Shown: positions 1 to 64,000 of the stretch, piece after piece
Numbering within the stretch: the first letter of the stretch is position 1
Layout of the letters: every line of letters begins with the position of its first letter
NCBI GenBank assembly: GCA_028718185.1
Contig: JAQUMH010000011.1
Location: 1-64,000, forward strand
Direction: 5' to 3'
DNA length: 64,000 nucleotides
Source: Elusimicrobiota bacterium
Lineage (GTDB): Bacteria > Elusimicrobiota > UBA8919
Made by a program: the position numbers and the translations under genes
Notes under the pieces: model-generated
Told to the model about the DNA's origin: nothing
The model's database searches: none
Seen by the model: only the letters and a program-made list of their open reading frames with translations

Positions 1-164
1 AAATCAGATTTTCAAAGACACAGAGGCTTATCTGAAAAACATAAAATTGCTTATTTGAAATGGTATATTTATTTAAAAAACCATTAAAAAAACAACATTT
101 TAGTACTATTAAGCCCGCAATGACAACTTGGAACATACAAAGAATCTTTTTAATTTATCGTTTA
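1..164. other. Left-edge leader, no gene seen
   Basis: This stretch lies 3' of the minus-strand aptamer at 165-244 and should be the leader of a gene beyond the left edge. No convincing reading frame crosses the boundary. Around 106-124 is a fragment matching part of the palindromic repeat at 56344-56416 (shared 'ttgtcattgcggg' on the minus strand). Confidence 0.4.
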
Positions 165-244
165 TCGGCAACCTGTTGGCGTTACTATCTTAGCCCTTGG
201 TTTTGCGAATTCATCCCGTTTTCGCAGGAGCAGCCTTTTCGGAA
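165..244 (-). ncRNA. c-di-GMP-I (GEMM)-like riboswitch aptamer, copy 1
   Basis: Read on the minus strand this has the GEMM order: a 'ccgaaaaggc' 5' strand, a stem with a GAAA-type loop (tcctgcgaaaacggga), a conserved 'tcgcaaaacc' block, 'gggctaag', then 'gccaacaggttgccg' closing the 3' side. Two further copies at 33000-33079 and 42133-42212 keep these blocks while the GAAA-capped stem changes. The regulated gene lies off the left edge. The family call rests on resemblance to the class I c-di-GMP consensus; a covariance search was not possible. Confidence 0.62.
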
Positions 245-302
245 TTTACTTCCTTATATTTTATCCTCCCCTTGTTACTTAACCTATTCTTTCTTCACTA
301 TA

Positions 303-331
303 TTTATAACGCATTACTGGTTTTTTGTCAA
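303..331 (-). promoter_or_regulatory. Sigma-70-type promoter for riboswitch copy 1
   Basis: On the minus strand TTGACA (326-331) is followed by a 17-base gap and TATAAA (303-308). Transcription would start near 296, about 50 bases before the aptamer. The same arrangement, with related sequence around it, precedes riboswitch copy 3 at 42371-42399. Confidence 0.55.
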
Positions 332-344
332 GGTTTTTTCATTA

Positions 345-671
345 TGATAAATTGCCATTGTTAATTTAACAATTATATTTCATTTCTCGTCAGAGAATTT
401 AAAAATAAAATTGTCCATAGTTGCCATTTTTATGCCTAATATTGCTCTGTTGGAAAATGTGTTACGTATAAGAAAAAATCGGAAGTTAGAGACGAGTTCC
501 TATGTGGAGCATGTCCTGAGATAAAAACGAGATACTTCCCCGCCACTCCCTCCATCGAATCTTTGGCTGGCAGGAAACCATTGGCGGGTCAGTATGACAT
601 CTGTCAAAGGATTCAGGATGACTGCAATGAAATACTTTTTTAGCAAGTGCTTCTATTTGTAAAAGTTGTAA
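345..671. other. Intergenic region with CCCGCC hairpin repeat
   Basis: No gene is visible between the two divergent promoters. The stretch 538-588 is a diverged member of the CCCGCCA...TGGCGGG inverted repeat also found near 18412, 27467 and 59623. The rest is AT-rich with no feature I can support. Confidence 0.4.
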
Positions 672-699
672 TTGACAATTACAAAATTCTTTGTATAAT
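672..699 (+). promoter_or_regulatory. Promoter of AraC regulator at 766
   Basis: TTGACA (672-677), a 16-base gap and TATAAT (694-699). The second plus-strand AraC gene has the same pattern at 42884-42911, TTGACAATT followed 13 bases later by TATAATT, so the two paralogues share promoter architecture as well as protein sequence. The leader would be about 60 bases. Confidence 0.65.
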
Positions 700-765
700 T
701 ATTTTGCTTTTACTCAAAGAATTAAAAATAGTAATGCGTAGAATGTTATATTTATATTCAAAATC

Positions 766-1563
766 ATGAAAATAGAACGTTATTTGGAAGAAAAAAAAAC
801 CATTAAATTAATTGATGTAACATATTCTTGTAATCCATATAGTGATTGGGGAGAACTTAAAAGACATTATCATTTTTTTCATGAACTTGTGATTGTTCTT
901 AAAGGTTCAGTATGTGTTGAAATATTAGGAAAAAATATTCGTGCGAGTTCTGGAGATATTTTGTTTTATCATGAAGGGGTACCCCATAAAGAACAATATG
1001 CCCATAAAAATACTGAAATCATTGCCTTTGCTTGGGAAGAAAAAATAAAAATTAGATTTCCTGTTTTAACGCATGACACAAGTAGGAAAATTTGTTTTTT
1101 AGCTAAACTAGCGTACGAACGAGAACAAGCAGGGTATCCGTATAAACAATTATTGCAAGAAAATATTTTTAAAGTTATAATAATTGAATTAATGAAAATT
1201 TCTGAATCTGAAGAAAATCATCCTATTATAGGTAAGGTAAAAAGTTTTATGATAGATAACTTAAGTAAACCTTTGACATTGGAAAACCTTGCAAGTTGTG
1301 TCAATATGAGTAAATATCATTTCTTAAGAAAATATAGAAATATTACAGGACGAACACCAATGGAGGACTTAAGAAATATCCGTCTAGAAACTGCTAAAAA
1401 TATACTTTTGACTACAAGTTTGCCATTAAAAGCCGTTTCTTCTAAAGTGGGATTCAGTAATGCAACTATTTTTTCAAAACTGTTTAAAAAATATTTTAGA
1501 TTATCACCAGGTCACTTCCGTAAAAACAAAAGTTGGAAAAAAAATACAGTTTTTCTTAAATAA
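766..1563 (+). CDS. AraC-family transcriptional regulator, cupin N-terminal domain
   Basis: A 265-residue regulator. Residues about 30-100 form a cupin-like sensor (HYHFFHELVIVLKGS, then SGDILFYHEGVPH), and the last ~100 residues carry the paired helix-turn-helix of the AraC family (LTLENLASCVNMSKYHFLRK, then LPLKAVSSKVGFSNATIFSK). It is a clear paralogue of the plus-strand regulator at 42952, matching throughout including FHELIIVLKGS and TPMEDLR, and with the same promoter layout. No strong ribosome binding site is seen before the ATG. It faces away from the left-edge riboswitch unit and converges with the beta-helix gene at 1703. Members usually sense a sugar or sugar derivative; the ligand is unknown. 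Confidence 0.9.
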   Translation: MKIERYLEEKKTIKLIDVTYSCNPYSDWGELKRHYHFFHELVIVLKGSVCVEILGKNIRASSGDILFYHEGVPHKEQYAHKNTEIIAFAWEEKIKIRFPVLTHDTSRKICFLAKLAYEREQAGYPYKQLLQENIFKVIIIELMKISESEENHPIIGKVKSFMIDNLSKPLTLENLASCVNMSKYHFLRKYRNITGRTPMEDLRNIRLETAKNILLTTSLPLKAVSSKVGFSNATIFSKLFKKYFRLSPGHFRKNKSWKKNTVFLK

Positions 1564-1681
1564 TTGGTATCGCAAGAGAGAGATATATATAGATAAGGAC
1601 AGGTAAAGAAAGATAAAGGATATTTTAGTAATTCTCTGATCAACTAACTACAAGCGGTTTACACGTTTGTGCTTAATTAAC

Positions 1682-1706
1682 TGGCACCATAAGATGGTGC
1701 AGCTAC
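1682..1706 (-). repeat. REP-like GTAG hairpin overlapping a stop codon
   Basis: On the minus strand GTAG (1706-1703) is followed by CTGCACCAT-ctt-ATGGTGCCAG. The TAG of GTAG is the stop codon of the beta-helix gene ending at 1703. It is nearly identical to the copy at 20450-20474. A second hairpin, at about 1651-1672, matches the one at 42097-42121. Confidence 0.6.
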
Positions 1707-3586
1707 TTTTCTACTGCAATCTTTAATTTTTTTATTTCAGTCGCAGCTTCTATATAAACTATATATACACCACTTGCTACTAACTTTCCACCTGCATTTT
1801 TTCCATCCCACACTACACTGCCACCAGATTCTGATAATTTTGTAATCAATTCCCCATTTATCGTGTATATTTTGATGACTGTATTATCTGATAAGCCATC
1901 TATTGTTAATCCTTGTGATTGTTTTTTCGGATTATATGGATTTGGATAAATTTTTACTTTACTTAAATCTTTCAGTGATGATGTTGTTGTGTCAGACAAG
2001 CTTTTACTTGCTTCGGTTGTATTGCCATACATTCCCATGTTTATTCTTCCGCCGTTAGGAGCAGGTTCATTAGAATATGCTGATGCCGGATTTCCGGCGT
2101 CAATACAAGGTGAGGTTACAGTATCATTTACCCATGTAGTACCATTCCAACGTCCGTATTGGGATTTGAGATGAAAGTCACTGTTCGCAGCATCATTGAA
2201 AAGTGGAGCAGCCAAAATATTTCTAGTTCCTGTCGGCGGAAAAAAGCCGTTACTCCAGAAATCTGTGTAAGTAAAAGTAAAGTCTAAAGGATAAGCAATA
2301 GATGGATAGTGTTGATGGGTTAGATAATTATGAACGCCGGTTACAATAGAGTTTACCATTTTATTACTATAATTGGTGCGGTCAGAGTTAAATAAATACT
2401 CGCCGCCATATATAACACAATTAGTAAAAGTGTTATTGTCAGCAGGAGATTCTAAATTATAATAAAAGAAATCTATAACATTTCCCTGCGTATTTTCAAA
2501 CAGGCAGTTGGTAAAAGAATTATATCTGCCGCAGTATTGTGCGCCTCCATCTGCTTCAGTATCAAAAAATACAACTGCACTCGCGGTTGCTACAGTATGG
2601 CAATTTTTGAATGTGTTATAACTGGCACCATCCCTGATTCGCAAACCAGCGTCACCATCATAAGCAGTACAGTTTTCAAATAAGTTGTATTTAGCACCCC
2701 TATTTCTTACAGAAAGACCAGATCCGAGATTTCTTGTTATACAATTTATTGCATGATTATTCTCGGTATCACCAGCATCAGTACCTTCAAATTCTATTCC
2801 ATGACCTGCATGTGCTAAGTTTCCAATACGTTCAATGTAACAATTTTTAATTATATTATTGTTACCGGACACATTTATATAATAATCTGTGGCGCTTTTT
2901 TCACCAGTTGTGTTATCATCTGCATAAACTTTACAATTTTCAATTAAATTGTTATTTCCAGCTTCCGAAATAATACCTTCTGCACATGCATTAAGAACAA
3001 CACAACTGCTAATTATGCAATTGTTTGCATTAGAACCAATTTTAATTCCGGTTCCATCATAGTCAGCATTGATATCACCCAAACGAGTTGTAATTATATT
3101 GGCTACTGTTACATTTTGAGCTCCATAACCATAGACCCCTCTATTGTAATTTGTTATTTGGATATTTTTTACTGTGACATATTTTCGCGAAATTAAACTG
3201 ATACCGATTCCTGCTGTAGCTCTATCACCGCCGTCAAGTAAGGGCATTACAGTAGCGTCAAGGCTATCACCATATTTATAATTCAACTGCGGATTATCAC
3301 CGGGAGTATTTCTATAACCCTCAAAGACAATAGGACTTGCATTAGTGCCGTCAACTGTCATATCTACATTTTCTTTTCCATAATTGCCTGCCTTGATATA
3401 AACAATGTCTCCTGCGAGAACTTTACTGGCTGCATAATTGATATGACACCACGCAGAAGACGAACCGGTATTAGTGCCACTATTGGAATCGTTACCATCG
3501 GTTTGAATATAATATATGGTGGAAGAAAGTGTTGAGGTAAAAATGAATATTAGAATAGTAATTAAAAAGAAAAATATTTTATTCAT
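1703..3586 (-). CDS. Secreted right-handed beta-helix protein with type A C-terminal tag
   Basis: A 627-residue exported protein. Residues 1-22 are a signal peptide. Residues about 24-70 match the DUF1565-like cap of secreted beta-helix proteins (YYIQTDGNDSNSG, then AGDIVYIKAGNYG). Asn-rich rungs such as NNNIIKNCYIERIGN follow to about residue 510. The final ~84 residues are a FlgD-Ig/T9SS-like domain (KIYPNPYNP, VVWDGKNAGGK, ASGVYIVY) ending KIAVEK, the same tag class as the protein at 27585. The fold suggests polysaccharide binding, lyase or hydrolase activity, but no catalytic site can be named. It is highly similar to the first half of the protein at 3687, so the two arose by tandem duplication. 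Its stop codon lies inside a REP-like GTAG. Confidence 0.88.
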   Translation of the reverse strand: MNKIFFFLITILIFIFTSTLSSTIYYIQTDGNDSNSGTNTGSSSAWCHINYAASKVLAGDIVYIKAGNYGKENVDMTVDGTNASPIVFEGYRNTPGDNPQLNYKYGDSLDATVMPLLDGGDRATAGIGISLISRKYVTVKNIQITNYNRGVYGYGAQNVTVANIITTRLGDINADYDGTGIKIGSNANNCIISSCVVLNACAEGIISEAGNNNLIENCKVYADDNTTGEKSATDYYINVSGNNNIIKNCYIERIGNLAHAGHGIEFEGTDAGDTENNHAINCITRNLGSGLSVRNRGAKYNLFENCTAYDGDAGLRIRDGASYNTFKNCHTVATASAVVFFDTEADGGAQYCGRYNSFTNCLFENTQGNVIDFFYYNLESPADNNTFTNCVIYGGEYLFNSDRTNYSNKMVNSIVTGVHNYLTHQHYPSIAYPLDFTFTYTDFWSNGFFPPTGTRNILAAPLFNDAANSDFHLKSQYGRWNGTTWVNDTVTSPCIDAGNPASAYSNEPAPNGGRINMGMYGNTTEASKSLSDTTTSSLKDLSKVKIYPNPYNPKKQSQGLTIDGLSDNTVIKIYTINGELITKLSESGGSVVWDGKNAGGKLVASGVYIVYIEAATEIKKLKIAVEK

Positions 3587-3596
3587 CGGGTTTTAG

Positions 3597-3682
3597 GGGT
3601 TTGGGGTCGTAGGGTTATAGAGTTCATAGAGTTTGTAGAGTTAAAACACTATAACCCTAAAACCCAATAACTCAATAACTTG
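3597..3682. repeat. TATAGAGTT / AGGGTTATAG word-repeat spacer
   Basis: The gap between the two beta-helix genes is built of short words (gggttttaggg, tatagagtt, ataaccctaaaaccc) that pair as an imperfect inverted repeat, e.g. AGGGTTATAG with CTATAACCCT. Related spacers occur near 9886-9945, 10911-10985, 27390-27410, 33085-33172 and 48550-48600. It could act as a terminator, but no U-tract is obvious. Confidence 0.5.
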
Positions 3683-3686
3683 TTCT

Positions 3687-6600
3687 TTATTTAATTAATC
3701 CTATTTTTCCTGTCTTCTTGCTGCCGGCAGAATCTTCTATCTGGTATATGTATACTCCTCTGCTTACATTGTCTCCATCAGAATTCTTGCCATCCCACTC
3801 GAGCCATCCAAGGTTGCCAAAATCGAGCTCTTTTAATTCCCTCACTAATTCACCTGTTACACTATACAACTTTATTATACTATTTATTGGTAAATTTGTC
3901 ACTTTTAACTTACCATGGACTGCTATAGCAGGGTTATAAGGATTAGGATATATTTTTATATTACTTAAATCAATTGTTGGAACTAATTCCAATAACGCAA
4001 ACTTGCTTAAATGATTACTCCCGGCTACCAACTTGTTCATACCATTCTTTGTCGTAGGTAACACTTCCCAATACTTATTTGTCTCATTATATCTACCTAT
4101 TACTAAATTATCCTTATTGTAACCTGATATACTGCTATCATCATAATTTATAGTTATTATTATTCCTTTAGTTGGCTGGAGGTTCTTATCATTCGATATA
4201 GCTACTCCATATCCTACTACTTTTATCATATTGTTATTACTTACAGGCACTTCTGTAGATGTCAGTGTTAAAGTTGTTATTAAGGAAAATGCACCCATAG
4301 GTACTGTTACGCTTATCTCGCTGTCTATACCGCTACTGTCTATCATTGGTGTTACTGACATACCACTGCTCACCTGTACCATCGGATTAATTAACATTGT
4401 GACACTGAACGGTCTGCCTACATAATTCTGACCGACAAGATCATTATCTAACATAGAATATTCCATGTTTTTAGGCCAAAACCGCCAGCCAGTCTTTACA
4501 GGTGTTACACTGAAATTACTGCTACCTGTCAAATCCGAAAGCTCATAATTGCCTGATATTCCGGTTGTAAAACTGCTGTTTATTTTTATATCCGCCAATG
4601 GTGCAGTAGCGGACAAACCACTTATAACCATCTGAACATCACTTATTCCGCTACTATTCTTGTATACTTTCACATCACCCTCAATGTTACATATTAGCAT
4701 ATTTATATCAGGTGAATCAACTGTTGCTGCAGCTAAACCTGTTGCTACAGCATCGTTTATGTCTTGTGCTTCAAAGAAATAACTATAATCATTACCTAAC
4801 ACACTTAATTTAGTTGTCAAACTATAATTTCTGCCGGTTGATGGCGAATTTGCATTCGCCGCAACCATTATAAATGGGCTACCACTTATCTCAGTACTCC
4901 CTTTCTTGATGTGTACTTTTGGATAACCTTCCTTTGGTGCATTATTATCTATATCAGAATACTTTACCTTATATGTAAAATTTGTTTTATTTGAACCGGT
5001 CTCCGGCTCTAAACCATCAGTTGTATAACCTGTATCTCCCGACCAACTTAGGACAGGTGCTGTGTTAACTTTAGTCTTACCACTCGGACTATTGGATACT
5101 GATGACCAATTAGGTTTTTCATCTGCTGATTTTACTGAAAAGAAATATGTCTTGTTCGGACTCAAACCTTGAACAGTGTAACTCTGGTTTGTACCATATA
5201 TCTGCGGTACGGGTTCGTCCGTGCATTGATGAGTTGCATTATTATCCCAGTTACTGTTTGTTATACTATAAGTTGCATAACGGAGATCATACACACTCAC
5301 TGTGCCTACAGTTCCATCGTCACCGGGAGCACTCCAATTTAATATGATACTATTGGTGCCGGGACTGTTTGTAGATAAGTTAGCTACTACCGAAGGAGTT
5401 ATTTCATCAGATAAGCTTTTACTTGCTTCGGTGGTATTACCATACGCCCCTATATTTATTCTTCCACCATTATAAAAAGGTTCATTAGAATAAGATGATA
5501 CAGGATCTCCGGCATCAAGGCAAGGTGAAGTTACTGTATCATTTACCCATGAAGTTCCGGTCCAGCGACCGTATTGGGATTTGATATGAAAGTCACCGTT
5601 AGCAGCATTATTGAAAAACGGATTCGTAGAAATATTGCCGGTTCCGGCTGGCGCACTAAAACCATTACTCCAGAAATCCGTATATGTAAAAGTAAAGTCT
5701 AAAGGATAAGCTATAGAGGGATATTGTTGATGAGTTAGATAATTAGTTACTCCGGTTACTATGCAGTTTACCATTTTATTACTGTAATTGGTACGGTCGG
5801 TGTTAAATAGGTAATTGCCGCCGGATATAACGCAATTAGTAAAAGTGTTATTATCAGCAGGTGATTCTAAACTATAATAAAAGAAATTAATTACATTGCC
5901 TCGCGTATTTTCAAATATGCAGTTAGTAAGAGAATTATATCTACCGCAATATTGAGCACCTCCATCTTCATCGGTGTCTAAAAATGCAACCCCGCTATAA
6001 GTCTTTACTGTATGACAGTTTTTGAATGTATTATAGCTGGCACCGTCCCTGATTCTCAAACCGATATCGCCATCATAAGCGATACAATTTTCAAATAAGT
6101 TGTTTTTAGCACCCCGATGTCTTACAGAAAAACCGGCTCCGAGATTTCTTGTTATACAATTTATTGCCTGATTGTTTTCGGTAGTATCAGTACCAGCACT
6201 TTCAAACTCTATTCCATGACCTCCATGAGCTAAATTTCCAATACGTTCAATATAACAGTTTCTAACTATATTATTGTTACCGGCCACATTTATATAATAA
6301 TCAGTAGCACTCTTTTCACCGGTTGTGTTATCATCAGCGTAAACTTTAGAATTTTCAGTGAGGTTGTCATCTCCTTCCAAAATTATACCTTGTGCACATG
6401 CATTTAGCACGACACAACTACTAATTATGCAATTGTTTGCATTAGCACCAAACTTAATCCCAGTTCCGTCATACTCAGCATTGATATCACCCAAACGGGT
6501 TGTAATTATATTAGCTACTGTTACATTTTGAGCTCCATAACCATAGACCCCCATATTATAATTTGTAATTTGGATATTTTTTACTGTGATATATTTTCTA

Positions 6601-7010
6601 GAACTTAAACTGATACCTAATCCTGCATTAGCCCTATCACCACCGTCAATTAAGGGCATTACAGTGGCATCAAGGCTATCACCATATTTATAATTCAACT
6701 GCGGATTATCACCCGGAGTATTTTTATAACCTTCAAAGACGATAGGGCTTGCACTAGTCCCGTTAACTGCCACATATACATTCTCTTTCCCATAATTACC
6801 TGCCTTGATATATACAGTGTCTCCTGCTATAGCTTTGCCTGCTGCGTAATTAATGTGACGCCACGCATAAGATGAACCAGTGTTTCTTCCACTATTGGAA
6901 TCGTTACCATCGGTCTGAACATAATATATAGTGCAAAAAAGAGTTGAGTTAAGTATAAGCAGCAAAATACTAATTAAAAATGAGAATGTTCTCTTTTTTA
7001 TCATATTCAT
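3687..7010 (-). CDS. Secreted beta-helix / Fn3 / ZU5-like multidomain protein with type B tag
   Basis: A 1107-residue exported protein. After a signal peptide (about 1-27) comes a beta-helix domain to about residue 540, closely matching the protein at 1703. Then follow a fibronectin type III domain (about 555-650, SIILNWSAPGDDG), a YSDIDNNAP module, a SdrD-B/transthyretin-like domain (NIEGDVKVYKNSSG), a ZU5-like domain (about 870-1015) and a FlgD-Ig/T9SS-like tag with KIYPNPYNP, GWLEWDGKNSDGD and RGVYIYQIED. This tag belongs to the type B class shared with the proteins at 22990 and 33173. The likely role is cell-surface or released glycan binding and cleavage. Two ATGs (7010 and 7004) have no strong ribosome binding site; the first is used. 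A truncated AraC remnant lies upstream. Confidence 0.87.
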   Translation of the reverse strand: MNMIKKRTFSFLISILLLILNSTLFCTIYYVQTDGNDSNSGRNTGSSYAWRHINYAAGKAIAGDTVYIKAGNYGKENVYVAVNGTSASPIVFEGYKNTPGDNPQLNYKYGDSLDATVMPLIDGGDRANAGLGISLSSRKYITVKNIQITNYNMGVYGYGAQNVTVANIITTRLGDINAEYDGTGIKFGANANNCIISSCVVLNACAQGIILEGDDNLTENSKVYADDNTTGEKSATDYYINVAGNNNIVRNCYIERIGNLAHGGHGIEFESAGTDTTENNQAINCITRNLGAGFSVRHRGAKNNLFENCIAYDGDIGLRIRDGASYNTFKNCHTVKTYSGVAFLDTDEDGGAQYCGRYNSLTNCIFENTRGNVINFFYYSLESPADNNTFTNCVISGGNYLFNTDRTNYSNKMVNCIVTGVTNYLTHQQYPSIAYPLDFTFTYTDFWSNGFSAPAGTGNISTNPFFNNAANGDFHIKSQYGRWTGTSWVNDTVTSPCLDAGDPVSSYSNEPFYNGGRINIGAYGNTTEASKSLSDEITPSVVANLSTNSPGTNSIILNWSAPGDDGTVGTVSVYDLRYATYSITNSNWDNNATHQCTDEPVPQIYGTNQSYTVQGLSPNKTYFFSVKSADEKPNWSSVSNSPSGKTKVNTAPVLSWSGDTGYTTDGLEPETGSNKTNFTYKVKYSDIDNNAPKEGYPKVHIKKGSTEISGSPFIMVAANANSPSTGRNYSLTTKLSVLGNDYSYFFEAQDINDAVATGLAAATVDSPDINMLICNIEGDVKVYKNSSGISDVQMVISGLSATAPLADIKINSSFTTGISGNYELSDLTGSSNFSVTPVKTGWRFWPKNMEYSMLDNDLVGQNYVGRPFSVTMLINPMVQVSSGMSVTPMIDSSGIDSEISVTVPMGAFSLITTLTLTSTEVPVSNNNMIKVVGYGVAISNDKNLQPTKGIIITINYDDSSISGYNKDNLVIGRYNETNKYWEVLPTTKNGMNKLVAGSNHLSKFALLELVPTIDLSNIKIYPNPYNPAIAVHGKLKVTNLPINSIIKLYSVTGELVRELKELDFGNLGWLEWDGKNSDGDNVSRGVYIYQIEDSAGSKKTGKIGLIK

Positions 7011-7026
7011 ATTAAGCCATATCTAA

Positions 7027-7079
7027 TATATTACCATGTTACTATGTATATAACACAAAACTTGAGTTTCGTCTATTGA
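7027..7079 (-). promoter_or_regulatory. Conserved segment, candidate promoter/operator (copy 1)
   Basis: The minus-strand stretch after the AraC remnant's stop (tcaatagac, then aagttttgtgttatat, then atagtaaca, then ggtaatat) matches that between the intact AraC gene at 14805 and the secreted protein at 14040. It is conserved although it is non-coding and the AraC gene here is lost, so it may carry the promoter or operator of the downstream gene. No clean -35 box is visible. Confidence 0.35.
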
Positions 7080-7181
7080 TTATTTACTAATGGATGTGAA
7101 ATAATTACGATATTGAGAGGGATTTGTTTCAGGAAGACGTTTAAAATTCAGATTAAAATTACTCAGATTTATAAAAACTAC
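7080..7181 (-). pseudogene. C-terminal remnant of an AraC regulator
   Basis: The minus strand encodes 33 codons plus TAA (VVFINLSNFNLNFKRLPETN, then PSQYRNYFTSISK) that match the end of the AraC regulator at 14805 (GFINLSTFNLNFKRLTGTAP, then SLYRNFFTSIRK). Similarity fades upstream of 7190, where stops interrupt the frame. Only the last part of helix-turn-helix 2 survives, so this is a dead fragment from a duplicated AraC-plus-promoter cassette. Confidence 0.8.
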
Positions 7182-7312
7182 CTAAAAAGTTATATGTGTT
7201 AGATTACAACAAGAATCAAAAGGCTATATTAAAGATTCAAGATTTAAGATTCAAGAAATAAGATAACCTCTAACACATCCTATTTCAATCTCGAAACAAG
7301 TTTTTTTACGGC

Positions 7313-7335
7313 AGCAAAGCAAGCTTTGCAACTAC
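7313..7335 (-). repeat. REP-like GTAG hairpin
   Basis: Minus strand: GTAG, TT, GCAAAG-cttg-CTTTGC. It follows the stop codon of the gene ending at 7345, which itself lies in a nearby GTAG (ccGTAGttcg). The same hairpin occurs at 9995-10016. Confidence 0.5.
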
Positions 7336-7344
7336 AACTTCGAA

Positions 7345-9798
7345 CTACGGACTACTTTTTAACGTTACGTTTATTTGATGGACACCGGCAAGATAATCAG
7401 TTGCTACTGCGTGGACTGTTATTATATGTTTGCCTTTTGAGTAACCGGTTGTGTTCCATGAATATTCAGGACTTGATGATATTTCGATTAGTTTATTATC
7501 AATGAAATAACGATAAGAAACAACAGGATTGTCCGTTTCGTTATTCTTTGTAGCTCTAACAGAAATTTTAACTATTCCGTTTACAAGTGTATTATTAGCT
7601 GGAGTGGTAATAGAAACAGACGGTGATAACTTAAAGAAGTTATCATCCATCACCTTGTCATATTTCGCCCTTTCATTAGTATTCAAATGATAAAGTTTAA
7701 ATATTCCTAACCCAAAACCGGCTATTTGAGGTGATTCTGCACGCAGGTATTTTATCCATAAATCAACATCCGGTGGAGTGCCGGTGTCCTCGCCTCCACC
7801 ACTAAATAGACCCATACTTTTTCCTTCAAGCCCGTAGGAATTTATAGACTTAACAACTTCCTTGATAATTGTTCTGTAGTCCCTATTCGAATCACTACGG
7901 TAAAAATATATCTCCGGCATATATAAATCTATGACATCACTCCCACCTGCTATTATTCCGTCAATAAAAGCACCGGAAATATCAGCATCAATAAAAATAT
8001 TGGGGTATTGCTTTTTTAATCGTCTAACAGCATTGATTGATTCTTGTGCTCGCGAATCCCAGTCCCCTGCAGCCCATTCATCTATTTCGATACCATAATA
8101 TCCTTCCTGTGCAATTTTTAGATAAGTAGTATACATCTTTTCTTCGGTGTCAAGCCACCACGGGTCAGTGCTTTTTGAGGTATCATTCCTTACACAATCA
8201 GTAAATGGTATCGGTAGTTTTCCTTTAGCTGTCATTTCATCATACCATAACTTAGTAGCTCCCTTATAACTAGAAATAATAGCAGTTTCGTGAGGCTGCT
8301 CGCCGGGACCACCTCGCCCCGAAATTATATATGGCGGATTTATAGGTGCAAGATTAGGATTTGGAAATATCGCACCTTCGTGAAAGAACTGATTGTTTTT
8401 TGACGAAGAAATTTTAGAATTATCATTTGAAATAATATCGGAAGTAATATTTGGTTGACCTCCTGATATTATATTGATGTAATTAAAATTACCTATAGCT
8501 TCGTTACCATTAGTGTCCAATGCTAATTTCATTACATGTTTTCCCGCAGTTAAACTTACCCCAGTCTTTTTTATTGTTTGCCAGTTCTGCCAACCGCCTG
8601 TGTCAGGTACTGCCATTGGACCTGTCTTATCAATATCGTCAAATTCTATATGAAAAATTCCTCCGGTACCACCATACGCTACCCGCACTTCTACTGTATA
8701 TGTTCCAGTTTTCTTTACAGTTGTTGTATATTTTAACCATTCACCGGCGACTGCCCAGCCTACACTATAACCCCCGCCTGCATCACTGCAAGTTTCAACA
8801 TCTACAGCTTCTGTTGTGCGGTACGCATTTCCAGAGTTACCTGTTGTCGTATCGTGATATGATGTTTCTTCTCCGCCAGTATCATAATCTTCTAATTCTA
8901 TTTTACCTGGTATCTGAAAAGGTACTCCTTTATATGGAACATTTACACCAATAACTTTTGTTGTGTTACTAGGACTATTTGATACGCTTGACCAGTTAGG
9001 TACTTCATCTGCGGTTTTTATTGCGAAATAATATTTAGTTGAAGGTGAAAGACCAACAACAGTGAATGTCTCTTGTTTAGACATTTCTTGTGCCGTTGGT
9101 GTCCCTTTTACTTTAGTTGCAGAATCCCAGTTAGCGTCAGTTATCGGTGAAAATGAGTATCTTATGTCATAGGGTATATATCTTGAAGCCGAACGATATG
9201 GTAATTGAGATTGCGGGATTGGGTTTTTGCGGTCCATATCATATGGTATATATCTTGAAGCCAAACCTTTACTGTTGTCATCATTGCCGGGAGCGGTCCA
9301 AGTAAGTGTAACTGATGTCGGTGTCTGGTTTGTTATTGCTAAATCAATTATTTTACCAGGTGGTGTTATATCTGTAAGAGCAGGGGTTGTGACACTCGGA
9401 GATTTAGATAATGGCGACCAGTTAGGAACTTCGTCTCCTGCCTTGATTGCGAAATAGTATTTTGTTGTAGGTATAAGTCCGAAGACAATAAATGATTCAG
9501 CAGAACCGGCAGGACTTGGAGTTATATCACAATTAACTTTACTGGCAGAGTTCCATTCCGCTTCCGTTATTATAGGTGAAAGAGAATACCTGATATCATA
9601 TTTTGTTGCTGTGCCAGTATTACCGTCATCACCAACTGACCGCCAGACAAGTGTGATTGACTTGGATGTAGGAAATGCAGTAACAAAATATGTTATCTTG
9701 GCAGGCGGTGTTGTGTCAGTTACACCTGACAAAATACTACTCGCAAACATACACACTATAAACATACTGTTTATATTCAACAATTTTTGTCTGGACAT
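7345..9798 (-). CDS. Secreted Fn3-CBM6-TIM-barrel glycosidase-like protein
   Basis: An 817-residue exported protein: signal peptide (about 1-24), two fibronectin III domains (about 27-282), a CBM6-type carbohydrate-binding module (about 290-445; IELEDYDTGG, VGWAVAGEWLKY, TAGKHVMKLALD), a TIM-barrel-like domain (about 480-720; GYYGIEIDEWA, DLYMPEIYFYR) and a C-terminal Ig-like domain (SVSITTPANN). The likely role is carbohydrate-binding glycoside hydrolase, but no known GH family is certain. The acidic residues in GIEIDEWA and MPEIYFYR are catalytic candidates. Unlike the beta-helix proteins it lacks a PNPYNP tag. The paralogue at 20474 has the same order. Fn3 domain 2 holds an in-frame insertion of about 22 residues absent from the paralogue. 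GGGGAGG lies 6 bases before the ATG. Confidence 0.85.
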   Translation of the reverse strand: MSRQKLLNINSMFIVCMFASSILSGVTDTTPPAKITYFVTAFPTSKSITLVWRSVGDDGNTGTATKYDIRYSLSPIITEAEWNSASKVNCDITPSPAGSAESFIVFGLIPTTKYYFAIKAGDEVPNWSPLSKSPSVTTPALTDITPPGKIIDLAITNQTPTSVTLTWTAPGNDDNSKGLASRYIPYDMDRKNPIPQSQLPYRSASRYIPYDIRYSFSPITDANWDSATKVKGTPTAQEMSKQETFTVVGLSPSTKYYFAIKTADEVPNWSSVSNSPSNTTKVIGVNVPYKGVPFQIPGKIELEDYDTGGEETSYHDTTTGNSGNAYRTTEAVDVETCSDAGGGYSVGWAVAGEWLKYTTTVKKTGTYTVEVRVAYGGTGGIFHIEFDDIDKTGPMAVPDTGGWQNWQTIKKTGVSLTAGKHVMKLALDTNGNEAIGNFNYINIISGGQPNITSDIISNDNSKISSSKNNQFFHEGAIFPNPNLAPINPPYIISGRGGPGEQPHETAIISSYKGATKLWYDEMTAKGKLPIPFTDCVRNDTSKSTDPWWLDTEEKMYTTYLKIAQEGYYGIEIDEWAAGDWDSRAQESINAVRRLKKQYPNIFIDADISGAFIDGIIAGGSDVIDLYMPEIYFYRSDSNRDYRTIIKEVVKSINSYGLEGKSMGLFSGGGEDTGTPPDVDLWIKYLRAESPQIAGFGLGIFKLYHLNTNERAKYDKVMDDNFFKLSPSVSITTPANNTLVNGIVKISVRATKNNETDNPVVSYRYFIDNKLIEISSSPEYSWNTTGYSKGKHIITVHAVATDYLAGVHQINVTLKSSP

Positions 9799-9834
9799 TT
9801 TTTACCTCCCCAATGGAATAGTGCGAATAGTGCG

Positions 9835-9950
9835 GTAGTGCGATGGTGTAATAGTGTGATAGTGTGTGTTATAGAGTTATTGGGTTTTAGGGTTATAGGG
9901 TCTACGACTCTATAAACTCTACGAACTCTATAACGCTTCTTATTTTAATC
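9835..9950. repeat. Short word-repeat spacer
   Basis: Plus strand: first repeats of 'gtgcgatagtgtgatagtg' type, then 'gttttagggttatagggtc' and 'actctataaactctacgaa', forming imperfect inverted repeats. Same family as 3597-3682. Confidence 0.45.
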
Positions 9951-9994
9951 TTTAAATCTTTTAAATTTTTCTACTTCTGACTGTCTTAAAGGCA

Positions 9995-10016
9995 GCAAAG
10001 CAAGCTTTGCAACTAC
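9995..10016 (-). repeat. REP-like GTAG hairpin supplying a stop codon
   Basis: Minus strand: GTAGTT followed by GCAAAG-cttg-CTTTGC. The TAG of GTAG is the stop of the isomerase ending at 10013 (...CAG TTG TAG). Confidence 0.6.
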
Positions 10017-10846
10017 AACTGGGAGGATTGTGCTGCATTCATATACTCATGCATGACTTTTATATCGTGCGGTAATACCTCTTCTGGCGGCCATGCGTTA
10101 ATCCATTCACCTGATAAATATCCGTCATAATTATCTGCTGATAGCAAAACAACTGCACGATTGTTTGGAATTTGTCCCTTACCCATTAGTGCTAATTTTG
10201 GTTTTTTCCCGGGTTCTTCATATATGCCGTCGTGAATATGACAATGTCGGACTAATCCTTTAACATAACCATATGCTTCATCTATGGTCATACCTTTGGT
10301 GAATGGGTGCATAATATCCCAGGTAATACCAACTGCAGGCGAATTAACTTTTTTAACTATGGCTGAACAATCATCTGCACGCATAAAACTGTCATGCGTT
10401 TCCAAACATATAGTTACTCCTGCTTTTTCTGCTTCAGGAGCAACTTGTTTTAGACCTTCTGCAACAATATCAATACCATCATTCATAGACATACCTTCAG
10501 GAACATCGCCGCCAAAAACGCGTAACCGGGGACAGCCAATGTCATGTGCGAGTTGGATTAGTTCCAAGGTTTTCTCATAATTATCTTTAACAACTGTTTT
10601 ATCCGTATAACAGTAAATTCTCGATGTTGCAATGCAACAACATGCAATTCCACTTTGTTCTATTTTTTTCCGAATTGTAGCTCTACCTGTTTTACTTAGT
10701 TTTGTTTCAATTCCATGGTTATGTTTTTCTTCTGCTCTTGGTTCTATTCCATCATAACCATACTGCTTTGCATAACCAATAAACTGATCCAAAGACGCTT
10801 GCGGACAGGTAAAACTCATAAACGACATTTTTAAACGTTTAACCAT
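10013..10846 (-). CDS. Sugar phosphate isomerase/epimerase-like TIM-barrel protein
   Basis: A 277-residue cytoplasmic protein of the xylose isomerase-like (AP endonuclease 2) superfamily. Putative metal ligands are in the usual order: Glu in ICLETHD, Asp in ITWDIMHP, His in RHCHIHDG and Glu in LSGEWIN. It probably isomerises or epimerises a sugar, or acts on a 3-keto sugar made by the neighbouring Gfo/Idh oxidoreductase at 10991, a common pairing. GGAGG lies 9 bases before the ATG. The last residues (QSSQL) abut the REP-like hairpin that provides the TAG stop. Exact substrate unknown. Confidence 0.85.
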   Translation of the reverse strand: MVKRLKMSFMSFTCPQASLDQFIGYAKQYGYDGIEPRAEEKHNHGIETKLSKTGRATIRKKIEQSGIACCCIATSRIYCYTDKTVVKDNYEKTLELIQLAHDIGCPRLRVFGGDVPEGMSMNDGIDIVAEGLKQVAPEAEKAGVTICLETHDSFMRADDCSAIVKKVNSPAVGITWDIMHPFTKGMTIDEAYGYVKGLVRHCHIHDGIYEEPGKKPKLALMGKGQIPNNRAVVLLSADNYDGYLSGEWINAWPPEEVLPHDIKVMHEYMNAAQSSQL

Positions 10847-10990
10847 TTGGATGGACCTCCTTTGAAATTGTGTAATGTGTGATGTGTAATGTATAATGTA
10901 CGTTTGTTATAGTGTTTTAGAGTTCATAGAGTTTGTAGAGTTGTAGACCCTATAACGCTATAACCCTACGAACTCTATAACGCTTCATAT

Positions 10991-12052
10991 TTACTTAATT
11001 TCTACCGGGCGGTTTTCTTCTGCTGATATATATACTGCATCAACAATTTTCTGGATTACTAATGATTCTTCAAGACCTGTCATCGGACGGCTTTTTTTAA
11101 GGACAGCATTAGCAAAATCTTTTATTACAAGTTTATGATGGTCTTCAATATTACCATCGCATTCCCAGACAGTTTCTGAGACAACCCCTTTCTCAGGGTC
11201 TGATTTATCAAAAATAATTTTTGTTTTCTCATCTACCACCATTTGTAAGCGAAGTGAACCTTTTGTACCAATTATCTGACATACATCTTCACTTTGGGTA
11301 GTAAGATATTCTCCACGTTCTAACTCGATTACAGTACCGTCATCACAAGTAATCAAAGCAACAATATGTGTCTCTGCATCAGACCCTTCAGCAACATATA
11401 ATTTATACTGCGGCTGAATATACCACATATGTGCTAAAACTTTTCTTGGTTTAAGTTTCCACCCTAAAATACCTAAAATATAATCCAAGTCATAGCAACC
11501 CCAGTTAACAAAAATACCGCCGCTATTTAATTTTTTACTGTATCGCCAGGGAATTGGCGGCTTTTTAGGGGGTTCTCCTGCCGCACTAACTCCGCGACAA
11601 CGAACTAATCTAATTTGACCTAATACACCTGAAGAAACTAAATCCGTTGCAATTTGCGCGGGTTTTAGCTGACGGAATCGTGATGAACAACAACCCACGA
11701 TAATATTAGTATTACGAGCTGATATCATTTGCTGTACTTCCGCAGCATTTTTGGCAATTGGTTTCTCAATTAATACATGTTTACCGGATTTCATAGCATC
11801 TAAAACAACCGGCATTCTTATACCGGTCGGTAGTGCAACAACAACTGCTTCAACTTCAGGGTCATTAATAAGAGCATGACTATCTGTATAAAACTTCTTA
11901 ATACCAAATTCAGTCGCTACAGAACTGACAATATCTTCACGAACATCTGCTATTGCAGTAACATTCATTAACTCTGATTCTGTAGCATTTTTAATATGTT
12001 TCTTACCTATAACACCGCAACCAATAATACCTATATTGACTTGTTTTTTCAT
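10991..12052 (-). CDS. Gfo/Idh/MocA-family oxidoreductase
   Basis: A 353-residue NAD(P)-dependent sugar dehydrogenase. The N-terminal Rossmann fold shows IGIIGCGVIGKKH (residues about 7-19), the catalytic-lysine motif is VLIEKPIAKN, and the C-terminal domain has NWGCYDLDYILGILG. It probably oxidises or reduces a ring hydroxyl of a sugar or inositol, and its position upstream of the isomerase at 10013 suggests consecutive steps. It is one of four Gfo/Idh genes here. GGAG is 12 bases before the ATG. The 144-base gap to 10013 is word-repeat spacer. Confidence 0.9.
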   Translation of the reverse strand: MKKQVNIGIIGCGVIGKKHIKNATESELMNVTAIADVREDIVSSVATEFGIKKFYTDSHALINDPEVEAVVVALPTGIRMPVVLDAMKSGKHVLIEKPIAKNAAEVQQMISARNTNIIVGCCSSRFRQLKPAQIATDLVSSGVLGQIRLVRCRGVSAAGEPPKKPPIPWRYSKKLNSGGIFVNWGCYDLDYILGILGWKLKPRKVLAHMWYIQPQYKLYVAEGSDAETHIVALITCDDGTVIELERGEYLTTQSEDVCQIIGTKGSLRLQMVVDEKTKIIFDKSDPEKGVVSETVWECDGNIEDHHKLVIKDFANAVLKKSRPMTGLEESLVIQKIVDAVYISAEENRPVEIK

Positions 12053-12107
12053 AGTTAACTTAACTCCTGTCCGTTGAAAGTTTTATAATTCTCCCCATGT
12101 GAGTTTG

Positions 12108-12220
12108 CTGAAAAATCTCTTTGTTGGTCATTGCGAGCGACCAACGGGAGCGTGGCAATCTCTTTTTGAGAAGAGATTGCTTCGTCGTTACACTTCTCGC
12201 AATGACATCCGCAGACTTTT
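12108..12220. repeat. Dispersed palindromic repeat (GTCATTGCGAGCGACC type), copy 1
   Basis: Core 12127-12206 runs from GTCATTGCGAGCGACC to CTCGCAATGAC, with AGATTGCTTCGTCG inside, and can fold as a long hairpin. Flanks (gctgaaaaatct / agactttttatc) extend the inverted repeat. It resembles the copy at 52289-52427. This family of non-coding palindromes is scattered through many bacterial genomes. Confidence 0.75.
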
Positions 12221-12260
12221 TATCGGTGTTTCCCCATTGGAAAAATAAAGGGGGCGATTC

Positions 12261-13952
12261 TCATTTTAATTTCAGGATTGCTTCAGCTAACATCTTTCTT
12301 GCTTGAAACATATCCGAAGGATTAACTGACCATCCTGTCGGATTTTTAGCTACCATATCTAAACTTTTTTCAAGCACTTTCTGTCCTTCTGTAGCAAGTT
12401 TTGTATTTCCTTGTTTAGTATGTTTTTTAACTAACTGGTCCAACATATACAAGTAACAATAATCTTCCCTGCCATCACGTAATATATGTTCCCTGATTGA
12501 ACTTAATACAGGTCTGCTATTATCCATATCCGGATTAGGATATACATAACTTGACCAATTTGGACTTACTTCTTCTTTACTTATCCAAACTGTATTCTGA
12601 CCTTCTCGACAAATAAGGTCATAATCAAAAAACATGTAGTAATCAAGGTTGTATCTAAAAGCAAGCCAGTCTATTGTCCGTCCTTCTATTGGAAGATTCC
12701 ATAATGCTTTACCGGGGATATATCTGCCGCCACTGCCATAATACCAAGCTATTTTATCACCGGCTTTTTTTCGTTCTTTAAAAAAGTCTAATATCATATC
12801 AGACTCGACAGCGTCAGTCATCCACACACTATTATAACCTATCATCTGGTCAAGTGCGTGCGATGCTCCACCTTCAGTAAAACAGGAGAACCAGTTTGGA
12901 AATCCTGCGTCTTTTATTTCTTGTTGTGATTTTTGCCATTCTTCAAGTATTCCTTCCATTGTAAAGTCTGGTTCGTCCCAGCAAACTAACATAAAATTAT
13001 TTAGCCATCCCTTTTCTTTCAAATGGTCGGACATACGTTTAAGTATAGCCTGCCTTTCCGGTCCGGTTTGGTGTTTAACCCCGTTTCCGTCACGCATCAG
13101 TCCATCAACATAAGAAATGAACTTGTCCATGCCTAATTTCATTAACTCTTCAGTCTCCCGGTCAAAAGTGCTAAAATTATCTTTTGGAATATCCCATCTT
13201 AAATAAGAATTTCCCCTGTGAAGTTTTAACATATGTTTAGCATCATATTTATAATATTCAAAAAGGTCCATGTTGGTATACTTAGATACCGCAAAAGGGT
13301 CCGCCCATGGAATTAAATCTAACGGGCATTTATCCATAAGCACAAAATCCCAAACTGTTAAACTGATTTTTAGCTCTTCGCGTTTCCCATTTTGCGGGAT
13401 AACAGATACTGTTCCTGTATAAGTACCTGCTACTGTGTCTTTTGGGATGTAAAAAGTAAGCCAAACTATAAAATTTTGACCGGGATGAGCGTCAAATACA
13501 GTGTCAGGACGGAAAGGGTCCGGTTGAAGACCTGTTGCATCTGCCATTGTAAGATTTCGTTGAGTTAGCATTTGCTGGCCAATACTTCCCCAGTCTGTTG
13601 GAAATTCTCCTTTCTTCCATGCAACCGGATAATATTCAAAGTTTTTAGTATTTATCTTTATTATTTTTCCTTGAGAATCTTTACCTGCTAAATCACTAAA
13701 TTGTATTTTTATACCTTTTATATCATTTTTGCCTTTTGGAATTATTATAATCTGACCACTCTCATATTCATCTTTTGCGGAACATAATGCTATTGCCTTC
13801 TCTTTTCCAAGATACACATTATTCTTTAATACTCTGGTTAAAGAATTTTCTAAAAATGCATCGTATAACTCATTTGATTTACAAATACTACAAATAAAAC
13901 CTATACTAATAACAGTTACCAAAGTTAAGCTTACTCTTTTAAAATATCTCAT
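12261..13952 (-). CDS. Secreted DUF4091-type glycoside hydrolase-like protein
   Basis: A 563-residue protein with a signal peptide (about 1-25). An N-terminal beta-sandwich (about 35-205) precedes a TIM-barrel-like central domain (MLVCWDEPDF, with an Asp-Glu pair that could be catalytic). The C-terminus has the DUF4091 hallmark REHILRDGREDYCYLYML (about 490-510). DUF4091 proteins are mostly uncharacterised and found in glycan-use loci. It is a paralogue of 18469, sharing AKDEYE-GQIIIIPKGKND, KREELKISLTVWDFVL and NPSDMFQARK. No PNPYNP tag, so it may stay in the periplasm or be attached by other means. GGAG lies 6-7 bases before the ATG. Confidence 0.82.
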   Translation of the reverse strand: MRYFKRVSLTLVTVISIGFICSICKSNELYDAFLENSLTRVLKNNVYLGKEKAIALCSAKDEYESGQIIIIPKGKNDIKGIKIQFSDLAGKDSQGKIIKINTKNFEYYPVAWKKGEFPTDWGSIGQQMLTQRNLTMADATGLQPDPFRPDTVFDAHPGQNFIVWLTFYIPKDTVAGTYTGTVSVIPQNGKREELKISLTVWDFVLMDKCPLDLIPWADPFAVSKYTNMDLFEYYKYDAKHMLKLHRGNSYLRWDIPKDNFSTFDRETEELMKLGMDKFISYVDGLMRDGNGVKHQTGPERQAILKRMSDHLKEKGWLNNFMLVCWDEPDFTMEGILEEWQKSQQEIKDAGFPNWFSCFTEGGASHALDQMIGYNSVWMTDAVESDMILDFFKERKKAGDKIAWYYGSGGRYIPGKALWNLPIEGRTIDWLAFRYNLDYYMFFDYDLICREGQNTVWISKEEVSPNWSSYVYPNPDMDNSRPVLSSIREHILRDGREDYCYLYMLDQLVKKHTKQGNTKLATEGQKVLEKSLDMVAKNPTGWSVNPSDMFQARKMLAEAILKLK

Positions 13953-14039
13953 TTCTATCTCCTTTAATTAAATAATGTTCTTATGTTTTCGTGCTCTTAT
14001 GTTCTTATGTTTTCTAATTTGTCATCTTTTAAAAGTATC

Positions 14040-14726
14040 TTATTTCGGTTCTGTTAATCCTAAATAGACATCATCTATGTAATAGGTAGCTCCTTCTTTT
14101 GCTTTGTCTTTATTAGCATAGAAAAAAATACCGATTACTGCTCTTTTAATCGTTTCTTTTGTAACAGAGTAGCCTTTGTATTGTGTCCATGTATCTTTAG
14201 GAAATACTACTTTTTTCTCCGAGGTTATAACAGTTCTCATAGTTTTACTTCGATTTTCCCCTGTTTCATCATATCCCTGGATTTCAGGAATCAATGCTTT
14301 GCTAAACCCTGAACCTTTTATCCAGAACGAAAAATAATATTTAGTATTCGGCTGGACTTTATAACCTTCCGGCGCTGTACCTTCAGGCGAAATTTTACCT
14401 GCAATAAGTGTACAACAATATGCCCCTGAAGCAGTCTTTAATTTTAAATAAACACTATTCTTACCTGTATGTGCTTCTTTATCACTAATCCCCCATTCTT
14501 GTTCTTCCGGACCATAACAAGAATTCATTGACCACCACTCTTTTCCATCCTCTGCTCCCGGGTTTTTAATAAGGTTACTTGAAGCATTTTTTTGTTCTAT
14601 ATTATTGACCATCTTTTCCCGCTGTGTAGTAGTTTTTTGTTTGGAACTTTTATTGCCTATACTCCACCCATTAGTAATAAAAATGCATGCTATAAACACT
14701 GTCATTAATAAAATAATTTTTTTCAT
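14040..14726 (-). CDS. Secreted jelly-roll (CBM4/9-like) protein
   Basis: A 228-residue protein with a signal peptide (about 1-22) and a low-complexity linker (KQKTTTQREK). Its single beta-sandwich has the look of CBM4/9-type domains: NLIKNPGAEDG at the start, NTKYYFSFWIKG in the middle and ATYYIDDVYLG at the end (about residues 50-225). It probably binds carbohydrate on its own or as an accessory to the DUF4091 protein just downstream (12261). No catalytic domain is present. A segment upstream (14753-14804) is conserved with that before the gene at 3687, next to an AraC gene in both places. Confidence 0.75.
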   Translation of the reverse strand: MKKIILLMTVFIACIFITNGWSIGNKSSKQKTTTQREKMVNNIEQKNASSNLIKNPGAEDGKEWWSMNSCYGPEEQEWGISDKEAHTGKNSVYLKLKTASGAYCCTLIAGKISPEGTAPEGYKVQPNTKYYFSFWIKGSGFSKALIPEIQGYDETGENRSKTMRTVITSEKKVVFPKDTWTQYKGYSVTKETIKRAVIGIFFYANKDKAKEGATYYIDDVYLGLTEPK

Positions 14727-14752
14727 AATTTATTTCGCTCCTATCATCTTTT

Positions 14753-14804
14753 TATATTACCTTGTTACTATAATATAACACAAAACTTAAATTATGTCTA
14801 TTGA
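14753..14804 (-). promoter_or_regulatory. Conserved segment, candidate promoter/operator (copy 2)
   Basis: Between the AraC stop and the secreted jelly-roll gene, the minus strand carries tcaatagac, aagttttgtgttatat, atagtaaca and ggtaatat, which is also kept at 7027-7079. It may be the target of the adjacent AraC protein. The promoter boxes themselves are not clear. Confidence 0.35.
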
Positions 14805-15680
14805 TTATTTACGAATAGATGTGAAAAAATTACGATATAGGGAAGGGGCTGTGCCGGTAAGACGCTTAAAGTTCAGATTAAAAGTACTCAGGTTTATAAA
14901 ACCTACTTCAAAAGCAACAGAAATTATCTTTTTACTATGGTCTGTCTCCAGAATACGCTTCGCTTCAAGTACTCTTTTGTTATCTATAAATTCATTCAAT
15001 CCTAAACCGGTAAATTTATTAAATAAATGACTTACATAATTAGGAGAATAACCTACATGTTCCGATACATTTGAAAGAGTTATATGTTCTTTAAGGTGTT
15101 TGTCTATATAATCTAATATTTCGTCAATTATAGGATTATGTTTTTCAACAGAACCGATAACGTTTTTCTCGTTAAACTTACATCTTTTTACTAACATTAA
15201 AAATAATACAAGTGCAGTTTTTATAATTTCCCGATAATTGTATCCTTTACTGTTCCATTCTTTCTGTAGTATATCTACAATAAATTCTACATCTATTATC
15301 TCTTTTTCATTAATATGTATCTGGTGTGAGAAGTTTTTGTGGCATGTGATAATGTTTTCCATGAGAGGTTGGAGCGAAGGAAAACTTTTTAATAAGGAAT
15401 TTGAAAAAAACAAAGTAGTTTTACTTACTGCAAGCGGATTTTTGGCTTTTATATATGTATGAATATCATTCCCGTGAATGATAAACAATGATTTAGGTTT
15501 TATAGGATAGCGTTTATCTTTAATAAAATAGAATCCATTACCAAAACGAAAATAATGAAATTCCAGAGTAAATGGATGAAGATGATAAAATTTGCTCCGG
15601 GTATTATCAGCAATTGTCGTTGATATGAAAAAAGGAAAATCTTTTTCCGGGAAAGGAAAATGATGTTTATTCGGCTTCAT
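14805..15680 (-). CDS. AraC-family transcriptional regulator
   Basis: A 291-residue regulator with an N-terminal cupin-like sensor (FYHLHPFTLEFHYFRFGNG, then PKSLFIIHGNDIHTYI) and a C-terminal AraC helix-turn-helix pair (about residues 190-285; ITLSNVSEHVGYSPNYVSHL and IISVAFEVGFINLSTFN). Its first codon lies 16 bases past the stop of the DegT aminotransferase gene, so it may share that transcript. It sits just upstream of a conserved non-coding segment and a secreted carbohydrate-binding gene, its probable target. It is only distantly related to the two plus-strand AraC proteins. Confidence 0.9.
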   Translation of the reverse strand: MKPNKHHFPFPEKDFPFFISTTIADNTRSKFYHLHPFTLEFHYFRFGNGFYFIKDKRYPIKPKSLFIIHGNDIHTYIKAKNPLAVSKTTLFFSNSLLKSFPSLQPLMENIITCHKNFSHQIHINEKEIIDVEFIVDILQKEWNSKGYNYREIIKTALVLFLMLVKRCKFNEKNVIGSVEKHNPIIDEILDYIDKHLKEHITLSNVSEHVGYSPNYVSHLFNKFTGLGLNEFIDNKRVLEAKRILETDHSKKIISVAFEVGFINLSTFNLNFKRLTGTAPSLYRNFFTSIRK

Positions 15681-15696
15681 ATTATTTTTGATTCTT

Positions 15697-17022
15697 TTAT
15701 ATTTTGTGTTTCTTGTGGCTCCATCCGCCGAGATTTTCAGGATTACCTTTATCGCCGGGTATTAACTCTTTATAATTTTCGATTACTTTATGAAATGCCA
15801 TTGCATATTCTTTTATCATTTTTTTACGATAATGTTTAAACCATGGGGCATAAAACATTCGTCCTCCAATATTTTCAGAAGCCGGCAAACTTCCGATAGG
15901 TTGTCTTATGTCAACCGGTGAATTGGCTATCCTTGTAGGTTTACCGTCGTTATATACATCTACTTCGTTAAAAAGCGGATGTGTATGTAAAGGCCTGCTG
16001 CAACCTGCCCAGGCACCAACTACTCCTTCGGCAGTTACTGCTTCACAAAATCTAGTTACTGATAAACCACCTAACTCACTGCTATTATAAAAAAACAGAG
16101 GAACATACCAACCGCCTTTAGTACTACCAGAACCTTTCGCAGGTCTATGTGATTTAATTCCGGGAAGACCTTCTAATAAATCACAAAAATAATTCATTGC
16201 TTTATCAATTTCCTTTATTTGTTTAGGATAGTTTTTTAACTGGACCAGACCTACTGCAGAACTAAGCTGGTGCATCCGGTATTTATAACCACCCCAGGGA
16301 AGTTCAGCTCCGCTCTTTAAATCTTCCAGTTGCAATCCGGCATGACGTTCATAATGTCCAAACAGAACTGCCCGTTCATAAATACACTGGTTATTGGTAA
16401 GCATAATTCCTGCTTCACCTATCGCAAATGACTTACTGCTCATCAACGAGCATGCCGATACATCACCGAAAGTTCCGGTAAGCTTACCTTTATATAATGC
16501 ACCTTGTGAATGGGAACAATCCTCTATTACCTTAAGATTATGTTTTGCGGCTATTTTCATAATCGCATCCATATCAGCAGGCATAGCACAACAATGAACC
16601 ACCAAAATCGCTTTTGTTCTTTCTGTAATATGTCTTTCAATGTCGTTTGGATCAATACACAGGGTTTCAGGATTCATATCGGCAAAAACAACAGTCCCGC
16701 CAAGTGAAAATACCGGCAAACACGATGCCCAGTAAGTATGAGAAGGACAGATTATTTCGTCACCTTTTCCTATACCTATACCGAACATAGCACTGTGCAA
16801 TGCTGCGGTACCATTGTTATGTCCAAGAGCATATTTCATCTTGTGCCATTTGGCAAACCCTTCTTCAAATTTCTTAGTTACATCAATATCCGACATCCTG
16901 CCTGCTCTAAGAACTTCAAGAACTTTTTTCTCCATTTCTTTTGTTACTATAGGCCACTTAAACATATCCCCAGCTTTACTTTTAACCGTTTTCTTCCCAC
17001 CAAAAATTGCAAGGTTACTCAT
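15697..17022 (-). CDS. DegT/DnrJ/EryC1/StrS-family PLP aminotransferase-like protein
   Basis: A 441-residue PLP-fold protein. The cofactor aspartate lies in KVIEDCSHSQGA (D168) and the Schiff-base lysine is in CSLMSSKSFAIGEAG (K197). AINGTA-type phosphate-binding residues appear as HNNGTAALHSAMFG. The family makes amino sugars or catalyses dehydration of keto sugars. Next to an amidohydrolase and glycan-active proteins it could act on a uronic or keto sugar intermediate rather than in LPS synthesis. GGAG lies 8 bases before the ATG. Length is slightly above the usual 370-400, with a C-terminal extension. Confidence 0.87.
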   Translation of the reverse strand: MSNLAIFGGKKTVKSKAGDMFKWPIVTKEMEKKVLEVLRAGRMSDIDVTKKFEEGFAKWHKMKYALGHNNGTAALHSAMFGIGIGKGDEIICPSHTYWASCLPVFSLGGTVVFADMNPETLCIDPNDIERHITERTKAILVVHCCAMPADMDAIMKIAAKHNLKVIEDCSHSQGALYKGKLTGTFGDVSACSLMSSKSFAIGEAGIMLTNNQCIYERAVLFGHYERHAGLQLEDLKSGAELPWGGYKYRMHQLSSAVGLVQLKNYPKQIKEIDKAMNYFCDLLEGLPGIKSHRPAKGSGSTKGGWYVPLFFYNSSELGGLSVTRFCEAVTAEGVVGAWAGCSRPLHTHPLFNEVDVYNDGKPTRIANSPVDIRQPIGSLPASENIGGRMFYAPWFKHYRKKMIKEYAMAFHKVIENYKELIPGDKGNPENLGGWSHKKHKI

Positions 17023-17039
17023 GTTTTTAACTCCTATTT

Positions 17040-17235
17040 TTAAATTGAAATATACTTGAAAATTGAAATTTATTGAAACTTATTGAAATTTATTGAAATT
17101 TGTTGTATTTTAATTTTTGTTTCTAGTAATTTCTATCTATTTCCTAATTTCCACAAGTTTTCAGTCTTTTATATTTCTATCTATTTCTACTTATTTCCAT
17201 GTATTTCATAATTTCAATCATATATCCAATTTTCA
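17040..17235. repeat. GAAATTTATT / TTTCTATC word-repeat spacer
   Basis: Tandem words 'ttgaaatttattgaaactta' on the plus strand turn into 'atttctatctatttcctaat', giving complementary halves that could pair. A near-identical spacer lies at 40765-40858, before the PorV-like gene end. Confidence 0.5.
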
Positions 17236-17239
17236 AATT

Positions 17240-18055
17240 CTATTTATCCAAGCCTAAAAGATTTGCTAAAGTATCGCCGAAAACTTTTTTCTGGATTTCT
17301 TTATTAACATCCAATGCGTCCATTGTTTTTTTATAATCGTTATATACATCTTCTATTTCAGCGTAAGGGACATCACTACCAAAAAGTATTTTTTCCCAAG
17401 CATCCCTGCCTAAAGCGTCTTTATACCGGGAATTGCTTCTCCACCAAAGTAAATGTCCTATATCTGCAGGAGCCATTCTTTTTAGAGTAGAGCCTGTTAA
17501 ATCAAAATACAAGTTAGGATTCCACCTGCATGACATTGCAGCTTCTTCATACCATGGATTACCTAAATGTGCTCCTATTATAATTAGTTTGGGGAATGCT
17601 CTCGCTATCTTATCTAAATATATAGGACGCATCCTGTCATTGTCTATGTCGTATTTTCGCGGATCTATGCCATCATCATCATGTCTTGCTATTATGCCCA
17701 GATGGAATAATGATACCAAACCTAATTTTTCCATCTGTTCATATACAGGATAATTACTCTCGTCATCATAATCTTTTTTAGGAAGAATAAATTTTATTCC
17801 TTTAAAACCTTTACTTTTATACTCTTTTAATTGAGATATTTTACTCCCCCGGTTTATGTCAAAACTAGCAAAACCTATAAATATGTCAGGATATTTTTTA
17901 ATTGCTTGATATACTTGTTCTGTTGTTGACCACTTGTAAAAATCCGGTAGCGCCATAAGACAAACTTTGTCTATTTTTAATCTGTCACATTCTGCTGCTA
18001 ACTTTTCCGCATAATCTTTTTCGGGAAACAAGTGATGATGGCAATCTATAATCAT
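17240..18055 (-). CDS. Amidohydrolase 2-family TIM-barrel metal hydrolase/decarboxylase
   Basis: A 271-residue cytoplasmic protein with the family hallmarks: IIDCHHHLF at the start (HxH metal site), SLFHLGI, IIGAHLGNPWYEE and ILFGSDVPYAEIED (terminal aspartate). Related enzymes hydrolyse lactones or decarboxylate; in sugar loci many act on sugar lactones such as fuconolactone or rhamnonolactone, which would suit the sugar dehydrogenases nearby. A GAGAGGA ribosome binding site is 10-11 bases upstream. The gene begins a new unit: a terminator hairpin lies at 18280-18334 upstream. Confidence 0.85.
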   Translation of the reverse strand: MIIDCHHHLFPEKDYAEKLAAECDRLKIDKVCLMALPDFYKWSTTEQVYQAIKKYPDIFIGFASFDINRGSKISQLKEYKSKGFKGIKFILPKKDYDDESNYPVYEQMEKLGLVSLFHLGIIARHDDDGIDPRKYDIDNDRMRPIYLDKIARAFPKLIIIGAHLGNPWYEEAAMSCRWNPNLYFDLTGSTLKRMAPADIGHLLWWRSNSRYKDALGRDAWEKILFGSDVPYAEIEDVYNDYKKTMDALDVNKEIQKKVFGDTLANLLGLDK

Positions 18056-18279
18056 TTTTTAATAGTCCTCTCTTTAATTAAATAATTCCTCTCACCTTGA
18101 TACTGGCAAGTACTATCGTTCAGCATAACTACATTGTTTTTTTAACTCTTACATTGCAACCTTGTTGTTGTCTTTGATATTTTAATGATTGCACCAGGGG
18201 TAATTTATTACTACTTTAGCCTGTTTCTTCAACTATAATCCAATATTTGATTATATAAAATAATAAAAAAATAGCAATA

Positions 18280-18334
18280 AAAAAGAACATCCTAAAGTGA
18301 ATCTACCTAACGGTAGGCAAGTATGTTCTTTTTT
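18280..18334 (-). terminator. Intrinsic terminator
   Basis: AAAAAGAACAT pairs with ATGTTCTTTTT, and an inner CTACC-taac-GGTAG stem sits in the loop. With A- and T-tracts on both sides it should work in either direction, here ending the transcript of the DUF4091 gene at 18469. Confidence 0.7.
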
Positions 18335-18411
18335 AAATCAAATTTTGTTTCTGCAATCTACTTAAAAAAGCAAGATGTAAAAAGTAAGGAACAAGATGAC
18401 ATCGGACATTG

Positions 18412-18434
18412 CCCGCCACTAAATATTGGCGAGG
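18412..18434. repeat. CCCGCC...TGGCG hairpin repeat
   Basis: CCCGCCA, loop CTAAATAT, TGGCGAGG. One of four loci with this stem and a similar loop. Confidence 0.45.
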
Positions 18435-18468
18435 CAGGAACTTTGGACTGTCTTTCTAGCTTATTTAC

Positions 18469-20241
18469 TTATTTTTTATTTGAAAGTTTCAAAATAGCTT
18501 CTGCTAATAGTTTTCTTGCTTGAAACATATCCGAAGGATTAACTGACCATTCAGTTATGCTTTTAAATACCATACCTGAACTTTTATCAAGCACATTTTG
18601 ACCTTCAGCCGCTAATTGTGTGTTACCTTGTTCTTTATGTTTTTTAATTAACTGGTCCAACATATACAGGTAACAATAATCTTCCCTGCCGTCCCGGAAT
18701 ACATGTTCCCTGATTGTGCTTAACAAAGGCCTTGTCTTATCAATGTCCGGGTTAGGATATACATAAGAATCTCCTATACTAACTTCTTCCCTGCTTTTCC
18801 AAATTTTACTTATTCCTTGCGGAGTAATAGATTCATAATTATTAAGCCAAGGGCTTTTTTCTCCTTGTCTACAAACAAGATCATAATTAAAAACTCCGAA
18901 CAATTCAATACCATATTTAAAAGCAAGCCACTGTATAGTCCGTTCTTCTATTAAAGTTAAATCAAAGTTTTTAGCTGGGGCAAGTAAAGGACTACCCCAA
19001 TACCAGCCTATCCTATCACCTGCTTTCTTTCGTGCTTTTATAAACTCATCCGTCGGTCCTCCATCAAAAAGACGAAGATTAGCTGACCATATACCTGCAT
19101 AACCTATCATCTGGTCAAGTGCACGCTCCGCTCTACCAGCAAAATCACATTCAAAATTAGTAAATCCGACGTCTTTTATTTCTTGTTGCGACTTCTGCCA
19201 CTTTTCCAATATACCTTCTTTAGTAAAATCCGGTTCGTCCCAGGTAACTATCATAAAATTATCCAACCACTTTTTTTCTTTCAAATGATTATATAATCTT
19301 TTAAGAGCCGCTTGTCGTTCCGGGCCCATACGTTCATCATTGTTTTTAATACGAAGCGGTCCTTCAGGATAAAAAGATCTCTGGTCTACAAAAATCCAGA
19401 ATTTGTCCATACCAAGATTTATAAACTCTTCAATTTGTTTATCAAATGTCTCATAACTACCTTCACTTGGCGAAGACCAGCTTAAAAGAGTGTTTCCACG
19501 ATGATGTTTAAGCATATGTTTAGCACTGTATTTGGCATATTCAAACTGGCTCAGACCGGTACACCTAGCCCCAGAATTTAAATCACTCCAAAATAGAAAA
19601 GACAACGGACATTTCTCTATTAATACAAAATCCCAAACTGTTAAACTGATTTTTAATTCTTCGCGTTTCCCGTTTTGCGGGATTACAGATATTGTTCCAG
19701 TATAAGTTCCTGCTGCTGTGTCTTTAGGAACATAAAAGCTAAGCCATACTACAAAATTCTGTCTTGGATGAGCATCAAATACTGTGTCTGGTCGGAAAGG
19801 GTCTGGTTGATAAGCTGCAACATCTTCAAGAGTAAGTTTTCGTGGAGTTAAATACTGCTGAATCTGATTATTATTCAAATCTGTTGTAAGAGTCCTTCCT
19901 TTTGCCCATGCGACCGGATAGTATTCAAAATTGGCCGGACTTATTTTTATTACCTTTCCTTGAGTATCTGTACCTACCAAATCACTGAATTGGATCTTTA
20001 TACCTTTTAAGTCATTTTTACCTTTGGGGATTATTATAATCTGACCATCCTCATACTCATCTTTTGCAGAATATAGTGTTATTGATTTCTCTTTCCCTTG
20101 ATACGGTTTATCCCTTAACACTTTCGTTAAAGAATTTTCTAAAAATGCATCGTATAACTCCGCCCCTATACAAACATCACATAAAAAAATTATACTGATA
20201 ATAGCAAATAATATTGAACTTATTCTTCTAAAACATAACAT
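18469..20241 (-). CDS. Secreted DUF4091-type glycoside hydrolase-like protein (second copy)
   Basis: A 590-residue paralogue of the protein at 12261 with the same layout: signal peptide (about 1-27), beta-sandwich, TIM-barrel-like centre (FMIVTWDEPDF) and the DUF4091 region REHVFRDGREDYCYLYML. It is slightly longer, with an extra stretch (SPWLNNYESITPQ) before the C-terminal part. The function is inferred only as glycan cleavage. Within the locus it pairs with the CBM6/TIM protein at 20474, just as its sister at 12261 pairs with 7345. A run of G residues (aagggggg) lies 6 bases before the ATG. Confidence 0.82.
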   Translation of the reverse strand: MLCFRRISSILFAIISIIFLCDVCIGAELYDAFLENSLTKVLRDKPYQGKEKSITLYSAKDEYEDGQIIIIPKGKNDLKGIKIQFSDLVGTDTQGKVIKISPANFEYYPVAWAKGRTLTTDLNNNQIQQYLTPRKLTLEDVAAYQPDPFRPDTVFDAHPRQNFVVWLSFYVPKDTAAGTYTGTISVIPQNGKREELKISLTVWDFVLIEKCPLSFLFWSDLNSGARCTGLSQFEYAKYSAKHMLKHHRGNTLLSWSSPSEGSYETFDKQIEEFINLGMDKFWIFVDQRSFYPEGPLRIKNNDERMGPERQAALKRLYNHLKEKKWLDNFMIVTWDEPDFTKEGILEKWQKSQQEIKDVGFTNFECDFAGRAERALDQMIGYAGIWSANLRLFDGGPTDEFIKARKKAGDRIGWYWGSPLLAPAKNFDLTLIEERTIQWLAFKYGIELFGVFNYDLVCRQGEKSPWLNNYESITPQGISKIWKSREEVSIGDSYVYPNPDIDKTRPLLSTIREHVFRDGREDYCYLYMLDQLIKKHKEQGNTQLAAEGQNVLDKSSGMVFKSITEWSVNPSDMFQARKLLAEAILKLSNKK

Positions 20242-20341
20242 GTCTTACCCCCCTTATTAAACAACGTTCTTCTGTTCTCTAATCTGCTAATATATGTCAC
20301 AGCGTCTTAAGAATCGTAACTTCAGACATTCTTTCTAACGA

Positions 20342-20367
20342 CAGTGAGATAGTAATCTCACCGCTAC
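20342..20367 (-). repeat. REP-like GTAG hairpin (GTGAGAT stem)
   Basis: Minus strand: GTAGCG then GTGAGAT-tact-ATCTCAC. Stem sequence differs completely from the other copies, but the GTAG foot is kept. Confidence 0.5.
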
Positions 20368-20376
20368 ACAACTTCA

Positions 20377-20399
20377 GCAGACCGAAGGTCTGCAACTAC
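20377..20399 (-). repeat. REP-like GTAG hairpin (GCAGACC stem)
   Basis: Minus strand: GTAGTT then GCAGACC-ttc-GGTCTGC. A relative with the same stem type is at 51026-51048. Confidence 0.55.
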
Positions 20400-20449
20400 A
20401 TTTAGACACTGAACTATCTAATCTCTAATTCTCTAATCTACTAATTAAC

Positions 20450-20474
20450 TGGCACCATAAGATGGTGCAGCTAC
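20450..20474 (-). repeat. REP-like GTAG hairpin abutting a stop codon
   Basis: Minus strand: GTAGCTGCACCAT-ctt-ATGGTGCCAG. The first G of GTAG is the last base of the TAG stop of the gene ending at 20474. Nearly identical to 1682-1706. Confidence 0.6.
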
Positions 20475-22876
20475 TATTGACTGTTTTTTATTGTTATATT
20501 TATTTGGCTTACACCGGCAAGATAATCATCTGTTACTGCATGAACTGTTATTATATGTTTGCCTTTTGAATAACCGGCAGTATTCCACGAATATTCAGGA
20601 CTTGATGATATCTTAACAAGTTTGTTGTCTATGAAATAACGATAAGAAACAACAGGATTGTCCGTCTCGGAATTCTTTTTAGCGCTTACATTAATTTTAA
20701 CTGTTCCGCTTAATTTTGCGTTGTTTACCGGTGTAGTTATGGAAACAGATGGCGACAACTTAAAAAAGTTATTATCCATCACCTTGTCCCACTCTGCTCT
20801 TTCAGCAGTAGTCAATGAGTATAGTTTAAATATCCCTATACCAAGACCGGCCATTTGCGGCGATTCTGCACGTAGATATTTTATCCATAAATCAACATCT
20901 GCTTCACGACCGTTGTAGTCATCTCTGCCACCCAAAATAGCTAAATTCTTACCTTCAAGTCCGTAGTATTTTATCCAGTCAGTCCATTTCTTGATATATG
21001 TCCTGTAGTCCTTCATTCCACGATAGATATATATCTCCGGCTTGTAAAGGTTCATTATATCGCTTGCATTTGCCATTACGTCATCAAAACCATCCCCATA
21101 ATAACCGGCAAACATTAAAAAATTAGGGTATTGTTTTTTCACCCGTCTTAGTGCACTGATAGACTCTTTGACCCGATTGTCACCTTCCCATACAACCCAT
21201 TCATCAATGGATACACCATAATATCCTTCACTGGCAATTTTAAAATAATTATTATACATTTTTTCTTCGGTGTCAAGATACCCTGGATTATCAGCCTTCG
21301 ATGCATCATCTCTTGCAGCATAGGTAAATGGTATCGGTAGTTTTCCTTTTTCAATCATTTCACCTTGCCATGATTTAGTCATCCACTTATAACCAGAATA
21401 ATTCATAGTTTCATGAGGTTGTTCACCAGGACCACCACACCAGTAAATAATATATGGCGGATTTATAGGTGCAAGATTAGGATTTGGGAATACTGCCCCT
21501 TCATGAAAAAACAACTTGTCATTTGACGGAGTAAGTGAAATTTTGGAATTATTATTTGATATAGCATTGGATGTAATATTTTGTTTTAATTGTCTTTCAC
21601 TCAAAATGTTTATGTAATCAAAATTACCGGTAGCCGTACTGCCTGTAGTATCCATTACCAACTTCATTATATGTTTTCCCGGAGTTAAACTTACTCCTGT
21701 TTTCTTTATCGTTTGCCAAATCTGAAATCCACCTGTATTAGGGACTGTTATGGGTCCTGTTTTATCCACATCATCAAACTCTACATGGAAATTACCGCCG
21801 CTACCGCCGCATCCTACCCGAACTTCTATTGTATATGTTCCCGCTGTTTTTACATTTACTGTATATTTTAACCATTCATTAGCATAAACCCAGCCAATAT
21901 CATAACCTCCACTTGCATCACTACAAGGTTCAACATCTACATCTTCAGTTGTACGATATGCATTTCCTGAATCACCTGATGTTGTGTCATAATATGCTAC
22001 ACCTTGACCACCATTGTCATAATCTTCTACTTCTATTTTACATGGAATCTGAAATGGTATTCCTTTATATGGAGTAGTTATACCGATAGCTTTTGTATTG
22101 CCATTAGGACTATTTGATACACTTGACCAGTTTGGTACATCATCTGCTGTCTTTATTGCAAAATAGTATTTCATTGAAGGTGAAAGACCGAGAATATTGA
22201 ATTTCTCCGATCTGGATTTCTCTTGTGCTGTTATTGTATCTTTGACTTTAGTTGCAGAATTCCAGTTAGCATCAGTTATTGGAGAAAATGAGTACCTTAT
22301 ATCATATGGTATATATCTTGATACAAACGCGCTACTATTGTTGTTATCACCAGGAGCAGTCCAAGTAAGCGTAATTGAGTTCGATGTTGTGCCGCTTGTT
22401 GCAAGGTCTATTATTTTACCAGGTGGCGTTGTATCTGTGAGAGCAGGTGTTGTGGCACTTGGTGATTTAGATAATGGCGACCAGTTTGGTACTTTGTCAC
22501 CTGCCTTGATAGCAAAGTAATATTTTTTTGAAGGAGAAAGACCAAAAACAATAAACGATTCCGCAGAACCGGCAGGATTTGGAACCAGGTCACATTTGAC
22601 CATAGTGGCTGAGTTCCATTCTGCTTCTGTAGTTATTGGTGAAAGAGAATACCTGATATCATATTTTGTTGCTGTGCCCGAATAACCGTCATCACCAACA
22701 GACCGCCATACAAGTGTGATTGATTTAGCAGTCGGATATGCCGTCAGAAAATATGTTATCTTGGCAGGTGGTGTTGTATCAGTTGCACCTGATAAAATAC
22801 TGCCCGCAAACATAACTACTATAAACATGCATACTACAAAATTGCATACAATTTTTACTAACTTTTGCATAGACAT
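20474..22876 (-). CDS. Secreted Fn3-CBM6-TIM-barrel glycosidase-like protein (second copy)
   Basis: About 800 residues, paralogue of 7345: signal peptide, two Fn3 domains, CBM6 (KIEVEDYDNGG, VYANEWLKYTVN, TPGKHIMKLVMD), TIM-barrel-like domain (GYYGVSIDEWVVW, NLYKPEIYIYR, LWIKYLRAESPQ) and a C-terminal Ig-like domain. The corresponding acids to its sister are conserved, supporting DEW and PEIY as functional sites. No PNPYNP tag. The start at 22876 (MSMQKL) aligns with the sister's MSRQKL; an ATG at 22870 has better spacing (9) from AAGGGGG, and one at 22906 has none. The stop TAG touches a REP-like hairpin. Confidence 0.84.
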   Translation of the reverse strand: MSMQKLVKIVCNFVVCMFIVVMFAGSILSGATDTTPPAKITYFLTAYPTAKSITLVWRSVGDDGYSGTATKYDIRYSLSPITTEAEWNSATMVKCDLVPNPAGSAESFIVFGLSPSKKYYFAIKAGDKVPNWSPLSKSPSATTPALTDTTPPGKIIDLATSGTTSNSITLTWTAPGDNNNSSAFVSRYIPYDIRYSFSPITDANWNSATKVKDTITAQEKSRSEKFNILGLSPSMKYYFAIKTADDVPNWSSVSNSPNGNTKAIGITTPYKGIPFQIPCKIEVEDYDNGGQGVAYYDTTSGDSGNAYRTTEDVDVEPCSDASGGYDIGWVYANEWLKYTVNVKTAGTYTIEVRVGCGGSGGNFHVEFDDVDKTGPITVPNTGGFQIWQTIKKTGVSLTPGKHIMKLVMDTTGSTATGNFDYINILSERQLKQNITSNAISNNNSKISLTPSNDKLFFHEGAVFPNPNLAPINPPYIIYWCGGPGEQPHETMNYSGYKWMTKSWQGEMIEKGKLPIPFTYAARDDASKADNPGYLDTEEKMYNNYFKIASEGYYGVSIDEWVVWEGDNRVKESISALRRVKKQYPNFLMFAGYYGDGFDDVMANASDIMNLYKPEIYIYRGMKDYRTYIKKWTDWIKYYGLEGKNLAILGGRDDYNGREADVDLWIKYLRAESPQMAGLGIGIFKLYSLTTAERAEWDKVMDNNFFKLSPSVSITTPVNNAKLSGTVKINVSAKKNSETDNPVVSYRYFIDNKLVKISSSPEYSWNTAGYSKGKHIITVHAVTDDYLAGVSQINITIKNSQ

Positions 22877-22886
22877 TAACCCCCTT

Positions 22887-22985
22887 AAACAAGACACAAG
22901 AAACAAGATGCAAGAAATAAGATTAAAGATCTAAGATTCAAGAAATAAGATAACATCTGATATCTGACTTCTGACCTCTTGCTTA
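22887..22985. repeat. AAGATTCAAGAAATAAG word-repeat spacer
   Basis: Words such as 'aagatgcaagaaataag', 'aagattcaagaaataag' and 'ctgatatctgacttctgac' fill the gap. Similar words are at 7230-7265 and, within coding sequence, at 32525-32665. Confidence 0.5.
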
Positions 22986-22989
22986 TATC

Positions 22990-25900
22990 TTACTTCACTA
23001 GCCCTATTTTTCCGGTTTTTTTACTACCGGCAGCGTCTTCTATCTGGTAAATATATACTCCTCTACCTACTTTGTCACCATCATCATTCTTACCATCCCA
23101 CTCGAGCCAGCCAAGATTACCAAAATCTATTTCTTTGAGTTCCCTAACCATCTCACCCGTCACACTATACAATTTCATAACACAGTTCATTGGTAAATTA
23201 ATTATCTTCAATTTACCCTGTACCGCTGTATTAGGATTATATGGGGTTGGATAGACTTTAACATTATTGATATCAGCAGATACATAACTGCCCAATATAC
23301 GATATGTTGAGAAGTGTCTGACTGTTGCGGTTACCGTATTGTTTGCTTTGTCTACTGTCTGGACTCCTGTAACCAAATCCCAATCTGTCCCGGTCCAGTA
23401 ATAGATTCTAAGTCCATCTTCGTTTAATGTCCCTATATCCGCTTTTGTATATGGTATCGTTATGTTCACTGCCCTTGTGAATACCTGGTTTTCCAATACA
23501 GGAGCATTATTATTAAATGTTAACTCGCCAAAATCATAACATATCGGATTAACTGTATTAACATATTTCATTGTGTTCCTAACTGCCGGTGCTGCACTAG
23601 TCTTTATTGAGGCAAGAAACTTATTTGCGGACAGAACTCCTGTCGGTATTAATATCTTTAGACCGTTGGAACCTCGTATTGAACCACCCTGGTAGCCTAC
23701 TAATTTCGCTATATACATATCACTGAAATTTATCACTACCGGAGCTGTAACGTCTCCAGTCAGTTCAATTGTATTTATATCACTACGGAACGGGATTGCG
23801 ACTTCCTTCTCTCCTGCATCTGCTTCAATTAAAGTTGAATCAGTAGTATCAAGGACACTACTCTTGCTGTTCTTGGTTGTAAGTGTTACTGTCCCGGTGT
23901 AATCGGTTGCTAAACTGTTCTCATCCAAATTATATACCTGAACCTTGAACTTCAAACTCGCTGATGCTGATGCGCCTACTTTGGTTGTAGTTGTTCCATC
24001 ATCGTAGTAATAGGTATATATTCTGTGCTTTATATTATTAAGTGTCTTAAAACTATATTGAGATGATGTTGCAAGATTGTCTGATGAGTCACGGCTATAG
24101 ACCTTATAATAATAGGTTTTGTTCTTCAGTAACCCGGTAATGGAAACACTGTGTAACCTTGTCATGTTGATATCTAATGGAGATACTGTGCCAAGTGCTG
24201 TTGTAGTACCATATCCTACCTGAGTGTCGGAATTCTCATCAGTTGTCCATGTTATTATGGCACCATTTGTTGTTACACTGGCTCGGACATTGGTTATTAT
24301 CGGCGGAGTAGACGGTATATATGTCACCGTTATTGTTGCTACCTTTACATTATCTGATGTATCGGTTGCTCTTGCATATATTATATTAGGACCACTCACT
24401 AATGAGAAGCCACTTTTGTTCCATGTCGCTAACCCTGTCGCTGTTTCGTATATTCCTGATACGCCAACCTTTACCTCTACTCTCTTTAACCCTACATTAT
24501 CGGATGCTGTACCACTTATTGTTATTGGTGAGGTCGGTACTATAGAGTTATTTGCCGGTGAGGTTATATTTATTATCGGTAATATATTATCAGGTGCTGT
24601 TATTGTAAAATTGGCATTGGATGAATCTGTAGGACTGCCATTGCCATTGGACTGAACCCTTATTAGGCAGTTTGTGCTTGGTGTGTTGGGGATTGTTATC
24701 ACTTGACTGCCATTTGATGCTGGTACACTGGGGACAAGCGTATTCCATGTAGTCCCGCCATTTGTGGATAAATCTATATTTATATTGCCTACGAAAATTG
24801 GCCATGTGCCTTGAATTGTCCATTCTACTTTCTGGTTGCTATTTGCTGGCCATGTCTCTCCTCCATTGGGTGATGTTACGGTTATTGTCGGAGGAGGAGG
24901 CACTGTTCCACTACTTACCCTTATTAATTCAATGTAATTTAAATCGCCACAGTATGTTGCTACGTTATCTAACATTACTAACCTCATTATCTGGTTACCT
25001 GCGGTTAGCGATATCCTGGGTGTAACTTCTATTGAGCGCCATATTGTATCTGGAATTACTATTATTGACGGCGTTACTATATCTGCTGAACTAGTCTTTA
25101 TGAATTCTATGTGGATTGGTCCAGTAATATCAGGTGCATTGCTTGAGCGTAGCCTTATTTTATAATCGCCATCTTGAACCACATTTATACTGTATTCAAG
25201 CCATTCGCCAGGTTGTGCCCACCCTACATGATACCCTCCTCCGCCGGTATCACTGTCTGTTCCTATATCTACTCCTTCATTTGGTCGGTATAAACCACTT
25301 CGGTTAGTAGTATCTCTATCATGGTATGCTATGCCCTCACCACTACCTGTTGTTACCATATCATAATCTTCTACTTGTATAGTTGTCGTCCCGGAGCCTA
25401 CTGACCATGGCAATGTTGAAGTTATATCTTCAGGATGATATGCATGCTGCGGTGGTGGTGGAGTACCGCCTATTGTTACTACTTGTGGTGGTGTAGATAT
25501 CTTAGACAAACCGCCACTATCTGTTGCTTTCGCTGTTATACTGTAATCCCCCGGATTGTTAACAGTCCATACAAACTCATATGGCGAACTGGTGTCTGTT
25601 CCAATCCAGTTGTTACTATTATTGTAAAAATCTACTTGGTTTATGCTCTTACCATCATATGCTGTTGCGTTTACTTTTATTGTTAAAGTAGCAGGTGGAT
25701 TACTGCCATTTATTACTCCTATTGTGCTAATACTTACAACCGGTGGTTGCTGCACATCGGCAGTATCCAGTATTCGCAGTGCTATATCATCAGTATAACT
25801 CGGTGGAATCAGTACTTTTGTACCTCCGGTGTGTGGAAATGTCTCTGTTTTATCTATGTTACCTGTTTTAGTATTAACCCATTCTACTTTATAGGTGCCT

Positions 25901-27363
25901 GTGACTCCTTGTAGATTAACATTAAGAGATGGTATGTTCTTTTCTATATAAATAGCATATTGTTTGCCATCCTGAACCAGCGCCCACGCAGTTGTTCCGG
26001 AAGGAAGAGCTCCTGCTATAATTGAATTGTCAGGGTGCATGTTTACAAAATCAAAACTATCCATAAAACTCTTCAAAATTCCCATTTGAGTACGTAATGC
26101 CGGACCTCCGCCTCCGATAGTAAATGAGATTGATTTGTTGGTGAAATAATCGTAGCGAGAAGTATAGTAAGGTAGAACCTTTAAACCTGAACCTCCTCCC
26201 GGACCCGGAGTAAATGTTAAATCAAGCACAGCATATTCTGCACCGCCAGCCATTAACCATTTCCATCCAAAACAACGATATGGGGCATCGGCTATACCTA
26301 AATATGTAAGCTCATCAAGCCCTATAGGTATATTATGAAAGTAATTTTTTGCTATAGTATTGAGCGGAGGCCCGGAGTAGAAAAAAACAGACGCATTCGG
26401 GTTGATGTTATAAGTTGGTGCCCAACTGGCATTTCTACCTTGACAAATAAGGTGTTTTTTCGGAAGAGATGTCTCTGTCGTAACAAATTTAGAAATGATG
26501 TAATTGTCAAATTCGATTCCCCTAATACTACCACCCATCCAAGACTCTCCAATCGACTCGTAAATGACATTGTCAAATTCATTCAATTCCTGAACTATTT
26601 TAGTAACCATAGAAGACATATAGACCGTCAAACCGTCATTATGCAAACCATTATCGCGAATATCCCAAATACTATCGTCGCCAGTAGAAGTTAAATACGC
26701 AATGTTTCCCGCACTGTTAACATTATTGCTTATACCGTCAATATCATTACCTACACCAGGGAGACCATTTTTAACTCCGCTACCACCATTCATAGGAGAG
26801 CGTTCCCACATTTTACCTTTACTTGCCTCATTAAAAGGAAGGAAAAAAACAATTACTACCGCTATACCTCTATCATCAGCTTGCTTAATGAAATCTCTTA
26901 GGCGAGGGAAATATGAATTAGCCGGTGTGCCTGCATCATCCCACTTGGATAGGTCAAACTTGTAACTGTTCGGATCCCCAGCAAATCCTTTTTGAGTAGT
27001 GCTTCTTGCCCAAGGACAAAGAAAGCCGTTGTTAGTTGGACCAAGAGTATTATCGTCAATATTCCACCACCTGAAGGTGTCCGAAGCTATATTAACAGCC
27101 GGCTCAATATATGTTCCGGTAAATATGAGAGTATAATTTAGCCCCTTGTTCTTGAGTTCATCCAAATATGTGATATAATCAAAATCTTTATTTAATACCG
27201 CACCATAATGTTCATCAGAGGTAATCAGAACTGTTGGCTTACCTTTATAGAGAAAGTAACGATTGTTAATAGGATGAAGTTTTATCGGTTCTGAAGTTAC
27301 TACCGTGCCGCATGCTAATACCAATCCTGCAACTAATAATAAATACTTAAGAATTTTATTCAT
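22990..27363 (-). CDS. Secreted DUF4038-like TIM-barrel glycosidase with Ig, CBM6, ZU5-like domains and type B tag
   Basis: A 1457-residue exported protein. After a signal peptide (1-25) comes a clan-A-like TIM barrel resembling DUF4038 (about 25-460; PIKLHPINNRYFLYKGKPT, SDEHYGAVLN, VIYESIGESW, GLDELTYLG), followed by a collagen-binding-like beta domain (to about 535). Then follow an Ig domain, CBM6 (about 650-830; WAQPGEWLEYSINV), a GPI-anchor-type beta domain (SPNGGETW), another Ig domain, a purple-acid-phosphatase N-like Fn3 domain (AIITWTTDENSDTQVGYG), a ZU5-like region and a type B tag (KVYPTPYNP, WLEWDGKNDDGD). The last ~440 residues are almost identical to the protein at 33173. AAGGAG lies close before ATG 27363 (an upstream ATG at 27384 has no site). 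Confidence 0.87.
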   Translation of the reverse strand: MNKILKYLLLVAGLVLACGTVVTSEPIKLHPINNRYFLYKGKPTVLITSDEHYGAVLNKDFDYITYLDELKNKGLNYTLIFTGTYIEPAVNIASDTFRWWNIDDNTLGPTNNGFLCPWARSTTQKGFAGDPNSYKFDLSKWDDAGTPANSYFPRLRDFIKQADDRGIAVVIVFFLPFNEASKGKMWERSPMNGGSGVKNGLPGVGNDIDGISNNVNSAGNIAYLTSTGDDSIWDIRDNGLHNDGLTVYMSSMVTKIVQELNEFDNVIYESIGESWMGGSIRGIEFDNYIISKFVTTETSLPKKHLICQGRNASWAPTYNINPNASVFFYSGPPLNTIAKNYFHNIPIGLDELTYLGIADAPYRCFGWKWLMAGGAEYAVLDLTFTPGPGGGSGLKVLPYYTSRYDYFTNKSISFTIGGGGPALRTQMGILKSFMDSFDFVNMHPDNSIIAGALPSGTTAWALVQDGKQYAIYIEKNIPSLNVNLQGVTGTYKVEWVNTKTGNIDKTETFPHTGGTKVLIPPSYTDDIALRILDTADVQQPPVVSISTIGVINGSNPPATLTIKVNATAYDGKSINQVDFYNNSNNWIGTDTSSPYEFVWTVNNPGDYSITAKATDSGGLSKISTPPQVVTIGGTPPPPQHAYHPEDITSTLPWSVGSGTTTIQVEDYDMVTTGSGEGIAYHDRDTTNRSGLYRPNEGVDIGTDSDTGGGGYHVGWAQPGEWLEYSINVVQDGDYKIRLRSSNAPDITGPIHIEFIKTSSADIVTPSIIVIPDTIWRSIEVTPRISLTAGNQIMRLVMLDNVATYCGDLNYIELIRVSSGTVPPPPTITVTSPNGGETWPANSNQKVEWTIQGTWPIFVGNINIDLSTNGGTTWNTLVPSVPASNGSQVITIPNTPSTNCLIRVQSNGNGSPTDSSNANFTITAPDNILPIINITSPANNSIVPTSPITISGTASDNVGLKRVEVKVGVSGIYETATGLATWNKSGFSLVSGPNIIYARATDTSDNVKVATITVTYIPSTPPIITNVRASVTTNGAIITWTTDENSDTQVGYGTTTALGTVSPLDINMTRLHSVSITGLLKNKTYYYKVYSRDSSDNLATSSQYSFKTLNNIKHRIYTYYYDDGTTTTKVGASASASLKFKVQVYNLDENSLATDYTGTVTLTTKNSKSSVLDTTDSTLIEADAGEKEVAIPFRSDINTIELTGDVTAPVVINFSDMYIAKLVGYQGGSIRGSNGLKILIPTGVLSANKFLASIKTSAAPAVRNTMKYVNTVNPICYDFGELTFNNNAPVLENQVFTRAVNITIPYTKADIGTLNEDGLRIYYWTGTDWDLVTGVQTVDKANNTVTATVRHFSTYRILGSYVSADINNVKVYPTPYNPNTAVQGKLKIINLPMNCVMKLYSVTGEMVRELKEIDFGNLGWLEWDGKNDDGDKVGRGVYIYQIEDAAGSKKTGKIGLVK

Positions 27364-27466
27364 TGATCTCCTTGTTTTATACAAATTCTGTTATAGAGTT
27401 AAAACCCTATACCCTTTTTTCTAATTTTCAATATTCAATCTTCTTGACTTCGGACATTGGACATCG

Positions 27467-27572
27467 CCCGCCACTCCCTCCACTGAATCCTTGGCGGGCA
27501 AGGAATCTTTGGCGGGCAAGAAATCGTTGGCTGGCAAAGACATCGGACCTGACGCTGGATATTTGGCGGACA
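27467..27572. repeat. Tandem TTGGCGGGCAAG repeat
   Basis: CCCGCCACTCCCTCC is followed by about four imperfect copies of 'ttggcgggcaaggaatc' in tandem. This is an expanded version of the CCCGCC...TGGCGGG hairpin at 538-588, 18412-18434 and 59623-59646. Clearly richer in GC than its surroundings. Confidence 0.6.
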
Positions 27573-27584
27573 AGCGACTTTGTC

Positions 27585-30500
27585 TCACTTTTCAACAGCA
27601 ATCTTTATTTTATTTACTCCGGTTGTCCCTTTTATATACAATATATATACTCCGCTGGCTACTGTATTGCCACTTTCATTTTTGCCATTCCACACCACAC
27701 TGCCGCTATTATTGCTATCACTTAGCTCCCTGACTAAATCGCCGCCTACCGTGTATATCTTTAATACCGCTCCCGCTGTCAGGTTCTCTATAATCATCCC
27801 CGCAGTATTTTTTAGTGGATTATATGGCATAGGATATATCTTTATGTTGCTTAAATCAGCTGCCGGCACTAACTCCAATAACGCAAACTTGCCTAAATGA
27901 CTGCTCTTTGCTACTACCTTGTTGTCAGCTGAGTATACTGTCGTAGGTAACGTTACCCAACGATTATTAACTTCATCATACCAGCCAAGAACTAAGTTGG
28001 CCTCTTTACTGCCGGTTATTCCACTGTCATCATAATTTATTGTTATAGTTACTTCCTTTACCGGTTGTAAATTCTTGTCATTTAGAATATTTACTCCATA
28101 CCCTACTACTTTTAATGCAGGCTTATTTGATATCGGCACATTTATTGCTGTCAGTGTCATGTTTACAGATTGGCTAAACGCTTCTTTAGGCACCACTAGA
28201 TTTATTTCGCTGTCTACACTGCTACTATCGTTTAAAGGCGTTACTGCCATGCCGCTGTTTATTAGTATTTGTGGATTTACTGTTCTTGTTACACTCAACT
28301 GCCTGCAAACATAATTCGCTTCTAGTAAATCACTACTTAATCCGCTGTAAGACATCTTCCTGGGCCAGAACCGTACATTACTAATATTTTCCGGCTCTAT
28401 AACATAACTGCCGGTTTGAGATATTCCGTTAAACTCGTAATACCCGTCATTAGTTATTGTTTCCGGTTCACTATACGGGTTAGCAGTAGTCATACATTCT
28501 TCAATACTATTTCCGGTTATCTTCATTATAACTTCAGCTATTCCGCAGCTGCCCTTATACTCCCGCACATTTCCTGCTATTACTAAATTACCGGAATCAT
28601 CTGTAACCGAAACAAGTGAAGGCGCAGCAAGAATACTGACTTCTTCTAATTGAACATCATCTATATAATATACATCGCCTGCTTTCGCGTATGATGCAAA
28701 CCAAAACTGTAGTCTGCCGTCACTAACAGTGCCGGTAAATCCGGTAGCAATAAACTCTGTAGTAAACTTCTGCCATGAAGTGGTAAGATTAAATGTCTTG
28801 CTTACACTGTAACTTGTATACGGCGAAACGTGTTTAAATATTCGCACCGATACATCATTGCCGGTTGTTGAATATCCGGAAAAACTAAGCCTATACTTAG
28901 TACCTGATTTAAGCGATATCCCAGTTTGATAAAGTTGTATATTTGTGCTGGCAGCAGTCACTGTGCATTTGCCTGCATAAGTTCCTGTATATCCCGGTGT
29001 TGATGCAGTAAATGACCCGCCGGCTCCGGCATAATATAACCATGAAGTTTTACCTGATTCAAAACCCGGATTTTTAACAATATTTGTGCTGACTGGCGGA
29101 GTGTAGGTTACTGTTATTGATATCGCCGGTGATGTGCCTGTCGCTCCAAGATTATCAGTAGCTACTGCAGTTAAACTGTAACTTCCCACTGCCGGTGTCC
29201 ATGTGTAACTGTAAGGTGCAGAAATATCCGTTGCAAGTAACGTGCTGCCTGCATAAAACTTTACACTAGCTACTGTCCCGTCGCTGTCAATAGCAGTACA
29301 ATTTATAGTTACAGAAGCACCGGTATTATATGTAGCCCCGTTTGCCGGTGCGGTTATACTTACCGTTGGTGATGCATTGCCCGGTTTCACTAATTTGATG
29401 TAATTGATATTTCCAACGTTATAATCACCTATGCTGTCCAACGCAACTCTCATCACCTGTTGGCCTGATGACAGAGAAACTGTTTTTGACACTGTTGTCC
29501 ATGTCTGATTGCCGCCGGTAGTTGGAACTGTGATGGGACCTGTTTTGTCAGTGCCGTTGAATTCTACGTGAAACTTTCCGCCAACACTTTCGGATGCCAC
29601 GCGGGCTTCCAATGTGTATGTCCCTGCAGTTACTACATTAACTGTATATTCCAGCCATTCACCTGCAAGTGTCCAGCCGATATTATAACCGCCGCCGGTG
29701 TCTGTTGTGGCTTCTATGTCTACACCATCTGCGGTTCTATATAAATTACCTTCATTTACGCCGTCAGTATCGTGGTATGCTACTCCTTCTCCGCCATTAT
29801 CAAAATCTTCTACCTGAATTGTGCCCGGTATGCTTCTTGCAGTTCCGCCGTATGGAGATTGCGATACTGGTGCAGTTATAGTAAAGTTGGCATTGGACGT
29901 ATCAGTAGGACTGCCGTCTGTCTCTGATACTCTTATACGACAAGTAGCGCTTGGCGTATTGGGTACTGTTACCGATTCACTGCCGTCGTTTGTTATGCTT
30001 GATTTTGAATTTAATATTGACCAAGTGGTTCCGCCATCAGTTGAAATTTCTATTTTAACATTACCTACTGTTCCAGCGCTGGTCCATGTTACTGTCTGGT
30101 TGCTATTTACAGCCCATGACTCACCACCGTTGGGTGCTGTTACTGTTATCGCAGGTGATACTGTGCTGCCGTATTCATAAGCTCCAATATCATAACCCGC
30201 ACCTTGTGGTCTTGTCGTGCCGGCATAATCAACTGATGGAACAAATGAAGCCGAAGAACCTTTATCTATCGCCGGAGATGTAGCTTGAAGATGGAAATCA
30301 GGTATACTTGTAGATATAAATAACGGATTTGAGGTTATAACGTTTGAACCTGAACCATATGGTTGTGTGCCATATACTACGTTATTAGTTATGGTAGCAC
30401 CTGCAACATCACTTCTAATTTGGAATGAATTATTATTTGCAAATATATTGTTTCGTATTATAATACCAGTCGCCGGAGTATACTCAAGATATATTCCACC

Positions 30501-31556
30501 TCTATCTGAATTTCCTATACCATTATTATATATTGTGTTGTTCTCAAATGTTACATTTTTTACAGTTCCTTGACTATCTCTTGTCAGTCTTAAGGCAGTT
30601 CCCGGATTATTGTATATTAAATTATTATATATATACACGCCATCAAGAACTCCGCCCGGTTGTTCTGATGCAACATTAATTCCATTGCAATCTGTTCCTG
30701 CATTCCTCTGATTGAATATTTTATTATTATATACTTGTATGTTACGTGCACCATTATTATATGCATCTATATATATACCTGAATAATCACAATTTGTGAT
30801 TGTATTATCATGAATCTTACCGTTAGATACACCATCTTTTGAATCAAACACTCCACCGAATGAATAACTGATATAGTTATTGAATATATCAAAATTGTTC
30901 TGCCCGCCTCCTACTGAAATCACTTCATGATTCTGAGTAGGATTTTGATTATGACCATTGTAAACAGTATTCCCTGATATAATAACACCTTGACCATATC
31001 CATTTGCAGCCATTCCACCCATTATAAGTATTGCAGACGCCCAAGTATCTTCAATGTAATTATTCGTAAACTCAATATAAGACGGAGCATTTTGACCGCC
31101 GCCTGATTTGTTTGCATATAAACCTGCATATCCGGAATGGATTATTCTTAAACCGTTTACTTTGATGTAAGATTTATCCCATATCTGGAATATTCCGCCG
31201 TCACGATTATTCGTAAAATCTACGCCGCTACCGTCAATTGTAACCGTATTACCCGGATATGCCGAGAAAGTAATGTATTTTCCGGCACTGCCTGAATTCT
31301 TAACATCAACCTGTCCTGTATAGGTTCCTGTTTTGATATAAACTGTATCTCCTGCCACTGCAGTACTGGCTCCTTTCTGTATGGTCCGCCACGGTGATGC
31401 TTCAGTTCCAGGATTTCCATCATTACCGGTTGTGGCAACATAATACGTTGCCGCATTAATAGTTCCCGCCGTTGCCAATCCAATCGCCATTACAACTAAA
31501 ACAAATTTCCTTATTGGTACTGCACGCATCATAAACTTTCTGATAACTGCACCCAT
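27585..31556 (-). CDS. Secreted beta-helix / CBM6 / CBM4-like multidomain protein with type A tag
   Basis: A 1323-residue exported protein. Signal peptide (about 1-36), DUF1565-like cap (YYVATTGNDGNPGTEASPWR), beta-helix to about 470, GPI-anchor-type domain (SPNGGESWAVNSNQTVTW), CBM6 (about 570-730; QVEDFDNGGEG, WTLAGEWLEYTVNV), Ig domain, CBM4/9-like jelly roll (about 825-1000; NIVKNPGFESG, YYIDDVQLEE), transthyretin-like and ZU5-like domains, and a FlgD-Ig tag (KIYPMPYNP, VVWNGKNESGN, ASGVYILY, ending KIAVEK) of type A. The cap suggests glycan lyase or epimerase-type fold, with the CBMs targeting polysaccharide. It directly follows the PorV-like gene at 31657 on the same strand. GGAG sits 8 bases before the ATG. 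Confidence 0.87.
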   Translation of the reverse strand: MGAVIRKFMMRAVPIRKFVLVVMAIGLATAGTINAATYYVATTGNDGNPGTEASPWRTIQKGASTAVAGDTVYIKTGTYTGQVDVKNSGSAGKYITFSAYPGNTVTIDGSGVDFTNNRDGGIFQIWDKSYIKVNGLRIIHSGYAGLYANKSGGGQNAPSYIEFTNNYIEDTWASAILIMGGMAANGYGQGVIISGNTVYNGHNQNPTQNHEVISVGGGQNNFDIFNNYISYSFGGVFDSKDGVSNGKIHDNTITNCDYSGIYIDAYNNGARNIQVYNNKIFNQRNAGTDCNGINVASEQPGGVLDGVYIYNNLIYNNPGTALRLTRDSQGTVKNVTFENNTIYNNGIGNSDRGGIYLEYTPATGIIIRNNIFANNNSFQIRSDVAGATITNNVVYGTQPYGSGSNVITSNPLFISTSIPDFHLQATSPAIDKGSSASFVPSVDYAGTTRPQGAGYDIGAYEYGSTVSPAITVTAPNGGESWAVNSNQTVTWTSAGTVGNVKIEISTDGGTTWSILNSKSSITNDGSESVTVPNTPSATCRIRVSETDGSPTDTSNANFTITAPVSQSPYGGTARSIPGTIQVEDFDNGGEGVAYHDTDGVNEGNLYRTADGVDIEATTDTGGGYNIGWTLAGEWLEYTVNVVTAGTYTLEARVASESVGGKFHVEFNGTDKTGPITVPTTGGNQTWTTVSKTVSLSSGQQVMRVALDSIGDYNVGNINYIKLVKPGNASPTVSITAPANGATYNTGASVTINCTAIDSDGTVASVKFYAGSTLLATDISAPYSYTWTPAVGSYSLTAVATDNLGATGTSPAISITVTYTPPVSTNIVKNPGFESGKTSWLYYAGAGGSFTASTPGYTGTYAGKCTVTAASTNIQLYQTGISLKSGTKYRLSFSGYSTTGNDVSVRIFKHVSPYTSYSVSKTFNLTTSWQKFTTEFIATGFTGTVSDGRLQFWFASYAKAGDVYYIDDVQLEEVSILAAPSLVSVTDDSGNLVIAGNVREYKGSCGIAEVIMKITGNSIEECMTTANPYSEPETITNDGYYEFNGISQTGSYVIEPENISNVRFWPRKMSYSGLSSDLLEANYVCRQLSVTRTVNPQILINSGMAVTPLNDSSSVDSEINLVVPKEAFSQSVNMTLTAINVPISNKPALKVVGYGVNILNDKNLQPVKEVTITINYDDSGITGSKEANLVLGWYDEVNNRWVTLPTTVYSADNKVVAKSSHLGKFALLELVPAADLSNIKIYPMPYNPLKNTAGMIIENLTAGAVLKIYTVGGDLVRELSDSNNSGSVVWNGKNESGNTVASGVYILYIKGTTGVNKIKIAVEK

Positions 31557-31656
31557 TTGCTTAACTCCATAAAATCAATTGAAAAGATTATTAACTGTAT
31601 TAAAAGATTTAAAAATTAGAAAATCTTTCAATCTTTCAATCTTTTAATATGTTTTC

Positions 31657-32667
31657 TTAGAATTTCACATTCATAGACACTTGGTGCGTATCACCTAAAT
31701 TGCCAAACGGGACAAACGCATAATCCAACTGGTATCCTTTATATCCTACCCCGCTGCCTAAACTTAAACCTTTTAACCCGCCTATGTCTTTTGTCTTCGC
31801 ATTATACCCTAACCTGCCTACTATATTTGTATCTTCATTCACTCTATATGTATACTCGCTTCCCATACCGCCAATAGCAACATTAATTGCCTTGTCATTT
31901 GATGCTTCTATACCGCCTACTAATAATAACGCATCCATAACCTCATACCCAAACCCTAACCTGACCACCATAGGCAAATTGTCAGCCTGGTCTTCATACT
32001 TTATCTTGCCGCCTACATTTTGCATTGCTAACCCTATACTAAGGTTACTGTCTGATTGTTTGTATAACAAACCTAAATCACCTGCTATCGCACTTCCGCT
32101 GTTCTTTATCTTACTGCTTATATATTTTATACCTACACCAATAGACAAGTCTTCGTTTAGCTTATTGCCGTAACTCAAAGTAGTGGAAGTGTCACTCGGA
32201 CTAAAACTGCTCTCTTCTACACCGTTCTCATCTGCGCCTTTTATAGTGCCGTAATTTAAATACTGAACTCCTATACCTATTACGCCTATTCCTGTTACAG
32301 GATGTTCATACCCTACATAACTGTAACCTATATCAGCTAACCACATACTATGCATTATGCTTATTGCAGGTCTATCTAATCCGGTTAATCCGGCTTCGTT
32401 CCAATAAATAACACTGGCATCGCCGCTGCCTACTACACCTACGCCGCCAAGCCCTATGTACTTTGCACCTGCACCTAACTTAAGGAACTGGGCGCCGCTG
32501 GTGCCGACAGATGCCTTGTTAAATGATGCGCTTGTGTTACTGGAAGCAAGAAGCAAGAGGCAAGAAGAAAGAAGAAAGAAGAAAATACTGGATTTAAGAT
32601 TGAAGATTAAAGACTTTAAACCTCGGACATTGGACTTCGGACATTGGACTGACGTTACTCTCTTCAT
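31657..32667 (-). CDS. PorV/PorQ-family outer-membrane protein
   Basis: A 336-residue beta-barrel of the PorV/PorQ family, which in type IX secretion shuttles C-terminally tagged cargo. Family hallmarks: GAQFLKLGAGAKYIGLGGV and VIYWNEAGLTGL near the N-terminus, and repeated beta strands (LSIGVGIKYISSKI, IGLAMQNVGGKIKYED). The N-terminal ~48 residues include a signal peptide encoded by simple word repeats (32525-32665): poly cttctt/cttgc words become the hydrophobic core FFFLLSSCLLLLA. The 5' leader contains a GEMM-like aptamer (33000-33079) and a double hairpin. GGGGA lies 7 bases before the ATG. Confidence 0.85.
   Translation of the reverse strand: MKRVTSVQCPKSNVRGLKSLIFNLKSSIFFFLLSSCLLLLASSNTSASFNKASVGTSGAQFLKLGAGAKYIGLGGVGVVGSGDASVIYWNEAGLTGLDRPAISIMHSMWLADIGYSYVGYEHPVTGIGVIGIGVQYLNYGTIKGADENGVEESSFSPSDTSTTLSYGNKLNEDLSIGVGIKYISSKIKNSGSAIAGDLGLLYKQSDSNLSIGLAMQNVGGKIKYEDQADNLPMVVRLGFGYEVMDALLLVGGIEASNDKAINVAIGGMGSEYTYRVNEDTNIVGRLGYNAKTKDIGGLKGLSLGSGVGYKGYQLDYAFVPFGNLGDTHQVSMNVKF
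32525..32665 (-). repeat. Word repeats inside the signal-peptide coding region
   Basis: The N-terminal coding part of the PorV-like gene consists of tandem words: gtccaatgtccgaagtcc, then taatcttcaatcttaaatc, then cttctttcttctttcttctt and gcctcttgcttcttgctt. The same words appear in non-coding gaps near 7230-7265, 22887-22985 and 27440-27465. Confidence 0.6.
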
Positions 32668-32728
32668 AAATATTTCCCCATTAAAAACTATTCTTATGTT
32701 CTAATGTTCTCTTGTTCTTGAGTTGATG

Positions 32729-32804
32729 ATCCCGATTTCTATTTATAACAGAATATGTTATCGGGATTGTTTATTTTAGTCTCCGGTAGGGGACTCAAAT
32801 AAAC
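32729..32804 (-). ncRNA. Double hairpin leader motif, copy B
   Basis: Minus strand: hairpin 1 (32769-32804) GTTTATTTgaGTCCCC-tacc-GGAGACtaAAATAAAC; hairpin 2 (32729-32767) ATCCCGAT...ATCGGGAT, then catcaac. The copy at 41893-41967 has altered stems that keep pairing. Not a family I can name. Confidence 0.55.
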
Positions 32805-32999
32805 AAAAAAAAAGCGTACCAGAAAACTAACTAAATAGTTATTAGGTGTATTCTTTAACCTAATTAACTAATTCGCTAATTCTCTAATCCACTTCTTTCT
32901 GTTTTCGATAACCTTGCTAGCTTGATAGTCCAGGTATTTATTTGTTGTCTTTCTTTATCTTTACCTCTACCTTTACCTGTTTTTCTTATTTGTCGCTTA

Positions 33000-33079
33000 T
33001 CGGCAACTTGTTGGGTTACACTATCTTAGCCCTTGGTTTTGCGAACTCATCAAGGTTTCCCTTGAGCAGCCTTTTCGGA
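33000..33079 (-). ncRNA. c-di-GMP-I (GEMM)-like riboswitch aptamer, copy 2
   Basis: Minus strand: ccgaaaaggc, then CTCAAGG-GAAA-CCTTGATGAG, tcgcaaaacc, gggctaag and caacaagttgccg. The GAAA-capped stem has different base pairs from copies 1 and 3 (CTCCTGC...GCGGGA), so structure is kept while sequence changes. It lies about 330 bases before the PorV-like start at 32667. Confidence 0.65.
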
Positions 33080-33084
33080 ATTAT

Positions 33085-33172
33085 ATAAAAGTTATAGAGT
33101 TTTAGGGTTTTAGCGTTATAGGGTTTTAACTCTATAAACTCTATTAACTCTATTAACTCTATAACACTTCTC
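33085..33172. repeat. TATAGAGTT word-repeat with inverted ends
   Basis: GTTATAGAGTT at one end pairs with AACTCTATAAC at the other, with gggtttta and actctatta words between. Lies between the stop of 33173 and the aptamer, possibly a terminator or folding spacer. Confidence 0.45.
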
Positions 33173-36100
33173 TTATTTTATCAATCCGAACTTACCTGTC
33201 TTCTTGTTACCGGCAGCGTCTTCTATCTGGTAAATATATACTGCTCTACCTACTTTGTCACCATCATCATTCTTACCATCCCACTCGAGCCAGCCAAGAT
33301 TACCAAAGTCTATTTCTTTGAGTTCCCTGACTTTTTCACCCGTTACACTATACAACTTCATTATACAGTTCATTGGTAAATTAATTATCTTCAACTTACC
33401 CTGAACCGCTGTATTAGGATTATATGGGGTCGGATACACTTTAACATTACTCATATCAGCAGATACATAACTGCCCAATATACGATATGTTGAGAAGTGT
33501 TTGACTGTTGCGGTTACCGTATTGTTTGATTTATCTACTGTCTGGATTCCTGTAACCAATTCCCAATCTGTACCGGTCCAGTAGTAGATTCTAAGTCCAT
33601 CTTCGTTTAATGTCCCTATATCCGCTTTTGTATATGGTATTGTTATGTTAACTGCTCTTGTAAATACCTGGTTTTCCAATACCGGCGCATTTCCGGTTCC
33701 AAATGATAACTCGCCAAAATCATAACATATCGGATTAACTGTATTAACATATTTCATTGTGTTCCTAACTGCCGGCGCTGCACTCGTTTTTATTGATGCA
33801 AGATACTTGTTTGCAGACAGGACACCTGTGGGTATCAGTATCTTTAAACCGTTGGAGCCTCGTATTGAACCACCCTGGTAGCCTACTAATTTCGCTATAT
33901 ACATATCACTGAAATTTATCACTACCGGAGCTGTAACGTCTCCGGTCAGTTCAATTGTATTTATATCGCTACGGAACGGGATTGCGACTTCCTTCTCTCC
34001 TGCATCTGCTTCAATTAAAGTTGAATCAGTAGTATCAAGGACACTACTCTTGCTGTTCTTGGTTGTAAGTGTTACTGTCCCGGTGTAATCGGTCGCTAAA
34101 CTGTTCTCATCCAAATTATATACCTGAACCTTGAATTTCAAACTTGCTGATGCTGATGCTCCTACTTTGGTTGTCGTTGTCCCGTCATCATAGTAATAGG
34201 TATATATCCTGTGCTTTATGTTATTAAGTGTCTTAAAACTATATTGTGCTGATGTTGCAAGATTGTCTGATGAGTCACGGCTATAGACCTTATAATAATA
34301 GGTTTTGTTCTTCAGTAACCCGGGAATGGAAACACTGTGTAACCTTACTAATGTTGAATCTAATGGAGTTGTGGTGCCTAATGCCGTTGTTGTGCCATAT
34401 CCTACCTGAGTGTCGGAATTCTCATCGGTTGTCCATGTTATTATGGCACCATTTGTTGTTACACTGGCTCGGACACTGGTTATTATCGGCGGAGTAGGAT
34501 CATTTTTAGTAGTTGTAAAACTGTAATCACCACTCGTTGTTATATTGCCATTCATATCTACAGACACTATCCTGTAATGATAAACTGTGTTTTGGGTAAG
34601 TCCGCTTAGTGTAACACTGTGAGTGTATACACCAGCGATATCTGTTACTGTCGTTGCACTTCCATAACTTGTAGTTAAGCCATACTCTATCTTACTGTTT
34701 GCAGGTTCATTTGTCGTCCAAGTTACAACTACTCCGCTACCCGTTATGCTTGTTGGTGTTACCACACTTACTGATGGCGGTGTTGTATCTGCAGTTAGGC
34801 TTATTAACTTAATATAATCAAAATTACCAGCATCTGTACTACCGGAGTCCATTACTAACTTCATTATCTGGTCGCCTGCTGTAAGTGTTATTGAATTTGC
34901 AACTGTTACATCTGTAAATGTCTGCCATCCACCGGTATTAGGTACACTTACTGATGGGGTTACAATGTTTGTTGCATCATGCGGACCAAATTCAATATGG
35001 AACGGAGCTGAACCTGAAATTCCACGACCTGCTCTCGCTATTACTTTGTAGTCACCACCTTGATTTACATTTACACTGTATTCCAACCACTCGCCAGACT
35101 GACAATACCCTACATCGTAGCCATTACTGGCAATAGCGATTGATTCTATATCTACACCTTCACTTGCTCTGTATGCACCACCACGGTTAATAGAATCACT
35201 ATCATGATATGTCTTTTCAGCAGACGTACCACTTGGCACCCAATCGTAATTTTCTGCTTCTATCGTTGTTGTCCCTGTTACTATCTGCCATGGAGTTCCT
35301 GCTGGTGTGTTGCCATATGACTGTTGAGTTGAAACACTTGTTACTGTATATGCGACACTATTTACAGAACTGTCAGTCATAGTAGCTTTAAACGCACGAG
35401 TTCGGACTGTTGCACTTGCTGTTAGTGTAAACGGTGCAGAATATAGTGTTGAAGATGATGTCGGATCTGTTCCATCTGTCGTATATCTTATTTCCGCTCC
35501 GCTGGTTGCACAGCCAAGTGTTACAGTAACAGAACCTGAGTATGGTCCTGCTGCCGGGCTAATCGTAGGTGTTGCTACTGTATTAGGCGCCTCACCACTT
35601 ACCTTTATTAATTCAATGTAATTTAAATCGCCACACCATGTTGCAGCATTTGCTTCCATTACCAACTTCATTATCTGGTTGCCGGCGGTTAAGGCTATTC
35701 TGGATGAAACTTCTATATCACGCCATACTGTATCTGCTGCTACTGTTATTGCTGGCGTTATTTTATTAGCTGAACTATCCTTGATGAATTCTATATGTAT
35801 AGGTCCGGCACTAGCAGGAGCATTGCTTGCTCGTAGCCTTACATTATAATCGCCGTCTTGTGCCACATTTATGCTGTATTCAAGCCATTCTTCTGGCTGG
35901 ACATAACCTACATGATACCCACCACCTGTATCACTTGTATTACCATATACATCTACACCCTCGCTTGGTCTATATGATCCTCGGTTAGTAGTATCTCTAT
36001 CATGGTATGCCACGTTCTCTCCACCTGTATCGTAATTTTCTGCCTGTATCGTTGTTGTTCCGGAACTTACCGACCATGGCAATGTTGAATTTAGATCTTC

Positions 36101-39100
36101 AGGGTGATATGCATGCTGCGATGGTGGTGGAGTACTACCTCCGACTGATACTATCCATGCTGCAGATGTCGTAGTAGCATTATTATTATCGGTCGCTTTC
36201 GCTGTTATACTGTAATTCGCTGAGCCTGCAGGAGTTACCCATACACATTCGTATGGCGCACTGTTATCTGTTCCAAGTAATGTACTGCTATTGTAAAAAT
36301 CTATTTGTTTTATACCTATACTGCTGGGTGTGCTAGTCGCATCTGCTTTTATTGTTAATGTAGCGGGCGGATTACTGCCATTTATTACTCCTATTGTGCT
36401 TATACTTACAACTGGCACACCGACATTATCTAGTATCCGTAGTGCTATATCAGTACCACTATAACTCGGAACAGTTATACTTTGGCTACCTGTTGCGGTA
36501 AATGTTTGTGGTGTCCCCACTACCTTCAATGTCCCGTCTGTGTTCAAATTTAAGACATCAATCCACTCGGCTTTATAACTGCCGGCTTGTAAATTAGTGG
36601 CCGTAAAAGAAACTGGTTTGGTTGCAAAATAATAAACCTGTTGTTTATTACCATTATTACCAAGCAGCCCTATTGAACCACTAGGTGCCGAACCATTAGG
36701 TACCATTTTTACAAAATTAACAGAATGAATAAATTTTTTCAAAATCCCCAATTGAGTACGTAACGCTGGACTTCCACCAAGAAGATCATCATATCCGCAA
36801 GGGGTTTGATTAGCAGAAAATGAACCATCTGCGTGAGGCGTGGTGAATGATAAATCAAGCATGTTATATAGTGCACCACCCTTCATGATCCATTCCCATC
36901 CCCAACCACGATAAGTACCATCTGCTTTCCCTGCATATGTAATCTCATCATTTCCCAGAGGTATATTGAAACTCAAGTAATTACTAATATAACTGCCGGT
37001 AGCGTGTGCATCCCAGTTAAGAAAAGACACACCCGGATTAACTGCACCAATACCTAAAGCACCATTTTGAGAAATAATGTGTTTTTTCGAAAGTGATAAC
37101 TCTGCCGCAACAATTTTAGAATTAACGAATTGCTCAAATGTAGTTCTCATAACAACACCAGGATGAGCATCTGTTCCATCACCCTTATAAGTCTCAATAC
37201 CCGGCTGATAAATGACATTGTTATATTCATTTAACTCCTGAACTATTTTAGTAACCATAGAAGACATATAGACCGTCAAACCGTCATTATTGTTAATATC
37301 CCAGACCATATTAGAACCAGTGGTATTCCAAGATACTGTATTTCCTACACTGTTGACATTATTACTTGCCTTCATGGGAGAGCGGTCCCACATATTAGGA
37401 AGCGCAAGTGTTCCGGCATCATTACACCAGTAAGGACAGAAAAAGACGAGTTCTACTACTATACCTCTATCATCAGCTTGCTTAACAAAATCCTTGAGTC
37501 GGGGGAAATATGAATTAGCTGGCGTGCCTGCATCATCCCACTTGGTTAAGTCAAACTTGTAGCTGTTTGTATCCCCCGCAAATCCTTTAACAGTAGTGCT
37601 TCTTGCCCAAGGACAGAGAAAGGCGCTATTAGTTGGACCAAGCGTATTATCCCAAATACCCCACCAACGAGGAGTACACATATACGGATTTGGCTCAATA
37701 TATACTCCACTAAATATGCGGGTATAGTTAAGTCCTTTGGATTGGATTTCATTCAAATATGTGATATAGTCAAAATCACCATTCAATACTGCACCATAAT
37801 GTTCATTAGAGCCAACCAGAACTGTCGGCTTATTTTTGTAAGTAAAGTAATGATGATTGTCAGGATTAAGTTTTATCGGCTCTGCCGGAGCTTGTGGTCC
37901 CGGTGTTCCCGGTGTCACAGTCAAATCACGGTATGCTGAATCTACCACCTTAGTCATATCTGCATACGTTTTACTATCATAAAGCCCCAGTGTAAAATGT
38001 GCAGGTAATACACTCATATACCCTTGATTATCTGGACTAGTTGGATCAGATGAACCTGTCCAACCATTTCTACCAAATCCAAATACTGTACAATAATCAT
38101 CTGACTGGTACTTGATTCTCCAATTTGAATCTACTAAACTATCATCTTCGTGATGTGCAAAGAAAAGAGAACGGGGATTGGTAATAGAACTATCTTCAAA
38201 ATATACCCACTCAGGAGTTATGTCACCCACCCATGCGTTTGCAGTAGCTTGGTCGCAATCAAGTAAATTTCTTGTTCCATTTGACCGGACACAGGCATCT
38301 GTTGTATTCCACGCACCGCCACCCGGTACTCCTTCATATAAAAACCAATACTTGTGACCAGCTTTTGTAAGTGTCATCTTTGCATATTTCGGATATATAT
38401 CCCAATAACACTCCCATCGCCCGCCACTATCTACATATGAAAAAATCTTTGTCTTAACCGGACCTACACTAACAAGGCTACTTGAACCATTAATAAAATT
38501 AGGATGAAAACCGCCTTCAGGATGGATCATGTTAGGTATCCCTCGGTATTGATTGCCTAGGGTACCTGCTGTTGTATAACCTACCCAGTCGTTACCATCT
38601 TTATCAACAATGCTTGAAAATGCACATCCTGCTTTGGAATAATAATATGTTGCATTCTGCGTCATTATTTTATAACTGCTATGTCCTTCATCTATTACAC
38701 CGTCCGTTACTGTTACCTGATTAGCAAAATTGCCGACAGACATAGTCTCATCTGTATCAAAAAATATTTTAAAATACCTGCTTGTATTTGCCAATGTGAG
38801 TCCGTCCATGATAAAGGTAATAATACCGGATGCATTACTTGACGCACTATAACCTGCATCCTTCTCAAATTGGAAAGCAATATTTTCTTTGCCGGTTTTA
38901 AGATTACCTGAACTATCCGTCTCTTTGACTCTTAATGAACCTTCAGCAAAATTCCCGCTGAAACCAACTTCACTAATATATGATGAAAAATTAACCGATA
39001 CTTCTACCGGCTTGTCATATCTTTCATAACTGCCGGCTGCAACCGTTACAGGCAGATACCCTCTTGGGTTTCCGTTTTGCACCGAAGAACCTGTATATGT

Positions 39101-40750
39101 TGCGGTCGCTGTTGGACTCCCATTCTTACCTGTTGCAAATGCCCTTGATTTTAATGTGCATGCGCCATAAATGGTCTTATTACTCCATATATCAGATGTT
39201 GAAGTAACAGGTGAGTTGTCTGTTGTATATCTTATGGTATCACCTGCATCACAGGTTATTGTTACTGCTAAAGGTGTTTCTCCGCTTGTCGGGCTTATTA
39301 CCGGCACATGCGCTGTAGGCAGACCACCAGTAGTATATTTCACTAATATCATCGGTCCTGGCCAGTTTATCTCAAGTGCATGATGTTGTGTATTGCACTT
39401 CGCATAAAATGTGTTTACGCCAGCTGTTAGAATACTTACATTTGGAATATCATAAGTATTAAAAGCGGGAGCCATCTCTGCGCCTATCGGACCTACATAT
39501 TGGCCGCCAGCATCCACTAACCTTGTACCATTGATACCAAATTCACGTATAGAAGCAGGAAGAGTAGTTTGATTGTTAGTAAGTATTTTGTGAGTGAAAA
39601 GATCATTTTCCTCTCCTACGCCATTCCATGTATGTACAATAAGTTTTGCAGCTGTTGCGTTGTCCATTGTATCAATGTTATAATGACAGGTCTTCTCTGG
39701 TGACCAAGTAGCGATATCAAAGCCCGCTGGAACATCATATGAGGAAATTAACTTTACATTATATGTGGTCCTGGATAATGTAAGGCCGTCAACTGTATCT
39801 GTGATATAACACATACCGTCGTTACCTACTATGCGAGCTAACACCTTCATTGGTTGGTCCTGATCAGGTATCCAAGTTGTATCCCATGTTACTGTGACTT
39901 GTCCTGATATATTAGGAATACCAGTGCCTATATGTCTAAGAAGTGTACCGTCTCTATATGTATGATGCCAGTTTTGAAAACGACCATCGCCTTCCCAATT
40001 AATATCTTTATACCATCCTATAAAGTCCACTTGTCTTATACCACCTGTATATGCAGGCACATTGGCAGTGAAAATCGGACTATCGCCTAATGCACTTCCT
40101 GGAGTCGGTGAAGTGATAGTACCTGTAGGATGAGCTTTTGAACTGCTATAATAAACACGCACTGTAGTTGAATATATCCATAAAAATGGCATGCCAATAG
40201 GCTGAGAACCAGCAGTAAAATAAACTCTATTATCACCTGCAACTATTGAGCCTGCACCAGTTAATGGAACAGCTGTTGCCACTGTGTTATATAAACATCT
40301 AAAGTAATTATCACCACGCTGAGATGTACCAACAGGTAGTGGTAAAGGTACCCACGGTGCAGCAGAATTAAGATTACGATTCACACTAAACGTTTCATCT
40401 AATGTACCACTATGTCCACCCCATTGAGATATATATATTTCCGCTTTTGTTGCACCGGCAGTATCAATTCCAGTCACAACCAGATAAGGGGCCGGATTTC
40501 CCCCATATTTTTCTAATAAACACCCTCCAAATCCGTGACCTGAAGGAGTTCCATCTGCATTAAGAGCTTCTGCGGTGTATGGATTTCCACAAACAGCAAA
40601 ACCAAAATACCAGCCTGCTGCTACTCTGGTAAAATCTTTATAAATATTGTCAGCAGTCCCGGGATAAAAATCAGCCCAACTTTTTGTTACCATACAACTT
40701 ACAAACATTATCGCTACTAACATCATACACCATCTGATAATCTTACCCAT
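33173..40750 (-). CDS. Giant secreted multidomain glycan-active protein with type B tag
   Basis: A 2525-residue exported protein, the largest here. Signal peptide (1-27), a unique beta-rich N-terminus (about 28-490), a chitobiase C-type domain (ISPTSGETPLAVTI), an enzyme-associated beta region (about 570-970), then a DUF4038-like clan-A TIM barrel (about 975-1440; FTYKNKPTVLVGSNEHYGAV, PLGNDEITYAG). There follow Ig, CBM6, chitobiase-like, a second CBM6 (IEAENYDWV, YCQSGEWLEYSV), two Fn3/PAP-N-like domains, a ZU5-like region and a type B tag (KVYPTPYNP, WLEWDGKNDDGD). Its last ~440 residues nearly match 22990. It is preceded by the PorV-like gene at 40860 on the same strand. Likely a multi-modular surface polysaccharide-degrading enzyme; exact substrate unknown. 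Confidence 0.87.
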   Translation of the reverse strand: MGKIIRWCMMLVAIMFVSCMVTKSWADFYPGTADNIYKDFTRVAAGWYFGFAVCGNPYTAEALNADGTPSGHGFGGCLLEKYGGNPAPYLVVTGIDTAGATKAEIYISQWGGHSGTLDETFSVNRNLNSAAPWVPLPLPVGTSQRGDNYFRCLYNTVATAVPLTGAGSIVAGDNRVYFTAGSQPIGMPFLWIYSTTVRVYYSSSKAHPTGTITSPTPGSALGDSPIFTANVPAYTGGIRQVDFIGWYKDINWEGDGRFQNWHHTYRDGTLLRHIGTGIPNISGQVTVTWDTTWIPDQDQPMKVLARIVGNDGMCYITDTVDGLTLSRTTYNVKLISSYDVPAGFDIATWSPEKTCHYNIDTMDNATAAKLIVHTWNGVGEENDLFTHKILTNNQTTLPASIREFGINGTRLVDAGGQYVGPIGAEMAPAFNTYDIPNVSILTAGVNTFYAKCNTQHHALEINWPGPMILVKYTTGGLPTAHVPVISPTSGETPLAVTITCDAGDTIRYTTDNSPVTSTSDIWSNKTIYGACTLKSRAFATGKNGSPTATATYTGSSVQNGNPRGYLPVTVAAGSYERYDKPVEVSVNFSSYISEVGFSGNFAEGSLRVKETDSSGNLKTGKENIAFQFEKDAGYSASSNASGIITFIMDGLTLANTSRYFKIFFDTDETMSVGNFANQVTVTDGVIDEGHSSYKIMTQNATYYYSKAGCAFSSIVDKDGNDWVGYTTAGTLGNQYRGIPNMIHPEGGFHPNFINGSSSLVSVGPVKTKIFSYVDSGGRWECYWDIYPKYAKMTLTKAGHKYWFLYEGVPGGGAWNTTDACVRSNGTRNLLDCDQATANAWVGDITPEWVYFEDSSITNPRSLFFAHHEDDSLVDSNWRIKYQSDDYCTVFGFGRNGWTGSSDPTSPDNQGYMSVLPAHFTLGLYDSKTYADMTKVVDSAYRDLTVTPGTPGPQAPAEPIKLNPDNHHYFTYKNKPTVLVGSNEHYGAVLNGDFDYITYLNEIQSKGLNYTRIFSGVYIEPNPYMCTPRWWGIWDNTLGPTNSAFLCPWARSTTVKGFAGDTNSYKFDLTKWDDAGTPANSYFPRLKDFVKQADDRGIVVELVFFCPYWCNDAGTLALPNMWDRSPMKASNNVNSVGNTVSWNTTGSNMVWDINNNDGLTVYMSSMVTKIVQELNEYNNVIYQPGIETYKGDGTDAHPGVVMRTTFEQFVNSKIVAAELSLSKKHIISQNGALGIGAVNPGVSFLNWDAHATGSYISNYLSFNIPLGNDEITYAGKADGTYRGWGWEWIMKGGALYNMLDLSFTTPHADGSFSANQTPCGYDDLLGGSPALRTQLGILKKFIHSVNFVKMVPNGSAPSGSIGLLGNNGNKQQVYYFATKPVSFTATNLQAGSYKAEWIDVLNLNTDGTLKVVGTPQTFTATGSQSITVPSYSGTDIALRILDNVGVPVVSISTIGVINGSNPPATLTIKADATSTPSSIGIKQIDFYNSSTLLGTDNSAPYECVWVTPAGSANYSITAKATDNNNATTTSAAWIVSVGGSTPPPSQHAYHPEDLNSTLPWSVSSGTTTIQAENYDTGGENVAYHDRDTTNRGSYRPSEGVDVYGNTSDTGGGYHVGYVQPEEWLEYSINVAQDGDYNVRLRASNAPASAGPIHIEFIKDSSANKITPAITVAADTVWRDIEVSSRIALTAGNQIMKLVMEANAATWCGDLNYIELIKVSGEAPNTVATPTISPAAGPYSGSVTVTLGCATSGAEIRYTTDGTDPTSSSTLYSAPFTLTASATVRTRAFKATMTDSSVNSVAYTVTSVSTQQSYGNTPAGTPWQIVTGTTTIEAENYDWVPSGTSAEKTYHDSDSINRGGAYRASEGVDIESIAIASNGYDVGYCQSGEWLEYSVNVNQGGDYKVIARAGRGISGSAPFHIEFGPHDATNIVTPSVSVPNTGGWQTFTDVTVANSITLTAGDQIMKLVMDSGSTDAGNFDYIKLISLTADTTPPSVSVVTPTSITGSGVVVTWTTNEPANSKIEYGLTTSYGSATTVTDIAGVYTHSVTLSGLTQNTVYHYRIVSVDMNGNITTSGDYSFTTTKNDPTPPIITSVRASVTTNGAIITWTTDENSDTQVGYGTTTALGTTTPLDSTLVRLHSVSIPGLLKNKTYYYKVYSRDSSDNLATSAQYSFKTLNNIKHRIYTYYYDDGTTTTKVGASASASLKFKVQVYNLDENSLATDYTGTVTLTTKNSKSSVLDTTDSTLIEADAGEKEVAIPFRSDINTIELTGDVTAPVVINFSDMYIAKLVGYQGGSIRGSNGLKILIPTGVLSANKYLASIKTSAAPAVRNTMKYVNTVNPICYDFGELSFGTGNAPVLENQVFTRAVNITIPYTKADIGTLNEDGLRIYYWTGTDWELVTGIQTVDKSNNTVTATVKHFSTYRILGSYVSADMSNVKVYPTPYNPNTAVQGKLKIINLPMNCIMKLYSVTGEKVRELKEIDFGNLGWLEWDGKNDDGDKVGRAVYIYQIEDAAGNKKTGKFGLIK

Positions 40751-40764
40751 AACTAAACCTCCAA

Positions 40765-40858
40765 TTTCCTGAAATTTATTGAAACTTATTGAAATTTGTT
40801 GAAATTTGTTGTTTTATTTCTATTAATTTCTACTAATTTCTATCAATTTCTAATTTCT
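40765..40858. repeat. GAAATTTATTG / TTTCTATTAA word-repeat spacer
   Basis: Tandem 'attgaaacttattgaaattt' words followed by 'tttctattaatttctactaa' words, as at 17040-17235. It separates the PorV-like gene from the giant protein. Confidence 0.5.
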
Positions 40859-40859
40859 A

Positions 40860-41807
40860 TTATTTATTTCCAAACCTTATACCAAGCGATATTCTATGCG
40901 TGTCGCCTAAATCTTTTGTCGGTATAAATGCATAGTCTATATTAAAGGTTGAACTTTCTCCAGCTATCTTAAACCCGCCGCCTAATGTGTAACTCTCTTC
41001 ATCATAGCCGAGCTTATATCCTGCCCTGATTCCTACCATCTCCGCTATTATTAACTCCATTCCTATGTTCTCTTTTATACTGGCACTGTCTAACCCGTAA
41101 TTAACATCTGCTGCTATCGTTAGGTTGTTCTCGCCTTCAAATGCTGATAGCTTTTTACCTATTCCCGCTTTTATGTTGCCTGGCAAACTATCGCTGCCTA
41201 CTTTACCACCTATGTTCTGAACCACCAGACCTAATTGTAATCCGCCTTTTACAGGAACATACTCTACTCCTAAGTCTAATCCAAAACCACTAGCACTATC
41301 GCTATCTATTTTTGAGGTTACCATCTTCAAACTACCACCTACATTTATTGTCTCATCTACCTGCTTGCCGTAACTTATCGCTCCACCCATATCCTTCGCA
41401 CTATAACTGCCTGCACTGCCTACCGCATCATATGCTCCACTTGCATCTTCTAATGTCTTATCCATACTGCCGTAATTAAGATACATTATTTGTAAACCTA
41501 TTGTGGAACTTTCATTTACAGGATGTCCCATGGCCAGATACTCATAATTTATTCCTTCATAAAGTGATAAATGCATAAATGATAGTTCGGTCGCACTCAC
41601 TGAACCTAACCCTGCCGGATTCCAATATACGCTATTGACATCTTCAGCTACTGCTACCTGTGCGCCGCCCATGCCTTCCTGTTTAGCGCCTATGCCTACT
41701 TTCAAGAACTGCATCGCTGAACTGCTTACACCGGCTTCTAAGTTACCCATACATATAGTACCTACTACCATGACTGACAATATCAGTGTGCTTATCGCTT
41801 TGCGCAT
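40860..41807 (-). CDS. PorV/PorQ-family outer-membrane protein (second copy)
   Basis: About 315 residues from 41807. Signal peptide MRKAISTLILSVMVVGTI, then MQFLKVGIGAKQEGMGGA and VNSVYWNPAGLGSV typical of PorV/PorQ barrels, and closing strands such as FNIDYAFIPTKDLGDTHRIS. Probably an outer-membrane cargo shuttle or receptor for tagged proteins; the giant tagged protein at 33173 follows directly. Starts: ATG 41807 has AAGGAGG 5 bases before it and begins exactly at the signal peptide; ATG 41849, in the same frame, also has GGAGG 5 bases before it and would add 14 charged residues; TTG 41861 is less likely. The leader holds a GEMM-like aptamer and the double-hairpin motif. Confidence 0.85.
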   Translation of the reverse strand: MRKAISTLILSVMVVGTICMGNLEAGVSSSAMQFLKVGIGAKQEGMGGAQVAVAEDVNSVYWNPAGLGSVSATELSFMHLSLYEGINYEYLAMGHPVNESSTIGLQIMYLNYGSMDKTLEDASGAYDAVGSAGSYSAKDMGGAISYGKQVDETINVGGSLKMVTSKIDSDSASGFGLDLGVEYVPVKGGLQLGLVVQNIGGKVGSDSLPGNIKAGIGKKLSAFEGENNLTIAADVNYGLDSASIKENIGMELIIAEMVGIRAGYKLGYDEESYTLGGGFKIAGESSTFNIDYAFIPTKDLGDTHRISLGIRFGNK

Positions 41808-41892
41808 ATTAACCTCCTTGTTCTTAATTTCGTTTATTGCGTTTTTCATAAAAACCTCCAATTTACTACTGTTCTTGTGTTTTCGGTTGATG

Positions 41893-41967
41893 ATCCCAAT
41901 TTTTATTTATAACTGAATATGTGATTGGGATTGTTTTATTGGTCTCCGGTAGGGGACTCAATAAAAC
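41893..41967 (-). ncRNA. Double hairpin leader motif, copy A
   Basis: Minus strand: hairpin 1 (41933-41967) GTTTTATTgaGTCCCC-tacc-GGAGACcAATAAAAC, hairpin 2 (41893-41931) ATCCCAAT...ATTGGGAT then catcaacc, ending about 34 bases before the GGAGG. Stems differ from copy B at 32729 but remain paired; loop and 'gaGTCCCC/GGAGAC' core are fixed. Confidence 0.55.
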
Positions 41968-42060
41968 AAAAAAAAGAAGTTCAATAGATATTTAGTTGTT
42001 TAATTTAGCAAATTAAGTTCATTTCAATCTAATTCGCTAATTAACTAATTCTCTAATTAA
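41968..42060 (-). terminator. Candidate regulated terminator in the PorV leader
   Basis: Minus strand: GAAGTT...AACTTC directly before eight T bases, with an inner TTAATTAGC/GCTAAATTAA pairing. It lies between the aptamer and the gene and could be the expression platform. In copy 2 the corresponding T-run (32805-32813) follows a less tidy hairpin. Confidence 0.45.
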
Positions 42061-42068
42061 CTTCCTTT

Positions 42069-42090
42069 GTTTTCGGTAACCTTGTTGGCT
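42069..42090 (-). repeat. Second copy of the aptamer's 3' edge
   Basis: Minus strand AGCCAACAAGGTTACCGAAAAC repeats the aptamer's own closing segment (AGCCAACAGGTTGCCGATAA). The matching second copy in the other PorV leader is at 32901-32922. The spacer between the two copies differs: here it holds the CACAAGCG hairpin at 42097-42121. Confidence 0.5.
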
Positions 42091-42132
42091 TGATAGCCAC
42101 AAGCGTGTAAACCGCTTGTGGTTTGGCGTTTA

Positions 42133-42212
42133 TCGGCAACCTGTTGGCTTTCACTATCTTAGCCCTTGGTTTTGCGAACTCATCCCGCTTTCGCAGGAGC
42201 AGCCTTTTCGGA
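42133..42212 (-). ncRNA. c-di-GMP-I (GEMM)-like riboswitch aptamer, copy 3
   Basis: Minus strand: ccgaaaaggc, TCCTGC-GAAA-GCGGGA, tcgcaaaacc, gggctaag, gccaacaggttgccg. It lies downstream of a clear promoter (42371-42399) and about 280-330 bases before the PorV-like start, so it should be transcribed in the leader of that gene. Confidence 0.66.
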
Positions 42213-42275
42213 ATCTATGCGCGGAAGTCGGAGCCATTGCACCGACTGAGCACATGACCCCGCAATTTGCGGGGT
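42213..42275 (+). repeat. Repeated GCGCGGAAGTCGG element (copy E)
   Basis: Plus strand: tctatgcgcgga, then AGTCGG-agccattgca-CCGACT, then gagcacatga and hairpin CCCCGCAATTTGCGGGG. Copies on the minus strand lie at 48656-48727 and 53139-53239, both before genes. Here it sits in the leader of the PorV-like gene but in the opposite direction. Confidence 0.55.
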
Positions 42276-42370
42276 AAAACAACATAAACTTCTTTTGCCT
42301 CCTTTTTGCACATCAACTACCTACTACTCGCTATTTGCTTACACCTAATCTTTTCTTGTGCTTCACTACA

Positions 42371-42399
42371 TATATAACGCACTTCTATTTTTTTGTCAA
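42371..42399 (-). promoter_or_regulatory. Sigma-70-type promoter of the PorV-like operon
   Basis: Minus strand: TTGACA (42394-42399), 17-base gap, TATATA (42371-42376). Surrounding sequence matches the promoter of riboswitch copy 1 (303-331), e.g. TTGACAAAAAA and TGCGTTATA. Confidence 0.6.
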
Positions 42400-42749
42400 G
42401 ATATTTGCTTTATCCAAAACAGGTGCTTATTATTTTTATCAGCTTATATAAAAACTTTTTTGTCGACGAAGATTAAAATCTATAAGTTTTTGTTTTTTTA
42501 ACATTTTATCTAAAACCGTGCTGTTGAAAAGTTTTATTGACGGAAAGGGGAATATATCTTTTTCAATAGGAACCGGTAAGCAGTGGCCGGAATACAGGAT
42601 TTAGCAAATAGTTATCAATAGTCAGACTATATCCCAAATAATAGACTATTTTGTCTCTTATTAACTATAATGTCATTCTGGACTTGTTTTGGAATCTCAT
42701 TTTGAATAATGAAAAACTAATAGAAATGAAAGTTTTCAAAAACTATTAA

Positions 42750-42830
42750 AACTCCCTGCGGCAAGCCGCAAGGCATCAAGGTACTTATTTCGCATTCATC
42801 CCTGCCAAGTGAAACTTGATGCGAAAAAGT
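42750..42830. repeat. CCCTGCGGCAAGCCGCA palindromic repeat
   Basis: TGCGGC-aa-GCCGCA hairpin, then GCATCAAG (42773-42780) pairing with CTTGATGC (42815-42822), around ttcgcattcatccctg. Looks like one decayed member of a dispersed palindromic family. No function seen. Confidence 0.45.
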
Positions 42831-42883
42831 ATAAAATAAGGGTATTTTAATTAGAAAAAACAGGTAATTGAACCAACGTGCCA

Positions 42884-42911
42884 TTGACAATTTTAAATAA
42901 ATTTATATAAT
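42884..42911 (+). promoter_or_regulatory. Promoter of AraC regulator at 42952
   Basis: TTGACA (42884-42889), 16-base gap, TATAAT (42906-42911). The ATG at 42916 would lie at or before the start of transcription, which argues for translation from 42952. Confidence 0.6.
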
Positions 42912-42951
42912 TAGCATGTTTCCGTCTAAGAATAAAGCTTTAGATAAATAT

Positions 42952-43803
42952 ATGAAAACAAAAAATAGCTTAAAAAATAAAAAAGAATGTTCAATACCAG
43001 TTCTTGAAACACATATTACACACAATACAACAAGTGTAAAAATTAGAGAGGTATTTCATCATATAATAGATGCTACTAAGGATTATATTTGTAAAATCTC
43101 GAGACATTCTCACTCTTTTCATGAACTCATCATTGTCCTTAAAGGTTCAATGTATGTAGAAATATTGAAAAAAGAGATTTGTGCAAAAGCTGGTGATATC
43201 CTGTTTTATCATGCAGGAGTATTTCATAAGGAACGGTTTATTCGAGGAAATGAAATTATCTGTATTTCATGGGAAGAACAGGGAAAGATTAAGTTTCCAA
43301 TTCTAATGCATGACGCAAGCGGCAAAATTCGTTTTTTAGCTAAATGGTTGTGGGAACAAGACAAATCAAATTATTCTCGCAAAGTTTTACTACAGGAGAA
43401 AACGTTTGAAATCATCAAAATTGAATTAGCAAGAATATGCGAATCTGGAGAGAGACACTTTTTTGTTAGTAATTTAAAAAGTTTTATGGCACAAGATTTA
43501 AACAAATCTATGACATTGAAAAATATGGCAAACTATGTCTGTCTGAGTGAAGATCATCTTTTAAAAAAATATAAAAAACTTACAGGACATACTCCGATGG
43601 AAGATTTAAGGATTATTCGTCTGGAAACTGCTAAAAGTATGGTTTTACATACAAGGTTGCCTTTAAAAGCCATTGCTTATAAAGTAGGATTTCACAATGT
43701 ATATCTTTTTTCAAGATTATTTAAAAAATATTTTAAACTTCCGCCGGGTTATTTCCATAAAGATATAGATTATCGCAAACATACAGTTTTTTCTAAATCA
43801 TAG
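42952..43803 (+). CDS. AraC-family transcriptional regulator, cupin N-terminal domain
   Basis: A 283-residue regulator, paralogue of the one at 766. Sensor part: RHSHSFHELIIVLKGSMYV and AGDILFYHAGVFHKERF; DNA-binding part in the last ~100 residues: MTLKNMANYVCLSEDHLLKK and LPLKAIAYKVGFHNVYLFS. The start at 42952 is chosen because the promoter's -10 box ends at 42911, only 4 bases before the ATG at 42916, which would add 12 residues. It faces away from the PorV operon and converges with the DUF89 gene. Its targets could be either neighbouring unit. Confidence 0.88.
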   Translation: MKTKNSLKNKKECSIPVLETHITHNTTSVKIREVFHHIIDATKDYICKISRHSHSFHELIIVLKGSMYVEILKKEICAKAGDILFYHAGVFHKERFIRGNEIICISWEEQGKIKFPILMHDASGKIRFLAKWLWEQDKSNYSRKVLLQEKTFEIIKIELARICESGERHFFVSNLKSFMAQDLNKSMTLKNMANYVCLSEDHLLKKYKKLTGHTPMEDLRIIRLETAKSMVLHTRLPLKAIAYKVGFHNVYLFSRLFKKYFKLPPGYFHKDIDYRKHTVFSKS

Positions 43804-43849
43804 GATTTTATAAAACAAAATATTATAACAAGATGTTAATTACTCAACT

Positions 43850-44722
43850 TCAACTTAAATTTTGCTTTTCTAATGCAAAATATGGGTTAAATAACGCAGA
43901 TTCTCCGCATTTAACACCTAAACTTTGTGCTACTACATCGCATTTCGCTCTTAATATAAAGAAAATATTTAGATTTGTTTCATTTAATATTTCATAATTT
44001 GCATGACCTTTTGCTATGATTAAGTCCGCAGAATAAAAAGCATCTTTGAATTGCGATGAACTTCTTTCAGGTATTTTTCCTATTGTATCTGTGCCGGTAG
44101 TAATGACTTTGGCAATTTTATCCAAGCCTACAAGAATAGCGTCTTCGTAAGTAGCATCGTTCAAAATAGGACCTTCATTTACAACGACAGTAATATTATG
44201 TGATTTTATCTGTTCAATTAAAATTTTATCAAAAACGATTTCCCCAGTATTGTCGAGTAAGTATAATATATTACGTGCTTTCTCAACATTTTTTTTAAAA
44301 TCATCAAAGTGATTGATACCAAAACCATTTTTTAACACTTCATTTAAAGTATCTGTTATATTAAATGATTTTTGTATTCCTAAGTCGATTATGTTTCCTG
44401 CAGCAGCGATTTGGGTTGCCGTGTATAAGGGGTTTTTAGAAGTGCGGACAATATTTTGCAGCTGCGGATACATATCTAATGCTATTCTGTTGTATTTTAT
44501 TTTATCTTCTTTGAACGGGTCAGTACAGTCAAGAATAGTATGAATTTCTTTAAGAATGAAATAGATATTTTCTGCCGGACTGTTTTCTAAGGATAGCTTT
44601 GAAGATATTTCAGATGCTTTTTTTATAGCAGATGATTGCAGCTTTTCGTCATCTGTTACTTTTTGAACAATAGATAATACTTGTTTAAAATAGCATGGAA
44701 TGCAGTCATCGTGTGTTTTCAT
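43850..44722 (-). CDS. DUF89 / ARMT1-like metal-dependent phosphatase family protein
   Basis: A 290-residue protein. The N-terminal CIPC motif (DDCIPCYFKQ) and the core LLDNTGEIVFDK (metal-binding Asp-Asn, about 178-190), VNEGPILND and IAKGHANYE (about 248-256) are those of the DUF89 family. Relatives dephosphorylate sugar phosphates and damaged phospho-metabolites. Its ATG overlaps the stop of the URO-D-like gene at 44719 by 4 bases (ATGA), implying translational coupling to the methyl-transfer genes. A metabolite-repair or sugar-phosphate clearing role is inferred, not shown. Confidence 0.85.
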   Translation of the reverse strand: MKTHDDCIPCYFKQVLSIVQKVTDDEKLQSSAIKKASEISSKLSLENSPAENIYFILKEIHTILDCTDPFKEDKIKYNRIALDMYPQLQNIVRTSKNPLYTATQIAAAGNIIDLGIQKSFNITDTLNEVLKNGFGINHFDDFKKNVEKARNILYLLDNTGEIVFDKILIEQIKSHNITVVVNEGPILNDATYEDAILVGLDKIAKVITTGTDTIGKIPERSSSQFKDAFYSADLIIAKGHANYEILNETNLNIFFILRAKCDVVAQSLGVKCGESALFNPYFALEKQNLS

Positions 44723-45804
44723 TTTCCAATGGGGTATTTCCCGTATTTCAAACCTTCATCCAACATTGCTAAATAATTTTCTACTTTTACGTAGTTAGCA
44801 AGACTATTCCCTGAACCTAACGCATAATTACCACCGGGTGCACATTCCTTAATTATATTTCGGACATAAAGGCGAAATTTATCTACCGGCAAACTACTTA
44901 ATTTATCCATGTCTACGCCACCCATAATTGCTACTCTATTGCCATATTTTTTCTTTGCTTCAGTAACCGGCATAATTACATCTTCATAAGAGTGTTTTGC
45001 ATCTATGCCCACATCATCTATGAGGTCATCCATTATGTTGTCTAACATTCCGCAAGAATGCAGTATGAAAGGAAGATTATGTTTATGGGCAACTTCAACG
45101 ATTTTTTTTTGCCAGGGAAAAACATATTTACGTAATATTTTAGGAGAAAACATGGTTTGAGTTTTAAATCCCATATCGTCGCCTACCGCCATAGCACCAA
45201 CTTTATCTAACTGGCATAATGTTTCAAATGTTTTAACAAGAGTCCCGCCGACTTTATCAAACATATCCTGAATTAACTGCGGGTCTTCATATATTGCATA
45301 TGACATCGGTTCGTAACCCATCAGCCACATTACATTTTCTAATACTCCGCCGGGACCGCAAGGAATCAACATCATCCCGTCAGGAAGGTTTTTTGACATA
45401 AATTCAAAATGTGACAAATTAATAGGTTTAAGATTATTCCAGGGATATTTTTCAAAATCCTGCCGGTTTTCTATTGCCCCGTGATGTTCATCCTGCCATG
45501 TTCTCGTATCGCCGGTTGAAGATGCAGTATCTTGTCCTTTCAAACGATTAGAGCGTGGAAAAATTTCCCCTATTCCTTCAGTAACATAATCATAACCTGC
45601 CTGATAATAAAATTCTATTATCCATTTCCAATATTGTTCTTTACCGGCTCTTGTTTTAAAATCAAGTTTATCAAAAGATTTATTTATAACTGCTTCCATA
45701 AATATTCCATCTATAAAAAGATCAAAAAAAGGAACGCGGTCGGGTTCTCCTTCCCTTAATAATACTTTGCGTAATCTGTTAAAATCAGGATTTGGTTTTG
45801 TCAT
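44719..45804 (-). CDS. URO-D/MtaA-fold methyltransferase-like protein
   Basis: About 361 residues from 45804. Uroporphyrinogen-decarboxylase-fold family, which includes the methylcobamide:CoM methyltransferases. A His-x-Cys pair (FILHSCGMLD) is present, but the distal Cys of MtaA-type zinc sites is replaced at GSGNSLANYV. The ATG 45804 overlaps the upstream stop (ATGA) and has AAGGAG 8 bases before it; an earlier start at 45846 lies inside the upstream gene. It is coupled to the methyl-THF methyltransferase-like gene at 45801 and to DUF89, suggesting a methyl-group transfer chain. Acceptor and donor unknown. Confidence 0.84.
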   Translation of the reverse strand: MTKPNPDFNRLRKVLLREGEPDRVPFFDLFIDGIFMEAVINKSFDKLDFKTRAGKEQYWKWIIEFYYQAGYDYVTEGIGEIFPRSNRLKGQDTASSTGDTRTWQDEHHGAIENRQDFEKYPWNNLKPINLSHFEFMSKNLPDGMMLIPCGPGGVLENVMWLMGYEPMSYAIYEDPQLIQDMFDKVGGTLVKTFETLCQLDKVGAMAVGDDMGFKTQTMFSPKILRKYVFPWQKKIVEVAHKHNLPFILHSCGMLDNIMDDLIDDVGIDAKHSYEDVIMPVTEAKKKYGNRVAIMGGVDMDKLSSLPVDKFRLYVRNIIKECAPGGNYALGSGNSLANYVKVENYLAMLDEGLKYGKYPIGK

Positions 45805-46592
45805 GTAGCCTTCTCCTTCTTGAAATCTGTAATATAATTTAAACAATATTCGTCTTTTCCTAAAAGTGCTTCTGATGCTCTAAGAGTTGTCATCATTAGC
45901 CTGTCAGTAGGGTCTATTATAGCGGCATCCAGTCCTGCATACAGCGCCATTGCTAAAAATGTTGAATTGAGTAGTTTTCTATTAGGTAATCCGAAAGATA
46001 TGTTGCTTAAACCACATACTGTTTTTGCTCCAAGTTTACTTTTTATTAATTTTATTGCTTCTAAAAATTCTATCGTTTGGTCAGGTTCTGTACTGACAGG
46101 TCTTGTCAGGGCGTCAAAATATATTCTATCAGCTGAAATATTATATTCTTTTGCAACGTTAATTATACTTTCTGCAATAGATAGTCGTTCTTGAGAGGTG
46201 TGAGGCATACCTTTCTCATCCATCGTTAGTGCAACTACATCCGTGTCATATTTTTTTACCATTGGTAGTATCATTTTAATTCTTTCTTTTTCCCCTGTGA
46301 TTGAATTAACCATTGCCTTTTTTTTGCATAATTTAAGTCCTGATTCAATTACCTCATAATTAGGACTGTCTATCACCAGAGAAATATCTGTTACCTCTTG
46401 AACAATATTAACTAACCACTCCATATCACTCATTTCATTTTTTACGCTCATTCCGCAATTTAAATCAAGCAGGTTTGCTCCGGCATTAACCTGGTTTAAT
46501 GCTTCCTGCTGAATAAATTTAGAATCTTTCTTTACTATTGCTTCACCGATACTCTTTCTTGTTGCGTTAATTCTTTCTCCAATGATTATCAT
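45801..46592 (-). CDS. Methyltetrahydrofolate methyltransferase-like (pterin-binding) protein
   Basis: A 263-residue dihydropteroate-synthase-like TIM barrel of the AcsE/MtrH/MetH-pterin type. Features: IIGERINATRKSIGEAI at the N-terminus, GANLLDLNCG, LVIDSPNYEVIESGL and CGLSNISFGLPNR. Such proteins move a methyl group between tetrahydrofolate and a corrinoid protein; the corrinoid protein at 52465 is a candidate partner. Length is typical. AAGGAAGG is 6 bases before the ATG. The stop overlaps the next gene's start. Confidence 0.86.
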   Translation of the reverse strand: MIIIGERINATRKSIGEAIVKKDSKFIQQEALNQVNAGANLLDLNCGMSVKNEMSDMEWLVNIVQEVTDISLVIDSPNYEVIESGLKLCKKKAMVNSITGEKERIKMILPMVKKYDTDVVALTMDEKGMPHTSQERLSIAESIINVAKEYNISADRIYFDALTRPVSTEPDQTIEFLEAIKLIKSKLGAKTVCGLSNISFGLPNRKLLNSTFLAMALYAGLDAAIIDPTDRLMMTTLRASEALLGKDEYCLNYITDFKKEKAT

Positions 46593-46631
46593 TTGTACCT
46601 TCCTTTTTTAATATTAACTTTGTCAAGTTAA

Positions 46632-46654
46632 GCAAAGTTTCACTTTGCAGCTAC
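46632..46654 (-). repeat. REP-like GTAG hairpin
   Basis: Minus strand: GTAGCT then GCAAAG-tgaaa-CTTTGC. It lies about 65 bases past the stop of the ThuA gene at 46717. Confidence 0.5.
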
Positions 46655-46716
46655 AGACCAGCTGATATTGAAGACACAGTCTCGTTATCTCTGCAAAAAA
46701 TTGAAATTTCGATACA

Positions 46717-47451
46717 TTAAACTATTTTTTCAAGTGATTTTTCTACATGTTGACTTTCTTTTGCAACTGATTTATTGCCTGAAAAATTTGCCCAATGCAC
46801 AGCATTACATAATATTTTTTGAATTTGTTCGTTATAATAATTTGGGTAACTTTCATGCCCGGGTTGGAAATAGAATATCTTTCCGAAACCCCGGGTGTAT
46901 GTAAGACCACTTCTGAATACTTCTCCACCTTGAAACCAGCTTATAAATAGAACTTTATCAGGTTCCGGAACATCAAATCTTTCACCATACATCTCTTCTT
47001 TGGCAAGTTCTATGTAAGAATTAATTCCCTGAGTAATCTGATGGTAAGGTTCAATTACCCAGAGTCGTTCCCTTTCGTCTGCTTCGCGCCAGTTAAGTTT
47101 ACAGGTGGTTCCCATAAGCCGTTTAAAAATTTTTGAATAATGACCTGAATGTAGAACTATTAATCCCATACCTTCAAGAATTCTTTTTTGAATACTATCA
47201 ACGACTTTATCGTCAACTTCATCGTGCGCCATATGTCCCCACCAGATAAGAACATCAGTTTTATCCAAAATATTCTTAGGTAAACCATGTTCGGGTTCAT
47301 CCAATGTAGCAGTTTTTATGTCAAAGTCCGATTCTTTTCTTAAAAAGTCAGCAATTGCATTATGAATACCTTTAGGATAAATATCAGAAACTTTTTTATC
47401 TTCTTTTTCATGCCTGAATTCGTTCCATACTACAACATTAATTTTATTCAT
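46717..47451 (-). CDS. ThuA-like protein
   Basis: A 244-residue glutamine-amidotransferase-like fold of the ThuA family, found in sugar-use loci (first linked to trehalose utilisation) and often next to Gfo/Idh oxidoreductases, as here (47453, 1-base gap). Motifs: [46 protein letters not shown]. The reaction is not known with certainty; a role in keto-sugar handling is the usual inference. GGGAG lies before the ATG. Confidence 0.86.
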
Positions 47452-47452
47452 T

Positions 47453-48532
47453 TTAACTCCCTAAATATAAGTTCACAGGTTTGCCGTTGTTTTTATCTGA
47501 TTTAAAACAAGCATCAAGATATTTCTGTATTTTAAATCCATCTTCAAAGGTTGGGGAGTGCTGTTTTCCTGTTTTTATTGATATTATAAATTTGTTTTGA
47601 TTATCTGTTATTTTACCACAGTGTATAAAATTCCATTTCATATCTCCCCATTTCTCCTGATTTTTCTTGCAAAAAAATACCTTAAGGTCAGTATATGAAG
47701 TATCAAGGTCAACTTCAACTGCTCCTAAACTCCCATAAACTCTTAATCTCAAACTGTTTGCATGTCCGGTAGCAAACTGGGTAGCATGAATTATTCCTAA
47801 AGCACCGTTTTTGAACTCTCCTAAAATAAATGCAGATGTATTCGCATCCAACACCGTTTTTCCTGCAACATTATTTTTTAAATTAGGTATTTTATGGGTT
47901 TTAAGCGTGCATCGTATTTTGGATATATCTCCTGCAACAAAAGTCGTTAAATCAAGAATATGACAACCTATATCGCCAAGAACTCCAGTTCCACCTAACT
48001 TCTTACTCAATCTCCAATTACCGTCCAAATCTTCCGGTTTTGCCAGTGCAACCCACGATTGAAGATAACTTGCTTCTATGTGCTTTATTTCCCCTAATTT
48101 GCCTTCCTTTAACAATTCAGCAGCTTTTATTGCAGCAGAAGAACAACGGTATCCAAAATTAATCATGTTTATTTTATTAGATTTTTTTGATGCCTCAATC
48201 ATTTTTATTGTGTCTGAAATATTTGTGCTGATTGGTTTTTCACAAAACACATGTTTTCCGGCTTTGAATGATGCAATACTTACCGTTGCATGGAATGCAT
48301 CTGAAGTTGCAACTACAACAGCATTAATATCCTGACATTCATTAAGCATTTTTTTATAGTCAGTATATACTTTATTAATTCCAAATTCTTTTGCGTAATT
48401 TTCCGCACGTTCCCGGTTAATATCACAACATGCAGTGATAATACAATCTTTAATAGTCTTAAAAATATTAGCATGATAATGTGCCATACCACCAGTACCA
48501 ACGATTGCAATTTTTATTTTTTTTGCAGTCAT
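47453..48532 (-). CDS. Gfo/Idh/MocA-family oxidoreductase
   Basis: A 359-residue NAD(P)-dependent sugar dehydrogenase: Rossmann motif [14 protein letters not shown], catalytic lysine in [10 protein letters not shown] and [13 protein letters not shown] in the substrate domain. It pairs with ThuA downstream. The leader (48533-48725) contains a copy of the GCGCGGAAGTCGG element and TATAGAGTT-like words. The ribosome binding site is weak. Confidence 0.9.
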
Positions 48533-48655
48533 ATATTTATTTGTGTAATGTGCATTAGAGTTATAGGGTTTTAGGGTTATTGCGTTATAGGGTTAAGATT
48601 AAAACTTTACAAACTACATACCTTTATTTCTTAACTTAGGACATTGGACATCATT

Positions 48656-48727
48656 CTTGTGTTTCCCTCAATTTTTCGGGATCATGTGCTCAGTCGGTCC
48701 TGTGGATCCGACTTCCGCGCATAGATT
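48656..48727 (-). ncRNA. Repeated GCGCGGAAGTCGG leader element (copy D)
   Basis: Minus strand: tctatgcgcgga, AGTCGG-atccacagga-CCGACT, gagcacatga, then CCCgaaaaattgaGGG and aaacac. It lies in the leader of the Gfo/Idh gene at 47453, starting right at the stop of the upstream gene. Counterparts at 42213-42275 and 53139-53239. Confidence 0.5.
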
Positions 48728-49964
48728 ATTTTTCAACAATATTTCTAACTATTTTTATCCAGCGAGCTAATCTGTCCGGTTCTCCCTGACATGTTTCCAC
48801 ATCTTTCAAAAGAATATGATAAATGTTGTTCTTGCAAGATTCTTTTCCATCATCTATAATCTTTTTTATTTGGTTTTCATCCCAGCTTGCACAAACCATA
48901 TCTGTTGGATTTGGCCGCCACGAGACTACATAATCATTACCTATTTGCTCGACACATTTATTTAAATTTGCGACAGGCGTTACAGCGATACTGCGCAGGT
49001 TCTTTAATTTTCTAAGCATGCCTATCTTTCTGGTCAGGTCTTCACAACAACCATAATGAACAAGACCGTATTTCTCCATAATAGGTATTTGATACTGAAA
49101 TAAAAATTCATCATGAAATTCCGGGGATACTAGAGTAAACTCTTGTGCTGCAAAGAAAGCCCAGAGATCTTTCCGCTTGCAAGGTGTATTGGGTTTTGGC
49201 CAGGACAACTCGTTTACATATGGCATAGCCTGGTTACTATGCAAAGTTAGAGAATAATGACCGGCATCTTCTGCTTCCTGGTTATTGGTTAAGATTCCAT
49301 CTCTCATAAAAGCCAAAAGATTATGTAATTCCTTGGGACTTTCGTACATATCCAGCATAAATGTTTCAATACCGCGTAATTTACCTAAATCGGTAGAAAT
49401 ATCTGCTCCAAAACCGAAATAAATAGGGTCCCTGCTTACATCAATAGTTAAAATATCACCAATTGCATCGTAAAGTTTTGAATATCTTATTTTTGTATCT
49501 TTTTCATAAACTTGGGGATGTAGTGCTTTAAGTTTTTTAACATCGCTCCAATCTTTTATCGGAGGATCATATTTACAAGCACCACCATCTAAAGATGAGG
49601 TGTGTCTATCAACTTTTACTCCCCATTCTTCTTTCCATAGTCCTCGAGAGGCATCGAGAGTAATCCAAGGCTCAAAAACACAATCATCTCCTATAGAATT
49701 GTGAAAGAGTTTCAAACGAAGTATTCTTTCACGATTGCGGTAGAAAGAGTCCTTGCATTTCATTGCTTTATCTGCAAAAACTTCTCTGCACCAAAGGTTC
49801 CACATTCCAAAAGAAACCAATATAGGCGGACGAGTTTTTTTTAAACTAAAATGGTCACTCCATAGTTTACGTTTTTCTTCCTGAATTGGATTTGCGCAAA
49901 TTTCTGCGTATTGCTTTGCTAAGTCTCTTAGGATTTGAATATCTTCCTTATTTGTTTTGGACAT
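48726..49964 (-). CDS. URO-D-fold (uroporphyrinogen decarboxylase-like) protein
   Basis: A 412-residue member of the URO-D-like superfamily. The C-terminal half has KYGLVHYGCCEDLTRKIGML, which offers a His and two Cys as possible metal ligands, and VVSWRPNPTDMV. The N-terminal part (PPILVSFGMWNLW) differs from the MtaA type. Together with 44719 and 51092 it makes three paralogous families of this fold in the window. A cobamide-linked methyl transfer is possible; porphyrin decarboxylation is unlikely, as no tetrapyrrole genes are near. 13 bases separate it from the GH130 gene upstream. Confidence 0.78.
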   Translation of the reverse strand: MSKTNKEDIQILRDLAKQYAEICANPIQEEKRKLWSDHFSLKKTRPPILVSFGMWNLWCREVFADKAMKCKDSFYRNRERILRLKLFHNSIGDDCVFEPWITLDASRGLWKEEWGVKVDRHTSSLDGGACKYDPPIKDWSDVKKLKALHPQVYEKDTKIRYSKLYDAIGDILTIDVSRDPIYFGFGADISTDLGKLRGIETFMLDMYESPKELHNLLAFMRDGILTNNQEAEDAGHYSLTLHSNQAMPYVNELSWPKPNTPCKRKDLWAFFAAQEFTLVSPEFHDEFLFQYQIPIMEKYGLVHYGCCEDLTRKIGMLRKLKNLRSIAVTPVANLNKCVEQIGNDYVVSWRPNPTDMVCASWDENQIKKIIDDGKESCKNNIYHILLKDVETCQGEPDRLARWIKIVRNIVEK

Positions 49965-49977
49965 AAATATCTTAAAT

Positions 49978-50967
49978 TTATTTAATAGAATTTGATTTTA
50001 TATAGTCAATCAGGGTGTCTACTTGTGTATAAGCGAGACATGTTGTAGTATCGGCTGCACCGTAATATATAGCGATACGGCCTGTCGGGGCATCAGATAA
50101 TGTTGAACATGGAAAAACAACGTTTGGGACGTCTCCGGCACATTCATATATTTCCCAGGGAGCCATTATATAGGGACCGGTTCTGTAAAGAGTTTTCCAT
50201 GGTTTATCAATGTCTAGTAAAGCAGCTCCTGCACAATAAATAAATCCGTTGCATGTTATTCTTACTCCGTGATAAATTAAAAGCCAACCTTCAGTAGTTT
50301 CAATGGGAATCGGACCTGCTCCGATTTTTGCACATTGCCAGCCAGGTTTGGTTTTCATAACTAACCGGTGTTTGCCCCAATAGTTCATATCAGGACTCTC
50401 ACTGTAAAAAATATTCCCAAATGTATTATGACCCGGACCGCTGGGACGACTCAGCATAGCGTATTTATTGTTAATTTTTCTTGGAAATAAAACGCCATTG
50501 CGATTAAACGGTAAAAAAGCGTTTTCTAATTGATAATATTTTTTAAAATCGGTTGTATGTGCCACTCCGATTGTTGGTCCGTAATAAGAGTTGCACCATG
50601 TTATATAATATCTATCTTCTAACCAACAGACACGCGGATCGTATCCGGTCCCTTCTTGCTCAAGGTCCGGATCGCCGGTGATTAACTTAATGGGTTCAGG
50701 ATTTATATCCCATTTAAAACCATCTTTACTTTTACCGAAGTGTAGACATTCTTCATAACTTTTGGAATCACAACGGAAGACCCCTGCAAAGGCACCTTTA
50801 TATGGAATGACAGCACTGTTAAAAATAGTGCTTGCTCTTGGCACGGCATCACGTGTTATGATGGGATTAAGAGTTGAACGCCAAACTACGTCTTTACAGC
50901 TTTTTGGTTTTTCTTCCCATGGAATATTTGGTAAAGACGGTCCGATAATTGTTTGTTTTTTGGGCAT
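49978..50967 (-). CDS. GH130-like glycoside phosphorylase/hydrolase
   Basis: A 329-residue five-bladed beta-propeller of glycoside hydrolase family 130, which mostly phosphorolyses beta-1,4 mannosyl linkages. Family-type motifs: HFGKSKDGFKW, GYDPRVCWLEDRYYITWC, GVLFPRKINNKYAMLSRPSG, WLLIYHGV and IYYGAADTTTCLAYT. No signal peptide, so it acts in the cytoplasm on imported oligosaccharides. AAGGAG is 9 bases before the ATG. This is the clearest hint that the substrate contains mannose or a related sugar. Confidence 0.85.
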   Translation of the reverse strand: MPKKQTIIGPSLPNIPWEEKPKSCKDVVWRSTLNPIITRDAVPRASTIFNSAVIPYKGAFAGVFRCDSKSYEECLHFGKSKDGFKWDINPEPIKLITGDPDLEQEGTGYDPRVCWLEDRYYITWCNSYYGPTIGVAHTTDFKKYYQLENAFLPFNRNGVLFPRKINNKYAMLSRPSGPGHNTFGNIFYSESPDMNYWGKHRLVMKTKPGWQCAKIGAGPIPIETTEGWLLIYHGVRITCNGFIYCAGAALLDIDKPWKTLYRTGPYIMAPWEIYECAGDVPNVVFPCSTLSDAPTGRIAIYYGAADTTTCLAYTQVDTLIDYIKSNSIK

Positions 50968-50994
50968 ATTGATTATCTCCTTTTTATAACTTAA

Positions 50995-51018
50995 GCAAAG
51001 CTATCGCTTTGCAGCTAC
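50995..51018 (-). repeat. REP-like GTAG hairpin (GCAAAGC stem)
   Basis: Minus strand: GTAGCT then GCAAAGC-gat-AGCTTTGC, following the element at 51026 in the same direction. Confidence 0.5.
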
Positions 51019-51025
51019 TACTTCA

Positions 51026-51048
51026 GAAGACCGAGGGTCTGCGACTAC
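51026..51048 (-). repeat. REP-like GTAG hairpin (GCAGACC stem)
   Basis: Minus strand: GTAGTC then GCAGACC-ctc-GGTCT. Tandem with 50995-51018; it follows the stop at 51092 by about 45 bases. Confidence 0.5.
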
Positions 51049-51091
51049 ATTGAAATTTCTAATCTTTGAATGATTTAAATAATAATCTGCT

Positions 51092-52234
51092 TTAATATTT
51101 TCCGTATGTGCGTGCTACTTCTATCATTTTGAATATGTTTTCTTCGGGTGTGTCTCTTCCACATTGGTCGCCTGTTGAAAGAATGAATCCACCGTCTTCT
51201 GCTGCATCATCAATAGCTTTTTTTGCTGCATCTTCTACAATCTTGGTAGAACCTTTCAACATTACTTCTGTTGTGTGAAGGTTGCCCATTAAAGAAAGTT
51301 TTTTGCCGAATTTTTCTTTTATTTCTTTAAGAATGCAATCTCCCATAGGAGGAATTTCTAAAGGGTTAATGCTATTTAAATCTGTTTCTTCTGCACACAT
51401 TTCTATAAGCGCCTTCTCCGGACCGCAGCAGTGAATCTGGCTTGGAATGCCTGCTTCTTTACACATTTTGGTGATTTTTTTAAAGCTTGACAAAGTAAGT
51501 TCCCGAACTATTTTCGGTGTGTTAAATATTAAAAGTCCTGAAATGCCTATTAAAATATAGTCCGGTTTAACTTCTGCTGCAAGTAATTTTTTTAATCCTT
51601 TAACGGTTTCGTCCTCTGTCTTTAATGCCCATTCCTTTACTTCGTCATACCGGTCATAATAATCATAAATAGAAAAGTTTGCACCTTCAGGGTTACTTAA
51701 TGCAGGGACATCTACACTTACGCCTACTACCCCGTCATTTCCCATATATTCTTTAACTTCTTTTAAATATTCGATACCATTTTTTCGTGGTTGTACTCCT
51801 TCAATTGGAAGAAATTTTTCCGGTGGTAACTGCATATCGATTTTAGAAGCCTTTAAATATGACGGAGGATCACCTTTATAATAAACGGTGACAAATTCTG
51901 ACCATTCTTTTTTATTCTTTTCTTTTTCTTTATAGCCTCTGGTTATAATTCTTTCATCTGACTTAGAAACTATTACAGTTCCTCTTTTATATTCAGGCGG
52001 AGCTTGTTTTTCATCTGCAAGGTAGATATAAATACAAGCCCAGCCGTCAAATCCAAAATGTTTCACTGCATCAATATATGCTTTCCATAACGATGGATTT
52101 TCATAGAGATAGATATCCCAAAAAGGCTTACCTGTCAGTTTGCAAGGTATCATATTAGAGATATCCGGTGCTACAGGTACCATATCAGCTTTCTTGTTAA
52201 ACATTGCAGCAAGCATTCTTTCTTTCGAATTCAT
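51092..52234 (-). CDS. URO-D/MtaA-family methylcobamide methyltransferase-like protein
   Basis: A 380-residue protein of the MtaA/URO-D family. It keeps a full MtaA-type zinc set: His-x-Cys in SQIHCCGPEKAL and a distal Cys in LSTGDQCGRDTPEENIF. Methyl-group transfer from a methylated corrinoid protein is therefore plausible, and the corrinoid protein gene lies next door (52465, upstream on the same strand). NLHTTEVMLKG marks another conserved strand. GGAG is 7 bases before the ATG. An alternative is a demethylase specific for a methylated substrate. Confidence 0.85.
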   Translation of the reverse strand: MNSKERMLAAMFNKKADMVPVAPDISNMIPCKLTGKPFWDIYLYENPSLWKAYIDAVKHFGFDGWACIYIYLADEKQAPPEYKRGTVIVSKSDERIITRGYKEKEKNKKEWSEFVTVYYKGDPPSYLKASKIDMQLPPEKFLPIEGVQPRKNGIEYLKEVKEYMGNDGVVGVSVDVPALSNPEGANFSIYDYYDRYDEVKEWALKTEDETVKGLKKLLAAEVKPDYILIGISGLLIFNTPKIVRELTLSSFKKITKMCKEAGIPSQIHCCGPEKALIEMCAEETDLNSINPLEIPPMGDCILKEIKEKFGKKLSLMGNLHTTEVMLKGSTKIVEDAAKKAIDDAAEDGGFILSTGDQCGRDTPEENIFKMIEVARTYGKY

Positions 52235-52288
52235 TTTTTTGCTCCATCATCTATAATTCGTGTGGCGAAATTCTTCTCCCTTTATGGA

Positions 52289-52427
52289 GATTGCTGAAAA
52301 ATCCTCTTTGCTGGTCATTGCGAGCGACCAACGGGAGCGCGGCAATCTATTCGACGGGCGAGATTGCTTCGTCGTCCCGCTTACAGCGTGACTCCTCGCA
52401 ATGACATCTGGGGATTTTTTCAACAAT
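52289..52427. repeat. Dispersed palindromic repeat (GTCATTGCGAGCGACC type), copy 2
   Basis: Core 52314-52405 from GTCATTGCGAGCGACC to CTCGCAATGAC; flanks ATTGCTGAAAAATCC and GGGATTTTTTCAACAAT are also inverted. The gap to the corrinoid gene is otherwise empty. It is longer than copy 1 by an insertion around 'tcccgcttacagcgtgac'. Confidence 0.75.
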
Positions 52428-52464
52428 CACTTATAATGGGATAAGTATGACAAAAATATATTTT

Positions 52465-53103
52465 TTACGCTTTACCCATAAGTCCTTTTACTATATCAAC
52501 AGCAGAGGCAGCATCAGGGGCGTAACCGTCAGCACCTATTTCATTGGCATAGTTCTGAGTTATCGGCGCTCCGCCTATTACTGTCTTTACTTTGCCCTTT
52601 AATCCTGCCTGATGTAATGCTTCAATAGTGTTTTTCATTGTAGGCATGGTTGTGGTTAAAAGAGCGGACATACCTAATACCTGTATGTTTTGCTGTTTCA
52701 CAGCTTCCACAAACTTTTCCGGCGGAACATCTATACCCAAGTCTATTACTTCAAATCCTGCTCCTTCCATCATCATTGCAACAAGATTCTTACCTATATC
52801 GTGTAAATCGCCTTTTACCGTTCCGACAGCAAATTTTCCTGCTGATTTTGCACCTGCTTTAGCTAATAATGGTTTGAGTATGTTCATTCCGGCATGCATG
52901 GCACGTGCCGCTATCAGGACTTCCGGGATATAGAACTCGTTCGCTTTGAACTTTGTGCCAACTACATTCATTCCGGCGATTAACCCTTCCTTTAAAACCT
53001 TGCCCGGTTCTACACCGTCATTTACCGCCTGTTGAACCAATTCCTTTACCTTTGCCGCCTGCCCTTTAATCAAATTGTCTGCTACTTCCTGCAGATTTAC
53101 CAT
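52465..53103 (-). CDS. Corrinoid (B12-binding) methyltransferase protein, MtaC/MttC-like
   Basis: A 212-residue protein with a helical cap (about 1-85) and a Rossmann-like cobalamin domain (about 88-210). The DxHxxG base motif is VKGDLHDIGKNLVAMM, followed by VIDLGIDVPPEKF, the SxL site in MSALLTTTMPTM and the GG site in VIGGAPI. It carries methyl groups on cobalamin between partner methyltransferases: candidates are 51092, 44719, 48726 and the pterin enzyme at 45801. The leader holds a structured repeat (53139-53239). A long G-run precedes the ATG. Confidence 0.93.
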   Translation of the reverse strand: MVNLQEVADNLIKGQAAKVKELVQQAVNDGVEPGKVLKEGLIAGMNVVGTKFKANEFYIPEVLIAARAMHAGMNILKPLLAKAGAKSAGKFAVGTVKGDLHDIGKNLVAMMMEGAGFEVIDLGIDVPPEKFVEAVKQQNIQVLGMSALLTTTMPTMKNTIEALHQAGLKGKVKTVIGGAPITQNYANEIGADGYAPDAASAVDIVKGLMGKA

Positions 53104-53138
53104 AAATGTAACCCCCCCTTAAAAACTGTTCACGTGTT

Positions 53139-53239
53139 TCCCTCAATTCTTCGGGATCATGTATTATTATTTTGGGTTTCCAGTGGGGAACTCCAAAATA
53201 ATTAAGTCGGTGCAGTGGCTCCGACCTCCGCGCATAGAC
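53139..53239 (-). ncRNA. Composite structured leader element (copy C)
   Basis: Minus strand: tctatgcgcgga, GTCGG-agccactgca-CCGAC (53206-53225), then hairpin 53167-53201 TTATTTTGgaGTTCCCC-act-GGAAACcCAAAATAA, then atgatCCCgaagaattgaGGG. The middle hairpin matches the PorV leader hairpin 1 (gaGTCCCC/GGAGAC) with every stem pair changed yet still paired. So the two leader motifs occur together here. Confidence 0.55.
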
Positions 53240-53298
53240 TTGTGTTCACATGTTCACATGTTTTTATGCTATATAATCTTATCGATTATAAAAAAATA

Positions 53299-55410
53299 TT
53301 AAATTTCTGTTAAAATTGATAACTTTAATTTTGATGCATTTATTTTTATTTCCTGACCTTTTGGAGTATTAGATAATGGTATATTATTTTCAGTGATAAT
53401 ATCTTTTATTTTTTTACCATGAAAAAAGTTTTTGCTAAATCTTAAATGTGTTGTTTTACTATCCTTTGGAAAGAAAACAAAAACTACCTTCTTGCCTAAT
53501 GATTCTCCGCTTTTTATATACACAAACGAATTTTTTTTAGGAGTCGGCGAAATTACCTGGATTTCAGGATTATATCCTGCTTCAATTGATAGTAGTTCTA
53601 TAAATCTTTCAAAGTCAGCTGACCGGTTTTGTAAATATGAATTTCCAAAATAAGAACCGCAAAGAACTAGTTTTCCTTTTTCAATAGGAATTTCATATAT
53701 TAAAACTCCTTCTTTGTTTTCTGCTAATACTTTTCCCGCTTTTTCTTTTTTTTGCCATGGTGTTAGCCACTGGGTTACACCTAATTTTAGTTTATTGTCA
53801 GCAATGTTCGTCTTAATATAATTAGTAGTAAAAATCCGACGCCCTGTTTCATTAGTACCACTTATTTTAGAAGTGAAACGATTTACCGGGTATCTATACA
53901 AGCCCTGTGAATTAAAAGAACCACATTCTGATTCACAAACAAGAGTACCCCCATTTTTTACAAATTTAATAAGTATTTCTTCAGTAGTTTCATCAGTGAC
54001 AATATTATGCGGCATAAAAAGTATTTTTAAATCCGATAAAACATTTAGATGTTCTTCTTCAACGGCTATGTATGGTATGGATTTTCGGACTAAACTACGG
54101 GCGTAGCCATGGATAGCGTCCATACATAGATTTGAGTTGCCTTCCAGCGCCCAGTTCAGATAATAAGACTGGGGACTGAACATTATTCCTACTTCCTGTT
54201 TGGCAGGTTTATAATTAAGTATTAAGTTTTTGTATTTTTCAAGTATTTTTCCTGTTTCTTTCATTGCAGAAAGTCGCTCTTGTGCCAGTCCATCATCGCC
54301 TGAAATACCAAAACCGGACGATTCATATCCAAAAACTTCATCGCGCCAACACCAAAAAAGAAGGGTATCAGCACCGCATGCTACACCATTCCAAATCCAC
54401 CGTTGTTGAGAAATTGCTTCTACCGATTCATAAGGTTCAAATCCTGTTGCTACCCTCCCACCCTGAATTTCACTTAACCAGACAAGTTTATCGCGGGCAG
54501 CTGATTTAACAAATTCTATGCGCATACCAAAATCCGCATCATCTAAATTAAACCATTTGGGAAAACTGGAACATCCGATTCCATCCATATCATCTGCAAA
54601 AAACCAGTCATTCCCTCTGTTTATCGAATGGTTACCTGAACTTCCTCCCATCAAAATACTGGAAGATTCACCATGAGCTGTAACAACGTGTTTAGGATCC
54701 AATGATTTTATTGTATCATAACGGTTTTTTCCATGCTGATTTGCACGCCAAGTAATAAAATGTTCAAAAGCCATCATTTCCGTATATGGTCGTCCCGGAA
54801 GTTTTCCCGGGTAAATTTCACTAAAAGAACCATAACGGCGTTTCCAAACCCTGTTCAATTCATCAAGACTATTATATTTATTTTCAAGCCATTTTCTAAA
54901 AGTATCTAAAGTATAATCACAAAAACAGACAAGTCCGTCAGATTGGACATTCCATCGCAATTCGTTCCATGAATCCCACCCTCTGAGATTATCGGCAGAG
55001 CGGTATCTTTTAACTACTTCACTTAGAAAACATTGCATTCTGTTCCAAACTTCAGGATGGTCAAAACATCCGCCGGGAGTGAGTCCGAAGTGACATTCCG
55101 ACCGGTTGGAAGAAACAACTCTTCTACCCATATGATCTATCATTTCACTGTTTGGAACTTCAGTGTGGATCCAATAGGGATGTATCTCGGCAATAGTGCT
55201 GATGATAACTCCCAAATTGTTTTTCCTGGCGAGTTCAATTAAACGGTCATAGTCATCAAAGCAGAATTTTCCCGGTTTAGATTCAATCCACGCCCAGATT
55301 GCCCAAAGTTGGACTGTATTTAGTCCTGAGTTTTTAATTTGTTCAAAATCTTTTTCCCAATATTTTTCTTCAGGGAAAGGCGCTCTATAATATTGTACTC
55401 CAAGATTCAT
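53299..55410 (-). CDS. Beta-galactosidase-type glycoside hydrolase (GH42-like)
   Basis: A 703-residue cytoplasmic enzyme of GH42 type. Clan-A TIM barrel: LGVQYYRAPFPEEKYWEKD at the N-terminus, acid/base E150 in GWDSWNEL and nucleophile E314 in LVWLSEIQGGR. A trimerisation domain (KILFMPHNIVTDETTEEI) and a C-terminal beta domain follow, as in the family. No signal peptide. Likely removes beta-galactosyl or related residues from imported oligosaccharides. The active-site environment deviates from classical GH42, so another beta-glycosidase specificity is possible. Confidence 0.87.
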   Translation of the reverse strand: MNLGVQYYRAPFPEEKYWEKDFEQIKNSGLNTVQLWAIWAWIESKPGKFCFDDYDRLIELARKNNLGVIISTIAEIHPYWIHTEVPNSEMIDHMGRRVVSSNRSECHFGLTPGGCFDHPEVWNRMQCFLSEVVKRYRSADNLRGWDSWNELRWNVQSDGLVCFCDYTLDTFRKWLENKYNSLDELNRVWKRRYGSFSEIYPGKLPGRPYTEMMAFEHFITWRANQHGKNRYDTIKSLDPKHVVTAHGESSSILMGGSSGNHSINRGNDWFFADDMDGIGCSSFPKWFNLDDADFGMRIEFVKSAARDKLVWLSEIQGGRVATGFEPYESVEAISQQRWIWNGVACGADTLLFWCWRDEVFGYESSGFGISGDDGLAQERLSAMKETGKILEKYKNLILNYKPAKQEVGIMFSPQSYYLNWALEGNSNLCMDAIHGYARSLVRKSIPYIAVEEEHLNVLSDLKILFMPHNIVTDETTEEILIKFVKNGGTLVCESECGSFNSQGLYRYPVNRFTSKISGTNETGRRIFTTNYIKTNIADNKLKLGVTQWLTPWQKKEKAGKVLAENKEGVLIYEIPIEKGKLVLCGSYFGNSYLQNRSADFERFIELLSIEAGYNPEIQVISPTPKKNSFVYIKSGESLGKKVVFVFFPKDSKTTHLRFSKNFFHGKKIKDIITENNIPLSNTPKGQEIKINASKLKLSILTEI

Positions 55411-55438
55411 TTGTGAATATCTTCCTTATCAGTCTATT

Positions 55439-56200
55439 TTATATCATAAGGTCGCCGCCGTTAATATCAAGCGAACAACCGGTAATGTAAGAAGCTTCAT
55501 CTGATGCCAGAAAAAGTACTAATGATGCAACTTCTTCGGGTGTACCCAAACGGTGAATTGGGAACGATTTTATATAATTATCAAGCCGTTCTGTTGTTAC
55601 ATTTTTCCTTACCATTTCGGTGTCGATAAGTCCCGGGCAAACTGCGTTAATTGTAATATTATATTCAGCATATTCTTTTGCGCAGTGACGTGTAAAGCCA
55701 AGTACTCCCGCTTTTGATGCAGTATAGTGGGCGCCCCCTAAAGTACTGATGTTTTTACCTGCAGACGACGACATGTTGATTATCCTGCCGTATTTGTTTT
55801 TTTTCATTACAGGAAGTACTGCTTTCGAACAGAGGAAGACACCTTTTAAATTGACATTAATAACCGAATCCCACTCTTTCTCACTTATATGTTCGATTTT
55901 AGTCGGGAATAAAATACCGGCGTTATTGATAAGAATGTCTATTTTTTTGTAATGTTTTAACGTGGTTTTAACCAGAGAATCAATATCCGGTTCTTTTGTT
56001 ACGTTGGACGGAACAGCAATACATTCATTGCCTGATTTTTTAATTTTTTCTGCTACTTTTTCTACATCGGCAAGATTCAAGTCACAAGCAACCACTTTTG
56101 CATTTTTTTCTGCAAATGCAATTGCTATTGCCTCGCCCATACCGGCAGCCGCACCCGTAACAATTACAACTTTATTTTCAAAAATATTTTTAGAAGACAT
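55439..56200 (-). CDS. Short-chain dehydrogenase/reductase
   Basis: About 253 residues. Classical SDR: cofactor motif VVIVTGAAAGMGEAIA, NNAG (ILINNAGIL), active-site serine in INMSSSAGKN and YTASKAG. NAD(H) or NADP(H) preference is unresolved; ACDLNLADV suggests an Asp after strand 2, favouring NAD(H). Probably oxidises a sugar hydroxyl or keto intermediate. The ATG at 56200 is chosen; a GTG at 56209 is alternative. Neither has a clear ribosome binding site. Confidence 0.88.
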   Translation of the reverse strand: MSSKNIFENKVVIVTGAAAGMGEAIAIAFAEKNAKVVACDLNLADVEKVAEKIKKSGNECIAVPSNVTKEPDIDSLVKTTLKHYKKIDILINNAGILFPTKIEHISEKEWDSVINVNLKGVFLCSKAVLPVMKKNKYGRIINMSSSAGKNISTLGGAHYTASKAGVLGFTRHCAKEYAEYNITINAVCPGLIDTEMVRKNVTTERLDNYIKSFPIHRLGTPEEVASLVLFLASDEASYITGCSLDINGGDLMI

Positions 56201-56343
56201 AAGAAACACTGACTACGCAGATTAAAAAACCGATTACACGGATTATTTAATTATATTAAATTTATAAATAAAAAGCAATTTTACGAATCATTTTAGTGGT
56301 TTTGTTGAGAGACTTTTTTGTTGTATAAAAATTTCAATGTTAT

Positions 56344-56416
56344 GAGATTGCTTCACGAAACGGCTGTTCGCAATGACCAGCAAAGTTGTCATTGCGGGGT
56401 GTAGCCGAAGCAATCT
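56344..56416. repeat. Palindromic repeat (AGATTGCTTC...GAAGCAATCT), copy 3
   Basis: AGATTGCTT pairs with AAGCAATCT, with gcaatgac/gtcattgc inside. Related to copies at 12108 and 52289 with the inner and outer parts rearranged. Confidence 0.6.
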
Positions 56417-56437
56417 AAATTGTATTTTGATTTTACA

Positions 56438-57619
56438 TCAGATTTTATAAACATCTCTGATTTTTGTCCATTTAATCTTGTCATTAAAACCGTTTTCTAC
56501 AGCAGCTTTAACAAATGATAGACCATTAACTCCGTCATCTACAGTCGGAAAATCTTTTTCTAATTCGGTGGGTCTTATTCCTGCATCTATTGCCCGCATA
56601 GTATCTGTTGCATTTATATAAATATTTGCAAATGCTTCAATAAACGCTTCCGGGTGTCCTGAAGGCAATCTTGTTCCACGCTTTGCAGCTTCGCATAAAT
56701 AACTGCTTCCGGTTGAATACAGCATAAGAGGCGTTCCTTCTTTTTGAACATAAAGATATTGTGGAATTTCTTGTTTCCAATATAAACGTCCTTTTTCACA
56801 ATATATACGTATATTTAAACCATTCTCTTCACCAAAAGATATTTGTGATGCATGAAGGACACCTTTAGCACCGCCTTTATAACGCAATAGAACATTACCG
56901 TCGTCATCAAGTTTACGACCTTGCATAAATATGGTTAAGTCAGCACAAACGCTTTCAAGTTCAAGTCCTGTAATATACGAAGCGAGATTTTCACAGTGTG
57001 TTCCAATGTCACCCATGCAGGCTGATATACCGGATTGTTTAGGGTCGGTACGCCATAAAGCCTGTTTTTGTCCTTCTTTTTCAATAGTTTTTATGAGCCA
57101 GCCTTGAGGATATTCAACAATAATTTTTAAAACTTTACCTAACTCATTATTTCTAACCATATGACGTGCTTGTTTAACCATAGGATAACCGGTATAATTA
57201 TGGGTTAAGGCAAATACTTTTCCTGACGATTTTACTATTTTTTTTAAATCAAGTCCTTCTTTTAAATTGAATGCGAGTGGTTTGTCACATATTACATGAA
57301 AACCAGATTCAAGGAACAATTTTGCGGGTGCAAAATGAAGATGATTTGGAGTTACAATAGATACGAAATCTATGCGTTCATTTTCAGGCAATTTAGATTC
57401 TTTTTCTGCCATTTCCTCAAAGTTTTTATATATTCTTTTACTGTCAAGATTTAACGCTTCACCTGTTTTTTTTGATTTTTCGGGATTAGATGAAAATACA
57501 CCCGAAACTATATCTATTTTGCCGTCTAATCTTGCCGCTTTTCTGTGAACCTCACCGATAAAAGCTTCAAGACTTCCGCCTACCATACCCATATGTAATT
57601 TTCTTTTTTTAGTATTCAT
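56438..57619 (-). CDS. Gfo/Idh/MocA-family oxidoreductase
   Basis: A 393-residue NAD(P)-dependent dehydrogenase: MGMVGGSLEAFIGEVHRKAA at the N-terminus (an atypical nucleotide loop), catalytic lysine in HVICDKPLAFN and GDIGTHCENLASYIT. Longer than its neighbours by about 30 residues. It is one of two adjacent Gfo/Idh genes here, with 32 bases between them. The ATG has a weak ribosome binding site. Confidence 0.88.
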   Translation of the reverse strand: MNTKKRKLHMGMVGGSLEAFIGEVHRKAARLDGKIDIVSGVFSSNPEKSKKTGEALNLDSKRIYKNFEEMAEKESKLPENERIDFVSIVTPNHLHFAPAKLFLESGFHVICDKPLAFNLKEGLDLKKIVKSSGKVFALTHNYTGYPMVKQARHMVRNNELGKVLKIIVEYPQGWLIKTIEKEGQKQALWRTDPKQSGISACMGDIGTHCENLASYITGLELESVCADLTIFMQGRKLDDDGNVLLRYKGGAKGVLHASQISFGEENGLNIRIYCEKGRLYWKQEIPQYLYVQKEGTPLMLYSTGSSYLCEAAKRGTRLPSGHPEAFIEAFANIYINATDTMRAIDAGIRPTELEKDFPTVDDGVNGLSFVKAAVENGFNDKIKWTKIRDVYKI

Positions 57620-57651
57620 GAGATTGTTAAATCTATATTTTCGCGGAAATT

Positions 57652-58752
57652 TTATAATCTAACTGCCGTCGATTTGGATTTTTTAATCACTTCGTCAGCA
57701 GTAACTTCTCTGCCGAGTTTATCTGAAATATAAATTCCTTCGGATATAAGCATTGTGTTAAGTGCAAGTTCTGCTGTAGGCAATAGTTTTACACGTCCTT
57801 GTAATGCAGCAATCCAATGTTGCTGCGAATTATCATAGGCATCAGCGTTTTTATTAAAAGAATGCCAGCGGCGATTAAGCATGTACATATCAGCAGTGCT
57901 ATTCAATTCAAAATCACCAAGATTCCTATAAAAACCAAAAGGTTGTAATCTGATACCGCCTCTATTACCAACAATAGATGAACCTTCAAAAACGTTAAGA
58001 TGTATCGCCCAGGATTCTATAATATCCATAGTAATGTTCTTATTGAATTTAACGAAACCCAAGCCTAATTCTTCTACATCGTATCCGCTCTGTTTTTTAC
58101 GTGCAGAATCAACATCAATTTCCCTGTATGTTTTTCCTGAAATACTCGATACTTCAGGATTACCCATGAGGTATAATAAAGCGGAGATATGGTAGACACC
58201 CATATCAAATAATGCACCGCCACCTGCATATTTTTTACTTACGAAGTTCTTGGACCCGCCTGCATCCAGAAAAGGTCTGCCGCGACGACGATACCCTGTT
58301 GAGCGGGCATGGTAAATTTTACCAAGGTGTTCTTTATCTATAAGGACTTTAGCTGCTTTGGTTTCATCTAAGAAAATGCCGGCAAGTTGGATGCTGAGTT
58401 TAAGTTTATTATCCCTTGCGGTTTTTAACATGGTGAAAGCATCTCTATACGAACCTGCCATTGGTTTTTCACAGTAGACATGTTTGCCGGATTCAAGAGA
58501 TGCTACGGTAACCGGCATGTGAAAATTATTATGCAAGCATACATCAATTGCATCAATATCACCCCGTTTGAGCAGTTTCCTGAAGTCAGTATAGATATAA
58601 GGGATGTTGTGGATTTTAGATACACGTTTGCATTCTTCTTCATTTACATCCGCTATTGCAACTATTTCCACACCAGGAATGTTTTTATAAGTTTCTAAAT
58701 GATTCTTTCCGATTTGTCCCACACCAATAATACCAACTTTTATTTTTTTCAT
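57652..58752 (-). CDS. Gfo/Idh/MocA-family oxidoreductase
   Basis: A 366-residue dehydrogenase: VGIIGVGQIGKNHLET, VYCEKPMAGSYRD and LFDMGVYHISALLYLMG. Its ATG overlaps the upstream isomerase stop by 4 bases (ATGA), a sign of tight coupling, so the two probably act in sequence on one sugar. Confidence 0.9.
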   Translation of the reverse strand: MKKIKVGIIGVGQIGKNHLETYKNIPGVEIVAIADVNEEECKRVSKIHNIPYIYTDFRKLLKRGDIDAIDVCLHNNFHMPVTVASLESGKHVYCEKPMAGSYRDAFTMLKTARDNKLKLSIQLAGIFLDETKAAKVLIDKEHLGKIYHARSTGYRRRGRPFLDAGGSKNFVSKKYAGGGALFDMGVYHISALLYLMGNPEVSSISGKTYREIDVDSARKKQSGYDVEELGLGFVKFNKNITMDIIESWAIHLNVFEGSSIVGNRGGIRLQPFGFYRNLGDFELNSTADMYMLNRRWHSFNKNADAYDNSQQHWIAALQGRVKLLPTAELALNTMLISEGIYISDKLGREVTADEVIKKSKSTAVRL

Positions 58753-59504
58753 TTTAATAATGTTTTTAAGTTATTAATACAACGTTCAACACATTCCATT
58801 GGCGTAAAGGCATACCTTGATTGCTCTACAATATACCATTCCGTCTTACCATGGGTTTCGCAAAGTGATATAAATTTTTTTATATTTGCTTCGCCTTCTC
58901 CCAATAGTACTTTTTCATCCTTGGCTAAATAATCTTTTAGATGTACGGTAACAGCACGGTCCGGATAACGATTTAGTATGTCCAGTAATCCATCTGCACT
59001 GACTCCGCCCATCATTGCGTTACCTGCATCCAGCTGCATTATTATATCGGGGTTAGCAGCTTTAAAGAAAATATCCCATGGTAATTCGCCATTCATATGC
59101 TTAAATTCATTCGCGTGATTATGATATCCTATACGCATTTTTTCGGGTTTCACCTTTCCCGAGATTTCGTTCATTAGTTTTGCTGTTTCAAGCCAGGCTG
59201 GTTTTGAACAACTTCTTTCTTCTTTTAATCCGGCAACTATTAAATATTTGTTACCGATAACATGATTGAATTCAACTGTTTTTTTTAGTTCATCTCCAAG
59301 CAATGGGTCAATAGCCAAATGTGTTCCTACAGCTTTCAATCCAACGTCGTCCAATATTTTTTTTAATTCTTTGGCAGTTTTTTCGTAATACCCCGCGAAT
59401 TCAACACCCGTATAACCCATCTTTGCAATGGATTTTAGAGTTTCAGGCAGGTTACGGGCACAATCTTCACGAACTGACCAAAGTTGCAATGCTATGTTTA
59501 TCAT
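58749..59504 (-). CDS. Sugar phosphate isomerase/epimerase-like TIM-barrel protein
   Basis: A 251-residue xylose-isomerase-like protein. Likely ligands are in GVEFAGYYE, GYHNHANEFK, MQLDAGNAMMGG and VTVHLKDYL. Overlap with the Gfo/Idh gene downstream suggests a 3-keto-sugar or inositol-type route. GGAGG lies 8 bases before the ATG. Confidence 0.86.
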   Translation of the reverse strand: MINIALQLWSVREDCARNLPETLKSIAKMGYTGVEFAGYYEKTAKELKKILDDVGLKAVGTHLAIDPLLGDELKKTVEFNHVIGNKYLIVAGLKEERSCSKPAWLETAKLMNEISGKVKPEKMRIGYHNHANEFKHMNGELPWDIFFKAANPDIIMQLDAGNAMMGGVSADGLLDILNRYPDRAVTVHLKDYLAKDEKVLLGEGEANIKKFISLCETHGKTEWYIVEQSRYAFTPMECVERCINNLKTLLK

Positions 59505-59622
59505 GTTTTTATCCTCCAGTAAAGACTGTTCTTATTTTCTAACGTTCTTATATTTCCTAATCTGCTCGGCTATAAAACAATGTGTAATGTAGATTCTTAG
59601 ATTAGGAAAATGGAGATTAAGA

Positions 59623-59646
59623 CCCGTCACTAAATCTTTGGTGGGC
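59623..59646. repeat. CCCGTCAC...GGTGGGC hairpin repeat
   Basis: CCCGTCAC, loop taaatctt, GGTGGGC: the fourth locus of this hairpin type. Both arms differ from CCCGCC/GGCGGG in a matching way (compensatory change). It lies within word-repeat spacer 59515-59700. Confidence 0.45.
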
Positions 59647-59714
59647 AGATATTAGGGTTTTACTTAGTCTCTCAATCTCATAGTCTCCTAATCCCTGTCT
59701 TTTCTTTTAATTTA

Positions 59715-60833
59715 TTATCTGTTTCCTTTCATTGATTCTAATAAAATTGTTTCTAATTCACCCCGGTTTTTTGAGGGATTAAGATAACAGTCAATAATTC
59801 TTTCATGAGGCAATTTTTCTATTCTTTCATTCATAATATTTAATACTTTTGAATTAATCTCTATTGCTTTTTTTACCGGCATATGTTCAGGATTAATATC
59901 TATACCTAGAAACTCTTTATATCCTATCATTTTTAACGCATATAGTAAAGCTTCTGTGTTTTGCCATTCAACAACGCCTACGTTTAAGTCTTGGTCATAA
60001 TTACCTAACGGTTGACTGTTGAAATGTGTATGAGCAAGTCTTCCTTCGAAAGCAGATAGCGAATATGCAGAAGGAGCGTCTTCATATCCCATTCGCACAT
60101 GACCTATTTCAGGATTAAGTCCTACTAGAGTATATCCTTGTTTTAGTAATTTTTTGTTTTCGGGATTTTTAAGTTTACTTTCAATTCTTTGTGCTGCAAG
60201 AATGCCTTCAGCAGTTGTTCTATAAATATTGTTTGGGGCAGGCTCATATGGTTTAGGTTCAATAGCTACCCTTATTCCCGGAGTTTCATCCATAGATGCA
60301 GCCACTGATTCTTCAAAATTGTTCCACATCCAATAATAGTTTGTACCTAACGAATACATATATCCATCTATTCCAGGCCAGGAAATAGCACAATTAGCAC
60401 CGGTTTCTTTTACTAATTTTAAACCGTCAGCAGCTATTTTGATAGCTTTTTCTCTTGTTTTTTTATCAGGATTTGAAAGTGACCCAAATTCAAAATCTTT
60501 ATCAAAAAAATGCGAAAAAGGTATTCCAACGAGTCGTATCCCGGTATCTTTTTCCAGTTTTTTGTAAAGATGTAAGTTATCCCTGTTTACTTCTGCTGGA
60601 AAATGAGCTTCTATTCCTTTAACTCCATAATCTGCAAGTTCTTCCGCCATTTTTAACCTTTCTTTTATATTTTTTTCTTCTACATATCTATCATGAAATC
60701 TTCCCCCACCAGGTGTAAAATACCAGATACCAACTGAAAGATTTAATTTCAACTTAAAACTCCTCATGTGTTTTATTAACTCTTCCTTGCTACGAATCTT
60801 TTTTTGGTAAGAAAGATCTATCAATTTATACAT
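59715..60833 (-). CDS. Xylose-isomerase-like TIM-barrel protein
   Basis: A 372-residue protein of the xylose-isomerase fold. Features: ANCAISWPGIDGYMYSLGTN, VAIEPKPYEPAPNN, LVGLNPEIGHVRMGYED, AHTHFNSQPLGNYDQDLN and FLGIDINPEHMP, which would supply the metal-binding Glu/Asp/His set. With the FGGY kinase 16 bases upstream it makes an isomerase-kinase pair like xylose isomerase and xylulokinase, but other aldoses (rhamnose, fucose-type) are possible. The first ATG (60833) has GAGGT upstream; a start at 60767 is alternative. Confidence 0.84.
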   Translation of the reverse strand: MYKLIDLSYQKKIRSKEELIKHMRSFKLKLNLSVGIWYFTPGGGRFHDRYVEEKNIKERLKMAEELADYGVKGIEAHFPAEVNRDNLHLYKKLEKDTGIRLVGIPFSHFFDKDFEFGSLSNPDKKTREKAIKIAADGLKLVKETGANCAISWPGIDGYMYSLGTNYYWMWNNFEESVAASMDETPGIRVAIEPKPYEPAPNNIYRTTAEGILAAQRIESKLKNPENKKLLKQGYTLVGLNPEIGHVRMGYEDAPSAYSLSAFEGRLAHTHFNSQPLGNYDQDLNVGVVEWQNTEALLYALKMIGYKEFLGIDINPEHMPVKKAIEINSKVLNIMNERIEKLPHERIIDCYLNPSKNRGELETILLESMKGNR

Positions 60834-60849
60834 AATAATTGTTACCTCT

Positions 60850-62472
60850 TTAAACAGGCAATTTGGCTGTATGGTTTTGTTCTAATTTTGCATATCTTTT
60901 GAGTAATATTTCTATGTTTGGTGCATTTTCTTTTATTGGTTTTAAAAATGTAGATTTATCTTTCTGCACGAATATGTCTGTAGATTTTTTATAAGAAGTT
61001 CTTAATAAAACTTTTGCACCACTTATAGCACATCCTATCGGTGCCGCGTAGTTTGAGTTTTTTATTGTATAGCTATCAGCATTAAAAATATCACTTATTA
61101 GTTGTCTCAAAAATGTATTTCTAGACCCACCTCCTACTATGCAAATACTATTAACTTTATTTAAATGTGTGGAATGCAGTCGCAATGATAAAATCTGTGA
61201 AATATGTAATGCTCGTATATTTGTTTCAGGGTAGTCTTCATTAAATCCGTCTCTTATGATACCTTGCTTGCATAAAGGGACTGATTCACTCATTAAATAA
61301 GGCAGCATAAGTTTCTCCTGTTTTGATAAAACAGGTCTTCCTGCTTTTTTTATGTATTCTTTCCACACAGAGTCCCTTATCCCTGTATCTAAAGATTTAA
61401 TAATATATTTTTTTAAAAAGTGGTTATGTACTTTTCCACCATTAGTAATACAACTTAATGCCATTGCTGTTCCTTTTGTATATCCAAATATGTTGTATTC
61501 ACCATTTAGTGAATATTTTATTTTTTTCATAATACCGTTTACTGTATAACTACTACCTAAAGAAACAACAATGTTACCGCCAGAACCTGATAATGTTGCC
61601 GGATTGTCTCCTGTTCCTGCCAATATTATTGCCTTTGAATTAACACCATATTTTTTTACAAAATAACTACTAATTTTTCCTACTTTAGTATCGTAATGAG
61701 TTATATTTCCGATTTTTTCTTCCAAAGATGTAGATAATCCTAGCTTATTCAAATACAAATTAATTTCTTGTAATACTTGTTTGCTCCATTGAGGTTTATT
61801 AATGTTTATGTTATTTAAATTTGTTCCCCATCCGTCACCTGTATCTACTGGTACTATTTTTCCTGCTAAAATAGATGTTATAAATGCACTTAATAAAAAT
61901 ATATTTGTCGTTTCATTGTATTCTTTAGGAAATTTCTTTGCCCATTTTATTATTTGTGCAGCTGGAAATCTTAATTCTGCTTTATTACCTGTAATATAAG
62001 ATATTCCTCTTCTACCTTTAAACATTTCTGTTAAAATTTTTGTTTCTTCAACAGGACTCCTGTCTTCCCATATCGGTACCGTATTTCTTGAAAGTGTAAA
62101 TTGTATTTGCTCTGTTAACTCTTTTTCCGGATTCAATGATTTAATTCTATCTTTAAAAAAATGGTTTGTATATATTGTACAATGTTGCATTGCGTCTATT
62201 TTGATAATATGTATTTCAGATAATCTTATTCTATTTTTGATTATGTTTTTGAAGGAATAATCCAATGCTTCAATGAGCATTAATGGTGATGTATGATTTG
62301 TTTCAGGAACAGGTGAAGCAAGCACACCACCAACCGTCTTATACTTAGGAAAAGCATTATCGTAATCAAATTTTGATGTATAAATAATATCTCCTTCGTT
62401 TACATCAAGTATAACGATTTTCACAGATTGAGTGCTGAATTCTATTCCCAAAGAATATACATTTTTACTCAT
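60850..62472 (-). CDS. FGGY-family carbohydrate kinase
   Basis: About 540 residues. FGGY kinase: YSLGIEFSTQSVKIVILD at the N-terminus, IDAMQHCTIYT, LAGTGDNPATLSGSGGNIVV and IVGGGSRNTFLRQLISDIF near the C-terminus. It phosphorylates a ketose or polyol, presumably the product of the isomerase just downstream. ATG 62472 is chosen by comparison with the family; 62496 would add 8 residues. Ribosome binding sites are weak at both. Confidence 0.87.
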   Translation of the reverse strand: MSKNVYSLGIEFSTQSVKIVILDVNEGDIIYTSKFDYDNAFPKYKTVGGVLASPVPETNHTSPLMLIEALDYSFKNIIKNRIRLSEIHIIKIDAMQHCTIYTNHFFKDRIKSLNPEKELTEQIQFTLSRNTVPIWEDRSPVEETKILTEMFKGRRGISYITGNKAELRFPAAQIIKWAKKFPKEYNETTNIFLLSAFITSILAGKIVPVDTGDGWGTNLNNININKPQWSKQVLQEINLYLNKLGLSTSLEEKIGNITHYDTKVGKISSYFVKKYGVNSKAIILAGTGDNPATLSGSGGNIVVSLGSSYTVNGIMKKIKYSLNGEYNIFGYTKGTAMALSCITNGGKVHNHFLKKYIIKSLDTGIRDSVWKEYIKKAGRPVLSKQEKLMLPYLMSESVPLCKQGIIRDGFNEDYPETNIRALHISQILSLRLHSTHLNKVNSICIVGGGSRNTFLRQLISDIFNADSYTIKNSNYAAPIGCAISGAKVLLRTSYKKSTDIFVQKDKSTFLKPIKENAPNIEILLKRYAKLEQNHTAKLPV

Positions 62473-62537
62473 AATGTTTCTATAATACCTACACATAATA
62501 TAGCGAATTCAGTAGTTAAATTCCCACTTCCAGATAT

Positions 62538-63701
62538 TTAATGAGCTATTACTCTATTTCTGCCCAGCTTTTTTGCCCTGTATAATGACTTGTCCGCGAT
62601 ATTAATAAGTTCCATAGATTCTTTGGCATCTTGCGGATATATAGAGGCACCTACACTTATTGTAAGCTTACCATTGGGTTGATTGTGTCTAAATTCAAAC
62701 GGATATTTTTCTACATCGGTTTTTATTTTCTCCAGTATTTTTATGGCTCCATATTTATCTGTGGCCGGAAGAATTAATGCAAATTCGTCTCCACCATATC
62801 TTGATACAATATCAGTTCTTCTTAAGCTCTGAGATATTATTTTAGCCACTTGCTTAATGCAATCATTTCCTGCAAGGTGGCCGTTTTTATCATTGTAATT
62901 TTTGAAATGGTCAATATCGATTATAGCTAATGATAAAATACTGTTATATCTTTTTGCTAGTTCTGTTTCTTCTGTTATCCGCTGTTGAAAAAACCGGTGG
63001 TTATATACTTGTGTCAGTTCATCTATAATTGACAGTTCTTGTATTTTCAGGTAAAGTTGTGCATTTTGTAAAGCAACTGCAGCCTGATTAGAAATTGCGG
63101 TTGAGATAGCGATATCTTTTGACGTAAAAGTTATTTTATCTTTATCATTACCGATAATAATTAAACCCAGTATTTTGTCCTGGACTGCAAGCGGTAATAG
63201 TATAAATTGTTTTAACTTCAGATTTTCTGTTATTTCCTTGTCTATAAGCTGATTTTCTCCTGTATTTTGAATTGTAATCGGTGTTTTTAACCTAATGGTC
63301 CGCTCTATCATTTTATCCTGTTCCGGTACAAATGTAAATTTATTAATACCTTTTAGGGCGACAGCACCATTAGTTGCTATGCATTTAAGAGTGCTGTTTT
63401 CTTCCAGCTTATATATAAAAACTGAACAAAAACGTTTTTCTCTTATTAGGTTGTCAATTATTAAAGATAGTAATTTGTTGAAATTTGTTGTAGTAAGCAA
63501 TTTCTGAATAATTTCGTTTGTTCTTGTGAGTTCTTCTTGGGTGAGTAATCTTTCTTTTCCGAGTTGTCTGATTTTATAGTATTGATACAACAGGAACGTA
63601 AAAATAACGCCAAAAACGAGATAACGGAATAAAGGGTTTAACCATCCCAAAACTTCAATAAAGGAAATTGCAAGAAGGAATAGAAAAATAACTAATAGCA
63701 T
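62538..63701 (-). CDS. Membrane-anchored GAF-GGDEF diguanylate cyclase
   Basis: A 387-residue protein: two membrane helices (about 2-20 and 24-41), a GAF sensor domain (about 70-215) and a GGDEF domain (about 225-385) with intact SRYGGDEFALI (303-307) and an RRTD inhibitory I-site at 294-297. It should make c-di-GMP with product inhibition. Its gene follows a response-regulator gene with a 3-base gap, so the two are probably co-transcribed. It is the obvious local source of c-di-GMP for the GEMM-like riboswitches at 165, 33000 and 42133. Confidence 0.93.
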   Translation of the reverse strand: MLLVIFLFLLAISFIEVLGWLNPLFRYLVFGVIFTFLLYQYYKIRQLGKERLLTQEELTRTNEIIQKLLTTTNFNKLLSLIIDNLIREKRFCSVFIYKLEENSTLKCIATNGAVALKGINKFTFVPEQDKMIERTIRLKTPITIQNTGENQLIDKEITENLKLKQFILLPLAVQDKILGLIIIGNDKDKITFTSKDIAISTAISNQAAVALQNAQLYLKIQELSIIDELTQVYNHRFFQQRITEETELAKRYNSILSLAIIDIDHFKNYNDKNGHLAGNDCIKQVAKIISQSLRRTDIVSRYGGDEFALILPATDKYGAIKILEKIKTDVEKYPFEFRHNQPNGKLTISVGASIYPQDAKESMELINIADKSLYRAKKLGRNRVIAH

Positions 63702-63704
63702 TCA

Positions 63705-64000
63705 TTATTCACCAAGAACTTTCTTTATTTTTTCCTTTAGTTCGTCTAAATCTACAGGTTTTACAATATAATCGGATATTTTTGATGCCCAAACTTCGTA
63801 GTCTGTTTTGAAAGAGTCATACGCAGTACATATTACTATCGGTAAAACAGTGGATTTGCGTCTTACTTCTTCTAAAACCCTTAAACCGCTCATATCAGGA
63901 AGTTTAATATCTAATATAACTAAATCCGGAACAGTTGTTTTTAATAAATCAAAACATTCTTGTCCTGTTCCTGCAACCAGAACATTATATCCTGCTTCCC
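63705..64000 (-). CDS. Response regulator receiver domain (5' end cut by window edge)
   Basis: Only the C-terminal ~97 residues lie in the window, reading EAGYNVLVAGTGQECFDLLK from the edge. The phosphoacceptor aspartate is in DLVILDIKLPDMSGLRVLEE, the switch Thr in VICTAYDS and the lysine in DYIVKPVDL. Length suggests a single-domain regulator, with the start beyond 64000. It precedes the diguanylate cyclase and may control it or share its transcript. Confidence 0.9.
   Translation of the reverse strand, partial: EAGYNVLVAGTGQECFDLLKTTVPDLVILDIKLPDMSGLRVLEEVRRKSTVLPIVICTAYDSFKTDYEVWASKISDYIVKPVDLDELKEKIKKVLGE

Follow-up and report, generated by a model that had tools for sequence, protein, structure and literature searches.

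Two PorV/PorQ-family genes lie behind leaders in a 64,000-nt stretch of an Elusimicrobiota genome (bases 1-64000 of contig C11, starting at contig base 1; hereafter the window), which raises the question of what these leaders are, how they would act, and whether they tie a cyclic dinucleotide to protein export. An earlier note on this DNA had read them as c-di-GMP-type riboswitches gating a type IX-like route. Our analysis of the window and of its genome (3.03 Mb, 27 contigs) indicated that the leaders are probably variant GEMM-I riboswitches, amplified here, with a single 5' half that can pair with either a near or a far 3' half, and that they would control PorV genes and the associated cargo.

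Identity of the leader elements

The three GEMM-like elements that the earlier note had placed on the minus strand were confirmed (Table 1). The Rfam test that it had proposed went the other way, with the window copies falling under the curated cut-offs. At gathering thresholds, Rfam gave no match in the whole window; by E-value, copy 3 (42131-42213) matched RF03167 at 22.9 bits (E 0.54, cut-off 59) and copy 1 (164-245) matched RF01051 at 22.4 bits (E 4.8, cut-off 35), while copy 2 was unlisted even in this search. Across the genome, RF01051 gave 13 matches, several of them canonical members; six were above the cut-off, and seven weaker ones (E 6e-5 to 1e-3) were near-identical siblings of the window copies. 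A covariance model built from ten sequences of the window genome (R1) recovered 33 strong copies there, at 90-116 bits. Because the window copies were among the training set of R1, a second model (R2) was trained solely on sister-genus loci, some of which themselves scored above the RF01051 cut-off. As the sibling copies and the independent model were significant, the Rfam null was not read as absence. Judged from sequence, the window elements appear to be a GEMM-I-type variant that is homologous to confirmed members through R2 and stands outside Rfam-threshold membership.

Table 1. Features of the window discussed in the text (positions of the window; all on the minus strand unless marked otherwise).
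Feature	Position	Strand	Evidence or remark
Copy 1 near aptamer	160..244	-	R2 E 1.7e-16; far half and gene past contig end
Copy 1 promoter	303..331	-	Promoter boxes TTGACA-17-TATAAA
1464-aa secreted putative cargo, C-terminal T9SS-type domain	22990..27384	-	NF033707 C-terminal match, residues 1342-1449
1323-aa secreted putative cargo: beta-helix, CBM6, weak C-terminal FlgD_ig	27585..31556	-	Domain search
PorV/PorQ-family gene (copy 2)	31657..32667	-	NF033709 197.5 bits (cut-off 90); PF19572 45.7 bits
Copy 2 terminator-like hairpin and T-run	32805..32900	-	Predicted -35.1 kcal/mol
Copy 2 far 3' half, CTATCAAGCTAGCAAGGTTATCGA	32905..32928	-	U at C92 position; far favored by 7.3 kcal/mol
Copy 2 near aptamer	32995..33080	-	R2 E 1.1e-16; near 3' half weaker, AGTT replaces GGTT
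2525-aa putative cargo, CBM6 domains and C-terminal T9SS-type domain (33197-33544)	33173..40750	-	Pfam; NF033707 C-terminal 31.5 bits
PorV/PorQ-family gene (copy 3)	40860..41861	-	NF033709 172.4 bits (cut-off 90)
Copy 3 intrinsic-terminator-like hairpin and T-run, GGAAGTT...AACTTCTTTTTTTT	41968..42070	-	Predicted -26.2 kcal/mol
Copy 3 far 3' half, CTATCAAGCCAACAAGGTTACCGA	42073..42096	-	Far pairing favored by 3.1 kcal/mol
Copy 3 spacer hairpin, CCACAAGCG...CGCTTGTGG	42097..42127	-	Fold -15.5 kcal/mol
Copy 3 near aptamer	42128..42213	-	Shared 5' half and near 3' half; R1 115.4 bits, R2 E 1.3e-18
Copy 3 promoter	42371..42399	-	Promoter boxes TTGACA-17-TATATA
GAF-GGDEF protein	62538..63701	-	Domain search and motif reading; GGDEF motif, I-site RRTD, Asn at base-selectivity position (GHLAGN)

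The structure of the aptamer was well preserved. Among 42 sequences, the P2 helix was paired in 99.2% of cells and five of its six pairs were changed on both sides, as expected from the observation in the earlier note that the GAAA-capped stem varies between copies yet stays paired; for the whole-structure values, 0 of 500 shuffles were as good. The ligand-contact nucleotides G20, the A of CGCAAA, and C92 were present in all three near aptamers, and copy 3 carried G20, the whole CGCAAA, and C92. The structure line of the Rfam entry, with background on such aptamers, served to assign these positions, and C92 is taken, on the same basis, to be the first C of CCGA. The canonical 11-nt tetraloop receptor (CUAAG...UAUGG) was absent from the window copies on a by-eye reading, while the GAAA loop was kept.

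The 33 copies are recent paralogues, and counts within this genome are not independent. Four contigs (C11, C19, C25, and C26) start or end at or near such leaders; as the assembly breaks at leaders, the true number is probably higher than 33, and the gene behind copy 1 was lost to a break. When public genomes were scanned for the pattern, two contigs matched and no others, both from Elusimicrobia bacterium RIFOXYD2_FULL_34_15. The promoters of copies 1 and 3 were nearly identical, as had been noted before; copy 2 had no good promoter and lay approximately 90 nt after the upstream open reading frame. Palindromic elements (CGGTGCAGTAGCTCCGACCTGCGAGTGC, CCCCGCAAATTGCGGGG and kin) occurred before and after many leaders, for example at 42216-42290, and are apparently dispersed genomic repeats.

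One 5' half and two competing 3' halves

Wherever the sequence extended far enough, in 32 of 32 copies, a second, far 3' half (CTATCAAGCCAGCAAGGTTACCGAAAAC) followed the aptamer; these copies were 30 full leaders and two truncated at the end of a contig. In copy 1, the contig stops short of the far half. The far half lay 9-117 nt downstream of the near half, and the two compete for the shared 5' half and cannot both pair with it at once. With two alternative 3' halves per leader, the aptamer is not an ordinary one. Most of the 30 spacers between them formed a hairpin, of unrelated sequence. The P3 contacts AACC/GGUU and GGCU/AGCC are common to both halves, and GATAG/CTATC extends the helix in the far half. 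The extension helix had another sequence in the sister genus and other genera, still matching, as in L054, where GACAAAAGTC is paired with GACTTTTTGTC.

When genera were compared, covariation with the 5' strand was seen for both 3' strands. A permutation test on eleven diverse loci gave -15.0 kcal/mol for a locus's own far strand versus -10.7 kcal/mol for shuffled ones (p 5e-5), and -13.1 versus -9.4 kcal/mol for the near strand (p 1e-4); with loci of families f5 and f6 added, p was 2e-5 for the far and 0.015 for the near strand. Elsewhere in the phylum, a second half was found in 10 of 38 other f1 loci and in a few loci of f5, f6, f9, f19, and f21, at a motif background of 1.6% in shuffled downstream sequence. 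Some of these second halves outside the window genome were partial mimics of a 3' half, and the downstream strand of the f9, f19, and f21 cases matched P3 only.

The two halves differed at the ligand contact, as near halves had C92 in 32 of 32 cases and far halves in 19 of 32, the other 13 having U (Fisher p 5e-5, a value that overstates independence, the copies being paralogues). From this difference and the foldings given next, we infer that the near pairing is the ligand-bound form and the far pairing its ligand-free competitor. Folding of successive prefixes gave the near pairing a probability of approximately 0.9 in most copies before the far half exists, followed by a flip to the far pairing. 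Complete leaders favored the far pairing in 28 of 30 cases, by a mean of 3.7 kcal/mol in predicted energies, which ignore ligand and tertiary contacts. The near pairing would form first during transcription and would be the form that binds c-di-GMP; unless ligand locks it, the far half would capture the 5' half through its longer P3 helix.

The same energies could be taken to mean that the far half is the sole functional 3' half here, within an ordinary GEMM-I aptamer that has a large P3 insertion, the near half being transient or vestigial. In some copies, the RF01051 alignment took in the far half (matches of 144-145 nt and 125 nt), and the near helix of copy 2 is degraded, which fits that view along with the thermodynamic preference in 28 of 30 leaders. 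We consider it unlikely, since C92 is present in all 32 near halves and lost from 13 of the 32 far ones, and the near strand co-varies with the 5' strand too. Copy 2, with a poor near helix, reached a near pairing probability of 0.01 in the prefix folding; combining this weak helix with a far half that carries U92, the leader before the 31657 gene may be impaired.

Under the preferred reading of two competing halves, the outcome for transcription would depend on the terminator. In the amplified copies of the window genome, the terminator begins just past the far half, and the predicted terminator formed equally in the near and far states. A strand that would free it was sought by folding in the window genome, and none was consistent among the copies. 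In a minority of copies, folds constrained to the near state gave somewhat more pairing between the free far half and the terminator's 5' arm, an effect too weak to claim. A helix between the 5' flank (CACTAATCC) and the terminator arm (GGATTAGTG) was considered and rejected, as it occurred in some copies only. Conserved hairpins after the terminator (GAGTCCCCTACCGGAGAC) were likewise rejected as part of the leader and judged to be genomic repeats, because several leaders were without them.

In L044, L053, and L078 (f1), in L086 (f5), and in L005, a divergent copy within the window genome, an intrinsic terminator had the far half itself as its 5' arm. This arrangement gives OFF logic by inspection in the five loci. 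In relatives built in this way, which belong to f1, f5, and probably also to f6, binding of ligand to the near form would free the far half and cause termination, whereas without ligand the 5' half would hold the far half and transcription would continue. The sister-genus genome that is the source of L044 has other loci, such as L061, in which a single 3' half is the terminator arm, and these should be ON switches, going by their sequence. L086, which precedes a gene for a PilT-like twitching ATPase and has a far half that is a clean terminator arm, is a good simple test case for the model of two 3' halves.

Association with PorV, SprA, and a type IX-like route

The genes behind copies 2 and 3 both belong to the PorV family, in line with what the earlier note had proposed, scoring above the cut-off of the PorV_fam subfamily and short of the equivalog cut-offs for PorV and for PorQ. 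The open reading frame at 40860-41861 opens at TTG; ATG 41849 or 41807 is the likelier start, each preceded by a ribosome-binding-like GGAGG, and several PorV paralogues likewise have two possible starts. Genome-wide, there were 53 PorV-family matches, 44 over the cut-off, and 23 of the 44 genes were preceded either by a leader of this kind or by a c-di-GMP-I aptamer of canonical form. Seen from the leaders, 22 of 33 lay 328-497 nt before a PorV domain, with some of the remainder before secreted proteins and one before a prepilin-like gene. A riboswitch before the SprA-like gene of the window genome itself was sought and not found.

The association held across the phylum. RF01051 matched in 50 of 199 sampled genomes, and 107 aptamer loci were read, all outside the window genome. 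A PorV gene lay within 1450 nt after 31 of the 107 c-di-GMP-I loci (30 genomes) and a SprA gene within the same distance after 6 of 107, versus PorV or SprA in 0 of 53 upstream control stretches. The PorV association is independent of the expansion in the window genome. NCBIfam models were applied to 11 of the PorV proteins, and ten scored over the cut-off, the eleventh, which is truncated, reaching 86.8 of 90 bits; SprA was found in six of six SprA-linked loci, below its cut-off. The aptamers at these six loci (L103, L109, L145, L150, L168, and L175, from six other Elusimicrobiota genomes) stand directly upstream of the SprA-like genes. At five loci of several other families (L050, L074, L076, L144, and L158), the PorV frame begins 0-7 nt past the last conserved bases of the aptamer, a spacing that suggests translational control or a terminator that lies within the first part of the coding sequence.

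These data also bear on whether the leaders regulate anything. Recent, partly decayed duplicates riding a repeat-rich PorV cassette, followed by a constitutive or leaky terminator, would be highly similar to one another, surrounded by repeats, and below threshold in Rfam, as the copies are, and the terminator was coupled to neither state in the folding model. We regard such passive carriage as improbable, given that compensatory changes hold P2 paired in 99.2% of cells, the ligand-contact positions of the near half are invariant, the dual architecture recurs in other genera and families, and the PorV association extends over the phylum independently of the expansion.

The genes downstream of the PorV genes encode very large CBM6, Ig-like, or beta-helix proteins. 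The leaders stand at the front of operons in which a gene for a PorV-family shuttle comes before genes for large proteins of the glycan-binding or beta-helix type, and this position suggests that, if the leaders are regulatory, the cyclic-dinucleotide level could choose which PorV/cargo sets of a type IX-like export route are made. Two genes resembling GH123-family hydrolases (12261-13952 and 18469-20241) were also present in the window, consistent with glycan use.

The earlier note's proposal that c-di-GMP gates type IX-like export was supported in the association with PorV, which our analysis widened to SprA, and a full type IX secretion system (T9SS) was not recovered. A SprA-like open frame of 1733 aa had three matching stretches (best 62 bits, cut-off 200), and the C-terminal sorting domain TIGR04183 reached 21.8 bits against a cut-off of 23. 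PorU-like C-terminal domains (NF033707) were found in about 50 proteins of the genome, all below the full-model cut-off; the NF033707 matches in the genome covered C-terminal domains only, giving no PorU catalytic region. GldM/PorM (TIGR03517) had no match in the genome, although divergent forms could escape this model. With neither a PorU catalytic region nor GldM detected, we call the route type IX-like. The 44 PorV paralogues and about 50 PorU-type C-terminal domains amount to a large expansion of T9SS-like shuttles and cargo for a 3 Mb genome. Taken as a whole, the interpretation in the earlier note was partly supported.

The GGDEF protein at 62538 had been named in the earlier note alongside the riboswitches. 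Its place, GGDEF motif, and I-site were as described, and the active site that had been called intact was not, as it reads GHLAGN and not GH..GD; the only tie between this protein and the leaders is that they share the window. The other three long GGDEF proteins of the genome have the canonical Asp (GH..GD). Hypr GGDEF proteins, which synthesize cGAMP, have Ser or Thr at the base-selectivity position (PMC6456294), and an A at position 20 of the aptamer is the cGAMP-type nucleotide (PMC9481103).

The signal could be 3',3'-cGAMP, or both dinucleotides, instead of c-di-GMP. This would suit the A20 found in 12 of the 31 aptamers linked to PorV in other genomes of the phylum and the missing canonical Asp of the window protein. 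For the window genome we think it a slim prospect: G stands at position 20 in all 33 copies, unlike the cGAMP-type (GEMM-Ib) aptamers, three GGDEF proteins with the canonical Asp are at hand, and the window protein has Asn where published cGAMP synthases have Ser or Thr (GacA position 347/348; PMC6456294). We infer that c-di-GMP is the ligand of the amplified leaders.

Relation to known systems and implications

GEMM-I riboswitches, tandem GEMM-I aptamers, and T9SS are already known. The leaders resemble c-di-GMP-I riboswitches (RF01051, RF03167) in P2 with its GAAA loop, the CGCAAA junction, G20, a GGUU-R-CCGA 3' half with C92, and a predicted transcriptional expression platform. The window copies differ from them in scoring below the cut-off, lacking the 11-nt receptor, and having a complete second 3' half downstream. 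In the GEMM-I riboswitches Cd1 of C. difficile (OFF) and pilM of G. metallireducens (ON), the aptamer's own 3' strand swaps its partner (PMC9262584); termination is predicted to be controlled through competing strands here as well, but with one 5' half common to two 3' halves. Tandem c-di-GMP-I riboswitches repeat GEMM-I parts within one leader (PMC9481103, PMC4759541), as these leaders do, but they repeat complete aptamers (PMC9481103), whereas here only the 3' half is repeated, which makes the two forms mutually exclusive.

On the protein side, PorV_fam members, together with a SprA-like frame and numerous candidate C-terminal sorting domains, parallel the PorV shuttle, Sov/SprA translocon, and CTD cargo of the Bacteroidota T9SS; the 44 PorV paralogues, the riboswitch leaders, and the lack of a detectable PorU catalytic region or GldM set the route apart. 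The 62538 protein is similar to the Hypr GGDEF enzyme GacA (PMC6456294) in having no Asp at the base-selectivity position and differs in having Asn rather than Ser or Thr.

The earlier note's remark that the link was undescribed held up, as no description of riboswitch control of PorV or SprA was found in the literature searched, which left out most subscription papers. A 5' half shared by two 3' halves was not described in the same literature either, which is not proof of novelty.

These comparisons raise the prospect, which we put forward tentatively and rate at a little under even, that the leaders represent a new architecture, in which a duplicated 3' half turns an ON switch into an OFF or two-threshold switch. 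More than 30 copies in one lineage would then let cyclic dinucleotides choose among dozens of PorV/cargo sets, and the T9SS-like system would be under GEMM-I control throughout the phylum. Duplication of its own 3' half would be a simple route by which a riboswitch changes its logic, and a second messenger would be tied through RNA to type IX-like export across a mostly uncultured phylum. For both the link between messenger and export and the change of logic, short transcripts would suffice in vitro, with no culture of the organism.
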